Assembly (NCBI GenBank): GCA_945897885.1
Contig: CAMDGU010000016.1
Coordinates: forward strand, 1-56,097
Origin: Chitinophaga pinensis
GTDB lineage: Bacteria > Bacteroidota > Bacteroidia > NS11-12g > UBA9320
Direction of reading: 5' to 3'
DNA length: 56,097 nt
Part shown: positions 1-56,097 of the stretch, one piece after another
How the letters are laid out: each line of letters begins with the position of its first letter
Position numbering within the stretch: the stretch's first letter is position 1
Program-made: the position numbers and the translations under genes
The notes under the pieces: model-generated
Databases searched by the model: none
What the model saw: only the letters and a program-made list of their open reading frames with translations
Told to the model about the DNA's origin: nothing

Positions 1-684
1 CTTCTTAAACTAACCTTTGTTGTTTTTTCACTTATTGCAATAACGGCTCTGCATAGCTGCAAACCTGAACCGCCTGACCCTCCTCCGACAGACCTCGGCT
101 TTTTTGGCTTAGGTGAAGCGAAGGATTATGTTTATTTTAAAAAAGGAACATGGTGGGTGTATCAAAATACAAGAACAGGTGAGTATGATACAATCGAAGT
201 ATACACAAGTGTTATAGATACATTAGAACAAGTGAATAAAAAATGGCGATTTACCAATGAAGTTTTTTCTGTTAGAAGTAAAAGTATTACTAATGGATAT
301 AATTATAAACTGATACAAATAGAACAAACTGTTGAAAGTATAGACGAACCTAAAAATTTTATATTACCGACTTTAGAAAGAAGCAACCCTTATGAAGGAG
401 AAATAGAGCCATTTTATTATCCATTTAATTTTAAAGCGTATAAATACTGTTTGGGTGTTAAGGATACAATGATTATTAACAATAAAACATATAATGATGT
501 GGCGGTATTTTATATAAAAAGTAATGGTACTGAGCCATTGCCATTAAAGCATAAACCAGAAAAATATTATTGGGCAAGAAATTACGGGATTGTAAAAAAA
601 GAACTGTTCGATTCAAAATTTTTTGGAGATACTTCAACATTATATCATAGCTGGAAACTTATCAATTCAAACATAATTCAATAA
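1..684 (+). CDS. Lipoprotein of unknown function (5' end cut by window edge)
   Basis: The reading frame is open from the first base to a TAA at 682-684. Comparison with the partial copy at 1003 shows that only about two codons (Met-Lys) are missing. The N-terminus is a lipoprotein signal: a hydrophobic stretch ending in ITALHSC, with the Cys as the lipidated residue, followed by a Pro-rich linker (KPEPPDPPPTD). A globular domain of about 190 residues follows, with the motif GTWWVYQN near residue 50, a phrase common in Bacteroidota surface lipoproteins. No catalytic motif is recognised. A degenerate gene and then a truncated second copy of this gene lie immediately downstream. Function unknown; a surface or periplasmic lipoprotein is the safe call. 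Confidence 0.75.
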   Translation, partial: LLKLTFVVFSLIAITALHSCKPEPPDPPPTDLGFFGLGEAKDYVYFKKGTWWVYQNTRTGEYDTIEVYTSVIDTLEQVNKKWRFTNEVFSVRSKSITNGYNYKLIQIEQTVESIDEPKNFILPTLERSNPYEGEIEPFYYPFNFKAYKYCLGVKDTMIINNKTYNDVAVFYIKSNGTEPLPLKHKPEKYYWARNYGIVKKELFDSKFFGDTSTLYHSWKLINSNIIQ

Positions 685-696
685 ATAATAAAACTT

Positions 697-891
697 ATGA
701 AAAATATAAAGATACTCGTAGTAATATCGCTCATGATAGAGGCCTCTTTTTAAATTGCTCAAACATCTGCAGAAAAGGATAAAGAACTAACTGAAAAGTA
801 TTGGATATATAGAGACCGGTTTAGAAAAAAATTTATAAATATTGGTAAACTTGATGGTCAATCAATCCCTTTTATACAATTTAAAATATGA
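697..891 (+). pseudogene. Small secreted-protein gene broken by an in-frame stop
   Basis: An ATG at 697 starts a signal-peptide-like stretch (MKNIKILVVISLMIEASF), then TAA at 751-753. The same frame continues past it with IAQTSAEKDKELTEKYWIY, exactly where a signal cleavage site and mature N-terminus should lie, until TGA at 889-891. One base change turning a sense codon into TAA would explain it. The open part after the stop is only about 45 codons, so the gene may also be truncated at its 3' end. It lies between the two lipoprotein copies on the same strand. Protein family not recognised. The rest of this gap, 892-1002, shows no further coding signal. Confidence 0.5.
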
Positions 892-1002
892 CATTAATCA
901 TCTTGTCTATATTAAAAGATTGGCTAACATTTGAATAAATATTCTTAATTCTTTAACTTAAAATTCTATCTAACATATTGATTAACTAAACACCTTCGCA
1001 CT

Positions 1003-1200
1003 ATGAAACTACTTAAACTCACGCTTATTATTTTTTCACTTAGTGCAATAACAGCACTGCATAGCTGCAAGCCTGAACCGCCTGACCCACCGCCTACCGA
1101 TTTAGGCTTCTCTGGATTGGGCGAAGCCAAAGATTATGTATATTTTAAAAAAGGAACCTGGTGGGTGTATCAAAATACAAGGACAAAGGAGTATAACTAA
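1003..1200 (+). CDS. Truncated second copy of the lipoprotein at 1-684
   Basis: This 65-codon ORF reproduces the first 63 or so residues of the lipoprotein at 1-684: signal with ITALHSC, the Pro-rich linker and GTWWVYQNTRT. It stops at TAA just after, where the other copy continues for about 165 residues. Most differences between the copies are at synonymous positions, so the duplication is not recent and the protein sequence was conserved for a time. A strong hairpin terminator follows directly. It is either a leftover 5' fragment or a very small lipoprotein still expressed. It would be lipidated on Cys-22, but without the globular domain no function can be proposed. Confidence 0.5.
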   Translation: MKLLKLTLIIFSLSAITALHSCKPEPPDPPPTDLGFSGLGEAKDYVYFKKGTWWVYQNTRTKEYN

Positions 1201-1231
1201 AAAAGGGCTTCAAAATTTTGAAGCCCTTTTT
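1201..1231. terminator. Bidirectional intrinsic terminator
   Basis: A perfect self-complementary hairpin, AAAAGGGCTTC paired with GAAGCCCTTTT around an AAAATTTT centre, is flanked by A-tract and T-tract. It lies between the plus-strand ORF ending at 1200 and the minus-strand gene ending at 1237, so it can stop transcription from both sides. Confidence 0.85.
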
Positions 1232-1236
1232 GATTG

Positions 1237-1614
1237 TTACTCGTGTTTACACAAACCCACTATTTCATGAAAGATATCGTGAAGTTCGGTCAAATCAGCT
1301 TTAATCTCAGCATCGGTTGTACCGGCTTTTATTTTTTTATCCAATTCCTTTGATTCCTTTACCAATTTCTTTAGGACTTTTGAAATTTTCTTTTTGTTAT
1401 AGCCTGCTGGTATAGTTGATTTCTGCCAAGCTACCGCTTTTTGATACATTTCATTGCTTCTTTCACGTATCGGGTTGTAGTTGCCATCTTCCACCGGGTG
1501 AAAGGTTTGAGCCATTACTTTATGAAATTCATCTTTTTCTTTCCATTCAGCCGGAGCTTGTGAAAAACTAAAATTAGCGATAAACAGGGCGATTACAATT
1601 AATATTTTGTTCAT
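1237..1614 (-). CDS. Small secreted alpha-helical protein
   Basis: 125 residues. The first 18 (MNKILIVIALFIANFSFS) form a signal peptide with likely cleavage before QAPAEW. The mature part is about 105 residues, rich in Lys and Glu and predicted helical, with a conserved-looking HPVEDGNYNPIRE stretch near residue 39 and a C-terminus HDIFHEIVGLCKHE that contains several His, one Cys and acidic residues. This could bind a metal or, less likely, a heme, but there is no CxxCH motif. Size and helical make-up recall four-helix periplasmic proteins such as cytochrome c'-like folds; that is only a resemblance. It is transcribed alone, ending at the shared terminator. Function unknown. Confidence 0.7.
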   Translation of the reverse strand: MNKILIVIALFIANFSFSQAPAEWKEKDEFHKVMAQTFHPVEDGNYNPIRERSNEMYQKAVAWQKSTIPAGYNKKKISKVLKKLVKESKELDKKIKAGTTDAEIKADLTELHDIFHEIVGLCKHE

Positions 1615-1750
1615 TTTTTTATTATTTATTTTGTGCTACAAATATGGGCTTAATTTAGTTTTTCAGCAATTTATTGTACTTTAATCGTTAAAAAAAAATG
1701 CCTCAAAAAGGTTTCACATTAAATAGAAAAGGTAAAATCTAAAATAGGAT

Positions 1751-1758
1751 TATCTTTG
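1751..1758 (+). promoter_or_regulatory. -7 promoter element of paaN
   Basis: TATCTTTG fits the Bacteroidota -7 consensus TAnnTTTG. No good TTTG box is seen at the expected upstream distance. Only seven bases separate it from the ATG at 1766, so the transcript would start within a few bases of the start codon. Confidence 0.55.
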
Positions 1759-1765
1759 CCGCCCG

Positions 1766-3415
1766 ATGCAAGTTTTTAGTAAGCATAAAGAATGGATATA
1801 TGAAGTTGTAGAAGCAATTGCCAGTCGCAATTACCAAACAGTTTATTTTGAAAACCCTAAAGAATATGCTGAAGGAGACAAGGAAAAAGGTTTGGCTGCT
1901 TTTTTGGCTATATTTAATCTGGACTTTACCGAACTAAATGTTAAAAGTGAGGTGTGGATTGGTGAAGAGGTTTCACCTTACCTTCAAACCGGCTTAGGAA
2001 TAAGATATCCTTTTGTAGAAGTAGAAAAGCTTATTGAAAATTCACAAAATGGTTGGAAATCTTGGCGCAACGTGGATATAGAAGAAAGAGCCGGATTGCT
2101 TGTGGAAGCATTGGAAAGAATAAAAGCACGTTTTTTTGAATTGGCTTTTGCTACCATGCACACTACCGGACAAGGTTTTGTTATGGCTTTTCAAGCGGCC
2201 GGGCCACATGCCTGCGATAGAGCTTTGGAAGCCATTGCCATGGGTTTTAATGAAACAAAACGATTTCCTGAACAAATGAAATGGGAAAAATGGGTTGGCC
2301 GCGAGGCTATTCCATTGCGCAAAACTTACAAGCCTATTTCTAGGGGAATTAGTTTAGTAATTGGTTGCTCCACGTTTCCAACTTGGAACAGCATGCCGGG
2401 TATTTTTGCAAGTCTTATTACCGGAAATCCTGTAATTGTAAAACCACATCCAAAAGCAGTATTGCCTCTGGCAATGGTTGTTACAGAAATACGAAATGTA
2501 TTAAAAGAAGCCGGCTTAAGTATAGATACCATTCAGCTGGCAGTGGATACTACCACAAATCCTATTACCAAGGAATTGGCTGAACATGCAGCCGTTCAAC
2601 TGATAGATTACACTGGTAACTCAAAGTTTGGTAATTATATTGAAGCATTGCCAAAGAAAACAACCTTTACCGAAAAAGCTGTAGTTAATCCTGTTATTAT
2701 TGATTCAACCAAAGATATTGAGGGATTGGTGAATAATCTGGCGTTCAGTATTTCTTTATACTCAAGGCAAATGTGTACTGCTCCGCAGAATATTTATGTA
2801 CCCGCCTCAGGAATAAAAGTTACCGGTGGCGTGGTTTCATTTCAAGATTTTTGCGACCGTTTGAATAAGGCTTTGGAAGATTTATTGGAAACCAAATGGG
2901 GGCCATCTACATTGGGGTGTATTCAAAATGATGCCACTGCAAAAAAGGTAAGTGACGTATCAATGGCGTTAGGCACATCTGTTGCTGATGCCAAGCCATT
3001 TAAAATGCCTGATTTTGAGGAAGCCCGTACACAATCTTTAAAAGTATTGGCAGTAGATAGTGGTAAACAAGAGGTGTTTCAAAGAGAAATATTTGGACCA
3101 ATGGTATTTATTGTAAAAACAGAAAATACTGAAAGTAGTGTTGAGCTAGCCATGAGAGGTTGCCAAATGTTTGGTGCCATTACGTGTTTGGTCCATTGCA
3201 CTGATTTTATGTTGAGCAAAACTATTGAAGAAACTTTTAACAATGCCTTTGTACCGGTTTCATTCAATTTTACCGGGCAGGTATTTGTAAATCAACACGC
3301 GGCATTTTCTGACTTGCATGTTACCGGGGGCAATGCATCCGGCAATGGCTCGTTTGTTGATCCGGGTTTTATTACCAAACGTTTTGTTTGGGTAGGAAAT
3401 CGTTATATGGCATAG
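1766..3415 (+). CDS. paaN: PaaN-type aldehyde dehydrogenase family protein
   Basis: 549 residues, the usual length for the stand-alone PaaN type of phenylacetate-degradation aldehyde dehydrogenase. PaaN/PaaZ dehydrogenases oxidise the semialdehyde formed on ring opening of oxepin-CoA; this form lacks the C-terminal MaoC hydratase of E. coli PaaZ. The NAD-binding region is seen in the proline-rich GCSTFPTWNSMPG loop and the DYTGNSKFG stretch that matches the family's F/YTGS turn. The catalytic cysteine lies in SRQMCTAPQN near residue 337, and EIFGPMVFIVK near residue 442 is the conserved glutamate loop. The N-terminal FSKHKEW supports the ATG at 1766. No other paa genes are in the window, so the physiological substrate is inferred from the family only. 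Confidence 0.85.
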   Translation: MQVFSKHKEWIYEVVEAIASRNYQTVYFENPKEYAEGDKEKGLAAFLAIFNLDFTELNVKSEVWIGEEVSPYLQTGLGIRYPFVEVEKLIENSQNGWKSWRNVDIEERAGLLVEALERIKARFFELAFATMHTTGQGFVMAFQAAGPHACDRALEAIAMGFNETKRFPEQMKWEKWVGREAIPLRKTYKPISRGISLVIGCSTFPTWNSMPGIFASLITGNPVIVKPHPKAVLPLAMVVTEIRNVLKEAGLSIDTIQLAVDTTTNPITKELAEHAAVQLIDYTGNSKFGNYIEALPKKTTFTEKAVVNPVIIDSTKDIEGLVNNLAFSISLYSRQMCTAPQNIYVPASGIKVTGGVVSFQDFCDRLNKALEDLLETKWGPSTLGCIQNDATAKKVSDVSMALGTSVADAKPFKMPDFEEARTQSLKVLAVDSGKQEVFQREIFGPMVFIVKTENTESSVELAMRGCQMFGAITCLVHCTDFMLSKTIEETFNNAFVPVSFNFTGQVFVNQHAAFSDLHVTGGNASGNGSFVDPGFITKRFVWVGNRYMA

Positions 3416-3422
3416 TAAACTA

Positions 3423-4190
3423 TTGACACACTCGGTTTCACATAATCTTATTTTGCATCTCAATGGGAATGATTTATCAATTATTACCGTAAAAAAAGAT
3501 GGTATGGTTGATAATCTTCAGTTTTACCCATCTATTAACTTGCAAAATTTGAGTAATGTATTGACAGAACTGCCCGAAATTTATTCGGATATGACACTAT
3601 TAGTATCTAAACAGAATTTTATAACAATACCCGAAAATTTTTATGAAGTAGAGTTTTCCGACCTTTTTAAGTTAAACTATAATTTGGCTGATGAAGATAC
3701 TATAGGTTTGGATAAATCTGATTATGGAATAGGAATTGTTTATGCACTAAACAAGGATATTGCCAATTTAATAACAACCAAATTTCCCCGTGTTAAAATA
3801 AGACATGAAGCCAATGTGCTGCTAAAAAAATTGTTTAAGGAGGTTAATTTTAAGCAGCCCAGAATATTAATATCCATTAATAATGATATATTAATACTAA
3901 TGGCGATATCCGATGGAAATTTGATATTGTGCAATTCATATCAAACCAAAACAAACGACGATATTTTTTATTTTGTTCTGCTTGCTTTAGAACAATTAAA
4001 TTTTATACCGGCCGAAACAGAATTGGTTATTTTAGGCGAACCTCCTTCAAGAACCGAAATATTTGAATTGTTTAAAAATTACATACGGGAAATTAATATC
4101 TGGATGGAAGAATTGAAGGTAAGCGATAAAATAGCGAATACCGCATTGCTTTCTAATTCATTTGCCTTACAGGTTTTGATATGCGAATAA
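3423..4190 (+). CDS. DUF3822 family protein
   Basis: 255 residues, a Bacteroidota family almost always placed directly before rsmD, as here. The reading frame can only begin at the TTG at 3423, because the preceding in-frame stop is at 3393 and there is no ATG before the conserved region. The TTG lies seven bases after the paaN stop. The protein has alternating beta and helical segments that resemble an actin-like or ASKHA fold in pattern (for example LILHLNGNDLSIITVKKDG at the N-terminus), but that is inference. There is no signal peptide, so it should be cytoplasmic. Its last 10 bases overlap rsmD, which suggests translational coupling and a role near ribosome assembly or methylation. Biochemical function unknown. 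Confidence 0.75.
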   Translation: MTHSVSHNLILHLNGNDLSIITVKKDGMVDNLQFYPSINLQNLSNVLTELPEIYSDMTLLVSKQNFITIPENFYEVEFSDLFKLNYNLADEDTIGLDKSDYGIGIVYALNKDIANLITTKFPRVKIRHEANVLLKKLFKEVNFKQPRILISINNDILILMAISDGNLILCNSYQTKTNDDIFYFVLLALEQLNFIPAETELVILGEPPSRTEIFELFKNYIREINIWMEELKVSDKIANTALLSNSFALQVLICE

Positions 4191-4714
4191 TAGGAGGGCA
4201 ATACAAAGGGTTTCGTTTTGAGCCACCTTCAAAAATACCTGCCCGGCCAACTACCGATAGAGCCAAAGAATCATTAATAAATATTTTGCTATCGAATTAT
4301 GGGGTAGATGGTAAAAACTGCCTTGACTTATTTAGCGGTACAGGAAATATAGCCTATGAACTTGCATCACAAGGTGCAGAAAGTATTACGGCTGTTGACT
4401 TGAATTTTAGTTCAATAGATTACATTAAGCAAATTTTTAAAGCTTTGGGGTTTGAAAAATTTAAGGTTATAAAAGCGGATGTGTTTAAATGGATAAAGCA
4501 GAATGAAAATTCCAAATTTGATTTAATTTTTGCCGACCCACCCTACGACCACGTTGGAATGTCGCAATTGCCGGAGTTAATTTTTAACCATCATTTATTG
4601 GCTCCCGGCGGGCTTTTAATTGTTGAACACCGCACCTCATTAACCTTTCAAAACGAACACTTGAAAAATTATAGAGATTACGGCCAATCCCGCTTTTCAT
4701 TTTTTGAATACTGA
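4181..4714 (+). CDS. rsmD: 16S rRNA (guanine(966)-N(2))-methyltransferase RsmD
   Basis: 177 residues, typical RsmD length. RsmD methylates N2 of G966 in 16S rRNA of the small subunit, using S-adenosylmethionine. The N-terminal MRIIGGQYKG and RPTTDRAKESLINIL segments are family signatures. The SAM-binding loop is CLDLFSGTGNIAYE (residues about 47-60) and the N6/N2-type catalytic motif is FADPPYDH (about 125-132). It starts inside the end of the DUF3822 gene (10-base overlap), so the two are one transcription unit. The end of the gene overlaps the promoter of the next gene, osmC. Confidence 0.93.
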   Translation: MRIIGGQYKGFRFEPPSKIPARPTTDRAKESLINILLSNYGVDGKNCLDLFSGTGNIAYELASQGAESITAVDLNFSSIDYIKQIFKALGFEKFKVIKADVFKWIKQNENSKFDLIFADPPYDHVGMSQLPELIFNHHLLAPGGLLIVEHRTSLTFQNEHLKNYRDYGQSRFSFFEY

Positions 4715-4734
4715 TAATACAAAGATTACATTTG
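4703..4734 (+). promoter_or_regulatory. Bacteroidota-type promoter of osmC
   Basis: TTTG at 4703-4706, exactly 20 bases, then TACATTTG at 4727-4734. This matches both the -33 box and the -7 element (TAnnTTTG) of the primary sigma factor of this phylum. Transcription would start near 4739, downstream of the TTG at 4704, so the osmC start has to be the ATG at 4770. The promoter overlaps the last codons of rsmD. Confidence 0.8.
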
Positions 4735-4769
4735 CCTCACAATTTCAAAACTATTTAAATAAAATTAAT

Positions 4770-5183
4770 ATGAAAAGACATTCAACAGCTGTGTGGCAAG
4801 GAAGTGGAAAAGAAGGAGGCGGAAACCTAACCACCCAAAGTACCGTATTAAACAAAACAAAGTATTCCTATAGCAGTCGCTTTGAGGAAGGTATAGGAAC
4901 CAATCCTGAGGAACTGATAGCAGCCGCTCATGCAGGTTGTTTTACCATGAAAATGAGTTTTTTGCTGGGTGCCGAAGGGTTTACACCTGAAAACTTGGAG
5001 ACAAAATGCATTATTAACCTTGTAGAGGGAAAAATAGTAAATTCTCACTTGGTTGTAAAAGCTAATGTTGCAGAAATATCGGATGAAAAATTTGCAGAAG
5101 TTTTAAAAAATGCGCAGGAAAATTGTATCATTTCAGCCGTTTTAAATACTGAAATTACAGTAGAATACACCCTTAACAAATAA
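4770..5183 (+). CDS. OsmC family peroxiredoxin
   Basis: 137 residues from the ATG at 4770. A longer frame from TTG 4704 exists, but it would begin upstream of the promoter at 4703-4734, and family members start with sequences such as MKRHSTAVWQGSGKEG. OsmC proteins reduce organic hydroperoxides in the cytoplasm with a pair of reactive cysteines. Both are visible: one in AAAHAGCFTMKM near residue 54 and one in ENCIISAVL near residue 118. The family's Arg and Glu can be placed in SSRFEEGIGTNPEEL. It belongs to the OsmC rather than the Ohr subgroup by these motifs. It has its own promoter and ends at a strong terminator, so it is a single-gene unit, likely stress responsive. Confidence 0.9.
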   Translation: MKRHSTAVWQGSGKEGGGNLTTQSTVLNKTKYSYSSRFEEGIGTNPEELIAAAHAGCFTMKMSFLLGAEGFTPENLETKCIINLVEGKIVNSHLVVKANVAEISDEKFAEVLKNAQENCIISAVLNTEITVEYTLNK

Positions 5184-5213
5184 TGCTTTAAAATTAAAGC
5201 TAAGTTAGAGAAG

Positions 5214-5237
5214 AGCCTGCCATGTGCAGGCTTTTTT
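5214..5237 (+). terminator. Intrinsic terminator after osmC
   Basis: AGCCTGC (5214-5220), loop CATGT, GCAGGCT (5226-5232), followed by a run of T. It lies about 30 bases after the osmC stop. Confidence 0.85.
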
Positions 5238-5347
5238 GTAGGCTTTATTAATTAATTTTATAAAATAGTTTAATGCAGATTTGCTTAACAATAAGATAAC
5301 ATTGGGGAAAAGTAATAATAATAAGCAAGTACAAGCTTTGCAATTGC

Positions 5348-8161
5348 ATGAAAAAAATAAGTTTTTTAATACAAAATACTGGTTTTAAGGTATTTGTAAT
5401 TTGTTCTTTGTTCTCCTTTTCTTCAGGTTTTGCCCTTGCTCAAAGCAAAATAACTGGTAAAATACAAGATAAAAACACTGGAGAAGTTTTAGTTGGTGTT
5501 ACAGTTTCAATAAAGGGAACTACCAACGGAACCTCAACTGATTTAGATGGTAAATATGAGTTAATTGTTGGACCAGGTATCTACACTCTCAATGTAAGAT
5601 ACATCATGTTCAAAGAACTGGTTTTGGAAAATATTAAGGTGATAGCCAATGAGGTTACCTTTCAGGATATTTTAATGGAAGAAACTTCAGCAGAAGGAAA
5701 GGAATTGGGCGGAGCTACGGTAACTGCTGAAGCCAAAAAGGAATCAATGGCCGCCATAAATGTTGAAAGAAAAAATGCAGTAACAGTGAGTGATGGTGTA
5801 TCGAGTGAACAATTCAGAAAAACACCTGACCGCAATGTGTCGGATGTTTTGAAACGTGTATCAGGAACAAGTATTCAAGAAAATAAGTTTGCCATTATAC
5901 GCGGTATGAATGATCGGTATAATGCAGCATGTTTAAATGGTGCCCCACTGCCAAGTACAGAAAGTGACCGTAAGGCTTTTGCGTTTAATATTATTCCTTC
6001 AAACTTAATTGATAACCTTATGATTTATAAAGCACCTGCCCCAGATTTATTAGGTGATTTTGCAGGTGGGGTTATAATGATTAATACCAAAAGTATTCCG
6101 GATGCTAAAACCTCTCAGTTTAATCTTTCTTTAGGAACTCATTCACTTACCACATTTCAACCCTTCTCACATTTCAGAAACTCTAAAACTGATGTGCTTG
6201 GTTTTGATAATGGAACCAGAAGCATGCCTGAAACTAAAAATTATCGTGATGGGCTAGCGAAAGCAGAGTATGTTAATTTTACAAAGAAATTTAATAATGA
6301 CTGGAATATTTACAACAAAACAGCATTGCCAAATGGAAATATGTCATACTCTTGGGGGCGTAGTTTTAAGCATCATCAAAATTCTTTTGGAACATTGGCT
6401 TCCTTCACTTATTCGAATAATAACCGTTACACCGAAGTAAATCAAAAAAAATTCAGATATGATGATAACAACTTGGATCAAGATTTTACGGATAAACAAT
6501 ATACTAACAATGTGGCTTTTGGAGCCCTAGTAAATTTAGCTTATAAGTTTCATAAGAAGCATGTTATTACAGTAAAAAATCTTTTTAATATCAATACCGA
6601 TGACATAACAACTTTAAGAACAGGGATGAGTAGTGGTGAAAATTTATATTTTAACCGTTCTTACAGTAATGTTTATAGCCAAAATAGAATATTATCCTCT
6701 CAAATAACAGGTGACCATTTTCTAAACCCTAAAAAACACAGATTGAATTGGGTTCTTAATGCGGGTAATATTTATCGTGCTATGCCAGACTATCGCATTG
6801 CCTCTTATGCCGGCGAAGGTGAAAATACAGAAAATTACACGTTAGCTGTAAACAATAATCAGTTTTCGGCATCGTCAGGACGGTTCTACTCTAATATGTC
6901 AGAAACTATTTTAAGTGGAACGGCTAACTATATTTTGCCATTCAGATATAAGTTTACAAAAAATGAATTTAAGGCGGGTGTATTTTCACAATTACGTAAA
7001 CGTGATTTTGAATCTAGATACTTTACCTATTTCGGTCCATGGGGAGTTACTGGTACTCCTGATAAAAATCTCGGCGAATCCAACATTAGCGAAAACGGAG
7101 TTTATATGGTAGAGCAAAGTTCACCAGCAAGAGATAATTATTCTGCCGAATCAAAATTAAATGCAGGATATTTAATGATGGATACTCGCTTATTAACAGA
7201 TTTTAGATTGGTTTATGGTGTTAGATATGAAAACTATCACCAACTAATAAATACAGCCGATGGAACAAATTTACCTTTGGTTATAGATTCAACATACAAC
7301 GATTTCCTTCCTTCCTTGAACTTTACTTGGAGCGTAAGTGAAAAAACTAATTTAAGATTATCAGCTGGAAAAACCGTAAACAGACCAGAGTTTAGAGAAT
7401 TGGCATCTTTTCCATTCTTTAATTTTAATCTAAACTCAAATATTGCAGGATATACCAAACTTCAACCAGCCAAAATATGGAACTATGATGCTCGTTGGGA
7501 ATGGTTTCCAACAGCAAAAGAGGTTATTTCGGTAGGGTTCTTTTATAAGAAAATTACGAACCCAATTGAAATGTCAATAGATGTAACACAAGTAGCTATT
7601 AGAACTTTCGGTTATTCTAATCAAAAAAGCGCTGATAATTATGGAATGGAAATGGAATATAGACGATCATTTGATTTCTTAACGAAAGCAACCGGTAAAA
7701 AGGTATTCGAAAATCTAACCTTCTTTACCAACTTATCATTAATAAAATCTAAAATAATTTTTAACGCACTATCATCCACTTTAACTGAAAGACCATTGCA
7801 AGGTCAGTCGCCTTATGTTTTAAATTTAGGCTTACAGTTTAGCGATCCAAAAACAGGATGGGGTGCTAATATCAGTTATAACAAAATAGGTAGACGCATA
7901 GCATTTGTTGGTGCACCAAAATTGGCAAAATACGGTTTGGATATTTATGAAAATCCAAGAACTGTTGTGGATTTACAAATCAGTAAATCTTACAAAAAAT
8001 GGGACTATAAGTTAACTGCCGGAGATTTGTTGGCTCAAAGTTTGGTATTTTATCAAGATATAAATAGTGATAAAAAGTATTCATCAGGTTCAGATAATAC
8101 GATATTTAACTATAAAATGGGACAAACAGTAACGGCTGCCCTTGCCTATAAGTTTAATTAA
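5348..8161 (+). CDS. TonB-dependent outer-membrane receptor
   Basis: 937 residues. Signal peptide 1-31 (ends FSSGFALAQ), then a carboxypeptidase-regulatory-like beta-sandwich at about 33-118 (KITGKIQDKNTGEVLVGVTV), typical of Bacteroidota TonB receptors. The plug domain follows at about 140-250, with RVSGTSIQENKFAIIRGMND, LNGAPLPSTESDRKAF and LLGDFAGGVIMINTKS, and the rest is a 22-strand barrel ending in an aromatic-rich strand (AALAYKFN). The plug belongs to the DRYNxxxLNGAPLPS class rather than the SusC class, and no SusD partner is nearby. The substrate is not evident. The next gene, 106 bases on, is a T9SS-exported beta-helix protein that probably works with it. The last two bases of a weak -7 element lie about seven bases before the ATG (AAGCTTTG, one mismatch). 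Confidence 0.9.
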   Translation: MKKISFLIQNTGFKVFVICSLFSFSSGFALAQSKITGKIQDKNTGEVLVGVTVSIKGTTNGTSTDLDGKYELIVGPGIYTLNVRYIMFKELVLENIKVIANEVTFQDILMEETSAEGKELGGATVTAEAKKESMAAINVERKNAVTVSDGVSSEQFRKTPDRNVSDVLKRVSGTSIQENKFAIIRGMNDRYNAACLNGAPLPSTESDRKAFAFNIIPSNLIDNLMIYKAPAPDLLGDFAGGVIMINTKSIPDAKTSQFNLSLGTHSLTTFQPFSHFRNSKTDVLGFDNGTRSMPETKNYRDGLAKAEYVNFTKKFNNDWNIYNKTALPNGNMSYSWGRSFKHHQNSFGTLASFTYSNNNRYTEVNQKKFRYDDNNLDQDFTDKQYTNNVAFGALVNLAYKFHKKHVITVKNLFNINTDDITTLRTGMSSGENLYFNRSYSNVYSQNRILSSQITGDHFLNPKKHRLNWVLNAGNIYRAMPDYRIASYAGEGENTENYTLAVNNNQFSASSGRFYSNMSETILSGTANYILPFRYKFTKNEFKAGVFSQLRKRDFESRYFTYFGPWGVTGTPDKNLGESNISENGVYMVEQSSPARDNYSAESKLNAGYLMMDTRLLTDFRLVYGVRYENYHQLINTADGTNLPLVIDSTYNDFLPSLNFTWSVSEKTNLRLSAGKTVNRPEFRELASFPFFNFNLNSNIAGYTKLQPAKIWNYDARWEWFPTAKEVISVGFFYKKITNPIEMSIDVTQVAIRTFGYSNQKSADNYGMEMEYRRSFDFLTKATGKKVFENLTFFTNLSLIKSKIIFNALSSTLTERPLQGQSPYVLNLGLQFSDPKTGWGANISYNKIGRRIAFVGAPKLAKYGLDIYENPRTVVDLQISKSYKKWDYKLTAGDLLAQSLVFYQDINSDKKYSSGSDNTIFNYKMGQTVTAALAYKFN

Positions 8162-8267
8162 TGTTACCAAATATCAGGTAGCCTGTTCAGAACTTTACAA
8201 TTACATAACATCGCATTAACAAGACCGTAAAATGGCCCTATTTTCTTTGCAGAATAAAAATTAATAG

Positions 8268-10043
8268 ATGAAAAAATTTACAACAATTAAATTAGCAATC
8301 ACATTAGTGATTATGGGTGTTACCACAGTATTTGCACAAAATCCTTTCAAGTTTTTGAAAGTGGATTATGTGGGAGCCATGGGAACAACGGATTGGACCA
8401 CAGGCTGGACAAACTGGAATCCTGAACAAACCGATTATCCATCAGCTACTGAAACAACAACTTTGAATGCAGCAGCAGTTAGCGGTACTATGAACATCAC
8501 AACAAAGGTGGTTTTAGATTCAACCAAAGTTTATTTATTAACAGGTATCATCTATATTAAAAGTGGTGGGTCACTAATAATTCCTGCAGGAACAATAATT
8601 CGCGCTGAAGGAAATTCAAGTGCAACACCTGCCAATTGGTCTACTATCGTGGTTCAAAGAGGTGGCAAAATAACTTCAAGAGGCACTCAATCCAAGCCTG
8701 TTGTTATTACTTCAAACAAAGCAAAAGGAAGCCGCAAACCAGGTGATTGGGGTGGAATAATCATTTTAGGTAAAGGGATAAATAATGCTCCAGGAGGACA
8801 ATCTAATTGCCCTACTTGTGTTAAAGGTGAAGCTATTATTGAAGGTCCTTTTGGTACTGAGGGAATTTTTGGTGGTAACGATGATGCAGATAATTCAGGT
8901 AGCTTAATTTACACCCGTATTGAATTTCCCGGATTGGTTTTTTCTGCCAATAATGAGATTAATGGTTTGACACTTGGAAGTGTAGGATATGGTACTGTTT
9001 TAAGAAATATTCAGGTTTCATTTTGCAATGATGATTCTTACGAGTGGTTTGGTGGTGCTGTAAACTCAAAATATTTAGTGTCTTTTAAAGGTACTGACGA
9101 TGATTTTGATACCGATTTTGGATACAAAGGAATGAATCAATTCGGAATTGGTTTTAAAGATTCGATCCATTTTGACCCAACTTTTGCCGCACCCAGTGGC
9201 GCTAGTACTTCTGAAGGTTTTGAAAGCGATAATGACGCAACAGGAACTACCTTAAAGCCAAAAACTATGGCAGTTTTCAGTAATTATACTATGGTTGGTC
9301 CTTATGCTGTAGGTGAAACATACTCACAACATTCAGCAACTGTTAAAGCTGCATACCGTCGTGGTGCTAGAATTCGTCGTAACAGCGGTCAATCAATTGT
9401 AAATAGTATTTTTATGGGATACCGTAACGGTTTAATGATCGATGGTTCAGCAACTGAAGCTGTTGCAAATGTAGCCTCAGGTCCTTCAGCTTGTGATACT
9501 CTTGAATTTAAATATAATATTTTATTAGGAATGACAGCGCCATTATCACTTACTGCAAATGGAATTGTAGAAGTAGCTAGCGGAAGAGATACAGCTAAAG
9601 TATTTAAATGGTTAAAAGGTGGTTCAAATAGAATTAATCCTGTAGCCTGGTCACCAGGTACATTGTTAACTAACCCTAATAGCTATACTGCCCCAAATTT
9701 TTTACCAGTAGCTTCTTCACCTGCCTTATCTGGAGCTGATTTTACAAATTGTAAATTCACTGGAATAACAGAATTATCAGTAAAAAATCGAATCAATAAT
9801 GGTTCTATTGTAGTTTATCCAAATCCAAGCAATGGAGTAGCTACTATAGAAATGAATTTAATAAACAATGCTTCTTTAGCTATTTCAGTGGTAACATTGG
9901 ATGGTAAGGTGATAAGAAATTTAAATGACTCTTACCCAGCCGGTAAATCATCAGTTACATTTGATGGCTTAGGCCAGGGAGTGTATATTGTAAAAGTGGC
10001 TCAAGATGCTTCATTTAACACGTTTAAACTTATTGTAAAGTAA
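8268..10043 (+). CDS. T9SS-exported beta-helix surface protein
   Basis: 591 residues. Signal peptide 1-24 (ends TTVFAQ). The central part (about 90-400) has the repeating pattern of a right-handed beta-helix: GGSLIIPAGTIIRAEG, WSTIVVQRGGKI, PGDWGGIIILGKG and LRNIQVSFCNDDSYEWFGG. Acidic stretches such as GTDDDFDTDFGYKG suggest calcium binding. The last 80 residues are a type A T9SS sorting domain (VYPNPSNGVATIEMN, then GVYIVKVAQ and a final KLIVK), so it is secreted or anchored on the cell surface. Two cysteines in CPTC may form a disulfide. The gene follows the TonB receptor on the same strand and ends at a strong terminator. Similar pairs occur across Bacteroidota, but I cannot name the substrate. 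Confidence 0.8.
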   Translation: MKKFTTIKLAITLVIMGVTTVFAQNPFKFLKVDYVGAMGTTDWTTGWTNWNPEQTDYPSATETTTLNAAAVSGTMNITTKVVLDSTKVYLLTGIIYIKSGGSLIIPAGTIIRAEGNSSATPANWSTIVVQRGGKITSRGTQSKPVVITSNKAKGSRKPGDWGGIIILGKGINNAPGGQSNCPTCVKGEAIIEGPFGTEGIFGGNDDADNSGSLIYTRIEFPGLVFSANNEINGLTLGSVGYGTVLRNIQVSFCNDDSYEWFGGAVNSKYLVSFKGTDDDFDTDFGYKGMNQFGIGFKDSIHFDPTFAAPSGASTSEGFESDNDATGTTLKPKTMAVFSNYTMVGPYAVGETYSQHSATVKAAYRRGARIRRNSGQSIVNSIFMGYRNGLMIDGSATEAVANVASGPSACDTLEFKYNILLGMTAPLSLTANGIVEVASGRDTAKVFKWLKGGSNRINPVAWSPGTLLTNPNSYTAPNFLPVASSPALSGADFTNCKFTGITELSVKNRINNGSIVVYPNPSNGVATIEMNLINNASLAISVVTLDGKVIRNLNDSYPAGKSSVTFDGLGQGVYIVKVAQDASFNTFKLIVK

Positions 10044-10066
10044 GTTTTTTTCATGCAAATAACTAA

Positions 10067-10093
10067 GGGGAACCGTGAGGTTCCCTTTTTTTT
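10067..10093 (+). terminator. Intrinsic terminator after the beta-helix gene
   Basis: GGGAACC (10068-10074), loop GTGA, GGTTCCC (10079-10085) and eight T. It closes the TonB-receptor/beta-helix unit. Confidence 0.9.
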
Positions 10094-10295
10094 GTTTAAA
10101 ATTTTGACTTTTATTTTAACTTTAATCCTAAAGGTTTAATGTTTTCATAAGACTACCTTTTTATTGCGGTCATGATTGGATAGTAATTTAGCAGCGTGAT
10201 AAATCTTTTTTTTCAAAGAATAAAATTCAGAGTAATTCAATTTCTTATTCGCTTGGTTTTTAATGATTTCTATTCCGGTTTAAAGCATTAAAAAG

Positions 10296-11126
10296 ATGAT
10301 GAAACGAAAAGTAAAAGTAGCCGTAGTTTCGGATGTTCACTTGGGAACTTACGGTTGTCATGCGAAGGAATTAAAACATTATTTAGAATCTATTTCTCCC
10401 GAAACGCTTATTCTAAACGGCGATATTATCGACATTTGGCAATTTAGCAAAAGCTATTGGCCCAAAAGCCACATGAAAGTTATAAGGCAAATTTTGAAGC
10501 TTTCGGAAAATGGTACAACAGTTTACTACATACCTGGTAATCATGATGAAATGTTGCGAAAATTTGAAGGTTTACAATTGGGAAATATTACTGTTTGTAA
10601 TAAAGTTATTTTAGAACTGAACGGTAAAAAAGCTTGGTTTTTTCATGGTGACGTGTTTGATGTTTGCATGCAGCACAGTAAATGGCTGGCCAAATTGGGA
10701 GCAAAAGGTTACGATCTTTTGATATTGATAAACCGTTTTGTAAATTTTATACTTACAAAAATGGGTCGTCGTAAAATATCCTTATCAAAAAGGGTAAAGA
10801 ATAGTGTAAAAAGTGCCATAAAATTTATTAATGATTTTGAATTGACCTGCGCCAATATTGCAATTGAAAATAACTATGATTATGTGGTTTGTGGCCATAT
10901 TCACCAACCCGAAATACGAGACATTGAAACCAAGGAAGGCAAAGTTACCTACCTAAATTCGGGTGATTGGATTGAGAACTTAACAGCCCTAGAATACAAT
11001 AAAGGCAAATGGGAGTTAATTAAAATTGGTGAAATTTCAGAGGAAAATGAGGAAGAACATCATACCGATAAAAACAACAAGCAGCTTTATAACGAATTAT
11101 TAAAGGAATTTAACATTGCTTCATAG
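10296..11126 (+). CDS. LpxH-like UDP-2,3-diacylglucosamine diphosphatase family phosphoesterase
   Basis: 276 residues with all calcineurin-like metallophosphatase motifs in order: VVSDVHLGTYG (residues 9-19), LILNGDIIDIW (38-48), YIPGNHDE, FHGDVFD and CGHIHQPE near residue 203. The first lysine pair allows start at either ATG of MMKRK. LpxH removes UMP from UDP-diacylglucosamine in lipid A synthesis at the inner face of the inner membrane. This YGCHAKEL-type homologue is common in Bacteroidota and may instead act on another nucleotide-linked or phosphorylated lipid. It is followed 57 bases later by a glycosyltransferase and then a GH1 glycosidase on the same strand, which hints at glycolipid metabolism. 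The substrate assignment is uncertain; the enzyme class is firm. Confidence 0.8.
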   Translation: MMKRKVKVAVVSDVHLGTYGCHAKELKHYLESISPETLILNGDIIDIWQFSKSYWPKSHMKVIRQILKLSENGTTVYYIPGNHDEMLRKFEGLQLGNITVCNKVILELNGKKAWFFHGDVFDVCMQHSKWLAKLGAKGYDLLILINRFVNFILTKMGRRKISLSKRVKNSVKSAIKFINDFELTCANIAIENNYDYVVCGHIHQPEIRDIETKEGKVTYLNSGDWIENLTALEYNKGKWELIKIGEISEENEEEHHTDKNNKQLYNELLKEFNIAS

Positions 11127-11183
11127 GGGTTTTAACTTTTCCAAATTTTCAAACTTTAGAAAAGTTATTTAAAAAGTAGTAAA

Positions 11184-12284
11184 ATGAAAATATTATATGC
11201 CATACAAGGAACCGGAAACGGCCACATTACCCGAAGTGTCAGCATTATTAATGAACTTAAAAAACGGGCAGATGTAGATGTCTTGGTTAGTGGAATTCAT
11301 AGTGAATTAAAATTACCTATCGATGTTAATTATAATTTAAAAGGTCTTGGTTTTGTGTTTGGTCAAAATGGGGGAATTGATTATTACCAGACTTTCAAAC
11401 AAAACAAACTTTCAACCCTATTTAAAGAAATAAAACAATTACCCGTTAAGAATTACAATTTTGTAGTAAGTGATTTTGAACCTGTTTCGGTTTGGGCTGC
11501 TTCTAAAGTTGGAATACCAACGATTGGTATAAGTAATCAAGTTTCTGTATTGCATCCAAAAATAAAAAAACCATGGCCGCCAGTTTCTGTTAGTCGGGTG
11601 TTTATGGAAAATTATGCCCAATGCCAATACAATATTGGGTTTCATTTTGAAGCTGTAGATGATCATATTATAACTCCGGTAATTCGCCATGAAATAAGAC
11701 TTGGAAAAAATACGGATGATGGCCACGGATTGGTATATTTGCCCTTTTATAGCGATGAAATTATTTTTAAAGCTTTGCAGAAAATCACTAATATCGAGTG
11801 GGTTGTTTTTTCAAAACATTCAAAAAAAGCTTACAAAGAAGGTAATGTTCAATTTGAGCCGATAAATGGACAGTTGTTTAATGAAAAACTTTTGAGTTGT
11901 CATATTGTATTAACTGCTGCGGGATTTGGAACCACTTCCGAAGCCTTGCACCTGGGCAAAAAAATGATTGTGATACCAATGAAAGGTCAATACGAGCAAA
12001 AATTTAATGCTTACACTCTACAAAAATTTGGGGTTAAAGTTCTTAAATCATTGGAATCAAAGGATGCAACGACTGTAATCACTAGTGTTTTAAATAGCTC
12101 GGCATGTTTTAAAATGAATTACCCTGATAATGCCAAATTAATTTCAGATAAGATTATTGAATTGTACAATGGTCCAATATTAGAAAGTCTTTGCAACTCT
12201 GCAAATAGTAAGAATCAACCCTTGGACTATTATTTTAACCCGCCTAAAATAAACCGTGATAATCCAGGAACACTTTCCTACTGA
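11184..12284 (+). CDS. GT-B glycosyltransferase (MGT/GT28-like)
   Basis: 366 residues. The N-terminal IQGTGNGHITRSVSI is the glycine-rich acceptor-domain loop of MurG/MGT-type GT-B enzymes. The C-terminal TAAGFGTTSEALHLGK and IPMKGQYEQKFNA stretches (about residues 252-282) are the nucleotide-sugar binding region. There is no signal peptide and no membrane segment, so it should work in the cytoplasm or at the inner-membrane face. It sits between an LpxH-like phosphoesterase and a GH1 enzyme; its 3' end overlaps the GH1 gene by 29 bases. A glycolipid or lipid-linked acceptor is plausible, but the donor and acceptor cannot be read from the sequence. Confidence 0.8.
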   Translation: MKILYAIQGTGNGHITRSVSIINELKKRADVDVLVSGIHSELKLPIDVNYNLKGLGFVFGQNGGIDYYQTFKQNKLSTLFKEIKQLPVKNYNFVVSDFEPVSVWAASKVGIPTIGISNQVSVLHPKIKKPWPPVSVSRVFMENYAQCQYNIGFHFEAVDDHIITPVIRHEIRLGKNTDDGHGLVYLPFYSDEIIFKALQKITNIEWVVFSKHSKKAYKEGNVQFEPINGQLFNEKLLSCHIVLTAAGFGTTSEALHLGKKMIVIPMKGQYEQKFNAYTLQKFGVKVLKSLESKDATTVITSVLNSSACFKMNYPDNAKLISDKIIELYNGPILESLCNSANSKNQPLDYYFNPPKINRDNPGTLSY

Positions 12285-13617
12285 TTTTATATGGGGAACG
12301 GCAACATCTGCTGCGCAAACCGAGGGAATGCCGGAAGCTGATGGCTCAGGTCTTTCAATATGGGATGATTTTTCACAGCGAAAAGGAAAAATTAAAAACA
12401 ACCATACCAATCAATTAGGTTGTAATTTTTATACCCATTACAATGAGGATATTGAAATATTAAAGAAACTTGAAATACCTAATTTTCGGTTTTCAATAGC
12501 TTGGCCTAGGGTTTATCCTATGGGTTATGGACATGTAAATCATCCCGGTTTGGATTTTTACAAACGACTTATTGATAAATGCCTTGAAAATAATATTAGG
12601 CCTTGGGTTACTCTTTACCATTGGGATTTACCTTCGGCTTTGGAAAGCAAAGGAGGATGGACCAACCGAAATATTGTAAGTTGGTTTAAAGATTATGTTT
12701 TGACAATTGCCATGCATCTGGGCGATAGAGTAAAAGACTGGATAGTGCTCAATGAGCCCATGGCTTTTACAGGAGCAGGGTATTTCCTGGGCTTGCATGC
12801 CCCGGGCCGAATGGGAATGGGGAATTTTATACCTGCAATGCACCACGCTGCTTTGTGTCAGGCCGAGGGAGCTAGAATATTACGATCAGAAGTTAGAAAT
12901 GCCAATATTGGAACCTCGTTTTCCATGTCGCAGGTGGAGCCTTTAACGCAAAATCCTGCGGATATTATAGCATCCGAAAAAATACATGCCTTGCTAAATC
13001 GTTTGTTTCTAGAACCCGCTTTGGGGTATGGGTATCCGGTAAAAGAACTTCCTTTTTTACAAAAGGTAGAACGCTACATGCGCCAAGGCGATGAAAAGCG
13101 AATGCAGTTTGATTTTGATTTTATAGGGGTTCAAAATTATACCCGAGAAATTGTAGCCGCCAATTGGTACACCCCATATTTGCAGGCCCGCATTATTCCG
13201 GCCAAATTGCGCAATGTGGCCCTTACGGCTATGGATTGGGAAATTCACCCACCGGCTTTGCATCATGTTTTAAAATTTGCTGCCGGCTATGATAACGTAA
13301 AAAGCATTATCGTTTCCGAAAATGGTGCTGCCTTTCATGAACCACAGCCACACAATGGAGAATCGGATAACAACCGAATTGAATTTTTGAAGCAAAATGT
13401 ATATCAGTTACAAAAAGCATTATCAGAAACGGACAAGATTAAGGGTTATTTTGTTTGGAGCTTACTGGATAACTTTGAATGGGCCGAGGGTTTTGACCCG
13501 CGTTTTGGCCTGGTTCATGTAGATTTTGAAACCCAAAAAAGAACCATCAAACATAGTGGCTATTGGTATCGTAAATTTATTATGGAACAAATGTCAAAGG
13601 CAGAAATCACTATTTAA
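12256..13617 (+). CDS. Glycoside hydrolase family 1 (beta-glucosidase type)
   Basis: 453 residues, the normal length for GH1, which are (beta/alpha)8-barrel retaining enzymes that cleave beta-linked glucosides, galactosides or phospho-sugars. N-terminal FIWGTATSAAQTEG is the family signature. The acid/base Glu is in VLNEPMAF near residue 163 and the nucleophile Glu is in IIVSENGAAF near residue 355; LLDNFEWAEGF completes the active site. No signal peptide, so it is cytoplasmic. The frame starts at GTG 12256, inside the end of the glycosyltransferase gene; the next in-frame ATG comes after the signature and is too late. Its link with a glycosyltransferase suggests turnover or trimming of the same glycoside, as inference. 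Confidence 0.87.
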   Translation: MIIQEHFPTDFIWGTATSAAQTEGMPEADGSGLSIWDDFSQRKGKIKNNHTNQLGCNFYTHYNEDIEILKKLEIPNFRFSIAWPRVYPMGYGHVNHPGLDFYKRLIDKCLENNIRPWVTLYHWDLPSALESKGGWTNRNIVSWFKDYVLTIAMHLGDRVKDWIVLNEPMAFTGAGYFLGLHAPGRMGMGNFIPAMHHAALCQAEGARILRSEVRNANIGTSFSMSQVEPLTQNPADIIASEKIHALLNRLFLEPALGYGYPVKELPFLQKVERYMRQGDEKRMQFDFDFIGVQNYTREIVAANWYTPYLQARIIPAKLRNVALTAMDWEIHPPALHHVLKFAAGYDNVKSIIVSENGAAFHEPQPHNGESDNNRIEFLKQNVYQLQKALSETDKIKGYFVWSLLDNFEWAEGFDPRFGLVHVDFETQKRTIKHSGYWYRKFIMEQMSKAEITI

Positions 13618-13858
13618 GAAAGGCTTTGCTTCTATTTTTGTTCATATCGTTTGCGGTTGCTTGAGAAAGTGACCGTTTTTTATTTTACATTTCAAGTTCT
13701 TAGGCAATGAATATACTTTCATTAGGTGATTGTTAATTTAAATTTATAAACCTTAGTTGCTTTCAGATAATTTTATTGAACAACATTAGTTTAATGTTTT
13801 GATAATATTCAGAATTGTACTTTGCAAAATATCCTAAAGGCGAATATTCATAAAAATC

Positions 13859-14011
13859 ATGAACAGGTTTATAGAAATAGCAATATCAAAATATATAAAT
13901 GAATATCCTAATACTGCAGAAATAGAGGTTTTATCTTATCTTGAAAGCTTAGGTTATTCGAAAGATGAATTGGAAACAATTAATCTAAAAAGTTTAATCA
14001 AAAAAAGTTAA
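13859..14011 (+). CDS. Small ORF, 50 residues
   Basis: An ATG at 13859 opens a 50-codon frame ending at TAA 14009-14011. The product is acidic and helical, with an amphipathic pattern (IAISKYINEYPNTAEIEVL) and no signal peptide. It is too short for confident gene calling, but composition looks protein-like and a TTTG at 13798-13801 with GTACTTTG at 13817-13824 could be a weak promoter (spacing 15, one mismatch). The surrounding gap 13618-14337 has otherwise only a minus-strand remnant at 14069-14218. Confidence 0.4.
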   Translation: MNRFIEIAISKYINEYPNTAEIEVLSYLESLGYSKDELETINLKSLIKKS

Positions 14012-14068
14012 TACAGATTCATAAAAGATTTCTTTTTTTTAAAATTGTCCCCAAAATTTGAAGTTAAT

Positions 14069-14218
14069 TCATAGTTGGGTAATAAAAAAGGCTATTTCTT
14101 TTTGCACTTCAATTTCTTTGACCTGAATTGTTTTCCAATTATTCAAAGCCATCGTAATTTGAACTTTTTCCGATTCCTTTTGAAACAACAAATTTACAAC
14201 TGCTGCCTCTTGGCTTAG
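14069..14218 (-). pseudogene. Possible 3' remnant of a protein gene
   Basis: On the minus strand a frame of 49 codons ends at TGA (14069-14071) and begins straight after a stop, without an ATG in its first 20 codons. The translation is protein-like (EAAVVNLLFQKESEKVQI, then WKTIQVKEIEVQKEIAFF). It may be the tail of a deleted gene. No family recognised. Confidence 0.25.
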
Positions 14219-14337
14219 TTAATAATTACTAGTTTCAGTCTAAATTGCGAATTATAATACAAGTTTTCATTTGCTATATCACATCATGATAATATGATAA
14301 TAATCCTATAATAATAGAGCTTGAAGAACTTAGCTGC

Positions 14338-14826
14338 ATGAATAATTTAATTGCAACTATTACCAATTCCATAGTAATTGAAGAAGCTAGGCTAACTGAC
14401 ATTGAAGGTATCAAAAAATTATTAGTACAACTAGTTCCTGAACAAAATCCTGAACACAGTTTGATGTTGGTTGACTTAAACGAATCTATTAGATCAAATC
14501 ATAACAAATGGTTTGTTATAAGAAAAGATAACAATGTGGTTGGATGTTGCCAATTGATTATTTATCGCAACCTTATTCGAAGTCCTTATCAGAAGGCAGT
14601 TATTGACTCGGTAATTGTAGACGAATTACATCAATACGATGGTTTAGGTAAATTACTCATTAGGAAGGTACTTGAATATGCCAATCAACAAAATGTTGGT
14701 AAGGTGCAATTAATTTCAAGTTTTCCGCGCATCCAAGCCCATAGTTTTTATGAGAAGATGAATTTCAAGAAAATTGGGTATGGTTTCATTCTCGATTTAA
14801 ATAATCGTACGGTTAATTATTATTAA
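14338..14826 (+). CDS. GNAT family N-acetyltransferase
   Basis: 162 residues. The GNAT fold is seen from residue 14 (IVIEEARLTDIEGI). The acetyl-CoA binding motif A is VIVDELHQYDGLGKLL (about residues 98-113), with the Q/RxxGxG/A loop represented by YDGLGK, and motif B is SFYEKMNFKKIGYG near the C-terminus. Such enzymes transfer an acetyl group from acetyl-CoA to an amine; the substrate here cannot be named. No signal peptide. The gene stands alone between two long non-coding stretches. The start at ATG 14338 gives about 13 residues before the domain, which is acceptable; a downstream start is not excluded because no Bacteroidota promoter is obvious. Confidence 0.8.
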   Translation: MNNLIATITNSIVIEEARLTDIEGIKKLLVQLVPEQNPEHSLMLVDLNESIRSNHNKWFVIRKDNNVVGCCQLIIYRNLIRSPYQKAVIDSVIVDELHQYDGLGKLLIRKVLEYANQQNVGKVQLISSFPRIQAHSFYEKMNFKKIGYGFILDLNNRTVNYY

Positions 14827-15022
14827 CTAAAGGGTATCCTGAAACTTATTTGCATGTAACTTAATTAAAAATAGTACTCTTTAAGGTTGGATAAAAAATA
14901 GGATACTTAAAGGTTAAGTGTAGCTTACTCAAAGCACAACTGATAATTATTATAAAAATCAATCATAGTAGAATATTGGTATAGAATAGACTAAAACATA
15001 AGGAAACAAAGTTTTTTTTAAA

Positions 15023-16000
15023 CTAATGAATTACCTTAAACGCTTCCGGTGCTATAAATTGACATCTGTATTGGTTTAACGGTAATGAGGCCGGGCCATT
15101 TAATACCAAACCGTCTGACGAAAATTTAGATCCATGGCAGGAACAGTAAAAAAGGTTATCACTTTTTAAAAAGTCAATTCCACAACCAGCATGTGTGCAT
15201 TGGCCTGAAAAGGCTTTCATTTCATTGGTTGAAATTCTTTTTAACCAAATATCCCCTTTCGATATGCTAATTTTTTGAAAACCGCCAAGCAGTTTTAGTT
15301 CAGGGTAAGCTTCGGTACTAATTTTTAAAACATTAAATGTGGGAATATTTTCTTTTGCAACAATAACCCCGTCACCGGTTATCTTTATCGAAAGTAAATC
15401 ATCTGCCTCAAATTTACCTGGCATACTTAATAGGTAAAATCCATCCTCTGACGCCACATTTCTAATTTCGAGCAAATCTCCATTTTTATTTCTTAATTCA
15501 ATTAAGACAGTTTTTATATTTTCAGTTTTAAAAAATAGCCCCAGCTTACCTTCAGCAATGGCTTCCTGAGGTTCAATCTTTAAAATTTCAATAGTTTTGA
15601 GTGGTGGGTGTTTATATTGAGTTTTAATATTTTCTTTGATTGATTCTAACCCATCTCCCGAAAGTTTTATTGAAAAAAGGCTGTCTTTTTCTAATACCAT
15701 TGGCAATTGAAATTTATAAAATCCAATGGTAGAATCTATTATTTTGGTTTCTAAAGCATCTACCTTATTATTGATTAATTCTACCTTTACATTTTTAATA
15801 TTCTTTGCTTTAAAATTTACGGTAAGGCTTTCTCCTGCTATGGCTTCATAAGGTATAATGCTCAAAATTTCAAGAGTTTTAAATGGAGGTGCTATTGGGT
15901 TTTCGGGCTCCGGTTTTATTTCAGACTCATGTTTACAAGCTGAAACCAGAAAAGAAATGATTCCGGAAAATTGAAGATATAAATAATCCCTTCGTGTCAA
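15023..16000 (-). CDS. Rieske [2Fe-2S] lipoprotein with two Ig-like repeats
   Basis: 325 residues. A lipoprotein signal ends in FLVSACKHE (Cys-22), then two tandem beta-rich repeats of about 80-90 residues, each starting with the same phrase (PPFKTLEILSIIPYEAIA and PPLKTIEILKIEPQEAIA) and ending with GDG. The C-terminal domain (about 225-325) is a Rieske fold with both cluster motifs intact: CTHAGC near residue 266 and CSCHGS near 287. It should hold a high-potential 2Fe-2S cluster at the membrane surface, on the periplasmic or outer face. Its start overlaps the stop of the cytochrome c gene by four bases (ATGA), and the di-heme peroxidase precedes that, so the three form an electron-transfer operon. 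This is not the bc1-complex Rieske protein, which lacks such repeats. Confidence 0.88.
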   Translation of the reverse strand: MTRRDYLYLQFSGIISFLVSACKHESEIKPEPENPIAPPFKTLEILSIIPYEAIAGESLTVNFKAKNIKNVKVELINNKVDALETKIIDSTIGFYKFQLPMVLEKDSLFSIKLSGDGLESIKENIKTQYKHPPLKTIEILKIEPQEAIAEGKLGLFFKTENIKTVLIELRNKNGDLLEIRNVASEDGFYLLSMPGKFEADDLLSIKITGDGVIVAKENIPTFNVLKISTEAYPELKLLGGFQKISISKGDIWLKRISTNEMKAFSGQCTHAGCGIDFLKSDNLFYCSCHGSKFSSDGLVLNGPASLPLNQYRCQFIAPEAFKVIH

Positions 16001-16395
16001 TGTTCTTTATTTTTAATTGGAAGTCTAGCCAAATCTTTTCTACTATTTTTTTTCTTATAGGCTAAAAATGTTTTTATAACTGCAAGTTCTTCTTCCGTTA
16101 CATTTCGTTCGGTTAATTTCTCCTCATGCATAGGGTTCAATATTCTGATATCATATCCGGCTAATTCTTCCGAACTAAAATCAGGATAAATTTCTCTTTT
16201 CCTTACTTTTGCATTATGGCATTTGGCACAATTAATGTCAAACAAAATTTTTCCTTTATCAAATAGCTTTACATATTCAGAAAGAACGGGTTCCTGCATA
16301 GCTTCAGGAAATTCATAAGTAACCTTTTTTTGGCTTCCACATCCGGCTATAATAATAAATGTGGTAACAGTAATAATTGCAATTATTTTTTTCAT
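15997..16395 (-). CDS. Monoheme cytochrome c lipoprotein
   Basis: 132 residues. Lipoprotein signal with IIAGCGSQ (Cys near residue 19), then one heme c site, CAKCH, near residue 55, and NPMHEE, which can supply the distal Met ligand near residue 93. It is a small class I-type cytochrome c tethered to a membrane. It lies two bases after the peroxidase gene stop and overlaps the Rieske gene by four bases, so the three are made together. It is the natural electron carrier between the peroxidase and the Rieske lipoprotein, an inference from gene order. Confidence 0.87.
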   Translation of the reverse strand: MKKIIAIITVTTFIIIAGCGSQKKVTYEFPEAMQEPVLSEYVKLFDKGKILFDINCAKCHNAKVRKREIYPDFSSEELAGYDIRILNPMHEEKLTERNVTEEELAVIKTFLAYKKKNSRKDLARLPIKNKEH

Positions 16396-16397
16396 TT

Positions 16398-18323
16398 TTA
16401 ATATGCTCCTCCAATTTTTCTTTTGTTTAATGTTTTATTCTTTGAAGTGGGCAGCTTTGTTGGCGGCATTTCAAAAATTATATCTTCGTTAAGCGATTTC
16501 ATAAATTCAACCAATTGGTATTTTTCGGTTTTTGTTAAATGCAAGGAATCCGCTGAGAGGGTTTGATTGTCTACTTTCAATCCTCTGCCAGCTCCGCCTC
16601 CTCCATCATAAAAATCTACCACCTCATTTAAATTGGCAAAAACGCCATTGTGCATGTATGGCTTGGTGTATTGGGCATTGCGAAGCGAACCTGTTCTAAA
16701 AGCATTGGCAGTTTCATCGGCTGGGTTTATTCCAAACCGTCCATTGTCATTGCTTAATTTGCTGTAAGCGGTATCGGCTGGCACACCCAAAACTTCAAAT
16801 TCAGAACCCACATACGGCGGTTTTACTCCATTAAATTGTGGTACAAAATGGCAAGTAGCGCATTGGGCTTTACTCATAAAAACATTAAAACCCTGCCTTA
16901 CAGTTTCATCCACAGTTCCTGTTTTATTCATAGCATTATCAAATGGGGCATGGTAATTACTGAACTTACTGTAGTAAAAACTAATGGCCGACACAACGTG
17001 TTCTAATGTGATTTCCTTTTCTTGTGGCGTATATTTTAATAATTTGGTAAATGCTTTTTTATAATCCCCACAGCTCATTATTTTCTTCAAAGTTTCTTTT
17101 TCATCGCTTGCCATTTCCAGCGGATTGGTGATTACATCTTTTCCTTGATGTTGCAGGGTTATGTGCTTTCCATCAAGCATCAATAAGTGGTTGAAGCTAG
17201 CATTAATAAGTGATGGAGTGTTTCTTGTTAAAAAATTTTTATGGTCAAATTGCATCGAAGTTTTTGAAACCGTATCGGTAAAGTACTCGGTTGTTTTATG
17301 GCAAGAAGCGCAGCTACGCAAATTATTGGATGATAAAATAGGGTCGTAAAAAAGTAGCTTTCCTACTTTGTTTATTTCATTCAATACTTCATCATCATTT
17401 ACCCTTAAGAAAATCCCTTTTGAATTTTGGCCAAAATAAAGCGACTTATCAAAAATGCTCATGCTTTCATTATTTAAGGAATAATCTACCAAACTACGAG
17501 TCGATACTTTATATTTTTTTATATGCATTTGGTTAAATGCAAACAGCGGATTTATGAAATCTTTGATAAAGGTGAAATGATCAAACTTGGAATTATAAGC
17601 CTGTTGTGTTTTTACAAAATCTATAGCTTTGGCATGCAAATGAATGTAATCTGTGGACAATGGTGTTTCCGAAAAACTTTCGTTAAACGAATTGTAAGTG
17701 GAATTTACATCCTCCATCATTAGTTGTAATTCAGGAATTACACGTTCAGGATATGGGCATTCAAAACCAGTAGTATAAATGGCAGCAAGATTTAATAAAT
17801 AAAGACGGTTACACAAAAAAAAGTGATGGTAGGTTTTTAAATTATCGGTAATGGAATCGGCAAAATACGATTGGGTATTTTCAACCGATTCTTCTATCAA
17901 ACCTAATAAATGTTGCTTGTCAATGTTTTCTTCCTCCAAATAGAGTTGGGCAAGGGTGAACCCGGCACCAATTCGTTTATATGGCTTTTCCCATTTTTCA
18001 AATACTTCAGTTTCCCATTCCACTGGTAATGGACCATTTATTTTTTTGTAAGCCAAGGGGTTTAAATACCGTAACCATATATCCAAACCTTTCATTTGAT
18101 TCCGGGTTTGGTTTATTTTATTTTTTATTATTTCAATAGCATCTGTCGATTTTAAATCACTGGCCTCAATAAGCTTTACCAATTCTGTTTGCTGCGAATT
18201 AAAATTGGTTAATTTTTCGGTATAGTCAGCAATATAAGTATTGGAACGATCCTTAAAATTTAAAGACAAAATAGCTATGAGGCTAAATGTCAAAATTATT
18301 AAAGGCTTTATTTTTAGTCTCAT
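16398..18323 (-). CDS. Di-heme cytochrome c peroxidase / MauG family protein
   Basis: 641 residues, longer than the usual 330-400 of bacterial cytochrome c peroxidases. The N-terminus (MRLKIKPLIILTFSLIAILS) is a signal peptide or anchor. Residues about 25-300 are an all-helical extension seen in Bacteroidota members. The catalytic half carries two heme c motifs, CASCHK near residue 337 and CATCHF near 487, with FYDGGGGAGRG and LTKTEKYQLVEFMKSL near the end, typical of the family. Members either reduce H2O2 to water with electrons from a cytochrome c or, as MauG does, oxidise a partner protein. It is the first gene of a three-gene operon with a cytochrome c and a Rieske lipoprotein. Which of the two activities applies is open. 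Confidence 0.87.
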   Translation of the reverse strand: MRLKIKPLIILTFSLIAILSLNFKDRSNTYIADYTEKLTNFNSQQTELVKLIEASDLKSTDAIEIIKNKINQTRNQMKGLDIWLRYLNPLAYKKINGPLPVEWETEVFEKWEKPYKRIGAGFTLAQLYLEEENIDKQHLLGLIEESVENTQSYFADSITDNLKTYHHFFLCNRLYLLNLAAIYTTGFECPYPERVIPELQLMMEDVNSTYNSFNESFSETPLSTDYIHLHAKAIDFVKTQQAYNSKFDHFTFIKDFINPLFAFNQMHIKKYKVSTRSLVDYSLNNESMSIFDKSLYFGQNSKGIFLRVNDDEVLNEINKVGKLLFYDPILSSNNLRSCASCHKTTEYFTDTVSKTSMQFDHKNFLTRNTPSLINASFNHLLMLDGKHITLQHQGKDVITNPLEMASDEKETLKKIMSCGDYKKAFTKLLKYTPQEKEITLEHVVSAISFYYSKFSNYHAPFDNAMNKTGTVDETVRQGFNVFMSKAQCATCHFVPQFNGVKPPYVGSEFEVLGVPADTAYSKLSNDNGRFGINPADETANAFRTGSLRNAQYTKPYMHNGVFANLNEVVDFYDGGGGAGRGLKVDNQTLSADSLHLTKTEKYQLVEFMKSLNEDIIFEMPPTKLPTSKNKTLNKRKIGGAY

Positions 18324-18449
18324 ATTTAATTAATATCTATTTTTAGTCATTTGCGATATGTAATGCCCATATTTAATTTGCAATGATGTTAAATTTTTCT
18401 CTGTTATGGGCATTTCCTAGTACTGTTTTATATGAGGGTAATAAACGAT

Positions 18450-18486
18450 GAAAGAGGTTTGGTCACTTATTGACCAAACCTCTTTC
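18450..18486. terminator. Strong hairpin between the PhoX-like gene and the peroxidase operon
   Basis: GAAAGAGGTTTGGTCA (18450-18465), loop CTTAT, and its perfect complement 18471-18486. It lies 33 bases after the stop of the giant minus-strand gene. A T-rich tail follows on the plus strand; on the minus strand, the side where transcription arrives, the T tract is missing. It probably still terminates or protects the 3' end of the minus-strand mRNA. Confidence 0.65.
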
Positions 18487-18518
18487 TGTTTTTATAAAAA
18501 GGTATGCAGAAGATTTAC

Positions 18519-21500
18519 TTAGTTTTTAAGCAATCGGGTAACATAAATGGTATTCGAGGTTGTTATCTTAACAAAGTAAAGTCCGGTACTTAAGCCCGAA
18601 GTATTCAATGCTAATGAAGTTTCGCCTGATGCGGTAATTCTGCTTATGGCAGGAGTAACTTCTTTGCCCAACATGTCAATAACTTTTATTTCAAGGTTTT
18701 CTTCATTTTCCAAATTTATGGATAGCGTTGTATTTCCGCTAGTTGGGTTGGGGTATAGTTTTACTCTTGAGTTTTCTGATAGAACAGGTTTTACACCCAA
18801 ATTTTGTATGCCAATTCCTTGCAATACAAAATTGTATTCTGGTGTTTCAATATCGTTTGTCTCAATAATCATGGATGTTACTTTTCCTTCTATTGTTTTT
18901 GGGGTAAACTGAACATTGATAGTTTGAGAACCATTTACTGCAATAGTGATTGGGAAAGAAGGAGGAGTAACTAATCCAAACTCACTTGCATCATAGCCTT
19001 TAAAGCGAATTGATTTTATGGTCAATACACCAGGACCTGCATTTTTAATTTCGAATGGAAGCGCTTTTGAAGTGTTTTTCATTACGTTTCCAAAGTCGGT
19101 ATTATCTGCAAAACTTGGTGATTCATCGTTATTTGCAATGGTTACATTATTTCCGGTAACACTCACATTAGGCACAGATGCTTTAGTATCAGGATTGAAC
19201 AAAGTCAGCAATTGTCCGCCTTCTACCAATGCACCAGGTTGTGCATAATGAGCTTGGTCAACATAAATAAAATTACCTACCCCTAAAATATCTTGCATAT
19301 CAATTATTCCAGATGATTCCTCATCTTGTGTTAAATAACTTGAACCACCTTGTACAAAACGATCCGCATCATGGGTAGCTATTAATTTAACAGCATCATT
19401 AGCGATCGTATACTGCCAGATTTTAGCTAAGTAACTTTGATTTCCCGGATCTTCTTGAATCATGATATGACCATAATTGTCTATTACCATATTGTCCATC
19501 ATTTTTGGACCTTCAGTTCCGTCTAAAACTGCTGTAATGGTTCCACCATTTTCTGGATTTAAAATATCATTGAAACGCAATCTCCACAAACGGCTTGGTG
19601 CTGTAAATGAATTTGTAGTTACAAAGTAAAAATCTTTTGGATTATTTGGATCCCAAGCGCCATCTTCTGGACGTAAAAATTCAGTTACACCTGCCGCATC
19701 ACTCGCTGTTTCAAGAGCTGCTCCAGTTGAATTTTGACGTTGTCCTAAATCAGCCAAAGTAAATGCAGTTTCAGCGGCAGGTACACTTGCGCTTACCTCT
19801 AAAGTTAAACCAGTTACTTTTACTCCATATAATTTACCATTAGTTAATCCAGCTCTTTCTATTTCGGTACCTGTATTGGTTTTTGTTCCAATATAAAAAT
19901 ATACTTGACCTGGTGTGGCATCATCCATACCTCCTACAATTGTTTTATTACTTGCAAAAGGACTAGCTACAGAATTTTCCCAGCTAAATTTACCTAAATA
20001 AGGCAATTCATAAGTCGTTCCTGCATTAGCTCCAGTAGAAATATGTCCAAAGGCTCTTCCTTCAGCACCACTTTCTTCACCATTCATAAATATGCGTTCT
20101 TGCGTTCCCATACCTGTAGCATTATTATAGAATGCAGATACTGATGGAAGATCTCCTGCACAAAAACGATTGAAGGCAGATGCAATATTTGGATTGGCTG
20201 CGTTGTACATGGTGTAGCCTGCTCCATTCCATACATTCACATTCTTAATTAAATCAGAACCATTGGTAATCATATTATTTGATTTATTAATTACCCATTT
20301 AGAAACGAAAGCTCCTTTTTGACCATGCGCTCTAACAACACCTACAGAGTTGCTCATCTCATGATTCATTAATAAAGTAAATGTCCCATTGCCATTATCA
20401 AAAGCACCTAATCCATCACCTAAGCCACTCATTTTATAAGTACCAATTGAATCACCTACAGTAAGCAAAGCGTTTGTTTTAACTCCGGCAGATGCAGCTT
20501 GTAAATAGGGTGATTGAGAGCTTTGAGGACCAGCACCTAAAAATGAATTTTTAGTATCAGGATTAAACAAAGTCAATAACTGACCGCCTTCAACCAATGC
20601 GCCTGGTTGAGGATAATGCGCTTGATCCACATATATAAAATTACCAGCTCCTAATATTCCTTCCATATCGATAATTCCAGATGACTCCTCATCTTGTGTT
20701 AAATAATTAGCTCCACCTTGGACAAAACGATCCGCATCATGGGTAGCAATTGGTTTCACTGCATCTGTAGCGATAGTATATTGCCAAATTCTGGCTAAGT
20801 AACTTTGGTTTCCTGGATCTTCTTGAATCATGATGTGACCATAATTGTCGATTACCATATTGTCCATCATTTTTGGACCTTCAGTGCCATCTAATACTGC
20901 TGTAATGGTTCCACCATTTTCAGGATTTGAAATGTCGTTGAAACGCAATCTCCATAAACGGCTTGGTGCTGTAAATGAATTGGTAGTTACAAAGTAAAAA
21001 TCTCTTGGATTCATTGGATCCCAAGCGCCATCTTCTGGACGTAAAAATTCAGTTACACCTGCTGCATCACTCGCTGTTTCAAGAGTTGCTCCAGTTGAAT
21101 TTTGGCGTTGACCTAAATCAGCCAAAGTAAATGCCGTTCCTGCTGCTGGAAAACTTGTGCTTACTTCTAAAGTTAAGCCTGTAACTTTTACTCCATATAA
21201 TTTACCATTAGTTAATCCAGCTCTTTCTATTTCGGTACCTGTATTGGTTTTTGTTCCAATATAAAAATATACTTGTCCTGGTGTGGCATCATCCATACCA
21301 CCAACAATCGTTTTGTTACTTGCAAAAGGACTAGCTACAGAATTTTCCCAGCTAAATTTACCTAAATAAGGCAATTCATAAGTCGTTCCTGCATTAGCTC
21401 CAGTAGAAATATGACCAAAGGCTCTACCTTCAGCACCACTTTCTTCACCATTCATATATATGCGCTCTTGCGTTCCTAAACCAGTTGCTGCATTATAAAA

Positions 21501-24500
21501 TGCAGAAACCAGTGGAAGATCAGCCGCACAAAAACGATTGAATGATGTTGTTGAGTCATAGTATGAGCTGGTTGATGGTCTCCAAAGTTTTACTTTTGAG
21601 ATTAAATCACTTCCACTCACAATATTCAAATCAGATTTATTAATTACCCATTTAGATACAAATGCGCCTTTTGAACCATGAGTTCGGGTTACTCCTACCG
21701 TATTTCCCATTTCGTGATTCATCAATAAAGTAAATGTTCCATTCCCATTATCAAAAGCACCTAAGCCATCACCTAATCCACTCATTTTATAAGTTCCTAC
21801 TGAGTCACCTACAGTAAGCAAAGCGTTTGTTTTAACTCCAGCAGATGCAGGAAGTAAATAAGGTGATTGAGAGCTTTGAGGACCCGCACCTAAAAATGAA
21901 TTTTTAGTATCAGGATTAAACATGGCCAAGATTTGACCATCTTCCACTAATTCACCACCAAGTGCTTTGTGCGCTTGATCCACATATATAAACATACCAG
22001 CACCTAAAATATCCTGCATATCTATAATACCTGAGGCTTCTTCATCAATTGTTAAAAAATTCGTTGCCCCAGCAGTAAATCTGCCAGCGTCATGTGTTGC
22101 AATCATCTTTAGCTGATCTGTTGCAACCTCATATTGCCACATTTTACCTAAATGTGCTTGTCCTCCAACATCTTCTTGTAAAATAATATGACCAAATTTA
22201 TCAAAACCGATATTATCAATCATTTTTGGACCTTCAGTACCATCTAATACAGCGGTAATTGTTCCACCAGCTTCTACATTGGCAATATCAGTAAAGCTTA
22301 AACGCCATAATCTACTTGGAGCAGTAAATGAATTCGTAGTAGCAAAGTAAAAATCTTTTGGATTGCGAGGATCCCATGCTCCGTCTTCAGGACGTAAGAA
22401 ATTGGTAACTCCTGCTGTATTACTTGCAGTGTTTAATGTTGCTCCTGTTATATTTTGAACTGTACCTAAATCAGCTAATGTAAATGATGTGCCAGCAGCA
22501 GGAATACCTGCGCCTTCTGTAGTTAAGCCTGTAACTTTTACCCCATATAATTTACCGCCTGATAAACCAGCTTTTTCAATTTCTGTTCCAGTATTGGTTT
22601 TTGTTCCCACATAAAAATATACTTGTCCTGGTGTGGCATCATCCATACCCGCTACTACTGTTTTATTTCCTGATGCTGGGCTAGCTACAGAGTTCTCCCA
22701 ACTAAACTTACCTAAATAAGGTAATTCGTAGGTTGTACCAGCATTAATACCTGTAGAAATATGTGCAAAAGCTCTTCCCTCTGCACCTGACTCTTCACCA
22801 TTCATAAAAATACGCTCTTGAGTTCCTAAACCCGTAGTTGCATTATAAAATGCAGATACTGGAGGTAAATCAGCTGAACAAAAACGGTTAAAAGAAGTTG
22901 TACTATCAAAATATGAACTTGTAGAAGGTCTCCATAATTTTACCTTTTTAATAAGATCGGATCCACTAACAACAGCTAAATCTGATTTGTTAATTGTCCA
23001 TTTTGATACAAAAGCACCTTTTGAACCATGTGCTCTATTAATACCTACTGCGTTATTAAGCTCATGTGCTACCAATAAAGTAAAAGTACCATTATTGTTA
23101 TCATAAGCACCCACTCCGTCAGGTATACCAACCATTTTATAACCACCCACTGAATCACCTACACTAATAATTGAAGTATGATTACCTCCAGGGATTGTAG
23201 ATTCTAAGTAAGGTGTTTTTGTGCTACTTGGTCCAGTATTACCAAGTGATAGTGAAGTAGTAAAAGCTTTTAGGTTAGCAATTTTGTTGCTTCCTTTTAA
23301 TCCATATGTTACAACATGGCTCGTGATTGATGTGGCAACCGGTATTCCGTTTGCTAGAGGGCATGTTTGGCCAAAGTCATTGTCGTTACCAATAGCAATG
23401 GTACTATCATTTATAATAGCTAATCCCTCAGCTTTATCTAAAGTGGGATCCCAACCATTGGCTAGTAAATCCATAAACAATTTCTTTTTTACCGGTTTAA
23501 TACCGTTGCCTGCTAATCCGGCTGAATCAACCAAGGCTTCCAAGGTTTTTCCACCATACAACCCCGAGTTTACTGCAGTTGCACCATTAATATTTATTAG
23601 ATATACACTTCGTTTGTCACCTGTTCCTCTAAGCGCTGCTTCCAATACTAAAAAGGTACTGTCATTTATAGCAGCCATATCCCCAATTTTCCAGTCTCTC
23701 AATCTGATTTGATTTGAACCAGAAGCACCGATTATTCCATCATTAAGGTAGGCATACATTTTTGTAGCATTGGTAGTTGGGTCAATTTCTATGATTCTAT
23801 GAACCCTCGTTCCTTCACCAACTGCGGTAGTTGGATATAAAATAGGACTTTGAATCATGGCATAAACTTTTCCGTTTGGGGTAATGGATAGGCCTTCGAA
23901 ACCACGGTTGTTTTTACGGTATTTAAATACCGAATCAATATAGATATCTTGTGGTTGAGCTCCAGCTTGATTAGCATAAGGAGTAAAACGATTTAATACC
24001 ACACCGTTTGAATTAAGTTTCCAAATGGTTGGACCACCTTCTTCACATATCCAAAAATTTCCTTGCTTATCAACAGCTATACCTTCTGGGTCGGTTCCCC
24101 AAATGTCTTTGGCTACGGTTTTTAAATTAAATCTTGAACAGGTCAAAACGGTATCGGTAGAAGGAACCTCAGCTGCGGTGCTTCCAAAACCGGTTGGGTT
24201 TAATAGCCCAGTTGCTCCTGTTCCGTCAGGGCGTTTTACGGTTATAATTTTTAAAATTTCTACAGAACTGCCCTTCAATCGTATTCTGTAAATTTTAGGA
24301 GAAAATGTTGGGAAGGCATACATTTTATCATAAGTTGGACGGCAGGTTGATAAATTAGCACTGCCACAATCCACGTTTACGCCTCTGTCACTTAATACCC
24401 AAAATTCGGTACCATTTGTGTTTGGAATAGGGTACATTCCGGAAAAACCACCTTCACGGAAACCTACTCCCATAAAGGTTCCGATAGTTGGCGAATTGGT

Positions 24501-24602
24501 GTTTTGATAATCTTTTAAGACACCGATTTGTGCCTTGCTAAACGTGCTTGCAAAGAGCAAGATACTTAGACTAACTAAAATTGATTTGAAATGGTTTTTC
24601 AT
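18519..24602 (-). CDS. Giant T9SS-secreted protein: phytase-esterase-like domain plus three PhoX-like domains
   Basis: 2027 residues. Signal peptide 1-24. Residues about 25-450 match the esterase-like activity of phytase family (beta-propeller-like; GFRVGFREGGFS-type start, EGIAVDKQGNFWICEEGG near 175). Three tandem domains of 450-456 residues follow, starting near 451, 899 and 1350; each has the DUF839/PhoX features NGEESGAEGRAF, GGMDDATPGQVYFY or its variant, RPEDGAWDP, and a conserved FNRFC cysteine (near 574, 1026 and 1480). PhoX enzymes are calcium- and iron-dependent alkaline phosphatases. Then an ASH/choice-of-anchor D domain (about 1806-1940) and a type A T9SS sorting domain (LYPNPTSGNTTLSIN to the end) place it outside the cell. 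Whether all three domains are active is unknown. It is a single-gene unit. Confidence 0.85.
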   Translation of the reverse strand: MKNHFKSILVSLSILLFASTFSKAQIGVLKDYQNTNSPTIGTFMGVGFREGGFSGMYPIPNTNGTEFWVLSDRGVNVDCGSANLSTCRPTYDKMYAFPTFSPKIYRIRLKGSSVEILKIITVKRPDGTGATGLLNPTGFGSTAAEVPSTDTVLTCSRFNLKTVAKDIWGTDPEGIAVDKQGNFWICEEGGPTIWKLNSNGVVLNRFTPYANQAGAQPQDIYIDSVFKYRKNNRGFEGLSITPNGKVYAMIQSPILYPTTAVGEGTRVHRIIEIDPTTNATKMYAYLNDGIIGASGSNQIRLRDWKIGDMAAINDSTFLVLEAALRGTGDKRSVYLININGATAVNSGLYGGKTLEALVDSAGLAGNGIKPVKKKLFMDLLANGWDPTLDKAEGLAIINDSTIAIGNDNDFGQTCPLANGIPVATSITSHVVTYGLKGSNKIANLKAFTTSLSLGNTGPSSTKTPYLESTIPGGNHTSIISVGDSVGGYKMVGIPDGVGAYDNNNGTFTLLVAHELNNAVGINRAHGSKGAFVSKWTINKSDLAVVSGSDLIKKVKLWRPSTSSYFDSTTSFNRFCSADLPPVSAFYNATTGLGTQERIFMNGEESGAEGRAFAHISTGINAGTTYELPYLGKFSWENSVASPASGNKTVVAGMDDATPGQVYFYVGTKTNTGTEIEKAGLSGGKLYGVKVTGLTTEGAGIPAAGTSFTLADLGTVQNITGATLNTASNTAGVTNFLRPEDGAWDPRNPKDFYFATTNSFTAPSRLWRLSFTDIANVEAGGTITAVLDGTEGPKMIDNIGFDKFGHIILQEDVGGQAHLGKMWQYEVATDQLKMIATHDAGRFTAGATNFLTIDEEASGIIDMQDILGAGMFIYVDQAHKALGGELVEDGQILAMFNPDTKNSFLGAGPQSSQSPYLLPASAGVKTNALLTVGDSVGTYKMSGLGDGLGAFDNGNGTFTLLMNHEMGNTVGVTRTHGSKGAFVSKWVINKSDLNIVSGSDLISKVKLWRPSTSSYYDSTTSFNRFCAADLPLVSAFYNAATGLGTQERIYMNGEESGAEGRAFGHISTGANAGTTYELPYLGKFSWENSVASPFASNKTIVGGMDDATPGQVYFYIGTKTNTGTEIERAGLTNGKLYGVKVTGLTLEVSTSFPAAGTAFTLADLGQRQNSTGATLETASDAAGVTEFLRPEDGAWDPMNPRDFYFVTTNSFTAPSRLWRLRFNDISNPENGGTITAVLDGTEGPKMMDNMVIDNYGHIMIQEDPGNQSYLARIWQYTIATDAVKPIATHDADRFVQGGANYLTQDEESSGIIDMEGILGAGNFIYVDQAHYPQPGALVEGGQLLTLFNPDTKNSFLGAGPQSSQSPYLQAASAGVKTNALLTVGDSIGTYKMSGLGDGLGAFDNGNGTFTLLMNHEMSNSVGVVRAHGQKGAFVSKWVINKSNNMITNGSDLIKNVNVWNGAGYTMYNAANPNIASAFNRFCAGDLPSVSAFYNNATGMGTQERIFMNGEESGAEGRAFGHISTGANAGTTYELPYLGKFSWENSVASPFASNKTIVGGMDDATPGQVYFYIGTKTNTGTEIERAGLTNGKLYGVKVTGLTLEVSASVPAAETAFTLADLGQRQNSTGAALETASDAAGVTEFLRPEDGAWDPNNPKDFYFVTTNSFTAPSRLWRLRFNDILNPENGGTITAVLDGTEGPKMMDNMVIDNYGHIMIQEDPGNQSYLAKIWQYTIANDAVKLIATHDADRFVQGGSSYLTQDEESSGIIDMQDILGVGNFIYVDQAHYAQPGALVEGGQLLTLFNPDTKASVPNVSVTGNNVTIANNDESPSFADNTDFGNVMKNTSKALPFEIKNAGPGVLTIKSIRFKGYDASEFGLVTPPSFPITIAVNGSQTINVQFTPKTIEGKVTSMIIETNDIETPEYNFVLQGIGIQNLGVKPVLSENSRVKLYPNPTSGNTTLSINLENEENLEIKVIDMLGKEVTPAISRITASGETSLALNTSGLSTGLYFVKITTSNTIYVTRLLKN

Positions 24603-24732
24603 GTTCTAAATTTTAATGCAAATCAACTTTCAGCATGTTATCAAATTCATTCTAAAAGGTTATGGTTTAGTGAATAGAAAGTTATTTGTGTTAAATTAAA
24701 AAGAAGCAGGATTGAAAAACTCCTTCGAATAT

Positions 24733-24740
24733 TATATTTG
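24733..24740 (+). promoter_or_regulatory. -7 promoter element of the Nif3-like gene
   Basis: TATATTTG fits TAnnTTTG; an ATTG lies 18 bases upstream. The ATG at 24748 is only seven bases on, so the mRNA would have almost no leader. It also rules out the longer frame that could begin at TTG 24712. Confidence 0.6.
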
Positions 24741-24747
24741 CCCTAAT

Positions 24748-25854
24748 ATGGAAGTGTTAAGGATAAAGGATATTATTGAAGAATTGGAAACCATTGCACC
24801 TGGTGCATTTCAGGAAAGCTATGATAATAGTGGATTAATTACCGGAAACATGAATAATGAGGTGAATAAAGCCTTGGTATGTTTGGATTGTACCGAAGAA
24901 ATAATAGATGAGGCAATATCAAAAAAAATTAACCTAATAATTGCTCATCACCCCATAATTTTTAAGGGTTTAAAAAAGTTAAATGGAAATAATTATATAG
25001 AAAGAACCATTATAAAAGCTTTAAAAAATGATATAGCAATTTATGCCATTCATACCAATTTGGATAATGTGTTGCAAAATGGGGTTAATACTAAAATAGC
25101 TGAAAAACTAAAGCTGGAAAAGCTTAAAATTTTGGATTCAAAATCGGATAAATTGGCAAAACTGGTAACATTCGTGCCTAGGGATAATGCTCAAATTGTT
25201 AGAGAAGCATTGTTTAATGCTGGTGCCGGTAAAATAGGCAATTATGATTCCTGCTCTTTTAATACAGAGGGGAAGGGAACATTTAAGGGCGATGAAAATT
25301 CAAACCCTTTTGCAGGCAAACCCAATGAATTGCATACCGAAAGTGAAACCCGAATAGAAACTATCTTTCCAATCCATCTTAAAGGTAAAATTATTTCAGC
25401 GTTGATGTCAGCTCATCCCTATGAGGAAGTTGCCTATGATATTATTTTACTGGAAAATAACTGGTCGCAGGTTGGTTCGGGCATAGTTGGCGAGTTAAAG
25501 AAAGAAATGGCGGTTTCTGATTTTTTAACTATGCTTAAAAAAAGCATGAATTTAAAAGTCGTAAAATACACCTATTATACTAAACCCATAAAGAAAGTAG
25601 CTATCTGCGGAGGTTCGGGAAGTTTTTTATTAAGCAAGGCACTAAAGGCTGAAGCGGATGTTTTTGTTACTTCAGATTTTAAATACCATGAGTTTTTTGA
25701 TGCCGAAGGAAAGATTATGATATGCGATGTTGGGCATTACGAATCAGAGCAATTTACTCCCGAATTAATTATTGAAATAATTCAAAAAAAATTTGCTAAT
25801 TTCGCACCCGTTTTAACGGAAACCAATACCAATCCGGTTAATTATTATTATTAA
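24748..25854 (+). CDS. Nif3-like dinuclear metal center protein (YbgI/YqfO family)
   Basis: 368 residues from ATG 24748; the longer frame from TTG 24712 would start before the promoter, and family members begin like MEVLRIKDIIEELE. These are hexameric toroid proteins with two metal ions per subunit and an unsettled activity, sometimes called GTP cyclohydrolase I type 2. Metal ligands are visible in IIAHHPIIFKGLKK (residues about 63-76), AIHTNLDN near 100 and DVGHYESEQF near 335. The 120-residue insert between the halves (SAHPYEEVAYDI) is the PII-like domain of the longer YqfO type. The stop overlaps the start of the zinc-ribbon gene (TAATG), so the two are translated together, a pairing widely kept in Bacteroidota. 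Confidence 0.9.
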   Translation: MEVLRIKDIIEELETIAPGAFQESYDNSGLITGNMNNEVNKALVCLDCTEEIIDEAISKKINLIIAHHPIIFKGLKKLNGNNYIERTIIKALKNDIAIYAIHTNLDNVLQNGVNTKIAEKLKLEKLKILDSKSDKLAKLVTFVPRDNAQIVREALFNAGAGKIGNYDSCSFNTEGKGTFKGDENSNPFAGKPNELHTESETRIETIFPIHLKGKIISALMSAHPYEEVAYDIILLENNWSQVGSGIVGELKKEMAVSDFLTMLKKSMNLKVVKYTYYTKPIKKVAICGGSGSFLLSKALKAEADVFVTSDFKYHEFFDAEGKIMICDVGHYESEQFTPELIIEIIQKKFANFAPVLTETNTNPVNYYY

Positions 25855-26672
25855 TGGCAGTACAAAAATCCTTTTCAGTAGAAGACAAATTAAAAGCACT
25901 TTTTAGCGTTCAAGCACTCGACAGTAAGTTAGACAAACTAAGAGCCGTAAGAGGCGAACTTCCAATGGAAGTTTCTGACCTTGAAGATGAACTTGCAGGA
26001 TTACAAACCCGAATTTTAAACATGGCTAACGAAATTGAAGAGTTAGGCGATAAAATAAAGGTGAATAATGAAAAAATTAAAGATTCTAATGCTTTAATTA
26101 AAAAGTATACAGAACAATTAAACAATGTTAAAAATAATCGTGAGTTTGATGCCTTAAACAAGGAAATTGAATTACAAGGGTTGGAAATACTAGCCGCCGA
26201 AAAAAGAATCAATGACACTGGCCGTCAGATTGAAGAAAAAAATCTTCAGGTGGAAAATGTGAAAAATGGTTTGGAAGGAAGAGTGGCTGATTTGGAGCAT
26301 AAGAAAACAGAACTAACCGAAATTGTATCTGAAACTGAAAAAGAAGAGGCTCACCTGCTAGGAGAGAGACTAGAAGTAGAAAAGCACGTTGAAGAAAAAT
26401 TATTAAAGGCCTACGACAGAATTCGTTTAAATGTAAAAAACGGGATAGCTGTAGCTCCAATTCTTCGTTCATCATGTGGAGGTTGTTTTGCTAAAATGCC
26501 ACCCCAGCTAGAAGCAGATATTAAATCATATAAAAAAATTGTGATTTGCGAACATTGTGGTCGTGTATTGGTGGATGCAAAACTTGCTGGTATTGAAGAT
26601 GAGATAATAGAAGAAGAAGAAAAACCAAAAGCCCGCCGCCGCCTTGGTGCTAAAAAAGAAGGAGAAGAATAA
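25854..26672 (+). CDS. Coiled-coil zinc-ribbon protein (C4-type, CT398-like)
   Basis: 272 residues. Residues about 10-195 are a long alpha-helical coiled coil (many Glu, Lys, Leu at heptad spacing), followed by a four-cysteine zinc ribbon, CGGCF near residue 206 and CEHCGR near 230, and an acidic-then-basic tail (EEEEKPKARRR). This is the C4 zinc-ribbon family that includes Chlamydia CT398 and Helicobacter HP0958, which bind sigma-54 or act in secretion and RNA stability. No sigma-54 gene is in the window. It is coupled to the Nif3-like gene by a start/stop overlap and ends at a strong terminator. Exact role unknown. Confidence 0.85.
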   Translation: MAVQKSFSVEDKLKALFSVQALDSKLDKLRAVRGELPMEVSDLEDELAGLQTRILNMANEIEELGDKIKVNNEKIKDSNALIKKYTEQLNNVKNNREFDALNKEIELQGLEILAAEKRINDTGRQIEEKNLQVENVKNGLEGRVADLEHKKTELTEIVSETEKEEAHLLGERLEVEKHVEEKLLKAYDRIRLNVKNGIAVAPILRSSCGGCFAKMPPQLEADIKSYKKIVICEHCGRVLVDAKLAGIEDEIIEEEEKPKARRRLGAKKEGEE

Positions 26673-26693
26673 TTATTAAAAAATCTATATATT

Positions 26694-26721
26694 AAAGGGA
26701 TTGGGTAACCAATCCCTTTTT
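26694..26721 (+). terminator. Intrinsic terminator after the zinc-ribbon gene
   Basis: AAAGGGATTGG (26694-26704), loop GTAA, CCAATCCCTTT (26709-26719), then T residues. The T tract runs into TTTATTTG, four bases before the next ATG at 26730. Confidence 0.9.
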
Positions 26722-26729
26722 ATTTGACC

Positions 26730-28223
26730 ATGTTTAGGCTTAAAATCACTTTCGTACTTCTGTTAAACTTGGTTCTTTCAAGTGCAAGTGCAAAAATTGA
26801 TTTTAATAAAAATTGCAATCAGGCATTTGACGATATATTTAGTTTAAAGTTGCCCAAAGCCAACGAAATACTAAATGCCGAATTAGAGAAAAATCCTCAA
26901 AATGCTTATGCCCTTTACCTACAAGGCTTAAGTGAAGTTGTAAATGTTTTTATTAATGAAAATGATAAAAGCTACAAAAAACTTCAAGCATCCATACCTG
27001 ATAAAATTAAAAAGATTGAAAAATACGGAGGAAAGTCGCAGTATACGCTATTTTTTAAAGGTCAGTTACTTTTTTACTATGGAGTAACTCAAGCCAAATT
27101 TGATGATTTTTTTTATGCCGGATCTAATATTCGCGATAGTTACATTACCTTAAAGAATAATGCTTCCAAGTATCCGGCTTTTTTGCCAAACAACACTATT
27201 ATGGGAGTTATTGAAACATTTTCGGGAACAGTACCCAATTCCTATAAGTGGATTATCAACATGTTTGGGGTGAAAGCCTCTTTGAAAAAAGGGATGAAGA
27301 GGCTTGAAAATTTTGCTAATGCAAATATTCCTTACAGTTCCCATATGGAACATTTTAAATTGGAAGCAAAAATTTTTCAAGGTGGACTATATAATTTGGT
27401 TTTGCATAATGAAAAAAAAGGTTGGGATTTGATAAACAATTGCACTGTAAATTGGAGAACTAATTTGTTTAGTGCATACCTGCGTTCGTCTTTTTTAATA
27501 AAAACAGGTGAGATAGAAAGTGCCATCGAAATATTGACTAACAGCCCTAAGGGTCCCGAATACACCGACCTGAAATTTTTGGACTACCTGCTTGGTGTAA
27601 GTAAACTTAGCCGACTTGATAAAGATGCTGATAAATATTTACTATCCTACATTACTCATTTTAAGGGCAGAAACTATTTAAAAAGTGCCTTGCAAAAGCT
27701 GGCTTGGTTTTATTTGATTAATGGTGATTTTACCAATTACCAATTGTATATGGCTAAAATTCCTTTGGTTGGTTACGAATTTACGGATGAAGATAAGCAA
27801 GCTTCAAAAAATGCAGCAGCTAAGTATATTCCAAATATTTCACTGCTCAGATCAAGGCTTTTATTTGATGGGGGATACTATGATAGAGCCTTTAGGGAAC
27901 TTGAAGGTAAATCAACCAAAAATTATGCAGAAAAGCGTGATCAGGTAGAATTTATTTACCGATTGGGTCGCATCAACCAAAAGCAGAACAAGAATACTTT
28001 AGCCATAAATTATTTTGATAAGGCAATAGCTGCAGGTAAAAATTTACCATATTACTATGCTATGGCATCAAGTATTGAAATAGCTACAATTTATGAATCT
28101 TCTAATGATTTGGTACTTGCAAAAAAGTACTACACGAAGGCTCTAACCTTTAGCAAAAACAAAGAATATGTAAATAGTCTTGAGCAGCGTGCAAAAGCCG
28201 GTTTAAGCCGGGTGAGTAAATAA
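26730..28223 (+). CDS. Secreted TPR-like repeat protein
   Basis: 497 residues from ATG 26730; a TTG six bases upstream is possible but gives a poorer signal peptide. The N-terminus (MFRLKITFVLLLNLVLSSASA) is a signal peptide, and the mature protein is all-helical with tetratricopeptide-like repeats, most clearly at the C-terminus (FIYRLGRINQKQNKNTLAI, then YYAMASSIEIATIYESSNDL). In the middle there is a less regular helical region with aromatic clusters (FFYAGSNIRDSY). It is likely periplasmic and a protein-protein interaction scaffold. It follows the zinc-ribbon gene after a terminator, and faces the transporter gene tail to tail. Confidence 0.75.
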   Translation: MFRLKITFVLLLNLVLSSASAKIDFNKNCNQAFDDIFSLKLPKANEILNAELEKNPQNAYALYLQGLSEVVNVFINENDKSYKKLQASIPDKIKKIEKYGGKSQYTLFFKGQLLFYYGVTQAKFDDFFYAGSNIRDSYITLKNNASKYPAFLPNNTIMGVIETFSGTVPNSYKWIINMFGVKASLKKGMKRLENFANANIPYSSHMEHFKLEAKIFQGGLYNLVLHNEKKGWDLINNCTVNWRTNLFSAYLRSSFLIKTGEIESAIEILTNSPKGPEYTDLKFLDYLLGVSKLSRLDKDADKYLLSYITHFKGRNYLKSALQKLAWFYLINGDFTNYQLYMAKIPLVGYEFTDEDKQASKNAAAKYIPNISLLRSRLLFDGGYYDRAFRELEGKSTKNYAEKRDQVEFIYRLGRINQKQNKNTLAINYFDKAIAAGKNLPYYYAMASSIEIATIYESSNDLVLAKKYYTKALTFSKNKEYVNSLEQRAKAGLSRVSK

Positions 28224-28224
28224 T

Positions 28225-28968
28225 TTAAGACGGTTTTACCAATTCTTCCTCGTCATTTTTCAGATAATTATTGATTAAATAATGTACCAGATACAATATC
28301 GGTATCATAAGTATGGCTATCGAAAATTTATAGATATAGTTTCCTGTGCCGATACTCATCACTCGTTGAAATGACCAATTATTACCAATATAAAAGGCTA
28401 TAAAGAGTACCAAATAGCTATCGATAAGTTGTGAAAATAAAGTAGAAACGGTAGCCCTCAACCACAACATTTTATGACTATAAATCTGTTTAATTTTTTG
28501 AAAAATAATGGCATCCAAAATCTGACCTACTAAAAACGAAATAAGAGAACCTACAATAATCCATAAACCTTGACCAAAGATTGACTTAAAAGCCAATTGC
28601 ATATCAACTACACCGTTTTGTGTTTGTGAACTCGACCACCATGAAGCGGGTACTAAACTTATGGCAATAAATACCATAAAAAAAGCATAAATAATTAATG
28701 CTGCTGCCAACCATGAAAGGAATTTTACTCCTTTTACTCCAAAATGTTCGTTAATTACATCTGTCATAATAAAAACCACAGGCCATAACAATACTCCGGC
28801 TGTAAGGTCAAATGAAAAAACAGAACCAAAAAGCGGAATTTTAAACTGTTGCCAACCCATGGTGGCCTCTAATGAAAATATTTTTACCCCTATGAATTCA
28901 GCAACTATGGCGTTTATAATGAAAAAACCACCCAGAACTAAAAATAATTTTTGACGTTTTGATCTCAT
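28225..28968 (-). CDS. Queuosine precursor transporter (YhhQ/VUT family)
   Basis: 247 residues with about six transmembrane helices, an inner-membrane protein. The family takes up preQ0/preQ1 precursors for the tRNA modification queuosine. Signatures visible are FDLTAGVLLWPVVFIMTDVI near residue 55, where the Asp and Thr lie in the conserved second helix, and the C-terminal FSQLIDSYLVLFIAFYI. No queuosine biosynthesis gene is nearby. The gene is alone on the minus strand, one base away from the end of the TPR-like gene, with the two genes converging. It has a poor match to the -7 promoter element upstream. Confidence 0.88.
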   Translation of the reverse strand: MRSKRQKLFLVLGGFFIINAIVAEFIGVKIFSLEATMGWQQFKIPLFGSVFSFDLTAGVLLWPVVFIMTDVINEHFGVKGVKFLSWLAAALIIYAFFMVFIAISLVPASWWSSSQTQNGVVDMQLAFKSIFGQGLWIIVGSLISFLVGQILDAIIFQKIKQIYSHKMLWLRATVSTLFSQLIDSYLVLFIAFYIGNNWSFQRVMSIGTGNYIYKFSIAILMIPILYLVHYLINNYLKNDEEELVKPS

Positions 28969-29067
28969 TTTCTTTGAAAACTAAATAATGTACAATAATA
29001 TGTAATAACAACATAAAGTGTGGAAATATGGTTTGACCTATGCTGAATTAATAAAAATATTCGTTCT

Positions 29068-29075
29068 TAAATTTG
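29068..29075 (+). promoter_or_regulatory. -7 promoter element of the TPR gene
   Basis: TAAATTTG fits TAnnTTTG. It overlaps the TTG at 29073 that would open the longer frame, so the ATG at 29097 is the start and the leader is about 17 bases. Confidence 0.5.
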
Positions 29076-29096
29076 TTTGCTTTTAACAAATCAAGA

Positions 29097-30104
29097 ATGG
29101 TAAGAAAACTCATAGCAATATTCCTTTTTATTTCAATTGGGAAAACTGGGTATTCTCAAACGGCTGAAGAGTGGGTTCAAAGTGGAAATAATAAAATGGA
29201 AGAAGGTAATATGCTGGGAGCCATTAAAGATTACACTTCTGCTATTGGCCTTAATCCCGAATATGCTGAAGCATACCTTGGTCGTGGTTCTGTATATGGC
29301 GAGTTGCTTTCATTTCCTGAAGCATATTTAGATATTAATAATGCCCTAAGTTTGAAGCCTAACTTGGTGGATGCCTATTTTAACAGAGGTTTTTTAAACT
29401 ATTTAACACGCGATTATACTGCCGCATTAAAAGATTTTAATCGTTATTTAAATGCAAAACCTAATGATCCTGATGGTTATTTGGCAAGAAGTAATACGCT
29501 TTTAAAACTTAATTTTTTGGATTTGGCAGATAAGGATTTGGAGATGTATTTGAGTTTTAATCCTACCACAGCTGGTGATTATGAAACCCGAAGTAATGTT
29601 AAATTAAGAATGCAAGATACGGCAGGTGCTATCTGCGATATTACTACAGCTATAAGTCTTTCTCCCGATAATGTTGAATTATTTCTTACACGGGGGCACT
29701 ACTATTTTTCAAAGGGTAGTTATAGAAAAGCCATAGAAGATTACAACGTTTACCTTATTAATGATAAAAGTAATTACATAGCTTATTTGAAACGCGGCGA
29801 AGCTTATGCTCTGTTAGAAATATATAGTGCAGCTATTGAAGATTATACTAGTGCTATAAAGCTAAATAATACTGACGCTCGATTGTTCTTTTTTAGAGGT
29901 GTGTATTATTTAGAAAATAAAGATTTTGCACAAGCAAAAAGTGATTTTACAATAGCCTTAAAGCGCAATTATTTAGATTCAGAGTTAGTCCATTATAATT
30001 TGGGGATAGCCGAAATAAACCTTGATAATATAGTTCAAGCCTGCAAAGAGTTTAAGCAAAGTGGTGAAATGGCTGCCGAGTTTATTCAAAAATATTGTAA
30101 GTAA
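29097..30104 (+). CDS. Periplasmic TPR-repeat protein
   Basis: 335 residues from ATG 29097; a longer frame begins at TTG 29073, inside the promoter element. The N-terminus (MVRKLIAIFLFISIGKTGYS) is a signal peptide. The mature part is a run of about eight TPR units with the clear pattern GAIKDYTSAIGLNPEYAEAY, AYFNRGF, AALKDFNRYL, AIEDYTSAIKLN and AQACKEF. Each unit is 34 residues, and the array fills the protein. It is probably a periplasmic or outer-membrane-associated scaffold. It is a single-gene unit next to the degenerate region 30109-30590. Confidence 0.85.
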   Translation: MVRKLIAIFLFISIGKTGYSQTAEEWVQSGNNKMEEGNMLGAIKDYTSAIGLNPEYAEAYLGRGSVYGELLSFPEAYLDINNALSLKPNLVDAYFNRGFLNYLTRDYTAALKDFNRYLNAKPNDPDGYLARSNTLLKLNFLDLADKDLEMYLSFNPTTAGDYETRSNVKLRMQDTAGAICDITTAISLSPDNVELFLTRGHYYFSKGSYRKAIEDYNVYLINDKSNYIAYLKRGEAYALLEIYSAAIEDYTSAIKLNNTDARLFFFRGVYYLENKDFAQAKSDFTIALKRNYLDSELVHYNLGIAEINLDNIVQACKEFKQSGEMAAEFIQKYCK

Positions 30105-30108
30105 TTTT

Positions 30109-30478
30109 TTAATTACAACGCTTAGGGCAAAATGCATCAATTGCAGTACCGGTTCTTATGTATAATTTTTCATTACCGGCTTCACCGGTAACAACATTGT
30201 AAATACCTCCTTGAAAGTATATGCCAGTTTTATTATTACTTTGATTTGAAATTAACTTCTGTTGACTCGGGTCAAAGGGAATTGATATTGGCTATTAAAT
30301 AGGTTTTCCCAATGCAGCCACCCCATGTTAAACGTGTTTCGTTAGTTGGATGAGCTTGCTGATGCTTGCTAATTGCAGCACTATAATCAGCTTAACTAGC
30401 TATAATTTTAGTTATAACATTTGATGCTGGCATTTTGTGATAAATTACAAATGGTTGAGCTTTGAACCGATAATGCAT
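30109..30478 (-). pseudogene. Degenerate gene, C-terminal half readable
   Basis: On the minus strand a protein-like frame starts at ATG 30478 (MHYRFKAQPFVIYHKMPASN), is interrupted by TAA after KIIAS, continues with ADYSAAISKHQQAHPTNETR and RLTWGGCIGKTYLIANINS, and then needs a frame change near 30287 to carry on with PFDPSQQKLISN, TGIYFQGGIYNVVTGEAG and a final FCPKRCN before TAA at 30109. At least one nonsense and one frameshift separate the pieces. A further protein-like stretch, RPSGLLADIIIGAGPVFALQ, lies just upstream at 30493-30590 without a start codon. The family is not recognised. The rest of the gap 30591-30634 shows nothing. Confidence 0.5.
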
Positions 30479-30634
30479 TATAAGCCATTTTTTTAAAAAT
30501 TAATATTTTGAAGGGCAAAAACAGGTCCAGCACCAATAATTATGTCTGCTAAAAGTCCCGAAGGACGTATATTTTTATGGTTAATTTTTTAAACAATAAA
30601 GTTGCTAAAGGTATATAGTTTTTTTAAAAAATAG

Positions 30635-31270
30635 TTATTGTTTCCAGATAGCTGGATTATTTCGCCATTCAGATAGGCTATTAATTTGTTGTTCGGTTAC
30701 AAATCCTGATTTTAAAGCCTCCTGAACTAAAATTGAATAATCACTTAAAGTAAAATAGGGGCAATCTGCATTTTTAAAGCTTTCATCGGCCACAGCAAAT
30801 CCATAGGTAAATATAGCAGCCATACCCAACACATTATACCCGTTTTCTCTTAAATAATCTACCACTTTTAGGCTACTGCCGCCGGTAGAAATCAAATCTT
30901 CAATAACCACAATTTTTTGTCCTGGTTCGATTTTACCTTCAATTTGATTTTTTAAACCGTGCTCTTTAGGCTTAGGACGGGCATAGGCATAAGGTAAATT
31001 AAGTTCATCGGCAGCTAAGGCTCCAATTGCTATTCCGGCCGTAGCCACACCTACCAAAATTTCAGTATCCGGAAAATGTTCTTTTATACCTGCAGCCAAA
31101 GATTGTTTAATAAAACTGCGAATATGCGGAAATGAAAGGGTAACACGGTTGTCACAATATATAGGCGATTTCCAACCTGAAGCCCATGTGAAAGGGTTTT
31201 CAGGACTTAATTTTACAGCTTTGGCTTCCAATAAATATTGGGCTATTTTTGAGGATATTTCAGAATTCAT
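30635..31270 (-). CDS. pyrE: Orotate phosphoribosyltransferase
   Basis: 211 residues, normal PyrE length. The enzyme joins orotate and PRPP to make orotidine 5'-phosphate, the fifth step of pyrimidine synthesis, in the cytoplasm. Visible signatures: FTWASGWKSPIYCDNR (residues about 27-42), VGVATAGIAIGALAA near 74-88, YARPKPKEHGLKN with the catalytic lysine region near 96-108, and the PRPP loop VVIEDLISTGGSS near 122-134. A perfect -7 element lies 10 bases before the ATG. The NUDIX gene starts 31 bases away in the opposite direction. No other pyrimidine gene is in the window. Confidence 0.96.
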   Translation of the reverse strand: MNSEISSKIAQYLLEAKAVKLSPENPFTWASGWKSPIYCDNRVTLSFPHIRSFIKQSLAAGIKEHFPDTEILVGVATAGIAIGALAADELNLPYAYARPKPKEHGLKNQIEGKIEPGQKIVVIEDLISTGGSSLKVVDYLRENGYNVLGMAAIFTYGFAVADESFKNADCPYFTLSDYSILVQEALKSGFVTEQQINSLSEWRNNPAIWKQ

Positions 31271-31280
31271 AATAGGTGTG

Positions 31281-31288
31281 CAAACTTA
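31281..31288 (-). promoter_or_regulatory. -7 promoter element of pyrE
   Basis: On the minus strand TAAGTTTG fits TAnnTTTG; ten bases separate it from the pyrE start at 31270, so the leader is very short. Confidence 0.55.
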
Positions 31289-31301
31289 CAGAGATTATCA
31301 T

Positions 31302-31904
31302 ATGAAAACCATTTTTTACGAACAAAACCAACTCAATATTTCCATCAGAAACCAAGAAGGTTATTCACATATTTATGAATCACCTAAAGCTATAGAACTT
31401 AAATTTATTATTGATTTATTTCTTAATTCAAAAAATTATAAAGGTTTGATAACAGGGGATAGCTCTGAAATTTTAAAGCAAATAAAAAAGCACTTTATAC
31501 ATATTAAGGCTTCAGGGGGATTGGTATTAAATAAAAAGAATGAAGTGCTACTTATAAAACGATTGGGAAAATGGGACCTACCAAAAGGAAAACTGGAGGT
31601 AGGGGAAACCAAGCCAATAGGTGCTATTAGAGAAGTAGAGGAAGAATGTGGAATAACGGGAGTTAAAATTGTTAAAAAATTGAAAACTTCTTATCATGTG
31701 TATCCCTACAAAAATAGCTGGGCACTTAAAACATCTTATTGGTATTGGATGACGTATGAAGGAAATGAAAAACTTATTCCTCAGGCAGAGGAAAATATAA
31801 CGGAAGCAATTTGGGTAAATTTTAAAAAATTAAACGTGGATGCATTAGAAACCTATCCTTCTATAGCAGCGGTTTTACATCAATCACAATCTCTTTTGGA
31901 ATAA
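31302..31904 (+). CDS. NUDIX hydrolase
   Basis: 200 residues from ATG 31302; the frame stays open back to 31149, but that part overlaps pyrE on the other strand. The NUDIX box is complete: GKLEVGETKPIG then REVEEECG (residues about 94-116), so the enzyme should cleave a nucleoside diphosphate linked to another moiety, using Mg2+. The first 65 residues form an extra N-terminal domain, as in several Bacteroidota members, and the substrate is not known. Start codon and C-terminus are close to pyrE (divergent) and coaD (44-base 3' overlap, convergent). No promoter motif was seen directly upstream. Confidence 0.87.
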   Translation: MKTIFYEQNQLNISIRNQEGYSHIYESPKAIELKFIIDLFLNSKNYKGLITGDSSEILKQIKKHFIHIKASGGLVLNKKNEVLLIKRLGKWDLPKGKLEVGETKPIGAIREVEEECGITGVKIVKKLKTSYHVYPYKNSWALKTSYWYWMTYEGNEKLIPQAEENITEAIWVNFKKLNVDALETYPSIAAVLHQSQSLLE

Positions 31905-32340
31905 AACTTTTGTAATCGCCATCATAAATAATAAGGTCGCGTACAATTGTGCTACTGACTGAACTCACACTTTCATCGCTTATTAAAAACACATTTAGCA
32001 TGCCTTCGTTTAGGTGTTCATTTACCCGGGCTATTTGTTTTTCATACTCAAAATCATAACTGTTGCGAAGTCCTCGAACTATAAAATCGGCATTATTATT
32101 TTTACAAAAAACACTGGTAAGTCCTGAATAAGAATCTACCTTAACTTTGGGTTCATTGGCAAATATGGCCTTAATCCATTCGGTGCGTTTTTCTACCGAA
32201 AAAAGGTGCTTTTTATGGGCATTGTGCCCAATGGCAATTATTACCACATCAAATAGTTTTAATGCTTTTAAAACAATATCCAAATGCCCATTGGTAAAGG
32301 GATCAAATGTTCCAGGTAATACAGCAATACGATTAGACAT
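31861..32340 (-). CDS. coaD: Phosphopantetheine adenylyltransferase
   Basis: 159 residues. CoaD adds AMP to 4'-phosphopantetheine to make dephospho-CoA, the fourth step of coenzyme A synthesis. The nucleotidyltransferase signature PGTFDPFTNGH is at residues 9-19, with the T/HxGH motif as TNGH. VRGLRNSYDFEYE near residue 88 and SSVSSTIVRDL near 127 are the other conserved blocks. Its 3' end overlaps the NUDIX gene by 44 bases. A perfect -7 element stands only five bases before the ATG, which points to a leaderless mRNA. Confidence 0.96.
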   Translation of the reverse strand: MSNRIAVLPGTFDPFTNGHLDIVLKALKLFDVVIIAIGHNAHKKHLFSVEKRTEWIKAIFANEPKVKVDSYSGLTSVFCKNNNADFIVRGLRNSYDFEYEKQIARVNEHLNEGMLNVFLISDESVSSVSSTIVRDLIIYDGDYKSFIPKEIVIDVKPLL

Positions 32341-32345
32341 GATGA

Positions 32346-32353
32346 CAAAAGTA
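32346..32353 (-). promoter_or_regulatory. -7 promoter element of coaD
   Basis: On the minus strand TACTTTTG fits TAnnTTTG exactly. Five bases lie between it and the coaD ATG at 32340; transcription from it would begin at or very near the start codon. Confidence 0.6.
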
Positions 32354-32510
32354 GTATTTTTTTATCAGTTCACTAATGTGCACTTTAACAGATATTGTTG
32401 TTGGGTTTAGCCAATGAATAAGAATAAATATCAAGTTTAAATTAGCACTTGAAAGTAAAAAAATTACCCCATAAGCGTTATCTTTTTGTAACCATTTTTA
32501 TTAGTTTGTT

Positions 32511-32610
32511 TGCTCCGCAGGGGCTATCCTTCCTGTTTTTTTTGGGCAGCCCCGACGGGGCTGAGGCTACCAATATCTTTCTATCTTAAAACATTTGCCC
32601 CTATGGGCCA
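32511..32610. repeat. GC-rich palindromic intergenic element
   Basis: In an AT-rich gap three small GC-rich inverted repeats stand in a row: GCTCC-GCAG-GGGC near 32512, a perfect CAGCCCC-GAC-GGGGCTG at 32547-32563, and GCCC-CTAT-GGGC near 32597. Elements of this kind are scattered between genes in many Bacteroidota genomes and behave like REP sequences. The rest of the gap (32354-32510 and 32611-32635) shows nothing else. Confidence 0.5.
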
Positions 32611-32635
32611 TAACATTAGTAATAAGTAATATTCT

Positions 32636-33697
32636 TTATAACGATTTAAATTCCTCAGCCATTTCCAATTCTATTTCCTTTAATAATGGAATAAAATCGT
32701 GCTGCGTAATTACTTTCTTGTTGTATTTCTTTACGGTTTTTTTCTCCGAAATTATGAGGTTTAACTTTATTTTAAGCTCATAAAAATTACTCAGAGGCTC
32801 TCCATTTTTTGTGCTTTCTATTAAAACCAACCGATACGGATTTATTGTATCATTGCTTGGTATCAAACATGGACTTGCACCTGGATAGGCTTCGCATTGG
32901 TGCCTTATTAATATTTTACGACTTGGCAATGATTTTTCACGAGTCCACCAAATATTGCGCGTGGCTTCCATGGCATCATAGGTTTCCTTTTCAGTTTTAA
33001 CTACTTCCATTTGCTTTAATTTATCGGCCAAAAATATGGTCATCGCTTCTTCATAAGGCAAATTACTTTTTAAAGCTTCTATTCCTAGGGTAACCCCCAT
33101 CAGGTTGCTGTAAATATCTTCTACCGAAAAACTGGAATACCTTTCGGGCACAAATGGAACATAAGAAGCACCAAACCAGGTAGAAATCTCATGCCATACA
33201 GATAAATCATAGGCAATTTTACCTGCCAAATAAATGGCATCCAAACTGTCCATGGTTTTAGATAGGTTTACAGATATGGTCTTTTTTCCACCCTCAATTC
33301 CCAAATTAAGTTTCACCTTTCCCTGTTCTTTATTTAATAAAATAATGGAATATAAATAAGCTGTCCAATCAGCCTGATCTCTTAAATGACCCAAATCAAT
33401 AAACCCACCAAGCTTGGTATACACAATGCCATTGCCCTCAGCAGTGTTCCCCAAATATTTATGAGGCCCTACCCTATCAATACTGCTTACATCGTTTATT
33501 TTTATCTTTTCGATTGATAAAATGTGAAGATTGGACCCAAAGGAGCAGCAGGTTCGGATAATACGAGATGGCGGGGATTTTATTTCTTTTTGAGATAAAA
33601 CCATTGGCTTGGCTTTACTACAAAAAGTTAAAGAAACAAAAAGAGAGACAACAAAAAACTTACTATACAAATTGCTTTTTCTTAAAATATTTAACAT
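32636..33697 (-). CDS. DUF4056 family secreted protein
   Basis: 353 residues. The N-terminus (LYSKFFVVSLFVSLTFCSKA) is a signal peptide or a lipoprotein signal with Cys near residue 26. Family signatures: RIIRTCCSFGSNLHI near 44, GGFIDLGHLRDQADWTAYL near 101, and a WHEISTWFGASYVPF stretch near 192 that carries a His-Glu pair, suggestive of a metal site. I identify it as DUF4056 (a family of unknown function) by these motifs. It is a single gene on the minus strand, divergent from lnt, with a -7 element 32 bases upstream. No activity can be stated. Confidence 0.72.
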   Translation of the reverse strand: MLNILRKSNLYSKFFVVSLFVSLTFCSKAKPMVLSQKEIKSPPSRIIRTCCSFGSNLHILSIEKIKINDVSSIDRVGPHKYLGNTAEGNGIVYTKLGGFIDLGHLRDQADWTAYLYSIILLNKEQGKVKLNLGIEGGKKTISVNLSKTMDSLDAIYLAGKIAYDLSVWHEISTWFGASYVPFVPERYSSFSVEDIYSNLMGVTLGIEALKSNLPYEEAMTIFLADKLKQMEVVKTEKETYDAMEATRNIWWTREKSLPSRKILIRHQCEAYPGASPCLIPSNDTINPYRLVLIESTKNGEPLSNFYELKIKLNLIISEKKTVKKYNKKVITQHDFIPLLKEIELEMAEEFKSL

Positions 33698-33729
33698 TTT
33701 AATAATCCTTACTTAACATAAACTTGTTT

Positions 33730-33737
33730 CAAAGCTA
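33730..33737 (-). promoter_or_regulatory. -7 promoter element of the DUF4056 gene
   Basis: On the minus strand TAGCTTTG fits TAnnTTTG; the start codon is 32 bases away. No convincing -33 box. Confidence 0.4.
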
Positions 33738-33807
33738 AGGATTTTGAGTAAATATTGTAAAAAAGTTAAGGATGCGTTATGTTGATTATTATTAGATATT
33801 GCTATCC

Positions 33808-33815
33808 TATCTTTG
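33808..33815 (+). promoter_or_regulatory. -7 promoter element of lnt
   Basis: TATCTTTG fits TAnnTTTG, with GTTG 23 bases upstream. It lies inside the frame that can begin at ATG 33779, and argues that translation begins downstream, at TTG 33824. Confidence 0.5.
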
Positions 33816-33823
33816 CTCGTAAC

Positions 33824-35374
33824 TTGAAAAAGCAACTCCTCTTAATTCTCCTTTCGCCACTTATACTCGCAGTTGGATGGCCGCCACTCCCTAACGGTAT
33901 TTTATTGCTGTTTGGGTTTATTCCATTGTTATTACTGGAACAAGAGGCCCAAAAATGGTACCGATTAAAGGTTTACGTTTCGCTTTTACTATGGAATATT
34001 GGCACTACCTGGTGGGTGTGGAATGCCTCGCCCGAAGGTTGTATTGCCATGCTTTTGGCCAATTCGGGCCTAATGTTACTTCCATTTGTTTTTTATCGAA
34101 GGGTAAAAAAAAATTATGGCCTTGAAACTGGCCTAACCGCATGGATAATAAGCTGGCTGGCTATGGAGTATTTGCATCTTAATTGGGAAATTGCCTACCC
34201 CTGGCTTAATCTTGGAAACGGATTAGCCGTGTTTCCTCAAGCAATACAATGGTATGAATACACAGGAACATTAGGAGGAACATTATGGATACTTGTTGTG
34301 AATGCCTTGGCATTTTCATATTACATTAATAAAACCAAACGAAACCATTGGGTTACACTTTCGGCAATTGTATTACCCATTTCCATTTCGCTTCTTGTTT
34401 TGGTAAATCCCATTATTGAAAAAAAACCTTCAAAAAATGTGGTGGTGGTTCAACCAAATATTGACCCCTATAAAAAATTTGAAGCTGAAGACCCTATTTC
34501 AGAGGTTAATTACTTTATAAAAATGGCCGAAACTCAGGTAGATTCAAATACTGAGTTTCTTTTGTTTCCTGAAACCGGCCTTACCGAAAATTGCGAAGAA
34601 GCTTATGTAAACAATGCTACAACCTATATCATGTTGAAGCAATGGCTTAAAAAATACCCAAAACTCACCTTGGTTTCAGGCAGTAATACCTATCGTTTTT
34701 TTGATTCAACCAACCGAACAAGCACTTCCAGAAGACACTACTCAGGCAAGTATTATGATGTTTACAATTCATCCATTGTAATGAATCAATCGGGGGTTAT
34801 TGACATTTATCGCAAATCAAAACTTGTACCCGGCGTTGAAAAAATGCCTTATACCAAAGTATTTAGTTTTCTTGAAAATTATGCCATTGATTTGGGAGGA
34901 ATAAGTGGTAGCTTAGGTGAAGATACTCTGGCCAGAGTATTTTATTCAAACACGAAAATTGGAGCCGCACCGCTCATTTGCTACGAAAGCATATTTGGTG
35001 AATACGTTTCATCCTTTGTAAAAAATGGAGCCAATACCATTTTTATTTTAACCAATGACGGCTGGTGGGGCAATACTCCCGGATACAGGCACCATAAACT
35101 ATATGCCAGTTTAAGAGCCATAGAAAACCGTCGCGATGTGGTGAGATGCACCAATACCGGCACCAGTTGCATTATTGATAAAAAGGGAAACATACAGGGC
35201 GAAACGCCTTGGTGGCAGCCGGCTACCGTTACTTATAAAATTGATTCTTCTCAACAATTGACTTTTTATACCCAATATGGCGATTATATTGGCAAAATGG
35301 CCGCATGGCTTTTTGGAATTGTATTTATTTTGTCAATTGCCGGAAAAAGCATTAGTAGAAAAATTTTTTCCTAA
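33824..35374 (+). CDS. lnt: Apolipoprotein N-acyltransferase
   Basis: 516 residues from TTG 33824, or 531 if ATG 33779 is used; the TTG start gives MKKQLLLILLSPLILAVGWP, the usual Lnt beginning, and puts the start after the promoter element at 33808. Lnt adds the third acyl chain to the N-terminal Cys of lipoproteins in the inner membrane. Six or more membrane helices fill the first 210 residues, then a nitrilase domain with the catalytic triad: Glu in FPETGLTEN, Lys in RKSKLVPG and Cys in PLICYESIFG. The window holds several lipoproteins that would be its substrates. The stop is 21 bases before porZ. Confidence 0.92.
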   Translation: MKKQLLLILLSPLILAVGWPPLPNGILLLFGFIPLLLLEQEAQKWYRLKVYVSLLLWNIGTTWWVWNASPEGCIAMLLANSGLMLLPFVFYRRVKKNYGLETGLTAWIISWLAMEYLHLNWEIAYPWLNLGNGLAVFPQAIQWYEYTGTLGGTLWILVVNALAFSYYINKTKRNHWVTLSAIVLPISISLLVLVNPIIEKKPSKNVVVVQPNIDPYKKFEAEDPISEVNYFIKMAETQVDSNTEFLLFPETGLTENCEEAYVNNATTYIMLKQWLKKYPKLTLVSGSNTYRFFDSTNRTSTSRRHYSGKYYDVYNSSIVMNQSGVIDIYRKSKLVPGVEKMPYTKVFSFLENYAIDLGGISGSLGEDTLARVFYSNTKIGAAPLICYESIFGEYVSSFVKNGANTIFILTNDGWWGNTPGYRHHKLYASLRAIENRRDVVRCTNTGTSCIIDKKGNIQGETPWWQPATVTYKIDSSQQLTFYTQYGDYIGKMAAWLFGIVFILSIAGKSISRKIFS

Positions 35375-35395
35375 ATTTACCGTTCTATCTGTTCA

Positions 35396-37657
35396 ATGAC
35401 CAAACGACTCATTTTAATCCCTCTCATACTTCTATTTCCAATACTTATTTGGGCTCAGGAAAAAACAAACTATAATGGAGTAGGTCGCTGGCGAACGCAT
35501 TTTCCATATAAGGATGTAAAGCAAATACAGGAAGCCGGAGATTTTATTTATGTAATGCCCGAAAAAGGATTTATAACCTACCACCAGCCAAGCGGTGAAA
35601 TAAGTAAATACTCAAAAGTAAATGGTTTTAGTGATATAGATATTTCAATTATGAGGTATATCGAACCTCTTAACAAAATGATATTTGTATATGCCACAGG
35701 CGATATTGACATTCTTAATTTAACAGATAATTCTATTCAAAATATCCCTGATATTTTACGAAAAAGCATCTTAGGCGAAAAAGAATTTTATGACCTTCAA
35801 TATTTTGATGGCAAAGCTTATTTATCAAGCAGCTTTGGAATAATTTTAATTGATATAAATAAACTTGAGATAAGTGATTCATACCAAAACATAGGCCCTT
35901 CGGGTGCAGTTGTTCCTGTTTTTTCAGTTATTCATTACAATAACCATCTGTATGCAGGAACCAATAAAGGTATTTTACGGGCCAAAGCCACAGGAGTAAA
36001 TTTAAGCGATTTTCAGAATTGGGAACTTGTAAAACCGGGCATTGAAAGCAAGTTGCTCCGGGTATTTGACGGTAATTTATACGCTGTTAATGATTCTATT
36101 TATCAAATTTTTGATGGCAGTATATGGAAGAATGTAAGAGGTGGAAACAAAAAAAATGTGGTAAGCCTTGAGTTATGTCATAACAAACTCATTGAAACAC
36201 ATTGGGGCGGTTATATTATTTCAAAAACAGGTGGAGCCATAGATAGTATTAGGGAAAATGCGGTTGCATTTGGAATCATTGACAGAAACAACCTATTGTG
36301 GACGGGAGGAGATGGCTTAGGTTTTTTTAATATTAAACCCAATGGCAATTACGGCTATTTTGGAATTAACGGACCAAACAGCATCTCAACAAATACTATT
36401 GCTGGCTGGGGGGATGAAATTTGGGTAACCAGCGGAGGGCCGGGATTTGTTTTTGGGCCAACTTTTAATGGAGCAGGGTATTACCATTTTAAAGATAATA
36501 AATGGGAAAATCGCCCTAAGGCTCCTCAAGATCTAATTTCGATGTATGATTTTTCGAGTATTGCCATAAATAAAACAACGGGTGAAACCTGGTTGGGAAG
36601 CCATGCTACAGGCATTGCCCGCTTTCAAAATGGTAAATTTGTGGAACGGTTTGATTCATACAATAGTACCTTACGAAAACAAGCCGGTTTATACACTATA
36701 GTTCCCGGTTTGGCAATGGATAGTAAGAATAATTTATGGGCCGCCAATTATGATGCCGATAGCTGTGTTTCTGTTAGATTAACTAATGGTGCATGGCAAT
36801 CGTATAAAATCAGTACCAAATCTGTTGGAGAGATGGTAATTGATGATTTAGACCAAAAATGGATGGTAACACCGCGAATTGGAAGTTCAGGTATAGCTAT
36901 ATTTAAAGAAGCGACAAAAGGAAGCCCGCAACGCCAGCGATTATTAATGAAAGGAAAAGGAGTTGGCGATTTGCCTTCAAATCGTGTAAATACTTTAATA
37001 GTAGACAAGGACAATGAAATATGGATAGGAACCGACGAAGGTTTGGCTGTTTTTTTTAACCCTGCCAGAGCATTTGATCTTGAAGAAGATGCACAACGTA
37101 TTATTGTAGATCAAAATGGGGTGGTTGGCTATCTATTAGGTAGCGAAACCATAAATGACATGTGCATCGATGGTGCTAATAGGAAATGGGTAGCCACTAA
37201 TAACGGGGCCTTTTTGATAGAAAAAGATGGAACAAGTGTATTAAACCATTTTACCGTTGACAATTCACCATTGCCAAGTAATATTATTAAGTCGATTGGG
37301 GTAAATGGTGTATCGGGTGAAGTATTTTTTGGAACCCAAAACGGTTTAATATCCTACGGGGGAAATGCAACAGATGCCAGTGATACACATGGCGATGAGG
37401 TTAAAATATACCCTAACCCTGTGTATGAAAACTATGATGGCGATATTACCATCCAAGGTTTACCGGATTATGCCACTGTAAAGATAACAGACGTATCGGG
37501 TAAAATTATTTATGAAACTTTATCGAATGGAGGAATAGCCACTTGGAATGGAAAAATGTTTAATGGCAAAAGACCTCAAACAGGTATTTACTTAATATTT
37601 AGCAGTAATAAAGAAGACAAGGACAGTAAAGTAAGTAAGCTGTTTTTTGTGAATTGA
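35396..37657 (+). CDS. porZ: Type 9 secretion system protein PorZ
   Basis: 753 residues. Signal peptide 1-20 (ends PILIWAQ), then two beta-propellers of seven blades in the two-component-regulator-propeller style: GVGRWRTHFPYKDVKQI, FITYHQPSGEISKYSKVNG, NLWAANYDADS, DNEIWIGTDEGLAVF and NRKWVATNNGAFLIE. The C-terminal 85 residues are a T9SS sorting-like domain (KIYPNPVYENYDGDITIQG, ending SKLFFVN). In Porphyromonas gingivalis PorZ is a surface member of the attachment complex that binds anionic lipopolysaccharide and works with PorU to cut sorting signals. Here it is coupled to a GT-C gene (1-base overlap) and then recO, near where porZ usually lies. The identification rests on length, architecture and neighbours. 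Confidence 0.82.
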   Translation: MTKRLILIPLILLFPILIWAQEKTNYNGVGRWRTHFPYKDVKQIQEAGDFIYVMPEKGFITYHQPSGEISKYSKVNGFSDIDISIMRYIEPLNKMIFVYATGDIDILNLTDNSIQNIPDILRKSILGEKEFYDLQYFDGKAYLSSSFGIILIDINKLEISDSYQNIGPSGAVVPVFSVIHYNNHLYAGTNKGILRAKATGVNLSDFQNWELVKPGIESKLLRVFDGNLYAVNDSIYQIFDGSIWKNVRGGNKKNVVSLELCHNKLIETHWGGYIISKTGGAIDSIRENAVAFGIIDRNNLLWTGGDGLGFFNIKPNGNYGYFGINGPNSISTNTIAGWGDEIWVTSGGPGFVFGPTFNGAGYYHFKDNKWENRPKAPQDLISMYDFSSIAINKTTGETWLGSHATGIARFQNGKFVERFDSYNSTLRKQAGLYTIVPGLAMDSKNNLWAANYDADSCVSVRLTNGAWQSYKISTKSVGEMVIDDLDQKWMVTPRIGSSGIAIFKEATKGSPQRQRLLMKGKGVGDLPSNRVNTLIVDKDNEIWIGTDEGLAVFFNPARAFDLEEDAQRIIVDQNGVVGYLLGSETINDMCIDGANRKWVATNNGAFLIEKDGTSVLNHFTVDNSPLPSNIIKSIGVNGVSGEVFFGTQNGLISYGGNATDASDTHGDEVKIYPNPVYENYDGDITIQGLPDYATVKITDVSGKIIYETLSNGGIATWNGKMFNGKRPQTGIYLIFSSNKEDKDSKVSKLFFVN

Positions 37658-39342
37658 TGCGGCGGCTATTTAAATATACAAACGCATTTTTTATTGGCTT
37701 TTGGGCGGTATTATTTTCTTGGATTCAATTTGGTTCATATACCGGTTTCACAAATAATTGTATTCAGATATTAGGTATTAACGGAAATCAAAAAGAAAAA
37801 TTTTTAACCCTTATTACCCCACATATAGTTTCACAATTAAAATGGCTTTTTCTATTTTTATTAATTTTTCAGGCCACGCTTTTAATAATTGCATTTAAAA
37901 AACCGCACTACTTAAAAGCTTTAAAATTTTGCCTCACACCTTTTATTGAGTTTCCTCAATGGCTTTGGAAAAGCTTTAAAATTTTGGGCAATAATGAAAA
38001 AATAGGGTTCGGTGTGTTTTTATTAACCCTAATTATTCAACGTCTTTGGCTAAGTTATAATACTGATGTTATATACGATGAAGCCTGGACTTATTTGGCC
38101 TTTACTTCTAAAAATCCATTCTTGGCAGCTTGTTTTTACCCCACCTCCAATAACCATATTCTATTTTCTCATCTCACTCAAATTACAAAAATTCTGCCTT
38201 TTGACATACTGACCAATTTAAGGTTGGCGGCTTTGTTCTCAAATATTTTGGCAATATCAACCTTTTTCTTTTGCTTACGAAAATTTGTAAGCCCTATTTC
38301 TGCATGGTGTGTATCACTCTTATTTGCCTTCAGTTTTCCTTTAGTTTATTATGGATTTGTAGCCCGGGGATATTCTCTCATCTTACTATTTTTCACTGTT
38401 GGTTTCTTTTCACTACTCCAAATACTTCAAAATTCTAACAACAAAAAGGTATGGTATTATCTAATGCTTTCATCTGTTTTGGGATTTTATACCATCCCAA
38501 TTTATTTGTATCCATTTGTTAGCTTGTTTGGTTTTGCCTTATTATTCTTTATTATAATTAAAAATACTCATGGCATTTTTAAAACAATACAATTTGGAGT
38601 AATTACATGCATTTTAACTCTAATATTCTATTTGCCTGTTTTTGTTGTGAGTGGCATAAAATCAGTAACTAGTAATAAGTTTGTCCAATCATTAAGCTAT
38701 GATAAAATTTTTGAAGGAATAGGTATGCACCTTACTAATACGATTTCCTTTTTTATTGGAAGTAATTTTGGCTATTTGGCACTAATTGCTGTAGGACTTT
38801 TACTAATTCCAATGTTTAAAAACCCTATGGTAAGAAAATACATCTACCTCTGTTTTTTTTTAATAATTTCCGTCCCAATAATTATTTTCATTCATAAAGT
38901 ATTGCCTGTTGAACGAACCTGGATTTACCTTTTGATTCCAATTCTCTTTTTAATTGGCATTGGTATTAATGAACTTAAAATATCGAAATGGTTATTGGGT
39001 TTCTGTATTATTTATGCCGGGCTAATTCACTTTGGGTGGAAAAAACAAATGCTTTGGTATGATAAAATTTGTAAGGAGGATTATGTTCAAGGCCGTTACT
39101 TTTCAAACTATTTTAAAGATAATAAAGTTACGATAATAACGTCTAGCCGCATGAATAGTTATTTAAAATTCAACAAACTTTTAAAAAATGAAACTTGGGA
39201 AATTTCAGACATTCCATCATCTTTACCCAATTTAGATGCTTACTACATTCACTATTTAGAAAAAGATTCCAAACTACCGTCAGGCTTGGTTAAAATAACT
39301 TCTATTGAAGATTATGAATTGTATAAAACCAATTATAAATGA
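37657..39342 (+). CDS. Polytopic GT-C (family 39-like) glycosyltransferase
   Basis: 561 residues from ATG 37657, overlapping the porZ stop by one base. The protein is almost all membrane: about 12 helices, with a short extracytoplasmic C-terminal part (about residues 460-561). The first luminal loop holds DVIYDEAWTY near residue 147, the Asp/Glu loop of GT-C enzymes, followed by NNHILFSHL and, near 243, ARGYSLILLF, all in the family-39/ArnT arrangement. Such enzymes move a sugar from a polyprenyl-phosphate donor onto lipid, glycan or protein at the outer face of the inner membrane. It sits between porZ and recO; a role in lipopolysaccharide modification needed for T9SS anchoring is a guess from position. 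It overlaps recO by four bases. Confidence 0.72.
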   Translation: MRRLFKYTNAFFIGFWAVLFSWIQFGSYTGFTNNCIQILGINGNQKEKFLTLITPHIVSQLKWLFLFLLIFQATLLIIAFKKPHYLKALKFCLTPFIEFPQWLWKSFKILGNNEKIGFGVFLLTLIIQRLWLSYNTDVIYDEAWTYLAFTSKNPFLAACFYPTSNNHILFSHLTQITKILPFDILTNLRLAALFSNILAISTFFFCLRKFVSPISAWCVSLLFAFSFPLVYYGFVARGYSLILLFFTVGFFSLLQILQNSNNKKVWYYLMLSSVLGFYTIPIYLYPFVSLFGFALLFFIIIKNTHGIFKTIQFGVITCILTLIFYLPVFVVSGIKSVTSNKFVQSLSYDKIFEGIGMHLTNTISFFIGSNFGYLALIAVGLLLIPMFKNPMVRKYIYLCFFLIISVPIIIFIHKVLPVERTWIYLLIPILFLIGIGINELKISKWLLGFCIIYAGLIHFGWKKQMLWYDKICKEDYVQGRYFSNYFKDNKVTIITSSRMNSYLKFNKLLKNETWEISDIPSSLPNLDAYYIHYLEKDSKLPSGLVKITSIEDYELYKTNYK

Positions 39343-40064
39343 TACTAAAAACCGAAGCCATTTGTATAAAAAATACCCGCTATGGCGAATCTTCAGTTAT
39401 TAGCAAAATGTTTACTGTAGAGCATGGCTTAAGTTCTTACATTATTCAAGGACTAAATAGAAAATCAAGTATTATAAGGCCTTCGCACATCTCATCGGGC
39501 AATATTGTTGAAATGGTTATTTATCAAAAACCAAATTCGACCCTCCAACGTGTTAAAGAATTAAAGGTTGTGATGCCTTTGATTCAAATACACATTGATA
39601 TGAGAAAGAATGCAATTCTTCAGTTTATTCTCGAAATAATTTCAAAAACCAATGAAGACGATTTGAAGGATATAATTGTTTACCAATTTCTAAAACAGTC
39701 AATTCTTGATTTAGAAAATTCGAAAGATGAAATAGGAAATGTTCCATTACTTTTTTTATGCCATTATCTAAAATTCTCAGGTTGGTTTCCTAACCTAGAA
39801 ATTTGGAAGCAAGGTGATATTTTTAATTTAAATGAGGGCAGGTTTTATAAATCGCAACTGCACTTAACTGAGGAATTATCAGAAATATTGAGCAATGAAC
39901 TCCATAAAATACTGCTAGAAGTTCAAAATCATTCTGATTTAAAAATATTTAAGATTTCGCACAAAAAAGAAATATTTAATATTTTATTACTCTATTATGA
40001 AATACATATTCTTAAAGGCAGGAAAATAAAATCACCCTCTATTTTGGCAGAAGTACTAGCATAA
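39339..40064 (+). CDS. recO: DNA repair protein RecO
   Basis: 241 residues. The ATG at 39339 overlaps the stop of the preceding gene (ATGA). RecO loads RecA onto SSB-coated single-stranded DNA with RecR in the RecF pathway. The N-terminal OB fold is clear: ILKTEAICIKNTRYGESSVI, MFTVEHGLSSYIIQG and GNIVEMVIYQ. The remainder is helical. The zinc-binding cysteines of some RecO proteins are not present, which is common in this phylum. Last gene of the porZ operon, followed by a bidirectional terminator. Confidence 0.9.
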   Translation: MILKTEAICIKNTRYGESSVISKMFTVEHGLSSYIIQGLNRKSSIIRPSHISSGNIVEMVIYQKPNSTLQRVKELKVVMPLIQIHIDMRKNAILQFILEIISKTNEDDLKDIIVYQFLKQSILDLENSKDEIGNVPLLFLCHYLKFSGWFPNLEIWKQGDIFNLNEGRFYKSQLHLTEELSEILSNELHKILLEVQNHSDLKIFKISHKKEIFNILLLYYEIHILKGRKIKSPSILAEVLA

Positions 40065-40102
40065 AAAAAACGCCATTAAATTTTAATGGCGTTTTTTTTA
40101 TG
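40061..40102. terminator. Bidirectional intrinsic terminator
   Basis: A perfect hairpin, CGCCATTAA (40071-40079) with TTAATGGCG (40083-40091), flanked by eight A and eight T. It separates recO and the minus-strand OmpA-like gene and should work both ways. Confidence 0.92.
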
Positions 40103-40112
40103 CTTTAATAAC

Positions 40113-41549
40113 TTATTTCTTAGCTTTAATATCTATTCGTTGTTTTGAATATTTACCTCCCATTGTTTCAGGCTTGGTTTGCACATAAAACTTAGATCTT
40201 GATATACCAAAATAGGTAACCAAATATTCTATAACAACATTAGTTTTTGTGCGTGCACTTTGCTCTGATGATTTATTCATGCCATAATATCCAATTATAT
40301 CTATTGACAAATCAGGACACTGCTGCATCTTATTACCGATTAAGTAAATGGCAACAAATGCCTCTGGCCTAAATTCATTATCTTCATCTACAAAAACAGA
40401 AGGAAGTGTTACATCATTGCAATCACAACATGACCCCCCCCCCCCACTTGCACCCGATTTTATTTCAAGCTTACGGCCGGTTCTATCAACTAAGCTGCCG
40501 GCTGGTGTGTCAAATTCTTCATCTTTACAATCTGGAACACCATCACCATCCATATCATAAACTTTACCATTTTCATCTACCTGATCACAAGGTGATAATT
40601 TTTCATCATCTCTATAATCCGGAACTTTATCCCCGTCTGAATCAATTGCAACACCATTGCCATAAACTTGGATACCCTTTGGAGTTGCAGGTTCTGCATC
40701 AAATTTATCCGCCACTCCATCACTATCTGAATCCGCTATTGCGTTTTCACCTTCTTCTACTATTTTCTGAGTTGGGTTAATCCAATCCATATGCTGTTCA
40801 TTATCTGTTTTACCAAACTTATAACTACCGTGTAATCCTAGTAAAGAATATGAATCAAAGGTTCTATTTGACCATACAGCAAAACTAAAGGCATCTATCA
40901 AGTCCTTTCTAGTTACATTATACCTATATTCAAACCCAATATCAAACCTATTATTTATTTTTTTGGATATACCAAATCCAAAGGGCACATGAGTGTTGTA
41001 ACCTTTAAATAAAAAGATTGTATCACTATTATTTCGATTCCCCGAAAATAGAGACTGCTTACTCCGCCCTTTTAGTGTACCTTCAGTATTATTATGCATA
41101 AATCCTACACCAGCCAATAAATAAAAATGCCATGGTCTTGGTTTTCTGACAAATGATAAATTATTCATTACCAACTGAGCTGTCATATCCAAATTCCAAA
41201 ACTTGTTTTTAAAATCATAATCATCTCCTTTACCTTCGGAATCCCATGAATTATAAAAACCGCTAAAAGAATATTTACTTGTCCTTTTATTTCTGCTACT
41301 TTTTAATAAACCTATATTTCCACCAACACATATCCCAAATGCAGGTGAAAAAGAATATTTATATCCCAATCCAACAAAAGCCCCCCCGGGTTTGCCTTGA
41401 TCTGCGTCTCCGTGAAAAAGAGTTGGACCTAAATTAAACTTTAGGGAATTTTTCTTAACAGACTGATAAGCATCATAATAAACTGGTTGCTTTTGAGAAA
41501 AAGCACAAAGTGAACCAAAAATAATTATTATTAAAATTAGCTTTTTCAA
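40113..41549 (-). CDS. OmpA-like outer-membrane protein with calcium-binding repeats
   Basis: 478 residues. Signal peptide 1-18 (ends CAFSQ), an outer-membrane beta-barrel (about 25-255), then a run of thrombospondin type 3-like repeats (DSDSDGVADKFD, DSDGDKVPDYRDD, DMDGDGVPDCKDE) at about 265-355, and a C-terminal OmpA-like domain (about 385-478; LSIDIIGYYG, SARTKTNVVIEYLVTYFG). The OmpA part is degenerate: the usual peptidoglycan-binding Asp/Arg pair is only partly recognisable. Between the repeats and the OmpA part is a Gly-Cys linker, SGASGGGGSCC, encoded by an unbroken run of 12 G on the coding strand. Single-gene unit ending at the shared terminator. Likely links outer membrane and cell wall. 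Confidence 0.82.
   Translation of the reverse strand: MKKLILIIIIFGSLCAFSQKQPVYYDAYQSVKKNSLKFNLGPTLFHGDADQGKPGGAFVGLGYKYSFSPAFGICVGGNIGLLKSSRNKRTSKYSFSGFYNSWDSEGKGDDYDFKNKFWNLDMTAQLVMNNLSFVRKPRPWHFYLLAGVGFMHNNTEGTLKGRSKQSLFSGNRNNSDTIFLFKGYNTHVPFGFGISKKINNRFDIGFEYRYNVTRKDLIDAFSFAVWSNRTFDSYSLLGLHGSYKFGKTDNEQHMDWINPTQKIVEEGENAIADSDSDGVADKFDAEPATPKGIQVYGNGVAIDSDGDKVPDYRDDEKLSPCDQVDENGKVYDMDGDGVPDCKDEEFDTPAGSLVDRTGRKLEIKSGASGGGGSCCDCNDVTLPSVFVDEDNEFRPEAFVAIYLIGNKMQQCPDLSIDIIGYYGMNKSSEQSARTKTNVVIEYLVTYFGISRSKFYVQTKPETMGGKYSKQRIDIKAKK
40434..40445 (-). repeat. Homopolymeric G12 tract in the OmpA-like gene
   Basis: Twelve C on the plus strand, so 12 G in the coding strand, encode four Gly of the linker before the OmpA domain. 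In this AT-rich genome it is very unusual, and tracts of this length are prone to slippage, which would shift the frame upstream of the last 110 or so residues. Confidence 0.85.
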
Positions 41550-41651
41550 TTATTGTTTTTTTGAAGAAAATTAATCAAATTAGATTTTTTTTTTAATGCG
41601 TCGAATATAAGAGAATTTTTTTTCTAAAATGCCAATATTGTTACTATTTCC

Positions 41652-43223
41652 TCATAAAATAATTTTTATCAAAAAGGAAGAACATTTAACATAACTAGAT
41701 AAAGCCAGAGTCAATTTATCTGGATCCGCAACTAAATATATTTCTCTCTCTTGCCTAGTGTCAAAGGATCTTTCTTTCAATTTAAAAAGTTTTTTAAGAA
41801 CTGGATTTTCCATTGATCTCTTTAATTCTTCTTCAGATAATAAATTAGTTAATCTTGTAATTCCTTTTTGAAGTTCGTGTAACTCCTTAAATACCAATCC
41901 TGACTTTATTTCATTTAGGGTAAACTGGTCACCTAAATGTTTCACATTTGCTTGTATAATATTTACCTTCTCTTTTAAGACAAAAGAATTCGTATTACTA
42001 ATTTTCTGATAATCATCTACCAAATCTGATTCTTTTTTAAAGAGTTGCTTCCAATCAAAACCTATCTTTTCTATAAAATCTATATTTTTTATTGAAAGTT
42101 GCATTACCGAGTCTCTTTGAATTAAAGCCGGATATTTAAGTCCAAGCATTTTAAAAGCATCTTGTAATGACAACCAATATTCTACTTCTGCCGCTCCTCC
42201 TAGATATAAAAGATTTGGGAGTATGGTTTCCTGATAAAGTGGCCGGGTTATTACATTAGGACTGAGATTCTCAATTTTAGTTAAAATTTGATCTATGGAC
42301 AATTCTTCCTCCGAATCACCCTTAACTATTTTTTCATTTTTAACTTTTAGTTTTATGCGTTTGCTATTTTCTAACCAAAAGAAGTTTATTTCCTGAGCTT
42401 TTACTCTAGGTTCAAAGCCATGTCTTTTCAGTAATCTATTTTGCTCATTGTAACTATTAAATAAAATCTTTTCCTCTATTTCTTTTTTTGCAATTCCTGA
42501 AAAACTTTTCTTCAAAATTTTATCATCCGGATCTATAATTACTAATCCTTCTTCTCCAAAAATTTCATTCAACAAACCTCTTGAAGCTGCAGCCAAAGCT
42601 TTATCATTTGTATAATATTTCCTAAAAAGACTGTAGAGTTTTTTATTTTCTTCGGTTTTATCGGCTCTATTTTCTAACCTATCAATAAGTTCTGGCAATC
42701 CTTCACAACGAATCCTTCCAACGGCATCTCCAGATTCAGCTTCCCAAGTGTATTTTTCACCATAAAGTTTAACAAAATTTATTTCTTCTAAATCGTGGTC
42801 CTCACTAGCCATCCAAAAAACAGGAACAGCCTTAATTGTATTACTTAACGCATTAAAATTTTTAACATGCCTAAGCAATGACTGAATTTTATAAATAAAA
42901 AATAAAGGCCCCAAAAAGATATGTATTTGCTGACCTGTGGTGAATGAAAAGGTATTTGATTCCTTGAAAGAAATAATATTTTGGTAAACCTTGGAATTTT
43001 TACCCAACGGAATACCGTCTTGATCATACTGATTCAGTAAAGCCTTAACTAAAGTATTTCTGCTTGTTTCACTAAAATTTCTAACCTTAGCAAGTTCTAA
43101 AATGCCTTCATAATCTGTAACAAGTGGATTATTTATCCCTATATCTTTTCCCAATAAATAATCCTTTGCCAGCTTACTAACATAAGGCGTTTCAGTTATT
43201 GGGATATATTCGTTTTCAATCAT
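41652..43223 (-). CDS. bshC: Bacillithiol biosynthesis cysteine-adding enzyme BshC
   Basis: 523 residues, typical BshC length. It is thought to add cysteine to glucosaminyl-malate, the last step of bacillithiol synthesis. Family blocks are visible: FTTGQQIHIFLGPLFFIYK (about 93-111), VPVFWMASEDHDLEEINFVK (about 133-152), LYQETILPNLLYLGGAAEVE (about 324-343) and a helical coiled-coil C-terminal part (PALIQRDSVMQ). Its first eight bases overlap the end of rimO and ftsY lies just ahead, so bshC is the last gene of that operon. BshA and BshB are not in the window. Confidence 0.93.
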   Translation of the reverse strand: MIENEYIPITETPYVSKLAKDYLLGKDIGINNPLVTDYEGILELAKVRNFSETSRNTLVKALLNQYDQDGIPLGKNSKVYQNIISFKESNTFSFTTGQQIHIFLGPLFFIYKIQSLLRHVKNFNALSNTIKAVPVFWMASEDHDLEEINFVKLYGEKYTWEAESGDAVGRIRCEGLPELIDRLENRADKTEENKKLYSLFRKYYTNDKALAAASRGLLNEIFGEEGLVIIDPDDKILKKSFSGIAKKEIEEKILFNSYNEQNRLLKRHGFEPRVKAQEINFFWLENSKRIKLKVKNEKIVKGDSEEELSIDQILTKIENLSPNVITRPLYQETILPNLLYLGGAAEVEYWLSLQDAFKMLGLKYPALIQRDSVMQLSIKNIDFIEKIGFDWKQLFKKESDLVDDYQKISNTNSFVLKEKVNIIQANVKHLGDQFTLNEIKSGLVFKELHELQKGITRLTNLLSEEELKRSMENPVLKKLFKLKERSFDTRQEREIYLVADPDKLTLALSSYVKCSSFLIKIIL

Positions 43224-44532
43224 TTACGATAGTTCCGTAAAGGTCAAAATCTTCGGCACTTGTAATTTTCACATTGGCAAAATCACCAATTCGGGCAAAG
43301 TTATCTTTTTTCAAAACCAACACTTCGTTATCCACTTCCGGTGAATCCGCTTCGGTTCTTCCTATAAAATAATTTCCGTCTACTCTATCAAAAAGAACTT
43401 TGAAAGTCTTTCCAATTTTTTCCTCATTCTTTTTTAAAGAAATTTCCTGTTGCAAATTCATCAGTTCATCGGCACGTTCTTCTTTTACATCAGTCGGAAC
43501 ATCATCAGCCAAAGAATAGGCATGTGTATTATCCTCATGCGAGTATGTAAAAACGCCTAATCTGTCAAATTCATAGTCTTCAACAAATTTCATCAAATCT
43601 TTAAAATCAGCATCCGTTTCGCCTGGATGACCCAACAACATAGTAGTTCTTAAAGAAATACCCGGAACTTTTTGCCTAATGGTATCAATTAATTCCATGG
43701 TTCGGCGTTTTGTTATTCCGCGTCGCATGGTTTTTAACATATTATCTGAAATATGTTGTAATGGAATATCTAAATAATTACAAATGTTATCCCTTTTAGC
43801 CATTACTTCTAACGCATCCATTGGAAATTGTGATGGATAGGCATAATGCAAACGTATCCAATCTATTCCTTCCACATCCGCCAAATGGTTTAATAAATCA
43901 GCTAACTTTCGTTCGCCATATAAATCCAAACCATAGTAGGTAGAGTCCTGAGCAATTAATAAAAGTTCTTTTACGCCTGAACGAGCCAAACCTTTAGCTT
44001 CTTTCACTAAATCTTCAATGGATTTGGAAACGTGATTACCTCGCATTAAGGGAATAGCACAAAACGAACATGGGCGATTGCAGCCTTCCGAAATTTTAAA
44101 ATAAGCGTAATGAGACGGTGTGGTAATAAGTCTTTCGCCTATTAGTTCGTGTTTGTAGTTGGCTCCCAATGTTTTTAATAATCCGGGCAGTTCCAATGTC
44201 CCAAACCAAGAGTCAACTTGCGGAATTTCGGCAGCCAAATCATCTTTATAACGATGCGAAAGACATCCGGTAACATACAATTTATCGATGTTTCCCTTTT
44301 CCTTTTCTTCCACATATTGTAATATCGTATTAATACTTTCCTGCTTGGCAGTTTCAATAAAACCGCAAGTATTTACTACAATAATATTAGCATCGTCCTT
44401 AGCCCTTTCATGGTGGGCATCCATATTATTTCCTTTTAATTGACTTAACAGAAGTTCAGAATCCACAAGGTTTTTTGAACACCCTAGGGTAATAATGTTT
44501 ATCTTATTTTTAACTCTTGTTTTTGTTTTCAT
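43216..44532 (-). CDS. rimO: Ribosomal protein uS12 methylthiotransferase RimO
   Basis: 438 residues. RimO is a radical SAM enzyme that adds a methylthio group to Asp-88 of ribosomal protein uS12. Three cysteines of the N-terminal UPF0004 domain for the auxiliary cluster are in LGCSKN, VVNTCGF and TGCLSH. The radical SAM motif CNRPCSFCAIP (CxxxCxxC) is near residue 153, and the C-terminal TRAM domain is from about residue 370 (VLFDRVDGNYFIGRTEAD). It is four bases downstream of ftsY and overlaps bshC by eight bases. Confidence 0.95.
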   Translation of the reverse strand: MKTKTRVKNKINIITLGCSKNLVDSELLLSQLKGNNMDAHHERAKDDANIIVVNTCGFIETAKQESINTILQYVEEKEKGNIDKLYVTGCLSHRYKDDLAAEIPQVDSWFGTLELPGLLKTLGANYKHELIGERLITTPSHYAYFKISEGCNRPCSFCAIPLMRGNHVSKSIEDLVKEAKGLARSGVKELLLIAQDSTYYGLDLYGERKLADLLNHLADVEGIDWIRLHYAYPSQFPMDALEVMAKRDNICNYLDIPLQHISDNMLKTMRRGITKRRTMELIDTIRQKVPGISLRTTMLLGHPGETDADFKDLMKFVEDYEFDRLGVFTYSHEDNTHAYSLADDVPTDVKEERADELMNLQQEISLKKNEEKIGKTFKVLFDRVDGNYFIGRTEADSPEVDNEVLVLKKDNFARIGDFANVKITSAEDFDLYGTIVND

Positions 44533-44535
44533 AGA

Positions 44536-45486
44536 TTATCCAAATATGGATTCAACATAAATTTCAGGATCAAAAACCTGTAAGTCAGTCATTTTCTCCC
44601 CAACACCAATATATTTTACCGGAATTTTAAACTGGTCAGAAATACCAATAACCACTCCGCCTTTAGCCGTTCCATCCAGCTTTGTAATTGCTAAAGCATT
44701 TATCTCGGTAGCAGCTGTAAATTGTTTGGCTTGTTCAAATGCATTTTGCCCGGTGGTTCCGTCCAATACCAAAAGAATTTCATGAGGCAGATCTTCCCTC
44801 ACTTTTTGCATCACGCGTTTGATTTTAGACAATTCATTCATCAGACTCACTTTATTATGCAATCGTCCCGCAGTATCTATTATCACCACATCCGTATCAT
44901 TATCACATCCGTATTTCACAGCTTCATAAGCTACAGAAGCCGGGTCGGTATTCATTCCTTTTGAAATAAACCCAACACCCGAGCGTTCACTCCAAATTTT
45001 TAATTGATCAACCGCTGCCGCTCTAAAGGTATCACCAGCACCTAAAACAACTTTCAATCCTTCGGATTTAAACTTATTGGCCAACTTGCCAATGGTTGTT
45101 GTTTTACCAACGCCATTTACCCCAACTACCATTATTACATAAGGCTTGGCACTCACTCCAACTTTTAGTTTTTCATTATGAGATTGAAGTAAGATGCTTA
45201 TTTCCTCCTTTAAAATTCGGTTTAAGTCATTTACTCCGGTGTATTTTTCAACAGCTACCCTACTCTCAAATTGTTTAATAATTTTAAGCGTTGTTTCTAT
45301 ACCAACATCAGCAGATACCAAGGTTTCTTCCAAATCATCCAAAAAATCATCATCAATTTTGGTTCGCCCAAAAAAAATGCTTGAAAGCTTGGTTAAAAAA
45401 CTGGTCTTGGTTTTTTCCAATCCTTTGGTTAGGCTTTCTTTTTCCTCTTCGGTTTTATTTCGTTTAAAAAAATCAAAAATTCCCAT
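44536..45486 (-). CDS. ftsY: Signal recognition particle receptor FtsY
   Basis: 316 residues, a short FtsY with almost no acidic A domain: the NG domain begins right after MGIFDFFKRNKTEEEKES. It is a GTPase that docks SRP-ribosome complexes on the membrane translocon. G motifs are intact: GVNGVGKTTTIGKLANK (about 117-133), LGAGDTFRAAAVDQL (about 146-160), VIIDTAGRLHNK (about 199-210) and TKLDGTAKGG (about 267-276). It stands 85 bases downstream of the ribosomal-protein unit, after a terminator, and leads ftsY-rimO-bshC. Confidence 0.96.
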   Translation of the reverse strand: MGIFDFFKRNKTEEEKESLTKGLEKTKTSFLTKLSSIFFGRTKIDDDFLDDLEETLVSADVGIETTLKIIKQFESRVAVEKYTGVNDLNRILKEEISILLQSHNEKLKVGVSAKPYVIMVVGVNGVGKTTTIGKLANKFKSEGLKVVLGAGDTFRAAAVDQLKIWSERSGVGFISKGMNTDPASVAYEAVKYGCDNDTDVVIIDTAGRLHNKVSLMNELSKIKRVMQKVREDLPHEILLVLDGTTGQNAFEQAKQFTAATEINALAITKLDGTAKGGVVIGISDQFKIPVKYIGVGEKMTDLQVFDPEIYVESIFG

Positions 45487-45516
45487 TGGTCTTTACTTTA
45501 AAACAAACTAAAAAAT

Positions 45517-45550
45517 AAAAGGCTTTCCGTAATTAATCGGAAAGCCTTTT
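45517..45550 (-). terminator. Intrinsic terminator or attenuator between the bL38 gene and ftsY
   Basis: A perfect 13-bp hairpin, AAAAGGCTTTCCG with CGGAAAGCCTTTT around an 8-base loop, sits 20 bases after the DUF4295 stop and is followed on the minus strand by a T-rich stretch. It would end the rpmB-rpmG-DUF4295 transcript, or allow only part of it to read into ftsY. Confidence 0.85.
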
Positions 45551-45570
45551 AAAAAAATCATATTTAAAAA

Positions 45571-45720
45571 TTATTTAAAGGTTTCTTTCACCATCTCTGA
45601 TGGCATCATTTCTTCCTTAAAGGTGTAAGCTCCTGTTTTTGGGCTTTTAACAGCTCTAATAACTTTGGCCCATTCTTTTCCAGTTCCGGTTTTCAGTGTT
45701 GCAACAACTTTCTTTGCCAT
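45571..45720 (-). CDS. DUF4295 protein, Bacteroidota ribosomal protein bL38
   Basis: 49 residues, basic (MAKKVVATLKTGTGKEWAKV start, SEMVKETFK end), matching DUF4295. It lies three bases after rpmG and follows rpmB, a cluster kept across Bacteroidota. From memory, structures of the Flavobacterium johnsoniae ribosome show a phylum-specific large-subunit protein, bL38, that I take to be this family; that link is established knowledge as I recall it, not seen here. Lys/Arg content and size fit an RNA-binding ribosomal protein. Confidence 0.85.
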   Translation of the reverse strand: MAKKVVATLKTGTGKEWAKVIRAVKSPKTGAYTFKEEMMPSEMVKETFK

Positions 45721-45723
45721 GGC

Positions 45724-45906
45724 TTATTTAATTTCTTTATGAAGTGTAACTTTCTTTAATACAGGGTTAAATTTTTTCAATTCTAACCTCTCAGTTGTAT
45801 TCTTTTTGTTTTTAGTGGTAATGTAACGCGAAGTTCCTGGCATTCCACTATTCTTATGCTCTGTGCATTCCATTATTACCTGTACTCGGTTTCCTTTCTT
45901 TGCCAT
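45724..45906 (-). CDS. rpmG: 50S ribosomal protein bL33
   Basis: 60 residues. The sequence [20 protein letters not shown] followed by [19 protein letters not shown] is the bL33 family. It has only one Cys of the four used by zinc-binding forms, so this is the C- type without zinc. It is six bases after rpmB and three bases before the DUF4295 gene on the minus strand, in one operon. Confidence 0.96.
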
Positions 45907-45912
45907 TTCTAA

Positions 45913-46146
45913 TTATATTTTTCCTTTGGTAAATAAATTATTTAAACAAGCAGAAATTCCTTTCTTGTTAATAGTTCTTAATGCACTGGTAGATACCTTT
46001 AGAGTAATCCACTCACCTTCCTCTGGTATGAAGAATTTTTTTGTTTGCAAGTTCGGGTAGAACCTACGCTTTGTTTTCGCATTCGAAAACGAAACGTTGT
46101 TTCCCGCTAATGCTTTCTTTCCTGTTAAATCACAAACCCTTGACAT
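45913..46146 (-). CDS. rpmB: 50S ribosomal protein bL28
   Basis: 77 residues. MSRVCDLTGKKALAGNNVS and KTKRRFYPNLQTKKFFIPEE are bL28 signatures. It has a Cys in the CDLTGK block but lacks the other zinc ligands. First gene of the rpmB-rpmG-DUF4295 cluster, with a Bacteroidota promoter upstream. Confidence 0.96.
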   Translation of the reverse strand: MSRVCDLTGKKALAGNNVSFSNAKTKRRFYPNLQTKKFFIPEEGEWITLKVSTSALRTINKKGISACLNNLFTKGKI

Positions 46147-46169
46147 TTTTGGTTATTTTTTTGGGACTG

Positions 46170-46200
46170 CAAAAGTGGTTATTTTATTTAAAAATACCAA
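46170..46200 (-). promoter_or_regulatory. Promoter of the rpmB operon
   Basis: On the minus strand TTG (46198-46200), 20 bases, then CACTTTTG (46170-46177), one mismatch to TAnnTTTG. Start codon is 23 bases downstream. Confidence 0.55.
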
Positions 46201-46276
46201 GCCAATTTTTAAAATATTTTAAATTACGATTTCTATTAGGCACAATTTGCAGAAAAAAAGCAACCTAATTGCATAA

Positions 46277-49200
46277 TTACTTTACTGGCAGGGAAATATA
46301 AAATGTGCTGCCTTTCCCTTTTTGAGAACTAAACCAAATTTTTCCTTGACTATTATCAATTATTTTTTTTGATATGGCTAAACCCAATCCCATTCCTGAA
46401 TTTTTGGTACTAAAACTTGGAACAAATATTTTAGCCTTTATATCATCGCTCATTCCGCCACCATTATCAGTAATTTTAATTGTGACTTCCTTTTTATGCA
46501 GTTCATAACTAATGGTTATAACCCCCTCCCTTTCCGAAGGAATACTTTGAATGGCATTTTTTAAAATATTGGTAAATACGCGGCCTATTTGATCGGGGTC
46601 GGTAAATACGATGGCGGCATCAAAGTGATTTTCATAAATAAATTCCACATTTTCTGATTGTTCAAATAAATGAATAGTAGAACGTAAAATTTCGTCTATG
46701 CGGCAATTCACAAACTGGTCGGTAGGCATTTTTCCAAACGATGAAAACTCAGTAGCTAAGCGGCTCAAACTTTCAATTTGCTCTATCAATACCTCGGTAA
46801 CCCTTTTAAATGTGGTATCCAGTTTTTCCTTATCGCTGCCCCAGGCCCTTTGCAAATGCTGAATGTTCAGTTTCATAGGGGTTAATGGATTCTTTATTTC
46901 GTGGGCCACCTGCCGGGCCATTTCTTTCCAAGCTCCTTCCCGCTCCGATTCTGAAAGCTTATGGGCACTTTCCTCAAGTTCCATTACCATCTTATTATAT
47001 TGTTTTACCAGTTGCCCTATTTCATCATCGCGCTTCCATTCTATAATTTCATTTTTGGAAGAAATACTGGTTTGGGATAATTTTTCACGGATTAACTGCA
47101 GTGGCAAAGAAATACGCTGACCAATGAAATAGGCTATTACAATGGCTATCAAAAGCAGCAAAAAATAAATATTAATCAACGAATCCAAAAAGGATGAAAT
47201 TTCCTTATCAATCTCCGACTTCTCAGTAAAATAAGGCAAATTGAGATATGCTTTAATTACATTTTCATCATCAAATAAAGGAACATACCCCGACAAATAT
47301 TCAAAATCGGTTACTTTTTCCTGCTGCAGTAATTGCGAGGCATTTTCACTTCGCAATTTAAATAACGCTTCGGGATGCATTACAGGTGCCAGTAAATACT
47401 GCGAATAAATATCTGGCTGAGTGGAGGCCAGCAATAATCCGGTGCGATCAAAAATGTTTAGGTCTATTCGGTTGTTATCACTTAATTGATTTACCAAAGC
47501 CCGCAGTCGGCCATCGTTTCTCAGTTTTCGTGGCAAGTCGGGCTCATTTTCCAGCTGATTTAATATTTCTTTAAGTTTTAAAAATAGTTGGTCTTGCTGC
47601 CGCTCGTTGTAATTATACCTCACATACTGAATGGTAAAGAAAACCGAAACCACCAAACCAAAAAATACCAACCCTACCATACTTACCTGTATTCTTGAAC
47701 TAAGTAATTGCCTGCGTGGACTAAAGAAAGGAACCGTGCGATTCAGCATATCGAGCAAAGGGGAATTGGTTCTATGCTTGCTTGTAAATTTTTGCCACCC
47801 AAACCGTGTGATGTAAATAATAGTCCAAAGCAAGGCAAACGCCACTCCCAGTATGGTAAAAAAGATAAACATAAATGAAAACATGGCAAATGATTTTACC
47901 AAATAATCCTGGCGTTTACTAATTATTATCGTTAGCTCCGGTTGGGGCAAATTTATAAAATGCCTGTAGCCGCTTAATGCAAAAAATTGTTCTTCATTTT
48001 TACCAATTCCATCTTTGGGAAGAGCCAGTCTGTAAGGGTAATCTCCCTTTTGGCTTACCAATTTTGCCTCTTGATAAATGGCATAGGAATAATCTTTAAA
48101 ATCAAAAGCGCTTTGCTGCTTTTTGTCTTCAAAAATATCGGGATAGGAATGCGAGCTTTGTATTATTTTGGGCTGCAGCAGCAAAAAAACGGTTCCAAAA
48201 CTACCTTCCAAATTACAAGTTTCAAATTTGGCAATGTAACCCCTTACTCCAGTTTTATTTTTTATTTGATAAAAATGATTGCTGATGGTTGGGTAAGACT
48301 CAAACAAATAAATCTTATCAAGCAATTTAAACGAAAACCGTGTATCCAAATTGATGGACCTACCGGTACTGTCAAAGCTTAAAATTTTTAACTCAAACTT
48401 ATCCAAATATCCCGAAAAGAAAAGGTTCTTTATCCGTTTTTCGTATTCGTCCTGGCGCTTAAAAAATTCCTGAAAATCCTGAGGAGTTATAAATTCTTTA
48501 ATCAACTCTTGCTCCATGGAGGCAAACTTACTTTCGGCTTCCTGGTCCTGGTTAGTGATTATTTTATCTGCAAACAAATTTAAATATTCCTGCTCATGTT
48601 TTTTGTTTTGGTAATTGATAATAAAGGCCGAAAACCCTGAAATTACAAGCAAAACCAATATGTTGAGATAAAAATCTTTGATAGCCGGCTTGTAAACGAA
48701 CCATGCTAAAATTAACGAACATAAAGCTAATGTCGTAGTAATTAAAATGGCAGGCAAATGCCCGTTGATACTTTGAAAAAGGGCATAAAAAGCAAACGAA
48801 ATAAGAATACTGATGAGAAGTTGCTTTTTCTCCAAACTTCTGAATCCTGATTGTTTATATAAAAAACTAAAGACATAAAACAAGCCGCCCATCAATATTC
48901 CAATAATGGTCATTCCCAAAAAGGAGTAAATATTAATTTTGGGCAAATCAGCAAAGTGAAACGAGATATTAGAATCCACTACCAAACCTTTGATAATACT
49001 AAAAACCAAATCGGTGGTAAAGGCAAAAGAAGTGGTTAATAAAACTGCTTTTGTCAATGAATATATGCTTCCGGTGATATATAGATGTACTTTTTTAAGT
49101 TTGGTAAAGCAATAAAAAACAACCAAAAAACAAACCACATGCAATACCAAATCGCCTAGGGAAGGTATCAAAAAGGAGGAAGCATAAATTTCGGGGTTAA

Positions 49201-49990
49201 ACAAATTACTTCCCAAAAAGGATTGCAAAATCAAATGCTTGTAGAGTAGGATTCGTATAAAAAAAACGGTAGACGTCAGTATTAAAAAATTGAGCCAAGA
49301 GAACTTGTTGATACTACTTAGTTCAATAAACCTGTAAATTAAAAAAGCTAAGAAAAAAACAAATAGTACCCCTAGAAAAACCCATATTTCACTAATCCCT
49401 TCCACATCAATAAGGTTAAATTTGGCGATGAGTTGTCCATCGTCCCATTTCATCATATAGCCGTTTTGTTTAGCATCAATGCTATAAACATAGCCAGCCC
49501 CGTTATAAAAAGGATGACCAGGTGGCAATACCGCATTTTCGGTAAAATCGCCGGCATTGTAAAGCAAAAAACATTCAAAATTTTTAATCTTTTTTTTACA
49601 TATCAAAAACGACCGAAGACCAACTTTTACAATGCCTACAGAATCCCTGCTATTTGTAATGGACGAATCAACAAAGGCCTGGTTGGAGTTCCAAAAATAC
49701 AGGCTGTCGTTTTTGGTACATATCAAATAAAAGTGCTGTTTTTTTATAGCTTTTAAGGCAGGATTATCAAGATTTCGTCTTTCAATAGCTGCCGGAAGTT
49801 CTTTATTGTTAAACAGTTTAAAGGCCGCCGATTTTTTTTCAATCAGGTGATTTTGAAGCTCCTTCCCCATGTGAATTTCCTCGCGTTGGATATACTCATC
49901 ATCGGTGGTTTTGTCGGTAAACAAAAGTGCCACCACCATCAGTAAGGCTGCACCAAGGTAGAGGTATGGGTTTTTGATGAATCGCTTCAT
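46277..49990 (-). CDS. Large NtrY-like membrane histidine kinase
   Basis: 1237 residues from ATG 49990; the frame is open 16 codons further upstream, but MKRFIKNPYLYLGAALL is the better start. N-terminal membrane helix at about 8-27, an extracytoplasmic loop (about 30-200), then about eight membrane helices (about 205-480), a second large extracytoplasmic region (about 490-690), two further helices (about 695-790, 910-960), HAMP, and a HisKA/HATPase_c core. The phospho-accepting His is in VAHEIKNPLTPMKLN near residue 1029; the ATP-binding part holds DNGGGMSDD and GMGLGLAISKK. The layout is NtrY-like and far larger than average. No response regulator is next to it, so the partner is unknown. 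Confidence 0.86.
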   Translation of the reverse strand: MKRFIKNPYLYLGAALLMVVALLFTDKTTDDEYIQREEIHMGKELQNHLIEKKSAAFKLFNNKELPAAIERRNLDNPALKAIKKQHFYLICTKNDSLYFWNSNQAFVDSSITNSRDSVGIVKVGLRSFLICKKKIKNFECFLLYNAGDFTENAVLPPGHPFYNGAGYVYSIDAKQNGYMMKWDDGQLIAKFNLIDVEGISEIWVFLGVLFVFFLAFLIYRFIELSSINKFSWLNFLILTSTVFFIRILLYKHLILQSFLGSNLFNPEIYASSFLIPSLGDLVLHVVCFLVVFYCFTKLKKVHLYITGSIYSLTKAVLLTTSFAFTTDLVFSIIKGLVVDSNISFHFADLPKINIYSFLGMTIIGILMGGLFYVFSFLYKQSGFRSLEKKQLLISILISFAFYALFQSINGHLPAILITTTLALCSLILAWFVYKPAIKDFYLNILVLLVISGFSAFIINYQNKKHEQEYLNLFADKIITNQDQEAESKFASMEQELIKEFITPQDFQEFFKRQDEYEKRIKNLFFSGYLDKFELKILSFDSTGRSINLDTRFSFKLLDKIYLFESYPTISNHFYQIKNKTGVRGYIAKFETCNLEGSFGTVFLLLQPKIIQSSHSYPDIFEDKKQQSAFDFKDYSYAIYQEAKLVSQKGDYPYRLALPKDGIGKNEEQFFALSGYRHFINLPQPELTIIISKRQDYLVKSFAMFSFMFIFFTILGVAFALLWTIIYITRFGWQKFTSKHRTNSPLLDMLNRTVPFFSPRRQLLSSRIQVSMVGLVFFGLVVSVFFTIQYVRYNYNERQQDQLFLKLKEILNQLENEPDLPRKLRNDGRLRALVNQLSDNNRIDLNIFDRTGLLLASTQPDIYSQYLLAPVMHPEALFKLRSENASQLLQQEKVTDFEYLSGYVPLFDDENVIKAYLNLPYFTEKSEIDKEISSFLDSLINIYFLLLLIAIVIAYFIGQRISLPLQLIREKLSQTSISSKNEIIEWKRDDEIGQLVKQYNKMVMELEESAHKLSESEREGAWKEMARQVAHEIKNPLTPMKLNIQHLQRAWGSDKEKLDTTFKRVTEVLIEQIESLSRLATEFSSFGKMPTDQFVNCRIDEILRSTIHLFEQSENVEFIYENHFDAAIVFTDPDQIGRVFTNILKNAIQSIPSEREGVITISYELHKKEVTIKITDNGGGMSDDIKAKIFVPSFSTKNSGMGLGLAISKKIIDNSQGKIWFSSQKGKGSTFYISLPVK

Positions 49991-50008
49991 TTTATTGGTT
50001 ATCACACT

Positions 50009-50042
50009 GAGGTTCACAGAGAATTCATAGAGGTTCACAGAG
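50009..50042. repeat. Short direct repeat GAGGTTCACAGAG, two copies
   Basis: Copies at 50009-50021 and 50030-50042, spaced eight bases apart, in the gap between the kinase and hldD. The following stretch to 50125 has related CTCCGTG and CTCTGTG words. Such repeats occur between genes in many Bacteroidota and look like a degraded interspersed element rather than a regulatory site. Confidence 0.5.
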
Positions 50043-50143
50043 TTTTTTTCTCACTAAATCTCTTGCTGCTCCTTGGCTCCGTGCGATTTTATATTCTCTC
50101 CACATTTCTCCGTGGCTCTGTGCGAAAATACTTTTCTTCATTA

Positions 50144-51106
50144 TTAATAATATGCCCCGTTTAGCAAATAATTATTTATATAATCATCCACCGCCTCTTC
50201 TAGCGTTGTAAACGGTTTATCGTATCCCGTTTTAATAAGCTTTTGCATTTTGGCTTCGGTGTAGTATTGGTATTTTTCTCTAATATCTTCGGGTATGTCG
50301 ATGTATTCAATGTTTACCGGTTTTTTTAAAGCTTTAAAAATTGCTTTTGCCAGGTCGTTCCAGCTGCGGGCCTGGCCGGTTCCCAAATTATAAATAGCAC
50401 TGGCAGGACGGGTTTTGTATAAATACAGCATCACATCCAGCACATCCATTACATAAATAAAATCCCTTACTTGCTCGCCATCCCTAAATTCGGGAATATG
50501 GCTGCGAAACAATTTTATAAACCCATGTTCCTTTATTTGTGAGGTGCCATGCATTACCACTGATGCCATGCGGCCTTTGTGATATTCATTGGGGCCAAAA
50601 ACGTTAAAAAATTTAAGTCCTGCCCAAAATGGAGGCGCTTGGGTTTGTTTCAGTGCCCAAATATCAAAATCCTGCTTGCTTTGCCCGTAGGGATTAAGCG
50701 GTTTTAAGTTGGGGATTTCATCGTGGTTATCATCAAATCCGTTTTCGGCCAGCCCATAAGTAGCAGCTGAGGAAGCATAAACAAACGGCACCTGGTTTTG
50801 GGTGCAATAGTTCCACAATTGGGTGGTGTATTCTGTATTTAAGGTATGAAGCAGTTGGGTATCAAACTCGGTGGTATCGGTTCGGGCACCTATATGAAAC
50901 ACAAAATCGGGCTTACAAAACTGGCCGGGATTTTTTATAAACTCAAATCGGTCTATTTGCTTATCAATAGCCTTTCCTTCTAGGTTTTTGTTTTTGGCAG
51001 CATCCGTAAAATCATCTACCACTAGCACCGGGCCGAGGCCTTCAGTATTCAATCGTTTTATAAGGCAACTGCCAATAAAACCTGCGGCACCTGTTACTAC
51101 TATCAT
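50144..51106 (-). CDS. hldD: ADP-glyceromanno-heptose 6-epimerase
   Basis: 320 residues. HldD (RfaD) converts ADP-D-glycero-D-manno-heptose to the L-glycero form, for the lipopolysaccharide inner core. The Rossmann NADP-binding loop is MIVVTGAAGFIGSCL (residues 1-15). The active site holds SSAATYG (about 113-119) and YGQSKQDFD (about 139-147), whose Tyr and Lys form the YxxxK pair. KFFNVFGPNEYHKGRM near 167 is the substrate-binding block. Transcribed alone from the minus strand. A TTTTG lies eight bases before the ATG, resembling the short-leader promoters elsewhere in the window. Confidence 0.93.
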   Translation of the reverse strand: MIVVTGAAGFIGSCLIKRLNTEGLGPVLVVDDFTDAAKNKNLEGKAIDKQIDRFEFIKNPGQFCKPDFVFHIGARTDTTEFDTQLLHTLNTEYTTQLWNYCTQNQVPFVYASSAATYGLAENGFDDNHDEIPNLKPLNPYGQSKQDFDIWALKQTQAPPFWAGLKFFNVFGPNEYHKGRMASVVMHGTSQIKEHGFIKLFRSHIPEFRDGEQVRDFIYVMDVLDVMLYLYKTRPASAIYNLGTGQARSWNDLAKAIFKALKKPVNIEYIDIPEDIREKYQYYTEAKMQKLIKTGYDKPFTTLEEAVDDYINNYLLNGAYY

Positions 51107-51248
51107 TGTGTGTGCAAAATAACACTTTTTGATTCTTAGATTCCTTTAATTTTGATAACTTGGATTTTAAAAGGCTTTTAAATATTTTTGACGAAGAACC
51201 CCATTAAATAATTCATTTTTTCAACAGGAAACCTTAAAAATAAAATAA

Positions 51249-51464
51249 ATGAAATGGTAAGCAAAATGTATAATTTACTCAGACCAAAGCAGAATCGCCG
51301 TATACTTCAAAAATACACCTGAAATTAATAATAGGATAAAACAACTTGAAGATGCTAAATGGATCTAAACACTAAAAGTTTGTGACTTGCCTAAAACCAA
51401 AGAAAACGAGATTAAGTTTGAATTAACGTCCTTTTCTACCGTTAATTCGCCCCTGTCGGTGTAA
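51249..51464 (+). pseudogene. Decayed 5' end of a tyrosine recombinase
   Basis: Reading from ATG 51249: MKW, TAA (51258), AKCIIYSDQSRIAVYF, KNTPEINNRIKQLEDAKW, TAA (51366), TLKVCDLPKTKENEIKF and stop at 51462. This is the N-terminal arm-type domain seen in Bacteroidota tyrosine recombinases (RIAVYF, RIKQLEDAKW, LPKTKENEIKF phrases). Two in-frame stops within 72 codons make it non-functional. The core-binding domain that should follow is absent. A decayed catalytic half with the same orientation lies 3.6 kb downstream. Identification is by pattern memory, so the family is moderately certain. Confidence 0.6.
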
Positions 51465-51559
51465 ACTTATCCACAAAAATCTTGTTTAGTAACAAAGAAA
51501 AAGAAGGCTTTAATTCTTAATAATAACTTTCTCCGTGAGCCAAGGTAAAAGCTTTGTAG

Positions 51560-51593
51560 GCAATCGGCGGAAGTAATAAGAGCCGCCGATTGC
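51560..51593. repeat. Perfect 11-bp inverted repeat
   Basis: GCAATCGGCGG at 51560-51570 and its exact complement CCGCCGATTGC at 51583-51593, with a 12-base loop. AAAGC and GCTTT outside it extend the symmetry imperfectly. There is no T tract on either side. It may be the end or core of a mobile-element remnant, or an mRNA end. Confidence 0.55.
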
Positions 51594-52028
51594 AGCTTTC
51601 ATTCTCAAACCCTTTCACATTAAACTTGGACAGGAAGTATAAGTTACCTGAAACAATTGGCTCTTTTAATTTTAGAAAAAACAGCTTTTCGGTACTCAAA
51701 ATTAGCTCCAATACGCTATCAAAATTTTCAGTTTACAAATTATTAAATATTAAAAAGAGTAGCTTAAAATGCCTCTATTGAAGACGAAAATTTGTACTTT
51801 AGATAAATAAAACGGGCTTTTAGACAGATTGCCGTTATGTCCAAGTTTAAGTAACGACACAGCGGAATAACACAGACAAGAGAACCACCAACTTTTGATA
51901 CATCTTGACAATTCGCTTGATTGATTAGAAATATTATTTAAAAAAAAGTGGCGACCAGCGACCCCTTTAAAAACTAGGCGACACCTAAAAGCTATATGAG
52001 TAGAAATAAAATTCAAAAATGAAAAAAA
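51594..52028. other. Non-coding stretch before the beta-flower gene
   Basis: 435 bases without a convincing gene on either strand. Three minus-strand and plus-strand frames of 60-90 codons exist but have no protein-like pattern. A short inverted pair CGTTA...TAACG lies near 51831-51854. No promoter matching TTTG-N20-TAnnTTTG was found before 52029. Confidence 0.5.
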
Positions 52029-52505
52029 ATGAAAAAAATAATTTTATTGGCAACAATCTTGCTAACTTCATTCACAATGAATGCACAAACAAAAGTCTTT
52101 AGAGGAACAAGCTCTTATTCAAGTGATGTAATTTGTAATCTCAATAATGGCAAGGTTTACAAAAAAACAACAAGCTATTCATCTGACTTGATTTGTAATA
52201 TAAACGGTAGCAAAGTATACAAAGGTAAACGTTCATATTCAAGTGATGTTCTTTACAATGTATCATAAGGCAAAGTTTACAAGGGCGCATCATCTTATAT
52301 CAGCGATATTGTTATGACAATTAAAGATGGCAAAATTTATAAAGGCCCATCAACACACAGCAGTGATGTTATAGCAACAATTAAAGACAGAAAAGTATTT
52401 ACTGGCAACTCAAGTTATTCCAGTGATATTCAGTTTTCAATTGACGGATATGTAACTATCATAGAATTTGTAGCAATTTGGCAATCTGTGAAATACGTTA
52501 TTTAA
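52029..52505 (+). pseudogene. Beta-flower repeat protein gene with an internal stop
   Basis: The frame from ATG 52029 is open for 79 codons, then TAA at 52266-52268, then the same frame goes on for another 78 codons to TAA 52503-52505. Both parts share one repeat, roughly GKVYKGxSSYSSDVIxxI, about 21 residues, six copies in all: three before the stop and three after. Signal peptide 1-19 (ends TSFTMNAQ). The C-terminal YVTIIEFVAIWQSVKYVI is the closing motif I recall for the 5-fold beta-flower proteins of Bacteroidota. It is secreted. The stop falls in the middle of the repeat array, so the product is either truncated after three repeats or a dead gene. Confidence 0.62.
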
Positions 52506-52557
52506 TATGAAGCAGAAAATGTAAAAAGAAAAATTCTCAACAAATTAAAATAACATT

Positions 52558-52725
52558 ATGACTAAGGTAGGCAAAATAAGAGCAGGGGCTAACTTAGCAT
52601 TTATGTTTACAGCCTTTAGCTTCAGAAGAATTCGCCATCTCATTAGCCCAAACGTAATCAAAGAATATTTAAGTACACTTTGCCTACCTATTTTTACCAA
52701 ATTTGGTACTTTAAGACGCTTTTAA
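52558..52725 (+). pseudogene. Remnant of a transposase 3' end
   Basis: A 55-codon frame (MTKVGKIRAGANLAFMFT, then AFSFRRIRHLIS, SPNVIKEYLSTL) ends at TAA 52723-52725. It resembles the last helices of IS4/IS1182-type transposases, where a phrase such as KVxxExxLxFxxYNxRR is common. Nothing of the upstream transposase domain is present. The rest of the gap 52506-52951 shows only a short plus-strand frame at 52726-52881 without recognisable features. Confidence 0.4.
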
Positions 52726-52895
52726 ATGTTCATTAAACCTCGAACTTTTACAATAAGTTCTAACCGCTTTTTCTTAAATCCAATAATTGTGTTCTTTAAA
52801 TCGCACGAATTGAATCCCAAATTATTCGTAAGTTTGATTTTGAGACAGACGGCCTTCAGAAAGAATATGGGATGCAATAAATAACAAAAATAAAT

Positions 52896-52927
52896 TTTGT
52901 AACAATAAATAAATGATGCTAATATTG
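52896..52927 (+). promoter_or_regulatory. Promoter of the 52952 lipoprotein gene
   Basis: TTTG (52896-52899), 20 bases, TAATATTG (52920-52927), one mismatch to TAnnTTTG. Start codon is 24 bases downstream. It should drive the three genes 52952-55019. Confidence 0.65.
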
Positions 52928-52951
52928 CCATGAATGTTAAAAAAATAAACT

Positions 52952-53443
52952 ATGAAAAAACTTCTATTCCTAACATTATTGTCACTTGTTTTAATTTCTT
53001 GTAAAAATTCAAAAATAACAAGTATTGAACTGAATGATATTACCTTAGCTTCCGAAGGCCCATACTATGAAGGGCCGAATTCTTTTCAGGCAACACTTTC
53101 AAATGTATTAAAAAGTAATAATATCAACCCTGAGAGCCTTGAAAAAATTGTTTTGAAATCGGCGGTTGTTACATTACCAGACAGCATGGAATCCGGATTG
53201 ATTCAGGATTTCTCTTTACAATTGGTAAGCAACTCTTCCGAAATGAAAAAGGTAGCTTTTATAAATCCAACGCCAACAGGAAAAAAAACAATTGAGTTAA
53301 TTGTTGCTAAGGAACAAGATGATATAGCTGGTATATTTTCAAAAGAAGAATTTACTGCATTACTTGATGCTAATTTTTCAAAAGATTTGGAAACGAATTT
53401 AGAATTTAAAATAAAACTCACATTTGATGTTACAACTCATTAA
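52952..53443 (+). CDS. Lipoprotein of unknown function
   Basis: 163 residues. Lipoprotein signal with SLVLISCKNS (Cys-17). The mature part is beta-rich, with a regular alternation of hydrophobic residues (LEKIVLKSAVVTLPDSMESG, LIQDFSLQLVSNSSE) that looks like a beta-sandwich. No catalytic motif. It is the first gene after a clear promoter and is followed by the DUF2147 gene after 10 bases. I do not recognise a family. Location on the periplasmic side of the outer or inner membrane. Confidence 0.65.
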   Translation: MKKLLFLTLLSLVLISCKNSKITSIELNDITLASEGPYYEGPNSFQATLSNVLKSNNINPESLEKIVLKSAVVTLPDSMESGLIQDFSLQLVSNSSEMKKVAFINPTPTGKKTIELIVAKEQDDIAGIFSKEEFTALLDANFSKDLETNLEFKIKLTFDVTTH

Positions 53444-53453
53444 ACAAAAAAAC

Positions 53454-53909
53454 ATGAAAGCAATGGCAAAATTATTTACTTTAGTATGTATTCTTACTCT
53501 CACAATGTCCTTAACCAAAGAGGAAGATGGTGATAGACTTAATGGTGTTTGGGAGCCAAGCAACGGTAAAGTTAGAGTTAAAATCGAAAAAATTGGTACC
53601 AAGTATTATGGTAAAATTGTTTGGCTAAAAGAGCCACTAGACCCTACAACACAAAAACCAAAGGTAGATAAAAACAATCCGGATGCATCAATGCAAAATG
53701 TGCCATTAAAAGGGTACAGATTATTAAAGGATTTTATTTATTCAGGTAAAGATGAATGGACAGAAGGAACAATTTACGACCCTGAAAATGGAAGTTTATA
53801 TAGTTGCGTAATAAAAATGAAAGATAATAACACCCTAGATATCCGAGGCTATATTGGTGTAAAAGCTCTTGGAAGAACAGATGTTTGGAAACGATTGAAA
53901 GTTAAATAG
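53454..53909 (+). CDS. DUF2147 family secreted protein
   Basis: 151 residues from ATG 53454; the frame opens at TTG 53424 but overlaps the preceding gene, and the ATG gives a proper signal peptide (MKAMAKLFTLVCILTLTMS). The rest is a lipocalin-like beta-barrel with the DUF2147 pattern: GVWEPSNGKVRVKIEKIGTK, YYGKIVWLKEPLDP, YDPENGSLYSCVIKM and IRGYIGVKALGRTDVWKR. Lipocalin-like proteins of this type are periplasmic or secreted and of unknown ligand. It starts 10 bases after the lipoprotein stop and ends six bases before the DUF6268 gene, so the three are an operon. Confidence 0.82.
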   Translation: MKAMAKLFTLVCILTLTMSLTKEEDGDRLNGVWEPSNGKVRVKIEKIGTKYYGKIVWLKEPLDPTTQKPKVDKNNPDASMQNVPLKGYRLLKDFIYSGKDEWTEGTIYDPENGSLYSCVIKMKDNNTLDIRGYIGVKALGRTDVWKRLKVK

Positions 53910-53915
53910 TAACCA

Positions 53916-55019
53916 ATGAAATATTTTACTCTACTGTTATTTTTGATTAGTAGCACACGCTTGATTGCACAAATAGATTCAACGAGCACAACAAAAGAGG
54001 AAGAAGATTATTCGATATATGAAAATGCTACTTTTAATGACGGTCAAAGCAAAATATATTGTAATCCTAAAATTTTCGATTTAAGTCCTGCGCGTTTTGT
54101 TTCCATTGCCTGGGACCAGCAATTGCCTTATGATATGAAATTATCTCAAATTGGTAATTTCCCCACAGATACAACCAATGTTAAACCTTATGAAACTGCA
54201 AATGCAAATAGGACTTCAGGAATAAGAGTATTTGCAAATATTCCGGTAATATCCAGCAATAAATTTTTATGGCAAATGGGTCTAAATTATTGGAATATGA
54301 AATATGATTTTTCAGATATTAATACACCATTACCTGATAAGAGTGTAATTAATCAACTTGAAAAAAACGGATTAACTACTATGGGATTGCATAGCACTGC
54401 CTTTAAACCACTGAATGCTAAACAATTTATTTTGGTGCAATTTGCAGCCGATTTAAGCGGAAATTATAAACTTTCAGATATACAGAATCTTAAATTTGCC
54501 AGATATTCAGGGGCAATACTTTGGGGAAAACGCCCAAATGATAGAAAACAATGGGCAATTGGATTATCCAGAACTTATCGTGCCGGAGAACCAAACATTG
54601 TTCCTATTATTATGTACAACTGGACATCTCCTACCAGAAAATGGGGAACTGAAATATTATTTCCTGCCCGCATACACGTGAGGAAAAATTTTAATTCTAG
54701 AAGTTTAATTTTGGCAGGATATGAATTAGAAGGTCAAAGTTATAGAATGGGAGGAATTCCAATGATGGTAAACAAAGAGCTTGAAATTAGACGAGGAGAA
54801 TTAAGATTTAGGTTAGAATTCCAGCGTCAAATTTGGGGTTTTATTTGGGGAACCATGCAAGCAGGCTATCGTTATAATTATACCTTTAATGCTGATTATA
54901 CCGAAAGGGATGGATCAGATTTTTTTAGAGGATTTGTAGGCACACAAAAATATGCTATGATAAATGAATTGGGTGGCGCTGCATATTTTAATTTAGGAAT
55001 TCATTTAGTAAGCCCTTAA
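53916..55019 (+). CDS. DUF6268 family outer-membrane beta-barrel protein
   Basis: 367 residues. Signal peptide 1-18 (ends STRLIAQ). The mature protein is all beta-strand with alternating hydrophobic and polar residues (FLWQMGLNYWNMKYDF, QFILVQFAADLSGNYK, WAIGLSRTYRAGE), as an outer-membrane barrel. The central RIHVRKNFNSRSLILAGYE and the last strand (INELGGAAYFNLGIHLVSP) fit DUF6268. It has a final Pro rather than the usual aromatic residue. Third gene of the operon 52952-55019. Substrate unknown. It lies just ahead of the decayed recombinase. Confidence 0.78.
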   Translation: MKYFTLLLFLISSTRLIAQIDSTSTTKEEEDYSIYENATFNDGQSKIYCNPKIFDLSPARFVSIAWDQQLPYDMKLSQIGNFPTDTTNVKPYETANANRTSGIRVFANIPVISSNKFLWQMGLNYWNMKYDFSDINTPLPDKSVINQLEKNGLTTMGLHSTAFKPLNAKQFILVQFAADLSGNYKLSDIQNLKFARYSGAILWGKRPNDRKQWAIGLSRTYRAGEPNIVPIIMYNWTSPTRKWGTEILFPARIHVRKNFNSRSLILAGYELEGQSYRMGGIPMMVNKELEIRRGELRFRLEFQRQIWGFIWGTMQAGYRYNYTFNADYTERDGSDFFRGFVGTQKYAMINELGGAAYFNLGIHLVSP

Positions 55020-55096
55020 GACAAATAGTTTAGGAGCCCCCTCTCTCGCTCGAATCTTTTGAGTGACTTTACTCCAGCCTCCGACTGATTACACAA

Positions 55097-55549
55097 ATAT
55101 GCTGTTCTGGCTAGCGGAGAAGCGAGTTATTGAACTTAAAACCCGCCGATATTGACTCAAAACGAGGAATTATAATAATTAGGTAATCAAAAGGCAAAAA
55201 GGATAGGATTGCTCCATTATCTCATAAAATATTGGAAATGCTTCGTGCCTATTACAATGACTGTAAACCTAAAAAATGGTTGTTTGAAGGACAAATTGAA
55301 GTAGAACAATATTCTGAACAAAGTTTACAGAGGATTTTAGAACAAGCTCTACAAAAAACAAAAATCACAAAACCAGTAACCCTGCATTGGCTTAGGCATA
55401 GCTAAGCTACTCACCTGCTTGAAGCCGGAACCGATTTGAGATATATTCAAGAAATACTTGGACATAGCATTAGCCGAACCACGGAGATTTATACCCATGT
55501 AAGCAGCAAGAGTATCCAAAATATAAAAAGCCCGTTTGATGATTTATAA
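55097..55549 (+). pseudogene. Decayed catalytic half of a tyrosine recombinase
   Basis: Translation in one frame shows ICCSG, TAG (55112), RRSELLNLKPADIDSKRG, IIIIR, TAA (55184), SKGKKDRIAPLSHKILEML, FEGQIEVEQYSEQSLQRIL, TLHWLRHS, TAA (55403), [35 protein letters not shown] and stop at 55547. All catalytic elements can be placed: Arg in RRSE, HxLRH, LGH and the nucleophile Tyr in IYTHV. Three in-frame stops kill it. The upstream half (arm and core-binding domains) is missing here. It is the same class as the 5' remnant at 51249. Confidence 0.75.
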
Positions 55550-56097
55550 ATTGGAAAATATTTGTACACATAAAAATGACTATCTATGGCACAAAGCCAA
55601 CACTTTTCTGTTGTACATGTGCAACACAATGGCACATATATGTTAGTTGAGGAGTAATCGTGTTGAAGTTCGGAGGGATGTTTTGTAACAAAGTTTTACT
55701 GTTTGCAGCCCAAAGTAAAGGAGGCAAGAAATGCCGATTAAGTCGTTTCGATTGACATCGTGAAAGCTTGTTTTCAGACGATACGAATATCGTACAAACG
55801 ACTTGGCGAAGTTATTCCGGTGCAAAGACAAAGTCAAGAAAGGTGGAAAACTTAGCCGGAGATGCTAAAGGCTGCCATCAAAACAACAGACGCCTATAAG
55901 GCTTTATAAGCGCAATAATTTTGATTAAACATTAAAACTTACAAGGCAAACTTCTTCCCCGACTCCGTCGCCATCAGGGCAGTGGCTTCGACACAGGCGA
56001 CTACTCCTAACAGGCGGATATAAAAGATGGCAAGCTGGGTGGTAAGGGAAAGAGTGGTTAAAAAATATATATTTGTGGTTGGGGATGAGATTTGTGG
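55550..56097. other. Non-coding or degenerate sequence to the window end
   Basis: 548 bases with no intact gene. The stretch 55585-55660 holds a short palindrome (TGTTGTACATGTGCAACA) and repeated GCACA words. A plus-strand frame between 55585 and 55920 is broken by several stops but has protein-like pieces. An open frame starting at ATG 56027 (MASWVVRERVVKKY) runs out of the window after 23 codons and could be the start of a gene. Confidence 0.4.

Follow-up and report, generated by a model that had tools for sequence, protein, structure and literature searches.

PhoX-type phosphatases liberate organically bound phosphate in soils and the sea, a process considered to be limited by the iron that these enzymes require. 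Many PhoX-type enzymes of Bacteroidota are exported by Sec and the T9SS, and it must then be asked how a ferric centre forms outside the cell. PhoX and PhoD have been reported to carry Fe3+, and the same authors speculate that Tat export of the folded enzyme serves the insertion of iron in the cytoplasm (PMC4223295). In Flavobacterium johnsoniae, a MauG-like gene is present in the phoX operon, and phoX was described as inactive when alone in P. putida (PMC8812569). Both the phoX and the MauG-like gene of Flavobacterium are reported to be induced by phosphate depletion (PMC8115612).

Organization of the locus and its gene products

The window (the whole 56,097-nucleotide stretch of DNA that was analyzed) carries on its minus strand the genes for a 641-aa di-heme peroxidase (16398..18323), a 132-aa single-heme cytochrome c lipoprotein with one CxxCH (15997..16395) and a 325-aa Rieske lipoprotein (15023..16000). 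The initial annotation had described these genes as a tightly coupled redox trio. Its genes and coordinates, including the 2-base gap between the peroxidase and cytochrome c genes (16396-16397) and the 4-base overlap of the cytochrome c and Rieske genes (15997-16000), were confirmed by the ORFs, and the families it named agreed with the matches found (PF03150 CCP_MauG, a single CxxCH in the cytochrome c and PF00355 Rieske). The cytochrome c matched PF00034 at 20.3 bits, slightly below the 21.3 cut-off. The gene order, with 86, 93 and 95% identical proteins, recurs in one congener (G004).

Missing from that annotation was a PhoX-like gene located upstream on the same strand (18519..24602), which by conservation is the core partner. 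This gene encodes a T9SS-secreted PhoX-type phosphatase of 2027 aa with a Phytase-like domain, three PhoX-like repeats, an ASH/HYDIN Ig domain and a type A sorting tail (PF13449, 2.4e-49; PF05787, 3.6e-31 in three stretches; PF18962, 9.5e-15), of which the PhoX domain PF05787 scored 109.3 bits against a cut-off of 24. Residues C179, E194, E273, D292, R385 and E387, which we take to be the iron/calcium-centre ligands of PhoX, have equivalents in all three repeats when mapped via L051 and its alignment to 3zwu; a phmmer comparison of the first repeat to solved structures gave no PhoX match. No Tat signal was found in this phosphatase, and its N-terminus MKNHFKSILVSLSILLFASTFSKAQ is without a twin arginine. 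Rather than forming a stand-alone trio, these redox genes end an operon for phosphate scavenging that also includes the PhoX-like gene.

A terminator- or attenuator-like hairpin with a 16-bp stem and a T-rich tail (18450..18486, no strand assigned) is located between the phosphatase and peroxidase genes. Its folding energy was -27 kcal/mol, a stability equaled in 0/200 shuffles (fold z -9.05), and the same hairpin was detected by eye in G004 (L042, about 12783-12820). The hairpin could point to separate transcripts for the phosphatase and peroxidase. Hits of a promoter scan were no more numerous than in shuffles.

The peroxidase is a fusion of an all-helical imelysin/EfeO-fold domain (about residues 27-281) with a MauG-type di-heme domain (about 313-616). 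The latter matched PF03150 at 8e-36 (124.4 bits against a gathering score of 25.6), and the AlphaFold2 model of the protein had a pLDDT of 93.5. Both heme motifs (C338/C341/H342 and C488/C491/H492), E403 and Y572 were present in 79/79 sequences, and thus the catalytic-type residues that the initial annotation expected of the peroxidase are in place. In classical bacterial cytochrome c peroxidases (CcPs), Met is the axial ligand of the second heme. Tyr572 aligns with this position and is Tyr in all 79 sequences, a replacement at odds with a classical CcP. By VIA-align, the structural neighbors of the di-heme domain included MbnH-type 6e1c (Z 31.5) and MauG (Z about 29.6-29.7).

EfeO and EfeM are components of iron uptake. 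Both aligned with the N-terminal domain of the peroxidase by VIA-align (Z 19.0 and 18.7, respectively), as did imelysin-like 3pf0 (Z 19.6, rmsd 3.2, 235 aligned), and the relationship to imelysin was also detected by hhalign (E 1.8e-5, probability 78%). Residues 1-318 gave no PF09375 match even with E values allowed as high as 1, and no such match was found in the window's genome (G000). The imelysin motif region is a GxxxxE variant, with G121 in 77/79 sequences and Glu/Asp in 69/79. The His of the imelysin GxHxxE motif was found in 0/79 (Gln in 58/79, Thr in 17/79), and in only 5/22 of the Bacteroidota PF09375 sequences compared. This His is ruled out as an iron ligand in the peroxidase and, since it is replaced, iron binding by the imelysin-motif site is unsupported.

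The Rieske gene has TTG as its only start, followed by a twin-arginine stretch (TRRDYL), a lipobox-like VSAC, two repeats and a C-terminal Rieske domain (PF00355, 1.3e-9; 38.3 bits against a cut-off of 20.3). Its product is the sole Rieske match in its own genome and was not identified as a bc1 or b6f Rieske subunit, with scores of 47.3 and 35.5 bits against NCBIfam equivalog cut-offs of 250 and 97.4, respectively.

Linkage of the di-heme enzyme to secreted phosphatases

The di-heme enzyme adjoins secreted phosphatases across one bacterial phylum. Among 80 named loci, which are the top 80 of 587 when ranked by resemblance to the window and hence not an even sample, a secreted phosphatase was found at most three genes from the peroxidase in 68, and no recognized phosphatase was present within three genes at the other 12. 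The partners at the 68 loci were PhoX-like (55), PF04185 (7), PAP-like (5) and PhoD (1). The profiles used to detect the PF04185-like, PAP-like and PhoD proteins and the Flavobacterium-type PhoX drew on proteins encoded at the 80 loci themselves, some of which Pfam had first identified. When three Flavobacterium-type members were scanned with Pfam, L125 was named and L119 and L132 were missed; the class that includes the Flavobacterium loci (PHOX2) was present at 22/80. In an evenly drawn sample, a phosphatase was within 1.5 kb of the peroxidase at 27/30 fetched full-length loci (28/30 with the wider view of L203). By contrast, short CCP/MauG homologues of the same relatives that are without the N-terminal domain had a phosphatase link in 0/17 cases. 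A conserved candidate substrate gene, which the initial annotation suggested be sought nearby, is provided by the secreted phosphatase beside the peroxidase.

Convergent genes on the plus strand (10296..13617) encode a PlcP-like metallophosphoesterase (PF12850/PF00149), a glycosyltransferase (PF13528/PF04101) and a GH1 glycosidase (PF00232), and probably function in phosphate-starvation lipid remodeling. Similar neighbors were detected at 5/80 named loci by BLAST and, by N-terminal sequences, beside the peroxidase in G015, G022, G023/G025, G038 and G039.

The linkage also followed the export route of PhoX. Over 395 genomes, Sec-type PhoX was near the full-length enzyme in 24/28 cases compared to 0/27 for Tat-type PhoX (Fisher p 9e-12), a contrast that is phylogenetically confounded, as 26/27 Tat PhoX cluster with one another, leaving L142 alone outside. 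Tat or Sec was assigned from twin Arg/Lys motifs, with L143 and L146 (missed by a stricter pattern) taken as RK by eye. The 28 and 27 exclude the weak PF05787 matches of G176, G188, G194, G332 and G448, second matches per genome and the window itself; they include G363 (an almost whole-length match), counted as Sec from its N-terminus, and G267, counted as linked at about 6 kb. Sec-type PhoX without the enzyme nearby was found in G191, G090, G363 and G269. In G145, which has both kinds of PhoX, the enzyme adjoins the Sec lipoprotein PhoX.

Possible roles of the di-heme enzyme

We judge it about evenly balanced whether the locus is a phosphate-starvation module in which a secreted iron-dependent phosphatase is readied by a dedicated periplasmic di-heme enzyme. 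On our best reading, this enzyme is a periplasmic maturase that would oxidize or install iron in phosphatases exported unfolded. More specifically, and only tentatively, a polypeptide of EfeO/imelysin and MauG type may act as an iron-installing ferroxidase that builds Fe(III) centres in such phosphatases, replaces cytoplasmic assembly and Tat export, and serves several unrelated phosphatase families. In the mechanism that we consider most likely, the phosphatase would cross the inner membrane unfolded via Sec, which would preclude assembly of its ferric centre in the cytoplasm. Docking of the phosphatase or the handling of iron might fall to the imelysin/EfeO-like domain, and the MauG-type di-heme centre would draw electrons from Fe(II) or the nascent site and deliver them to H2O2 or, aided by cytochrome c, to O2. 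The phosphatase would then be left in an Fe(III) form ahead of its export by the T9SS. The cytochrome c lipoprotein and, in this genus only, the Rieske lipoprotein would be accessory electron carriers. Against a role in iron, 7/68 of the phosphatase partners are PF04185. A plant relative of this family has been reported to be metal-independent (PMC9837106).

The initial annotation instead centered on the Rieske lipoprotein, as feeding or fed by the di-heme enzyme in a redox module acting on some surface substrate, and looked to conserved co-occurrence of the three families. Beyond the congener G004, such co-occurrence was not observed. A cytochrome c homologue is directly 3' of the peroxidase in 20/80 named loci, which are the closest clade only, and is thus a clade-specific partner of the peroxidase and probably its electron partner. 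A Rieske gene was within about 9 kb of the peroxidase in 0/80, and a full-length Rieske homologue was found among 58 relatives only in G000 and G004. This absence of the Rieske gene from other peroxidase loci corresponds to the outcome which that annotation had named as contrary to its proposal; on these counts we reject a Rieske-centered operon and take the Rieske gene to be a local add-on. The trio is favored by its tight gene coupling, kept in G004, and by 6/7 DHOR genomes in which DHOR di-heme lipoproteins (unrelated, same order) are followed by Rieske or Rieske-like lipoprotein genes, so a di-heme/Rieske pairing can arise; given its distribution, this module is nonetheless barely credible.

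What stood of the annotation was its MauG-like action on a protein, which fits the residues of the enzyme and the candidate substrate gene once the Rieske-centered trio is removed. In one form of such action, the enzyme would make a protein-derived group (an oxidized Trp/Tyr or a cross-link) in the phosphatase by MauG/MbnH-type maturation, as suggested by the invariant, MauG-like Glu403 and Tyr572, the MbnH-type structure among its closest and the MauG-made cofactor proposed for Flavobacterium PhoX (PMC8812569). However, the partners are from unrelated families, the CcP inter-heme Trp position is Trp in only 14/79 (Leu in the window enzyme), and a search of a PHOX set cut to proteins of 430-760 aa for a MauG-type substrate residue (Trp, Tyr or His) that Sec-type PhoX conserve and Tat-type PhoX lack found none; we consider this form unlikely. 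A joint acquisition of iron and phosphate, in which the imelysin-type peroxidase would act in iron uptake (cf. EfeUOB) and co-expressed phosphatases would attack iron-bound organic phosphate, is distinctly unlikely. This role would suit the fold of the N-terminal domain and the report that imelysins nearly always associate with, and are in some cases fused to, EfeB-like peroxidases (PMC3143127), but the imelysin-motif His is lost, no permease gene was among the labeled or Pfam-scanned neighbors, nor an EfeB peroxidase among those scanned, and the linkage tracks a PhoX export route that uptake should not require. Quite improbable is the peroxide detoxification also raised by the initial annotation, here as a generic periplasmic activity placed by chance in the phosphate regulon: CCP_MauG membership with intact heme motifs and Glu403 would allow it, and it is disfavored by the linkage of the peroxidase to phosphatase genes, which short relatives are without, as well as by the Tyr at the axial Met position and by the swapped phosphatase families, which it leaves unexplained.

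Were the enzyme a maturase that readies iron centres after export, it would answer how such phosphatases mature outside the cell. A conserved neighbor that joins iron-uptake-type and protein-oxidizing heme domains makes the question of extracellular ferric centres directly testable, and this imelysin-MauG neighbor could explain the failure of Flavobacterium PhoX in a foreign host.

Comparison with known systems

A PhoX-MauG-like operon of Flavobacterium, with the suggestion of a protein-derived cofactor, is already in print; the imelysin-MauG fusion, the swapped phosphatase families and the Sec/Tat split appear to be new. No literature was found on PhoX with imelysin or on phosphate starvation with cytochrome c peroxidase, and for di-heme with phosphate starvation nothing new was among the matches listed. 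In the Flavobacterium operon (phoX, fjoh_2478; MauG-like, fjoh_2477), as in the window, an exported PhoX-like phosphatase adjoins a MauG-like peroxidase; the portions of the two accounts available to us make no mention of an imelysin-fold domain, other phosphatase families, a Sec/Tat contrast, cytochrome c or Rieske (PMC8812569, PMC8115612). The window differs in its phosphatase, a triple PhoX of 2027 aa that also carries a Phytase-like domain and a T9SS tail.

MauG (3l4m and others) has the same di-heme fold, Glu and axial-type Tyr positions as the window enzyme. By analogy, the window enzyme likely has a protein substrate, and the roles of Y572 and E403 may correspond to those of MauG Y294 and E113 (named in structure entry titles). 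The window enzyme differs from MauG by its N-terminal imelysin-fold domain and phosphatase partner, and scored 124.8 bits against the cut-off of 443.85 for the TTQ biosynthesis equivalog (TIGR03791). Its best NCBIfam score was to MbnH (TIGR04039), the structurally similar 6e1c family, at 147.8 bits and below the cut-off of 362.85. The partner of MbnH is an MbnP-like protein instead of a phosphatase, and no match to the MbnP model was found among the 16 window proteins scanned.

With imelysin, EfeO, EfeM and imelysin-EfeB fusions the window enzyme shares the imelysin fold and its combination with a di-heme peroxidase, and its GxxxxE motif is as reported for the IPPA family; the joined domain is CCP_MauG (PF03150) in the window enzyme compared to EfeB/DUF1111 type in the described fusions (PMC3143127). 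The neighbor is a phosphatase instead of iron-uptake genes. Finally, Tat-exported PhoX and PhoD (3zwu; 2YEQ) belong to the same phosphatase families as the partners described here, which retain the PhoX metal-site residues. By contrast to these enzymes, which are exported folded, the partners have Sec-type signals and a neighboring peroxidase.

Gene organization and the phosphatase partner

The di-heme enzyme (641 aa, 16398-18323) was found to be the second gene, in transcription order, of a minus-strand cluster that begins with a 2027-aa PhoX-like phosphatase (18519-24602) and continues with a one-heme cytochrome c lipoprotein (132 aa, 15997-16395) and a Rieske lipoprotein (325 aa, 15023-16000). 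The initial annotation had rightly observed the last three as a redox cluster, and its two-base gap and four-base overlap were both exact. Its emphasis on the Rieske protein proved to concern a lineage-specific detail, as no Rieske gene was detected in the 80 enzyme loci examined (the best 80 of 587 by similarity); the cytochrome c homologue was present in 20 of these 80, all in the closest clade. TTG is the only start of the Rieske gene and is followed by a twin-arginine stretch and a lipobox-like VSAC; its genome encodes TatC and gave no second Rieske match. Alignment of the cytochrome c clade, judged by eye, revealed no conserved Met, and a His located after the heme motif could serve as the sixth heme ligand.

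The 2027-aa protein combines a Phytase-like and an ASH-type domain with three PhoX stretches and a T9SS sorting tail. Counterparts of PhoX C179, E194, E273, D292, R385 and E387 (numbered from the PhoX neighbour L051 aligned to 3zwu), which we take to be ligands, were retained in all three repeats. Genomic context was viewed for 13 full-length relatives in related genomes. Seven of eight big neighbours had a Pfam PhoX match (L043, L044, L047, L048, L049, L050 and L051), with a choice-of-anchor I domain fused to the PhoX part in L047 and L049, and the sorting tail was the sole match for L045. A very stable, near-perfect 16-bp hairpin (18450-18486) separates the 2027-aa gene from the peroxidase. 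The congener G004 keeps the same hairpin, with about 30 bases between it and the start codon, so reduced read-through and a separate transcript are equally plausible; the hairpin is a possible attenuator setting the enzyme-to-phosphatase ratio.

Convergent genes at 10296-13617 match the Pfam families of PlcP and a glycosyltransferase, which passages of PMC8115612 list among the lipid remodelling genes that Flavobacterium johnsoniae induces upon phosphate depletion; the surroundings thus fit a phosphate-starvation neighbourhood. Adjoining the PlcP, glycosyltransferase and GH1 genes, a SusC-like TonB receptor followed by a T9SS-secreted 591-aa protein (5348-10043) may belong to a phosphate-utilisation locus.

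Linkage to phosphatases and their export route

Among the best 80 of 587 loci, 68 had a secreted phosphatase within three genes of the enzyme: PhoX (33), Flavobacterium-type PhoX (22), PF04185 phosphoesterases (7), purple-acid-phosphatase-like proteins (5) and PhoD (1). Pfam checks of partner representatives returned PF09423 (L100), PF00149 with PF16656 (L108, L121, L128, L131, L134), PF04185 (L114, L137) and PF05787 (L125), and no match for L119 and L132. No phosphatase was found within three genes in the other 12 of the 80 (L064, L065, L069, L071, L072, L074, L080, L099, L101, L107, L113, L127), the gene lying close to a contig end in L071 and L099. In an even phylum sample of 30 fetched full-length enzymes, the window's own included, 27 had a phosphatase no more than 1.5 kb away, and taking in the wider view L203 raises this to 28; none was detected beside the enzymes of G070 and G188 (one genus), wider view included. 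None of 17 short CCP/MauG relatives lacking the N-terminal domain was phosphatase-linked.

When 55 PhoX genes from 395 genomes were classed by their N-termini, a full-length enzyme was nearby for 24 of 28 Sec-type but 0 of 27 Tat-type PhoX (Fisher p 9.4e-12, a value that ignores shared descent), G267 being counted as linked at about 6 kb. The unlinked Sec-type genes were in G191, G090, G363 and G269, the last on a short contig. Genome G145 carries both a lipoprotein PhoX with the enzyme and a Tat PhoX without it. Because 26 of the 27 Tat proteins group together in the PhoX tree and L142 sits apart, inside the Sec set (support 0.82), there are perhaps two independent contrasts. In the Tat genome G219, PhoX has a short MauG-like gene at a distance of about 2.4 kb, which lacks the N-terminal domain and was left out of the count.

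Several other arrangements were observed. In one Tat-PhoX genome (L215:10542-12505), a 309-aa lipoprotein precedes a short MauG-like enzyme, presumably resembling the MbnP-MbnH pair. Near PhoX, several genomes encode a protein of about 300 aa that looks leucine-rich-repeat-like by eye (L203:6802-7728, L205:5858-6784, L206:8620-9519, L207:6865-7785). A separate operon of the same gene order encodes a DHOR (PF06537) di-heme lipoprotein, a Rieske or Rieske-like lipoprotein and a protein of about 350-420 aa with no Pfam match where scanned; this order was found in 6 of 7 DHOR genomes among 58 relatives (L246-L251, from G052, G020, G008, G013, G010 and G003; example L057:4379-7264).

Enzyme architecture and a proposed role in maturation

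The AlphaFold2 model of the window enzyme, made with 78 relatives, had a pLDDT of 93.5. The part from about residue 313 onward resembles structures of MauG, of the MbnH type and of CcP, with Z of about 29 to 32. Residues 27-281 resemble imelysin-like proteins, EfeO and EfeM at 6-13% identity, with Z of 18.7 to 19.6 exceeding the value of about 13 that helical bundles may reach through arrangement alone. By hhalign against Bacteroidota PF09375 proteins (E 1.8e-5, probability 78%), the GxHxxE region maps to G121..Q126; its His was never present in the enzyme sequences aligned, and passages of PMC3143127 note GxxxxE variants among imelysins. Invariant in 79 sequences were C338, C341, H342, C488, C491, H492, E403, Y556, H558 and Y572. 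Tyr572 occupies the position of the CcP Met, which points to MauG-type chemistry rather than that of a classical CcP. At the site of the inter-heme CcP Trp, just 14 of 79 enzymes have Trp, and the window has Leu. A C-terminal R..GG.Y tail (window residues 634-641) is conserved in many relatives and missing from the Flavobacterium-type enzymes listed.

According to PMC8812569, F. johnsoniae PhoX is inactive when expressed alone in Pseudomonas putida, and a MauG-type cofactor was suggested for it; PMC8115612 lists transcriptome changes upon phosphate depletion, 12.50 and 9.58, for its PhoX and MauG-like genes. Such a cofactor might be a Trp-, Tyr- or His-derived group in PhoX. This explanation is weakened, since in the alignment no Trp, Tyr or His is conserved in Sec-type yet not in Tat-type PhoX. 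Iron offers another route to maturation: passages of PMC4223295 give two Fe3+ in PhoX and one in PhoD, with Fe3+ also in purple acid phosphatases, and speculate that iron is inserted before the Tat export used by PhoX and PhoD. Phosphatases exported unfolded would need a different iron route, and a periplasmic EfeO-type domain joined to a MauG-type oxidase in one protein could act as an iron-centre maturase. Iron-centre maturation would fit the adjacency of the fusion to Sec-type, not Tat-type, PhoX and to purple-acid-phosphatase- and PhoD-type enzymes; arguing against it are the PF04185 partners and the loss of the imelysin His. On balance, we lean slightly towards the wider proposal that the enzyme matures the phosphatase, and regard its iron version as somewhat less likely than not.

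What makes the locus interesting is its phosphatase-linked imelysin-MauG fusion. The literature searched did not yield the phylum-wide breadth of the enzyme-phosphatase link, the fused domain or the contrast in export route. In Flavobacterium the link is already known, a MauG-like neighbour being noted in all Flavobacterium genomes (in part of PMC8812569), and imelysins fused to EfeB-like peroxidases were described in 2011 (passages of PMC3143127).
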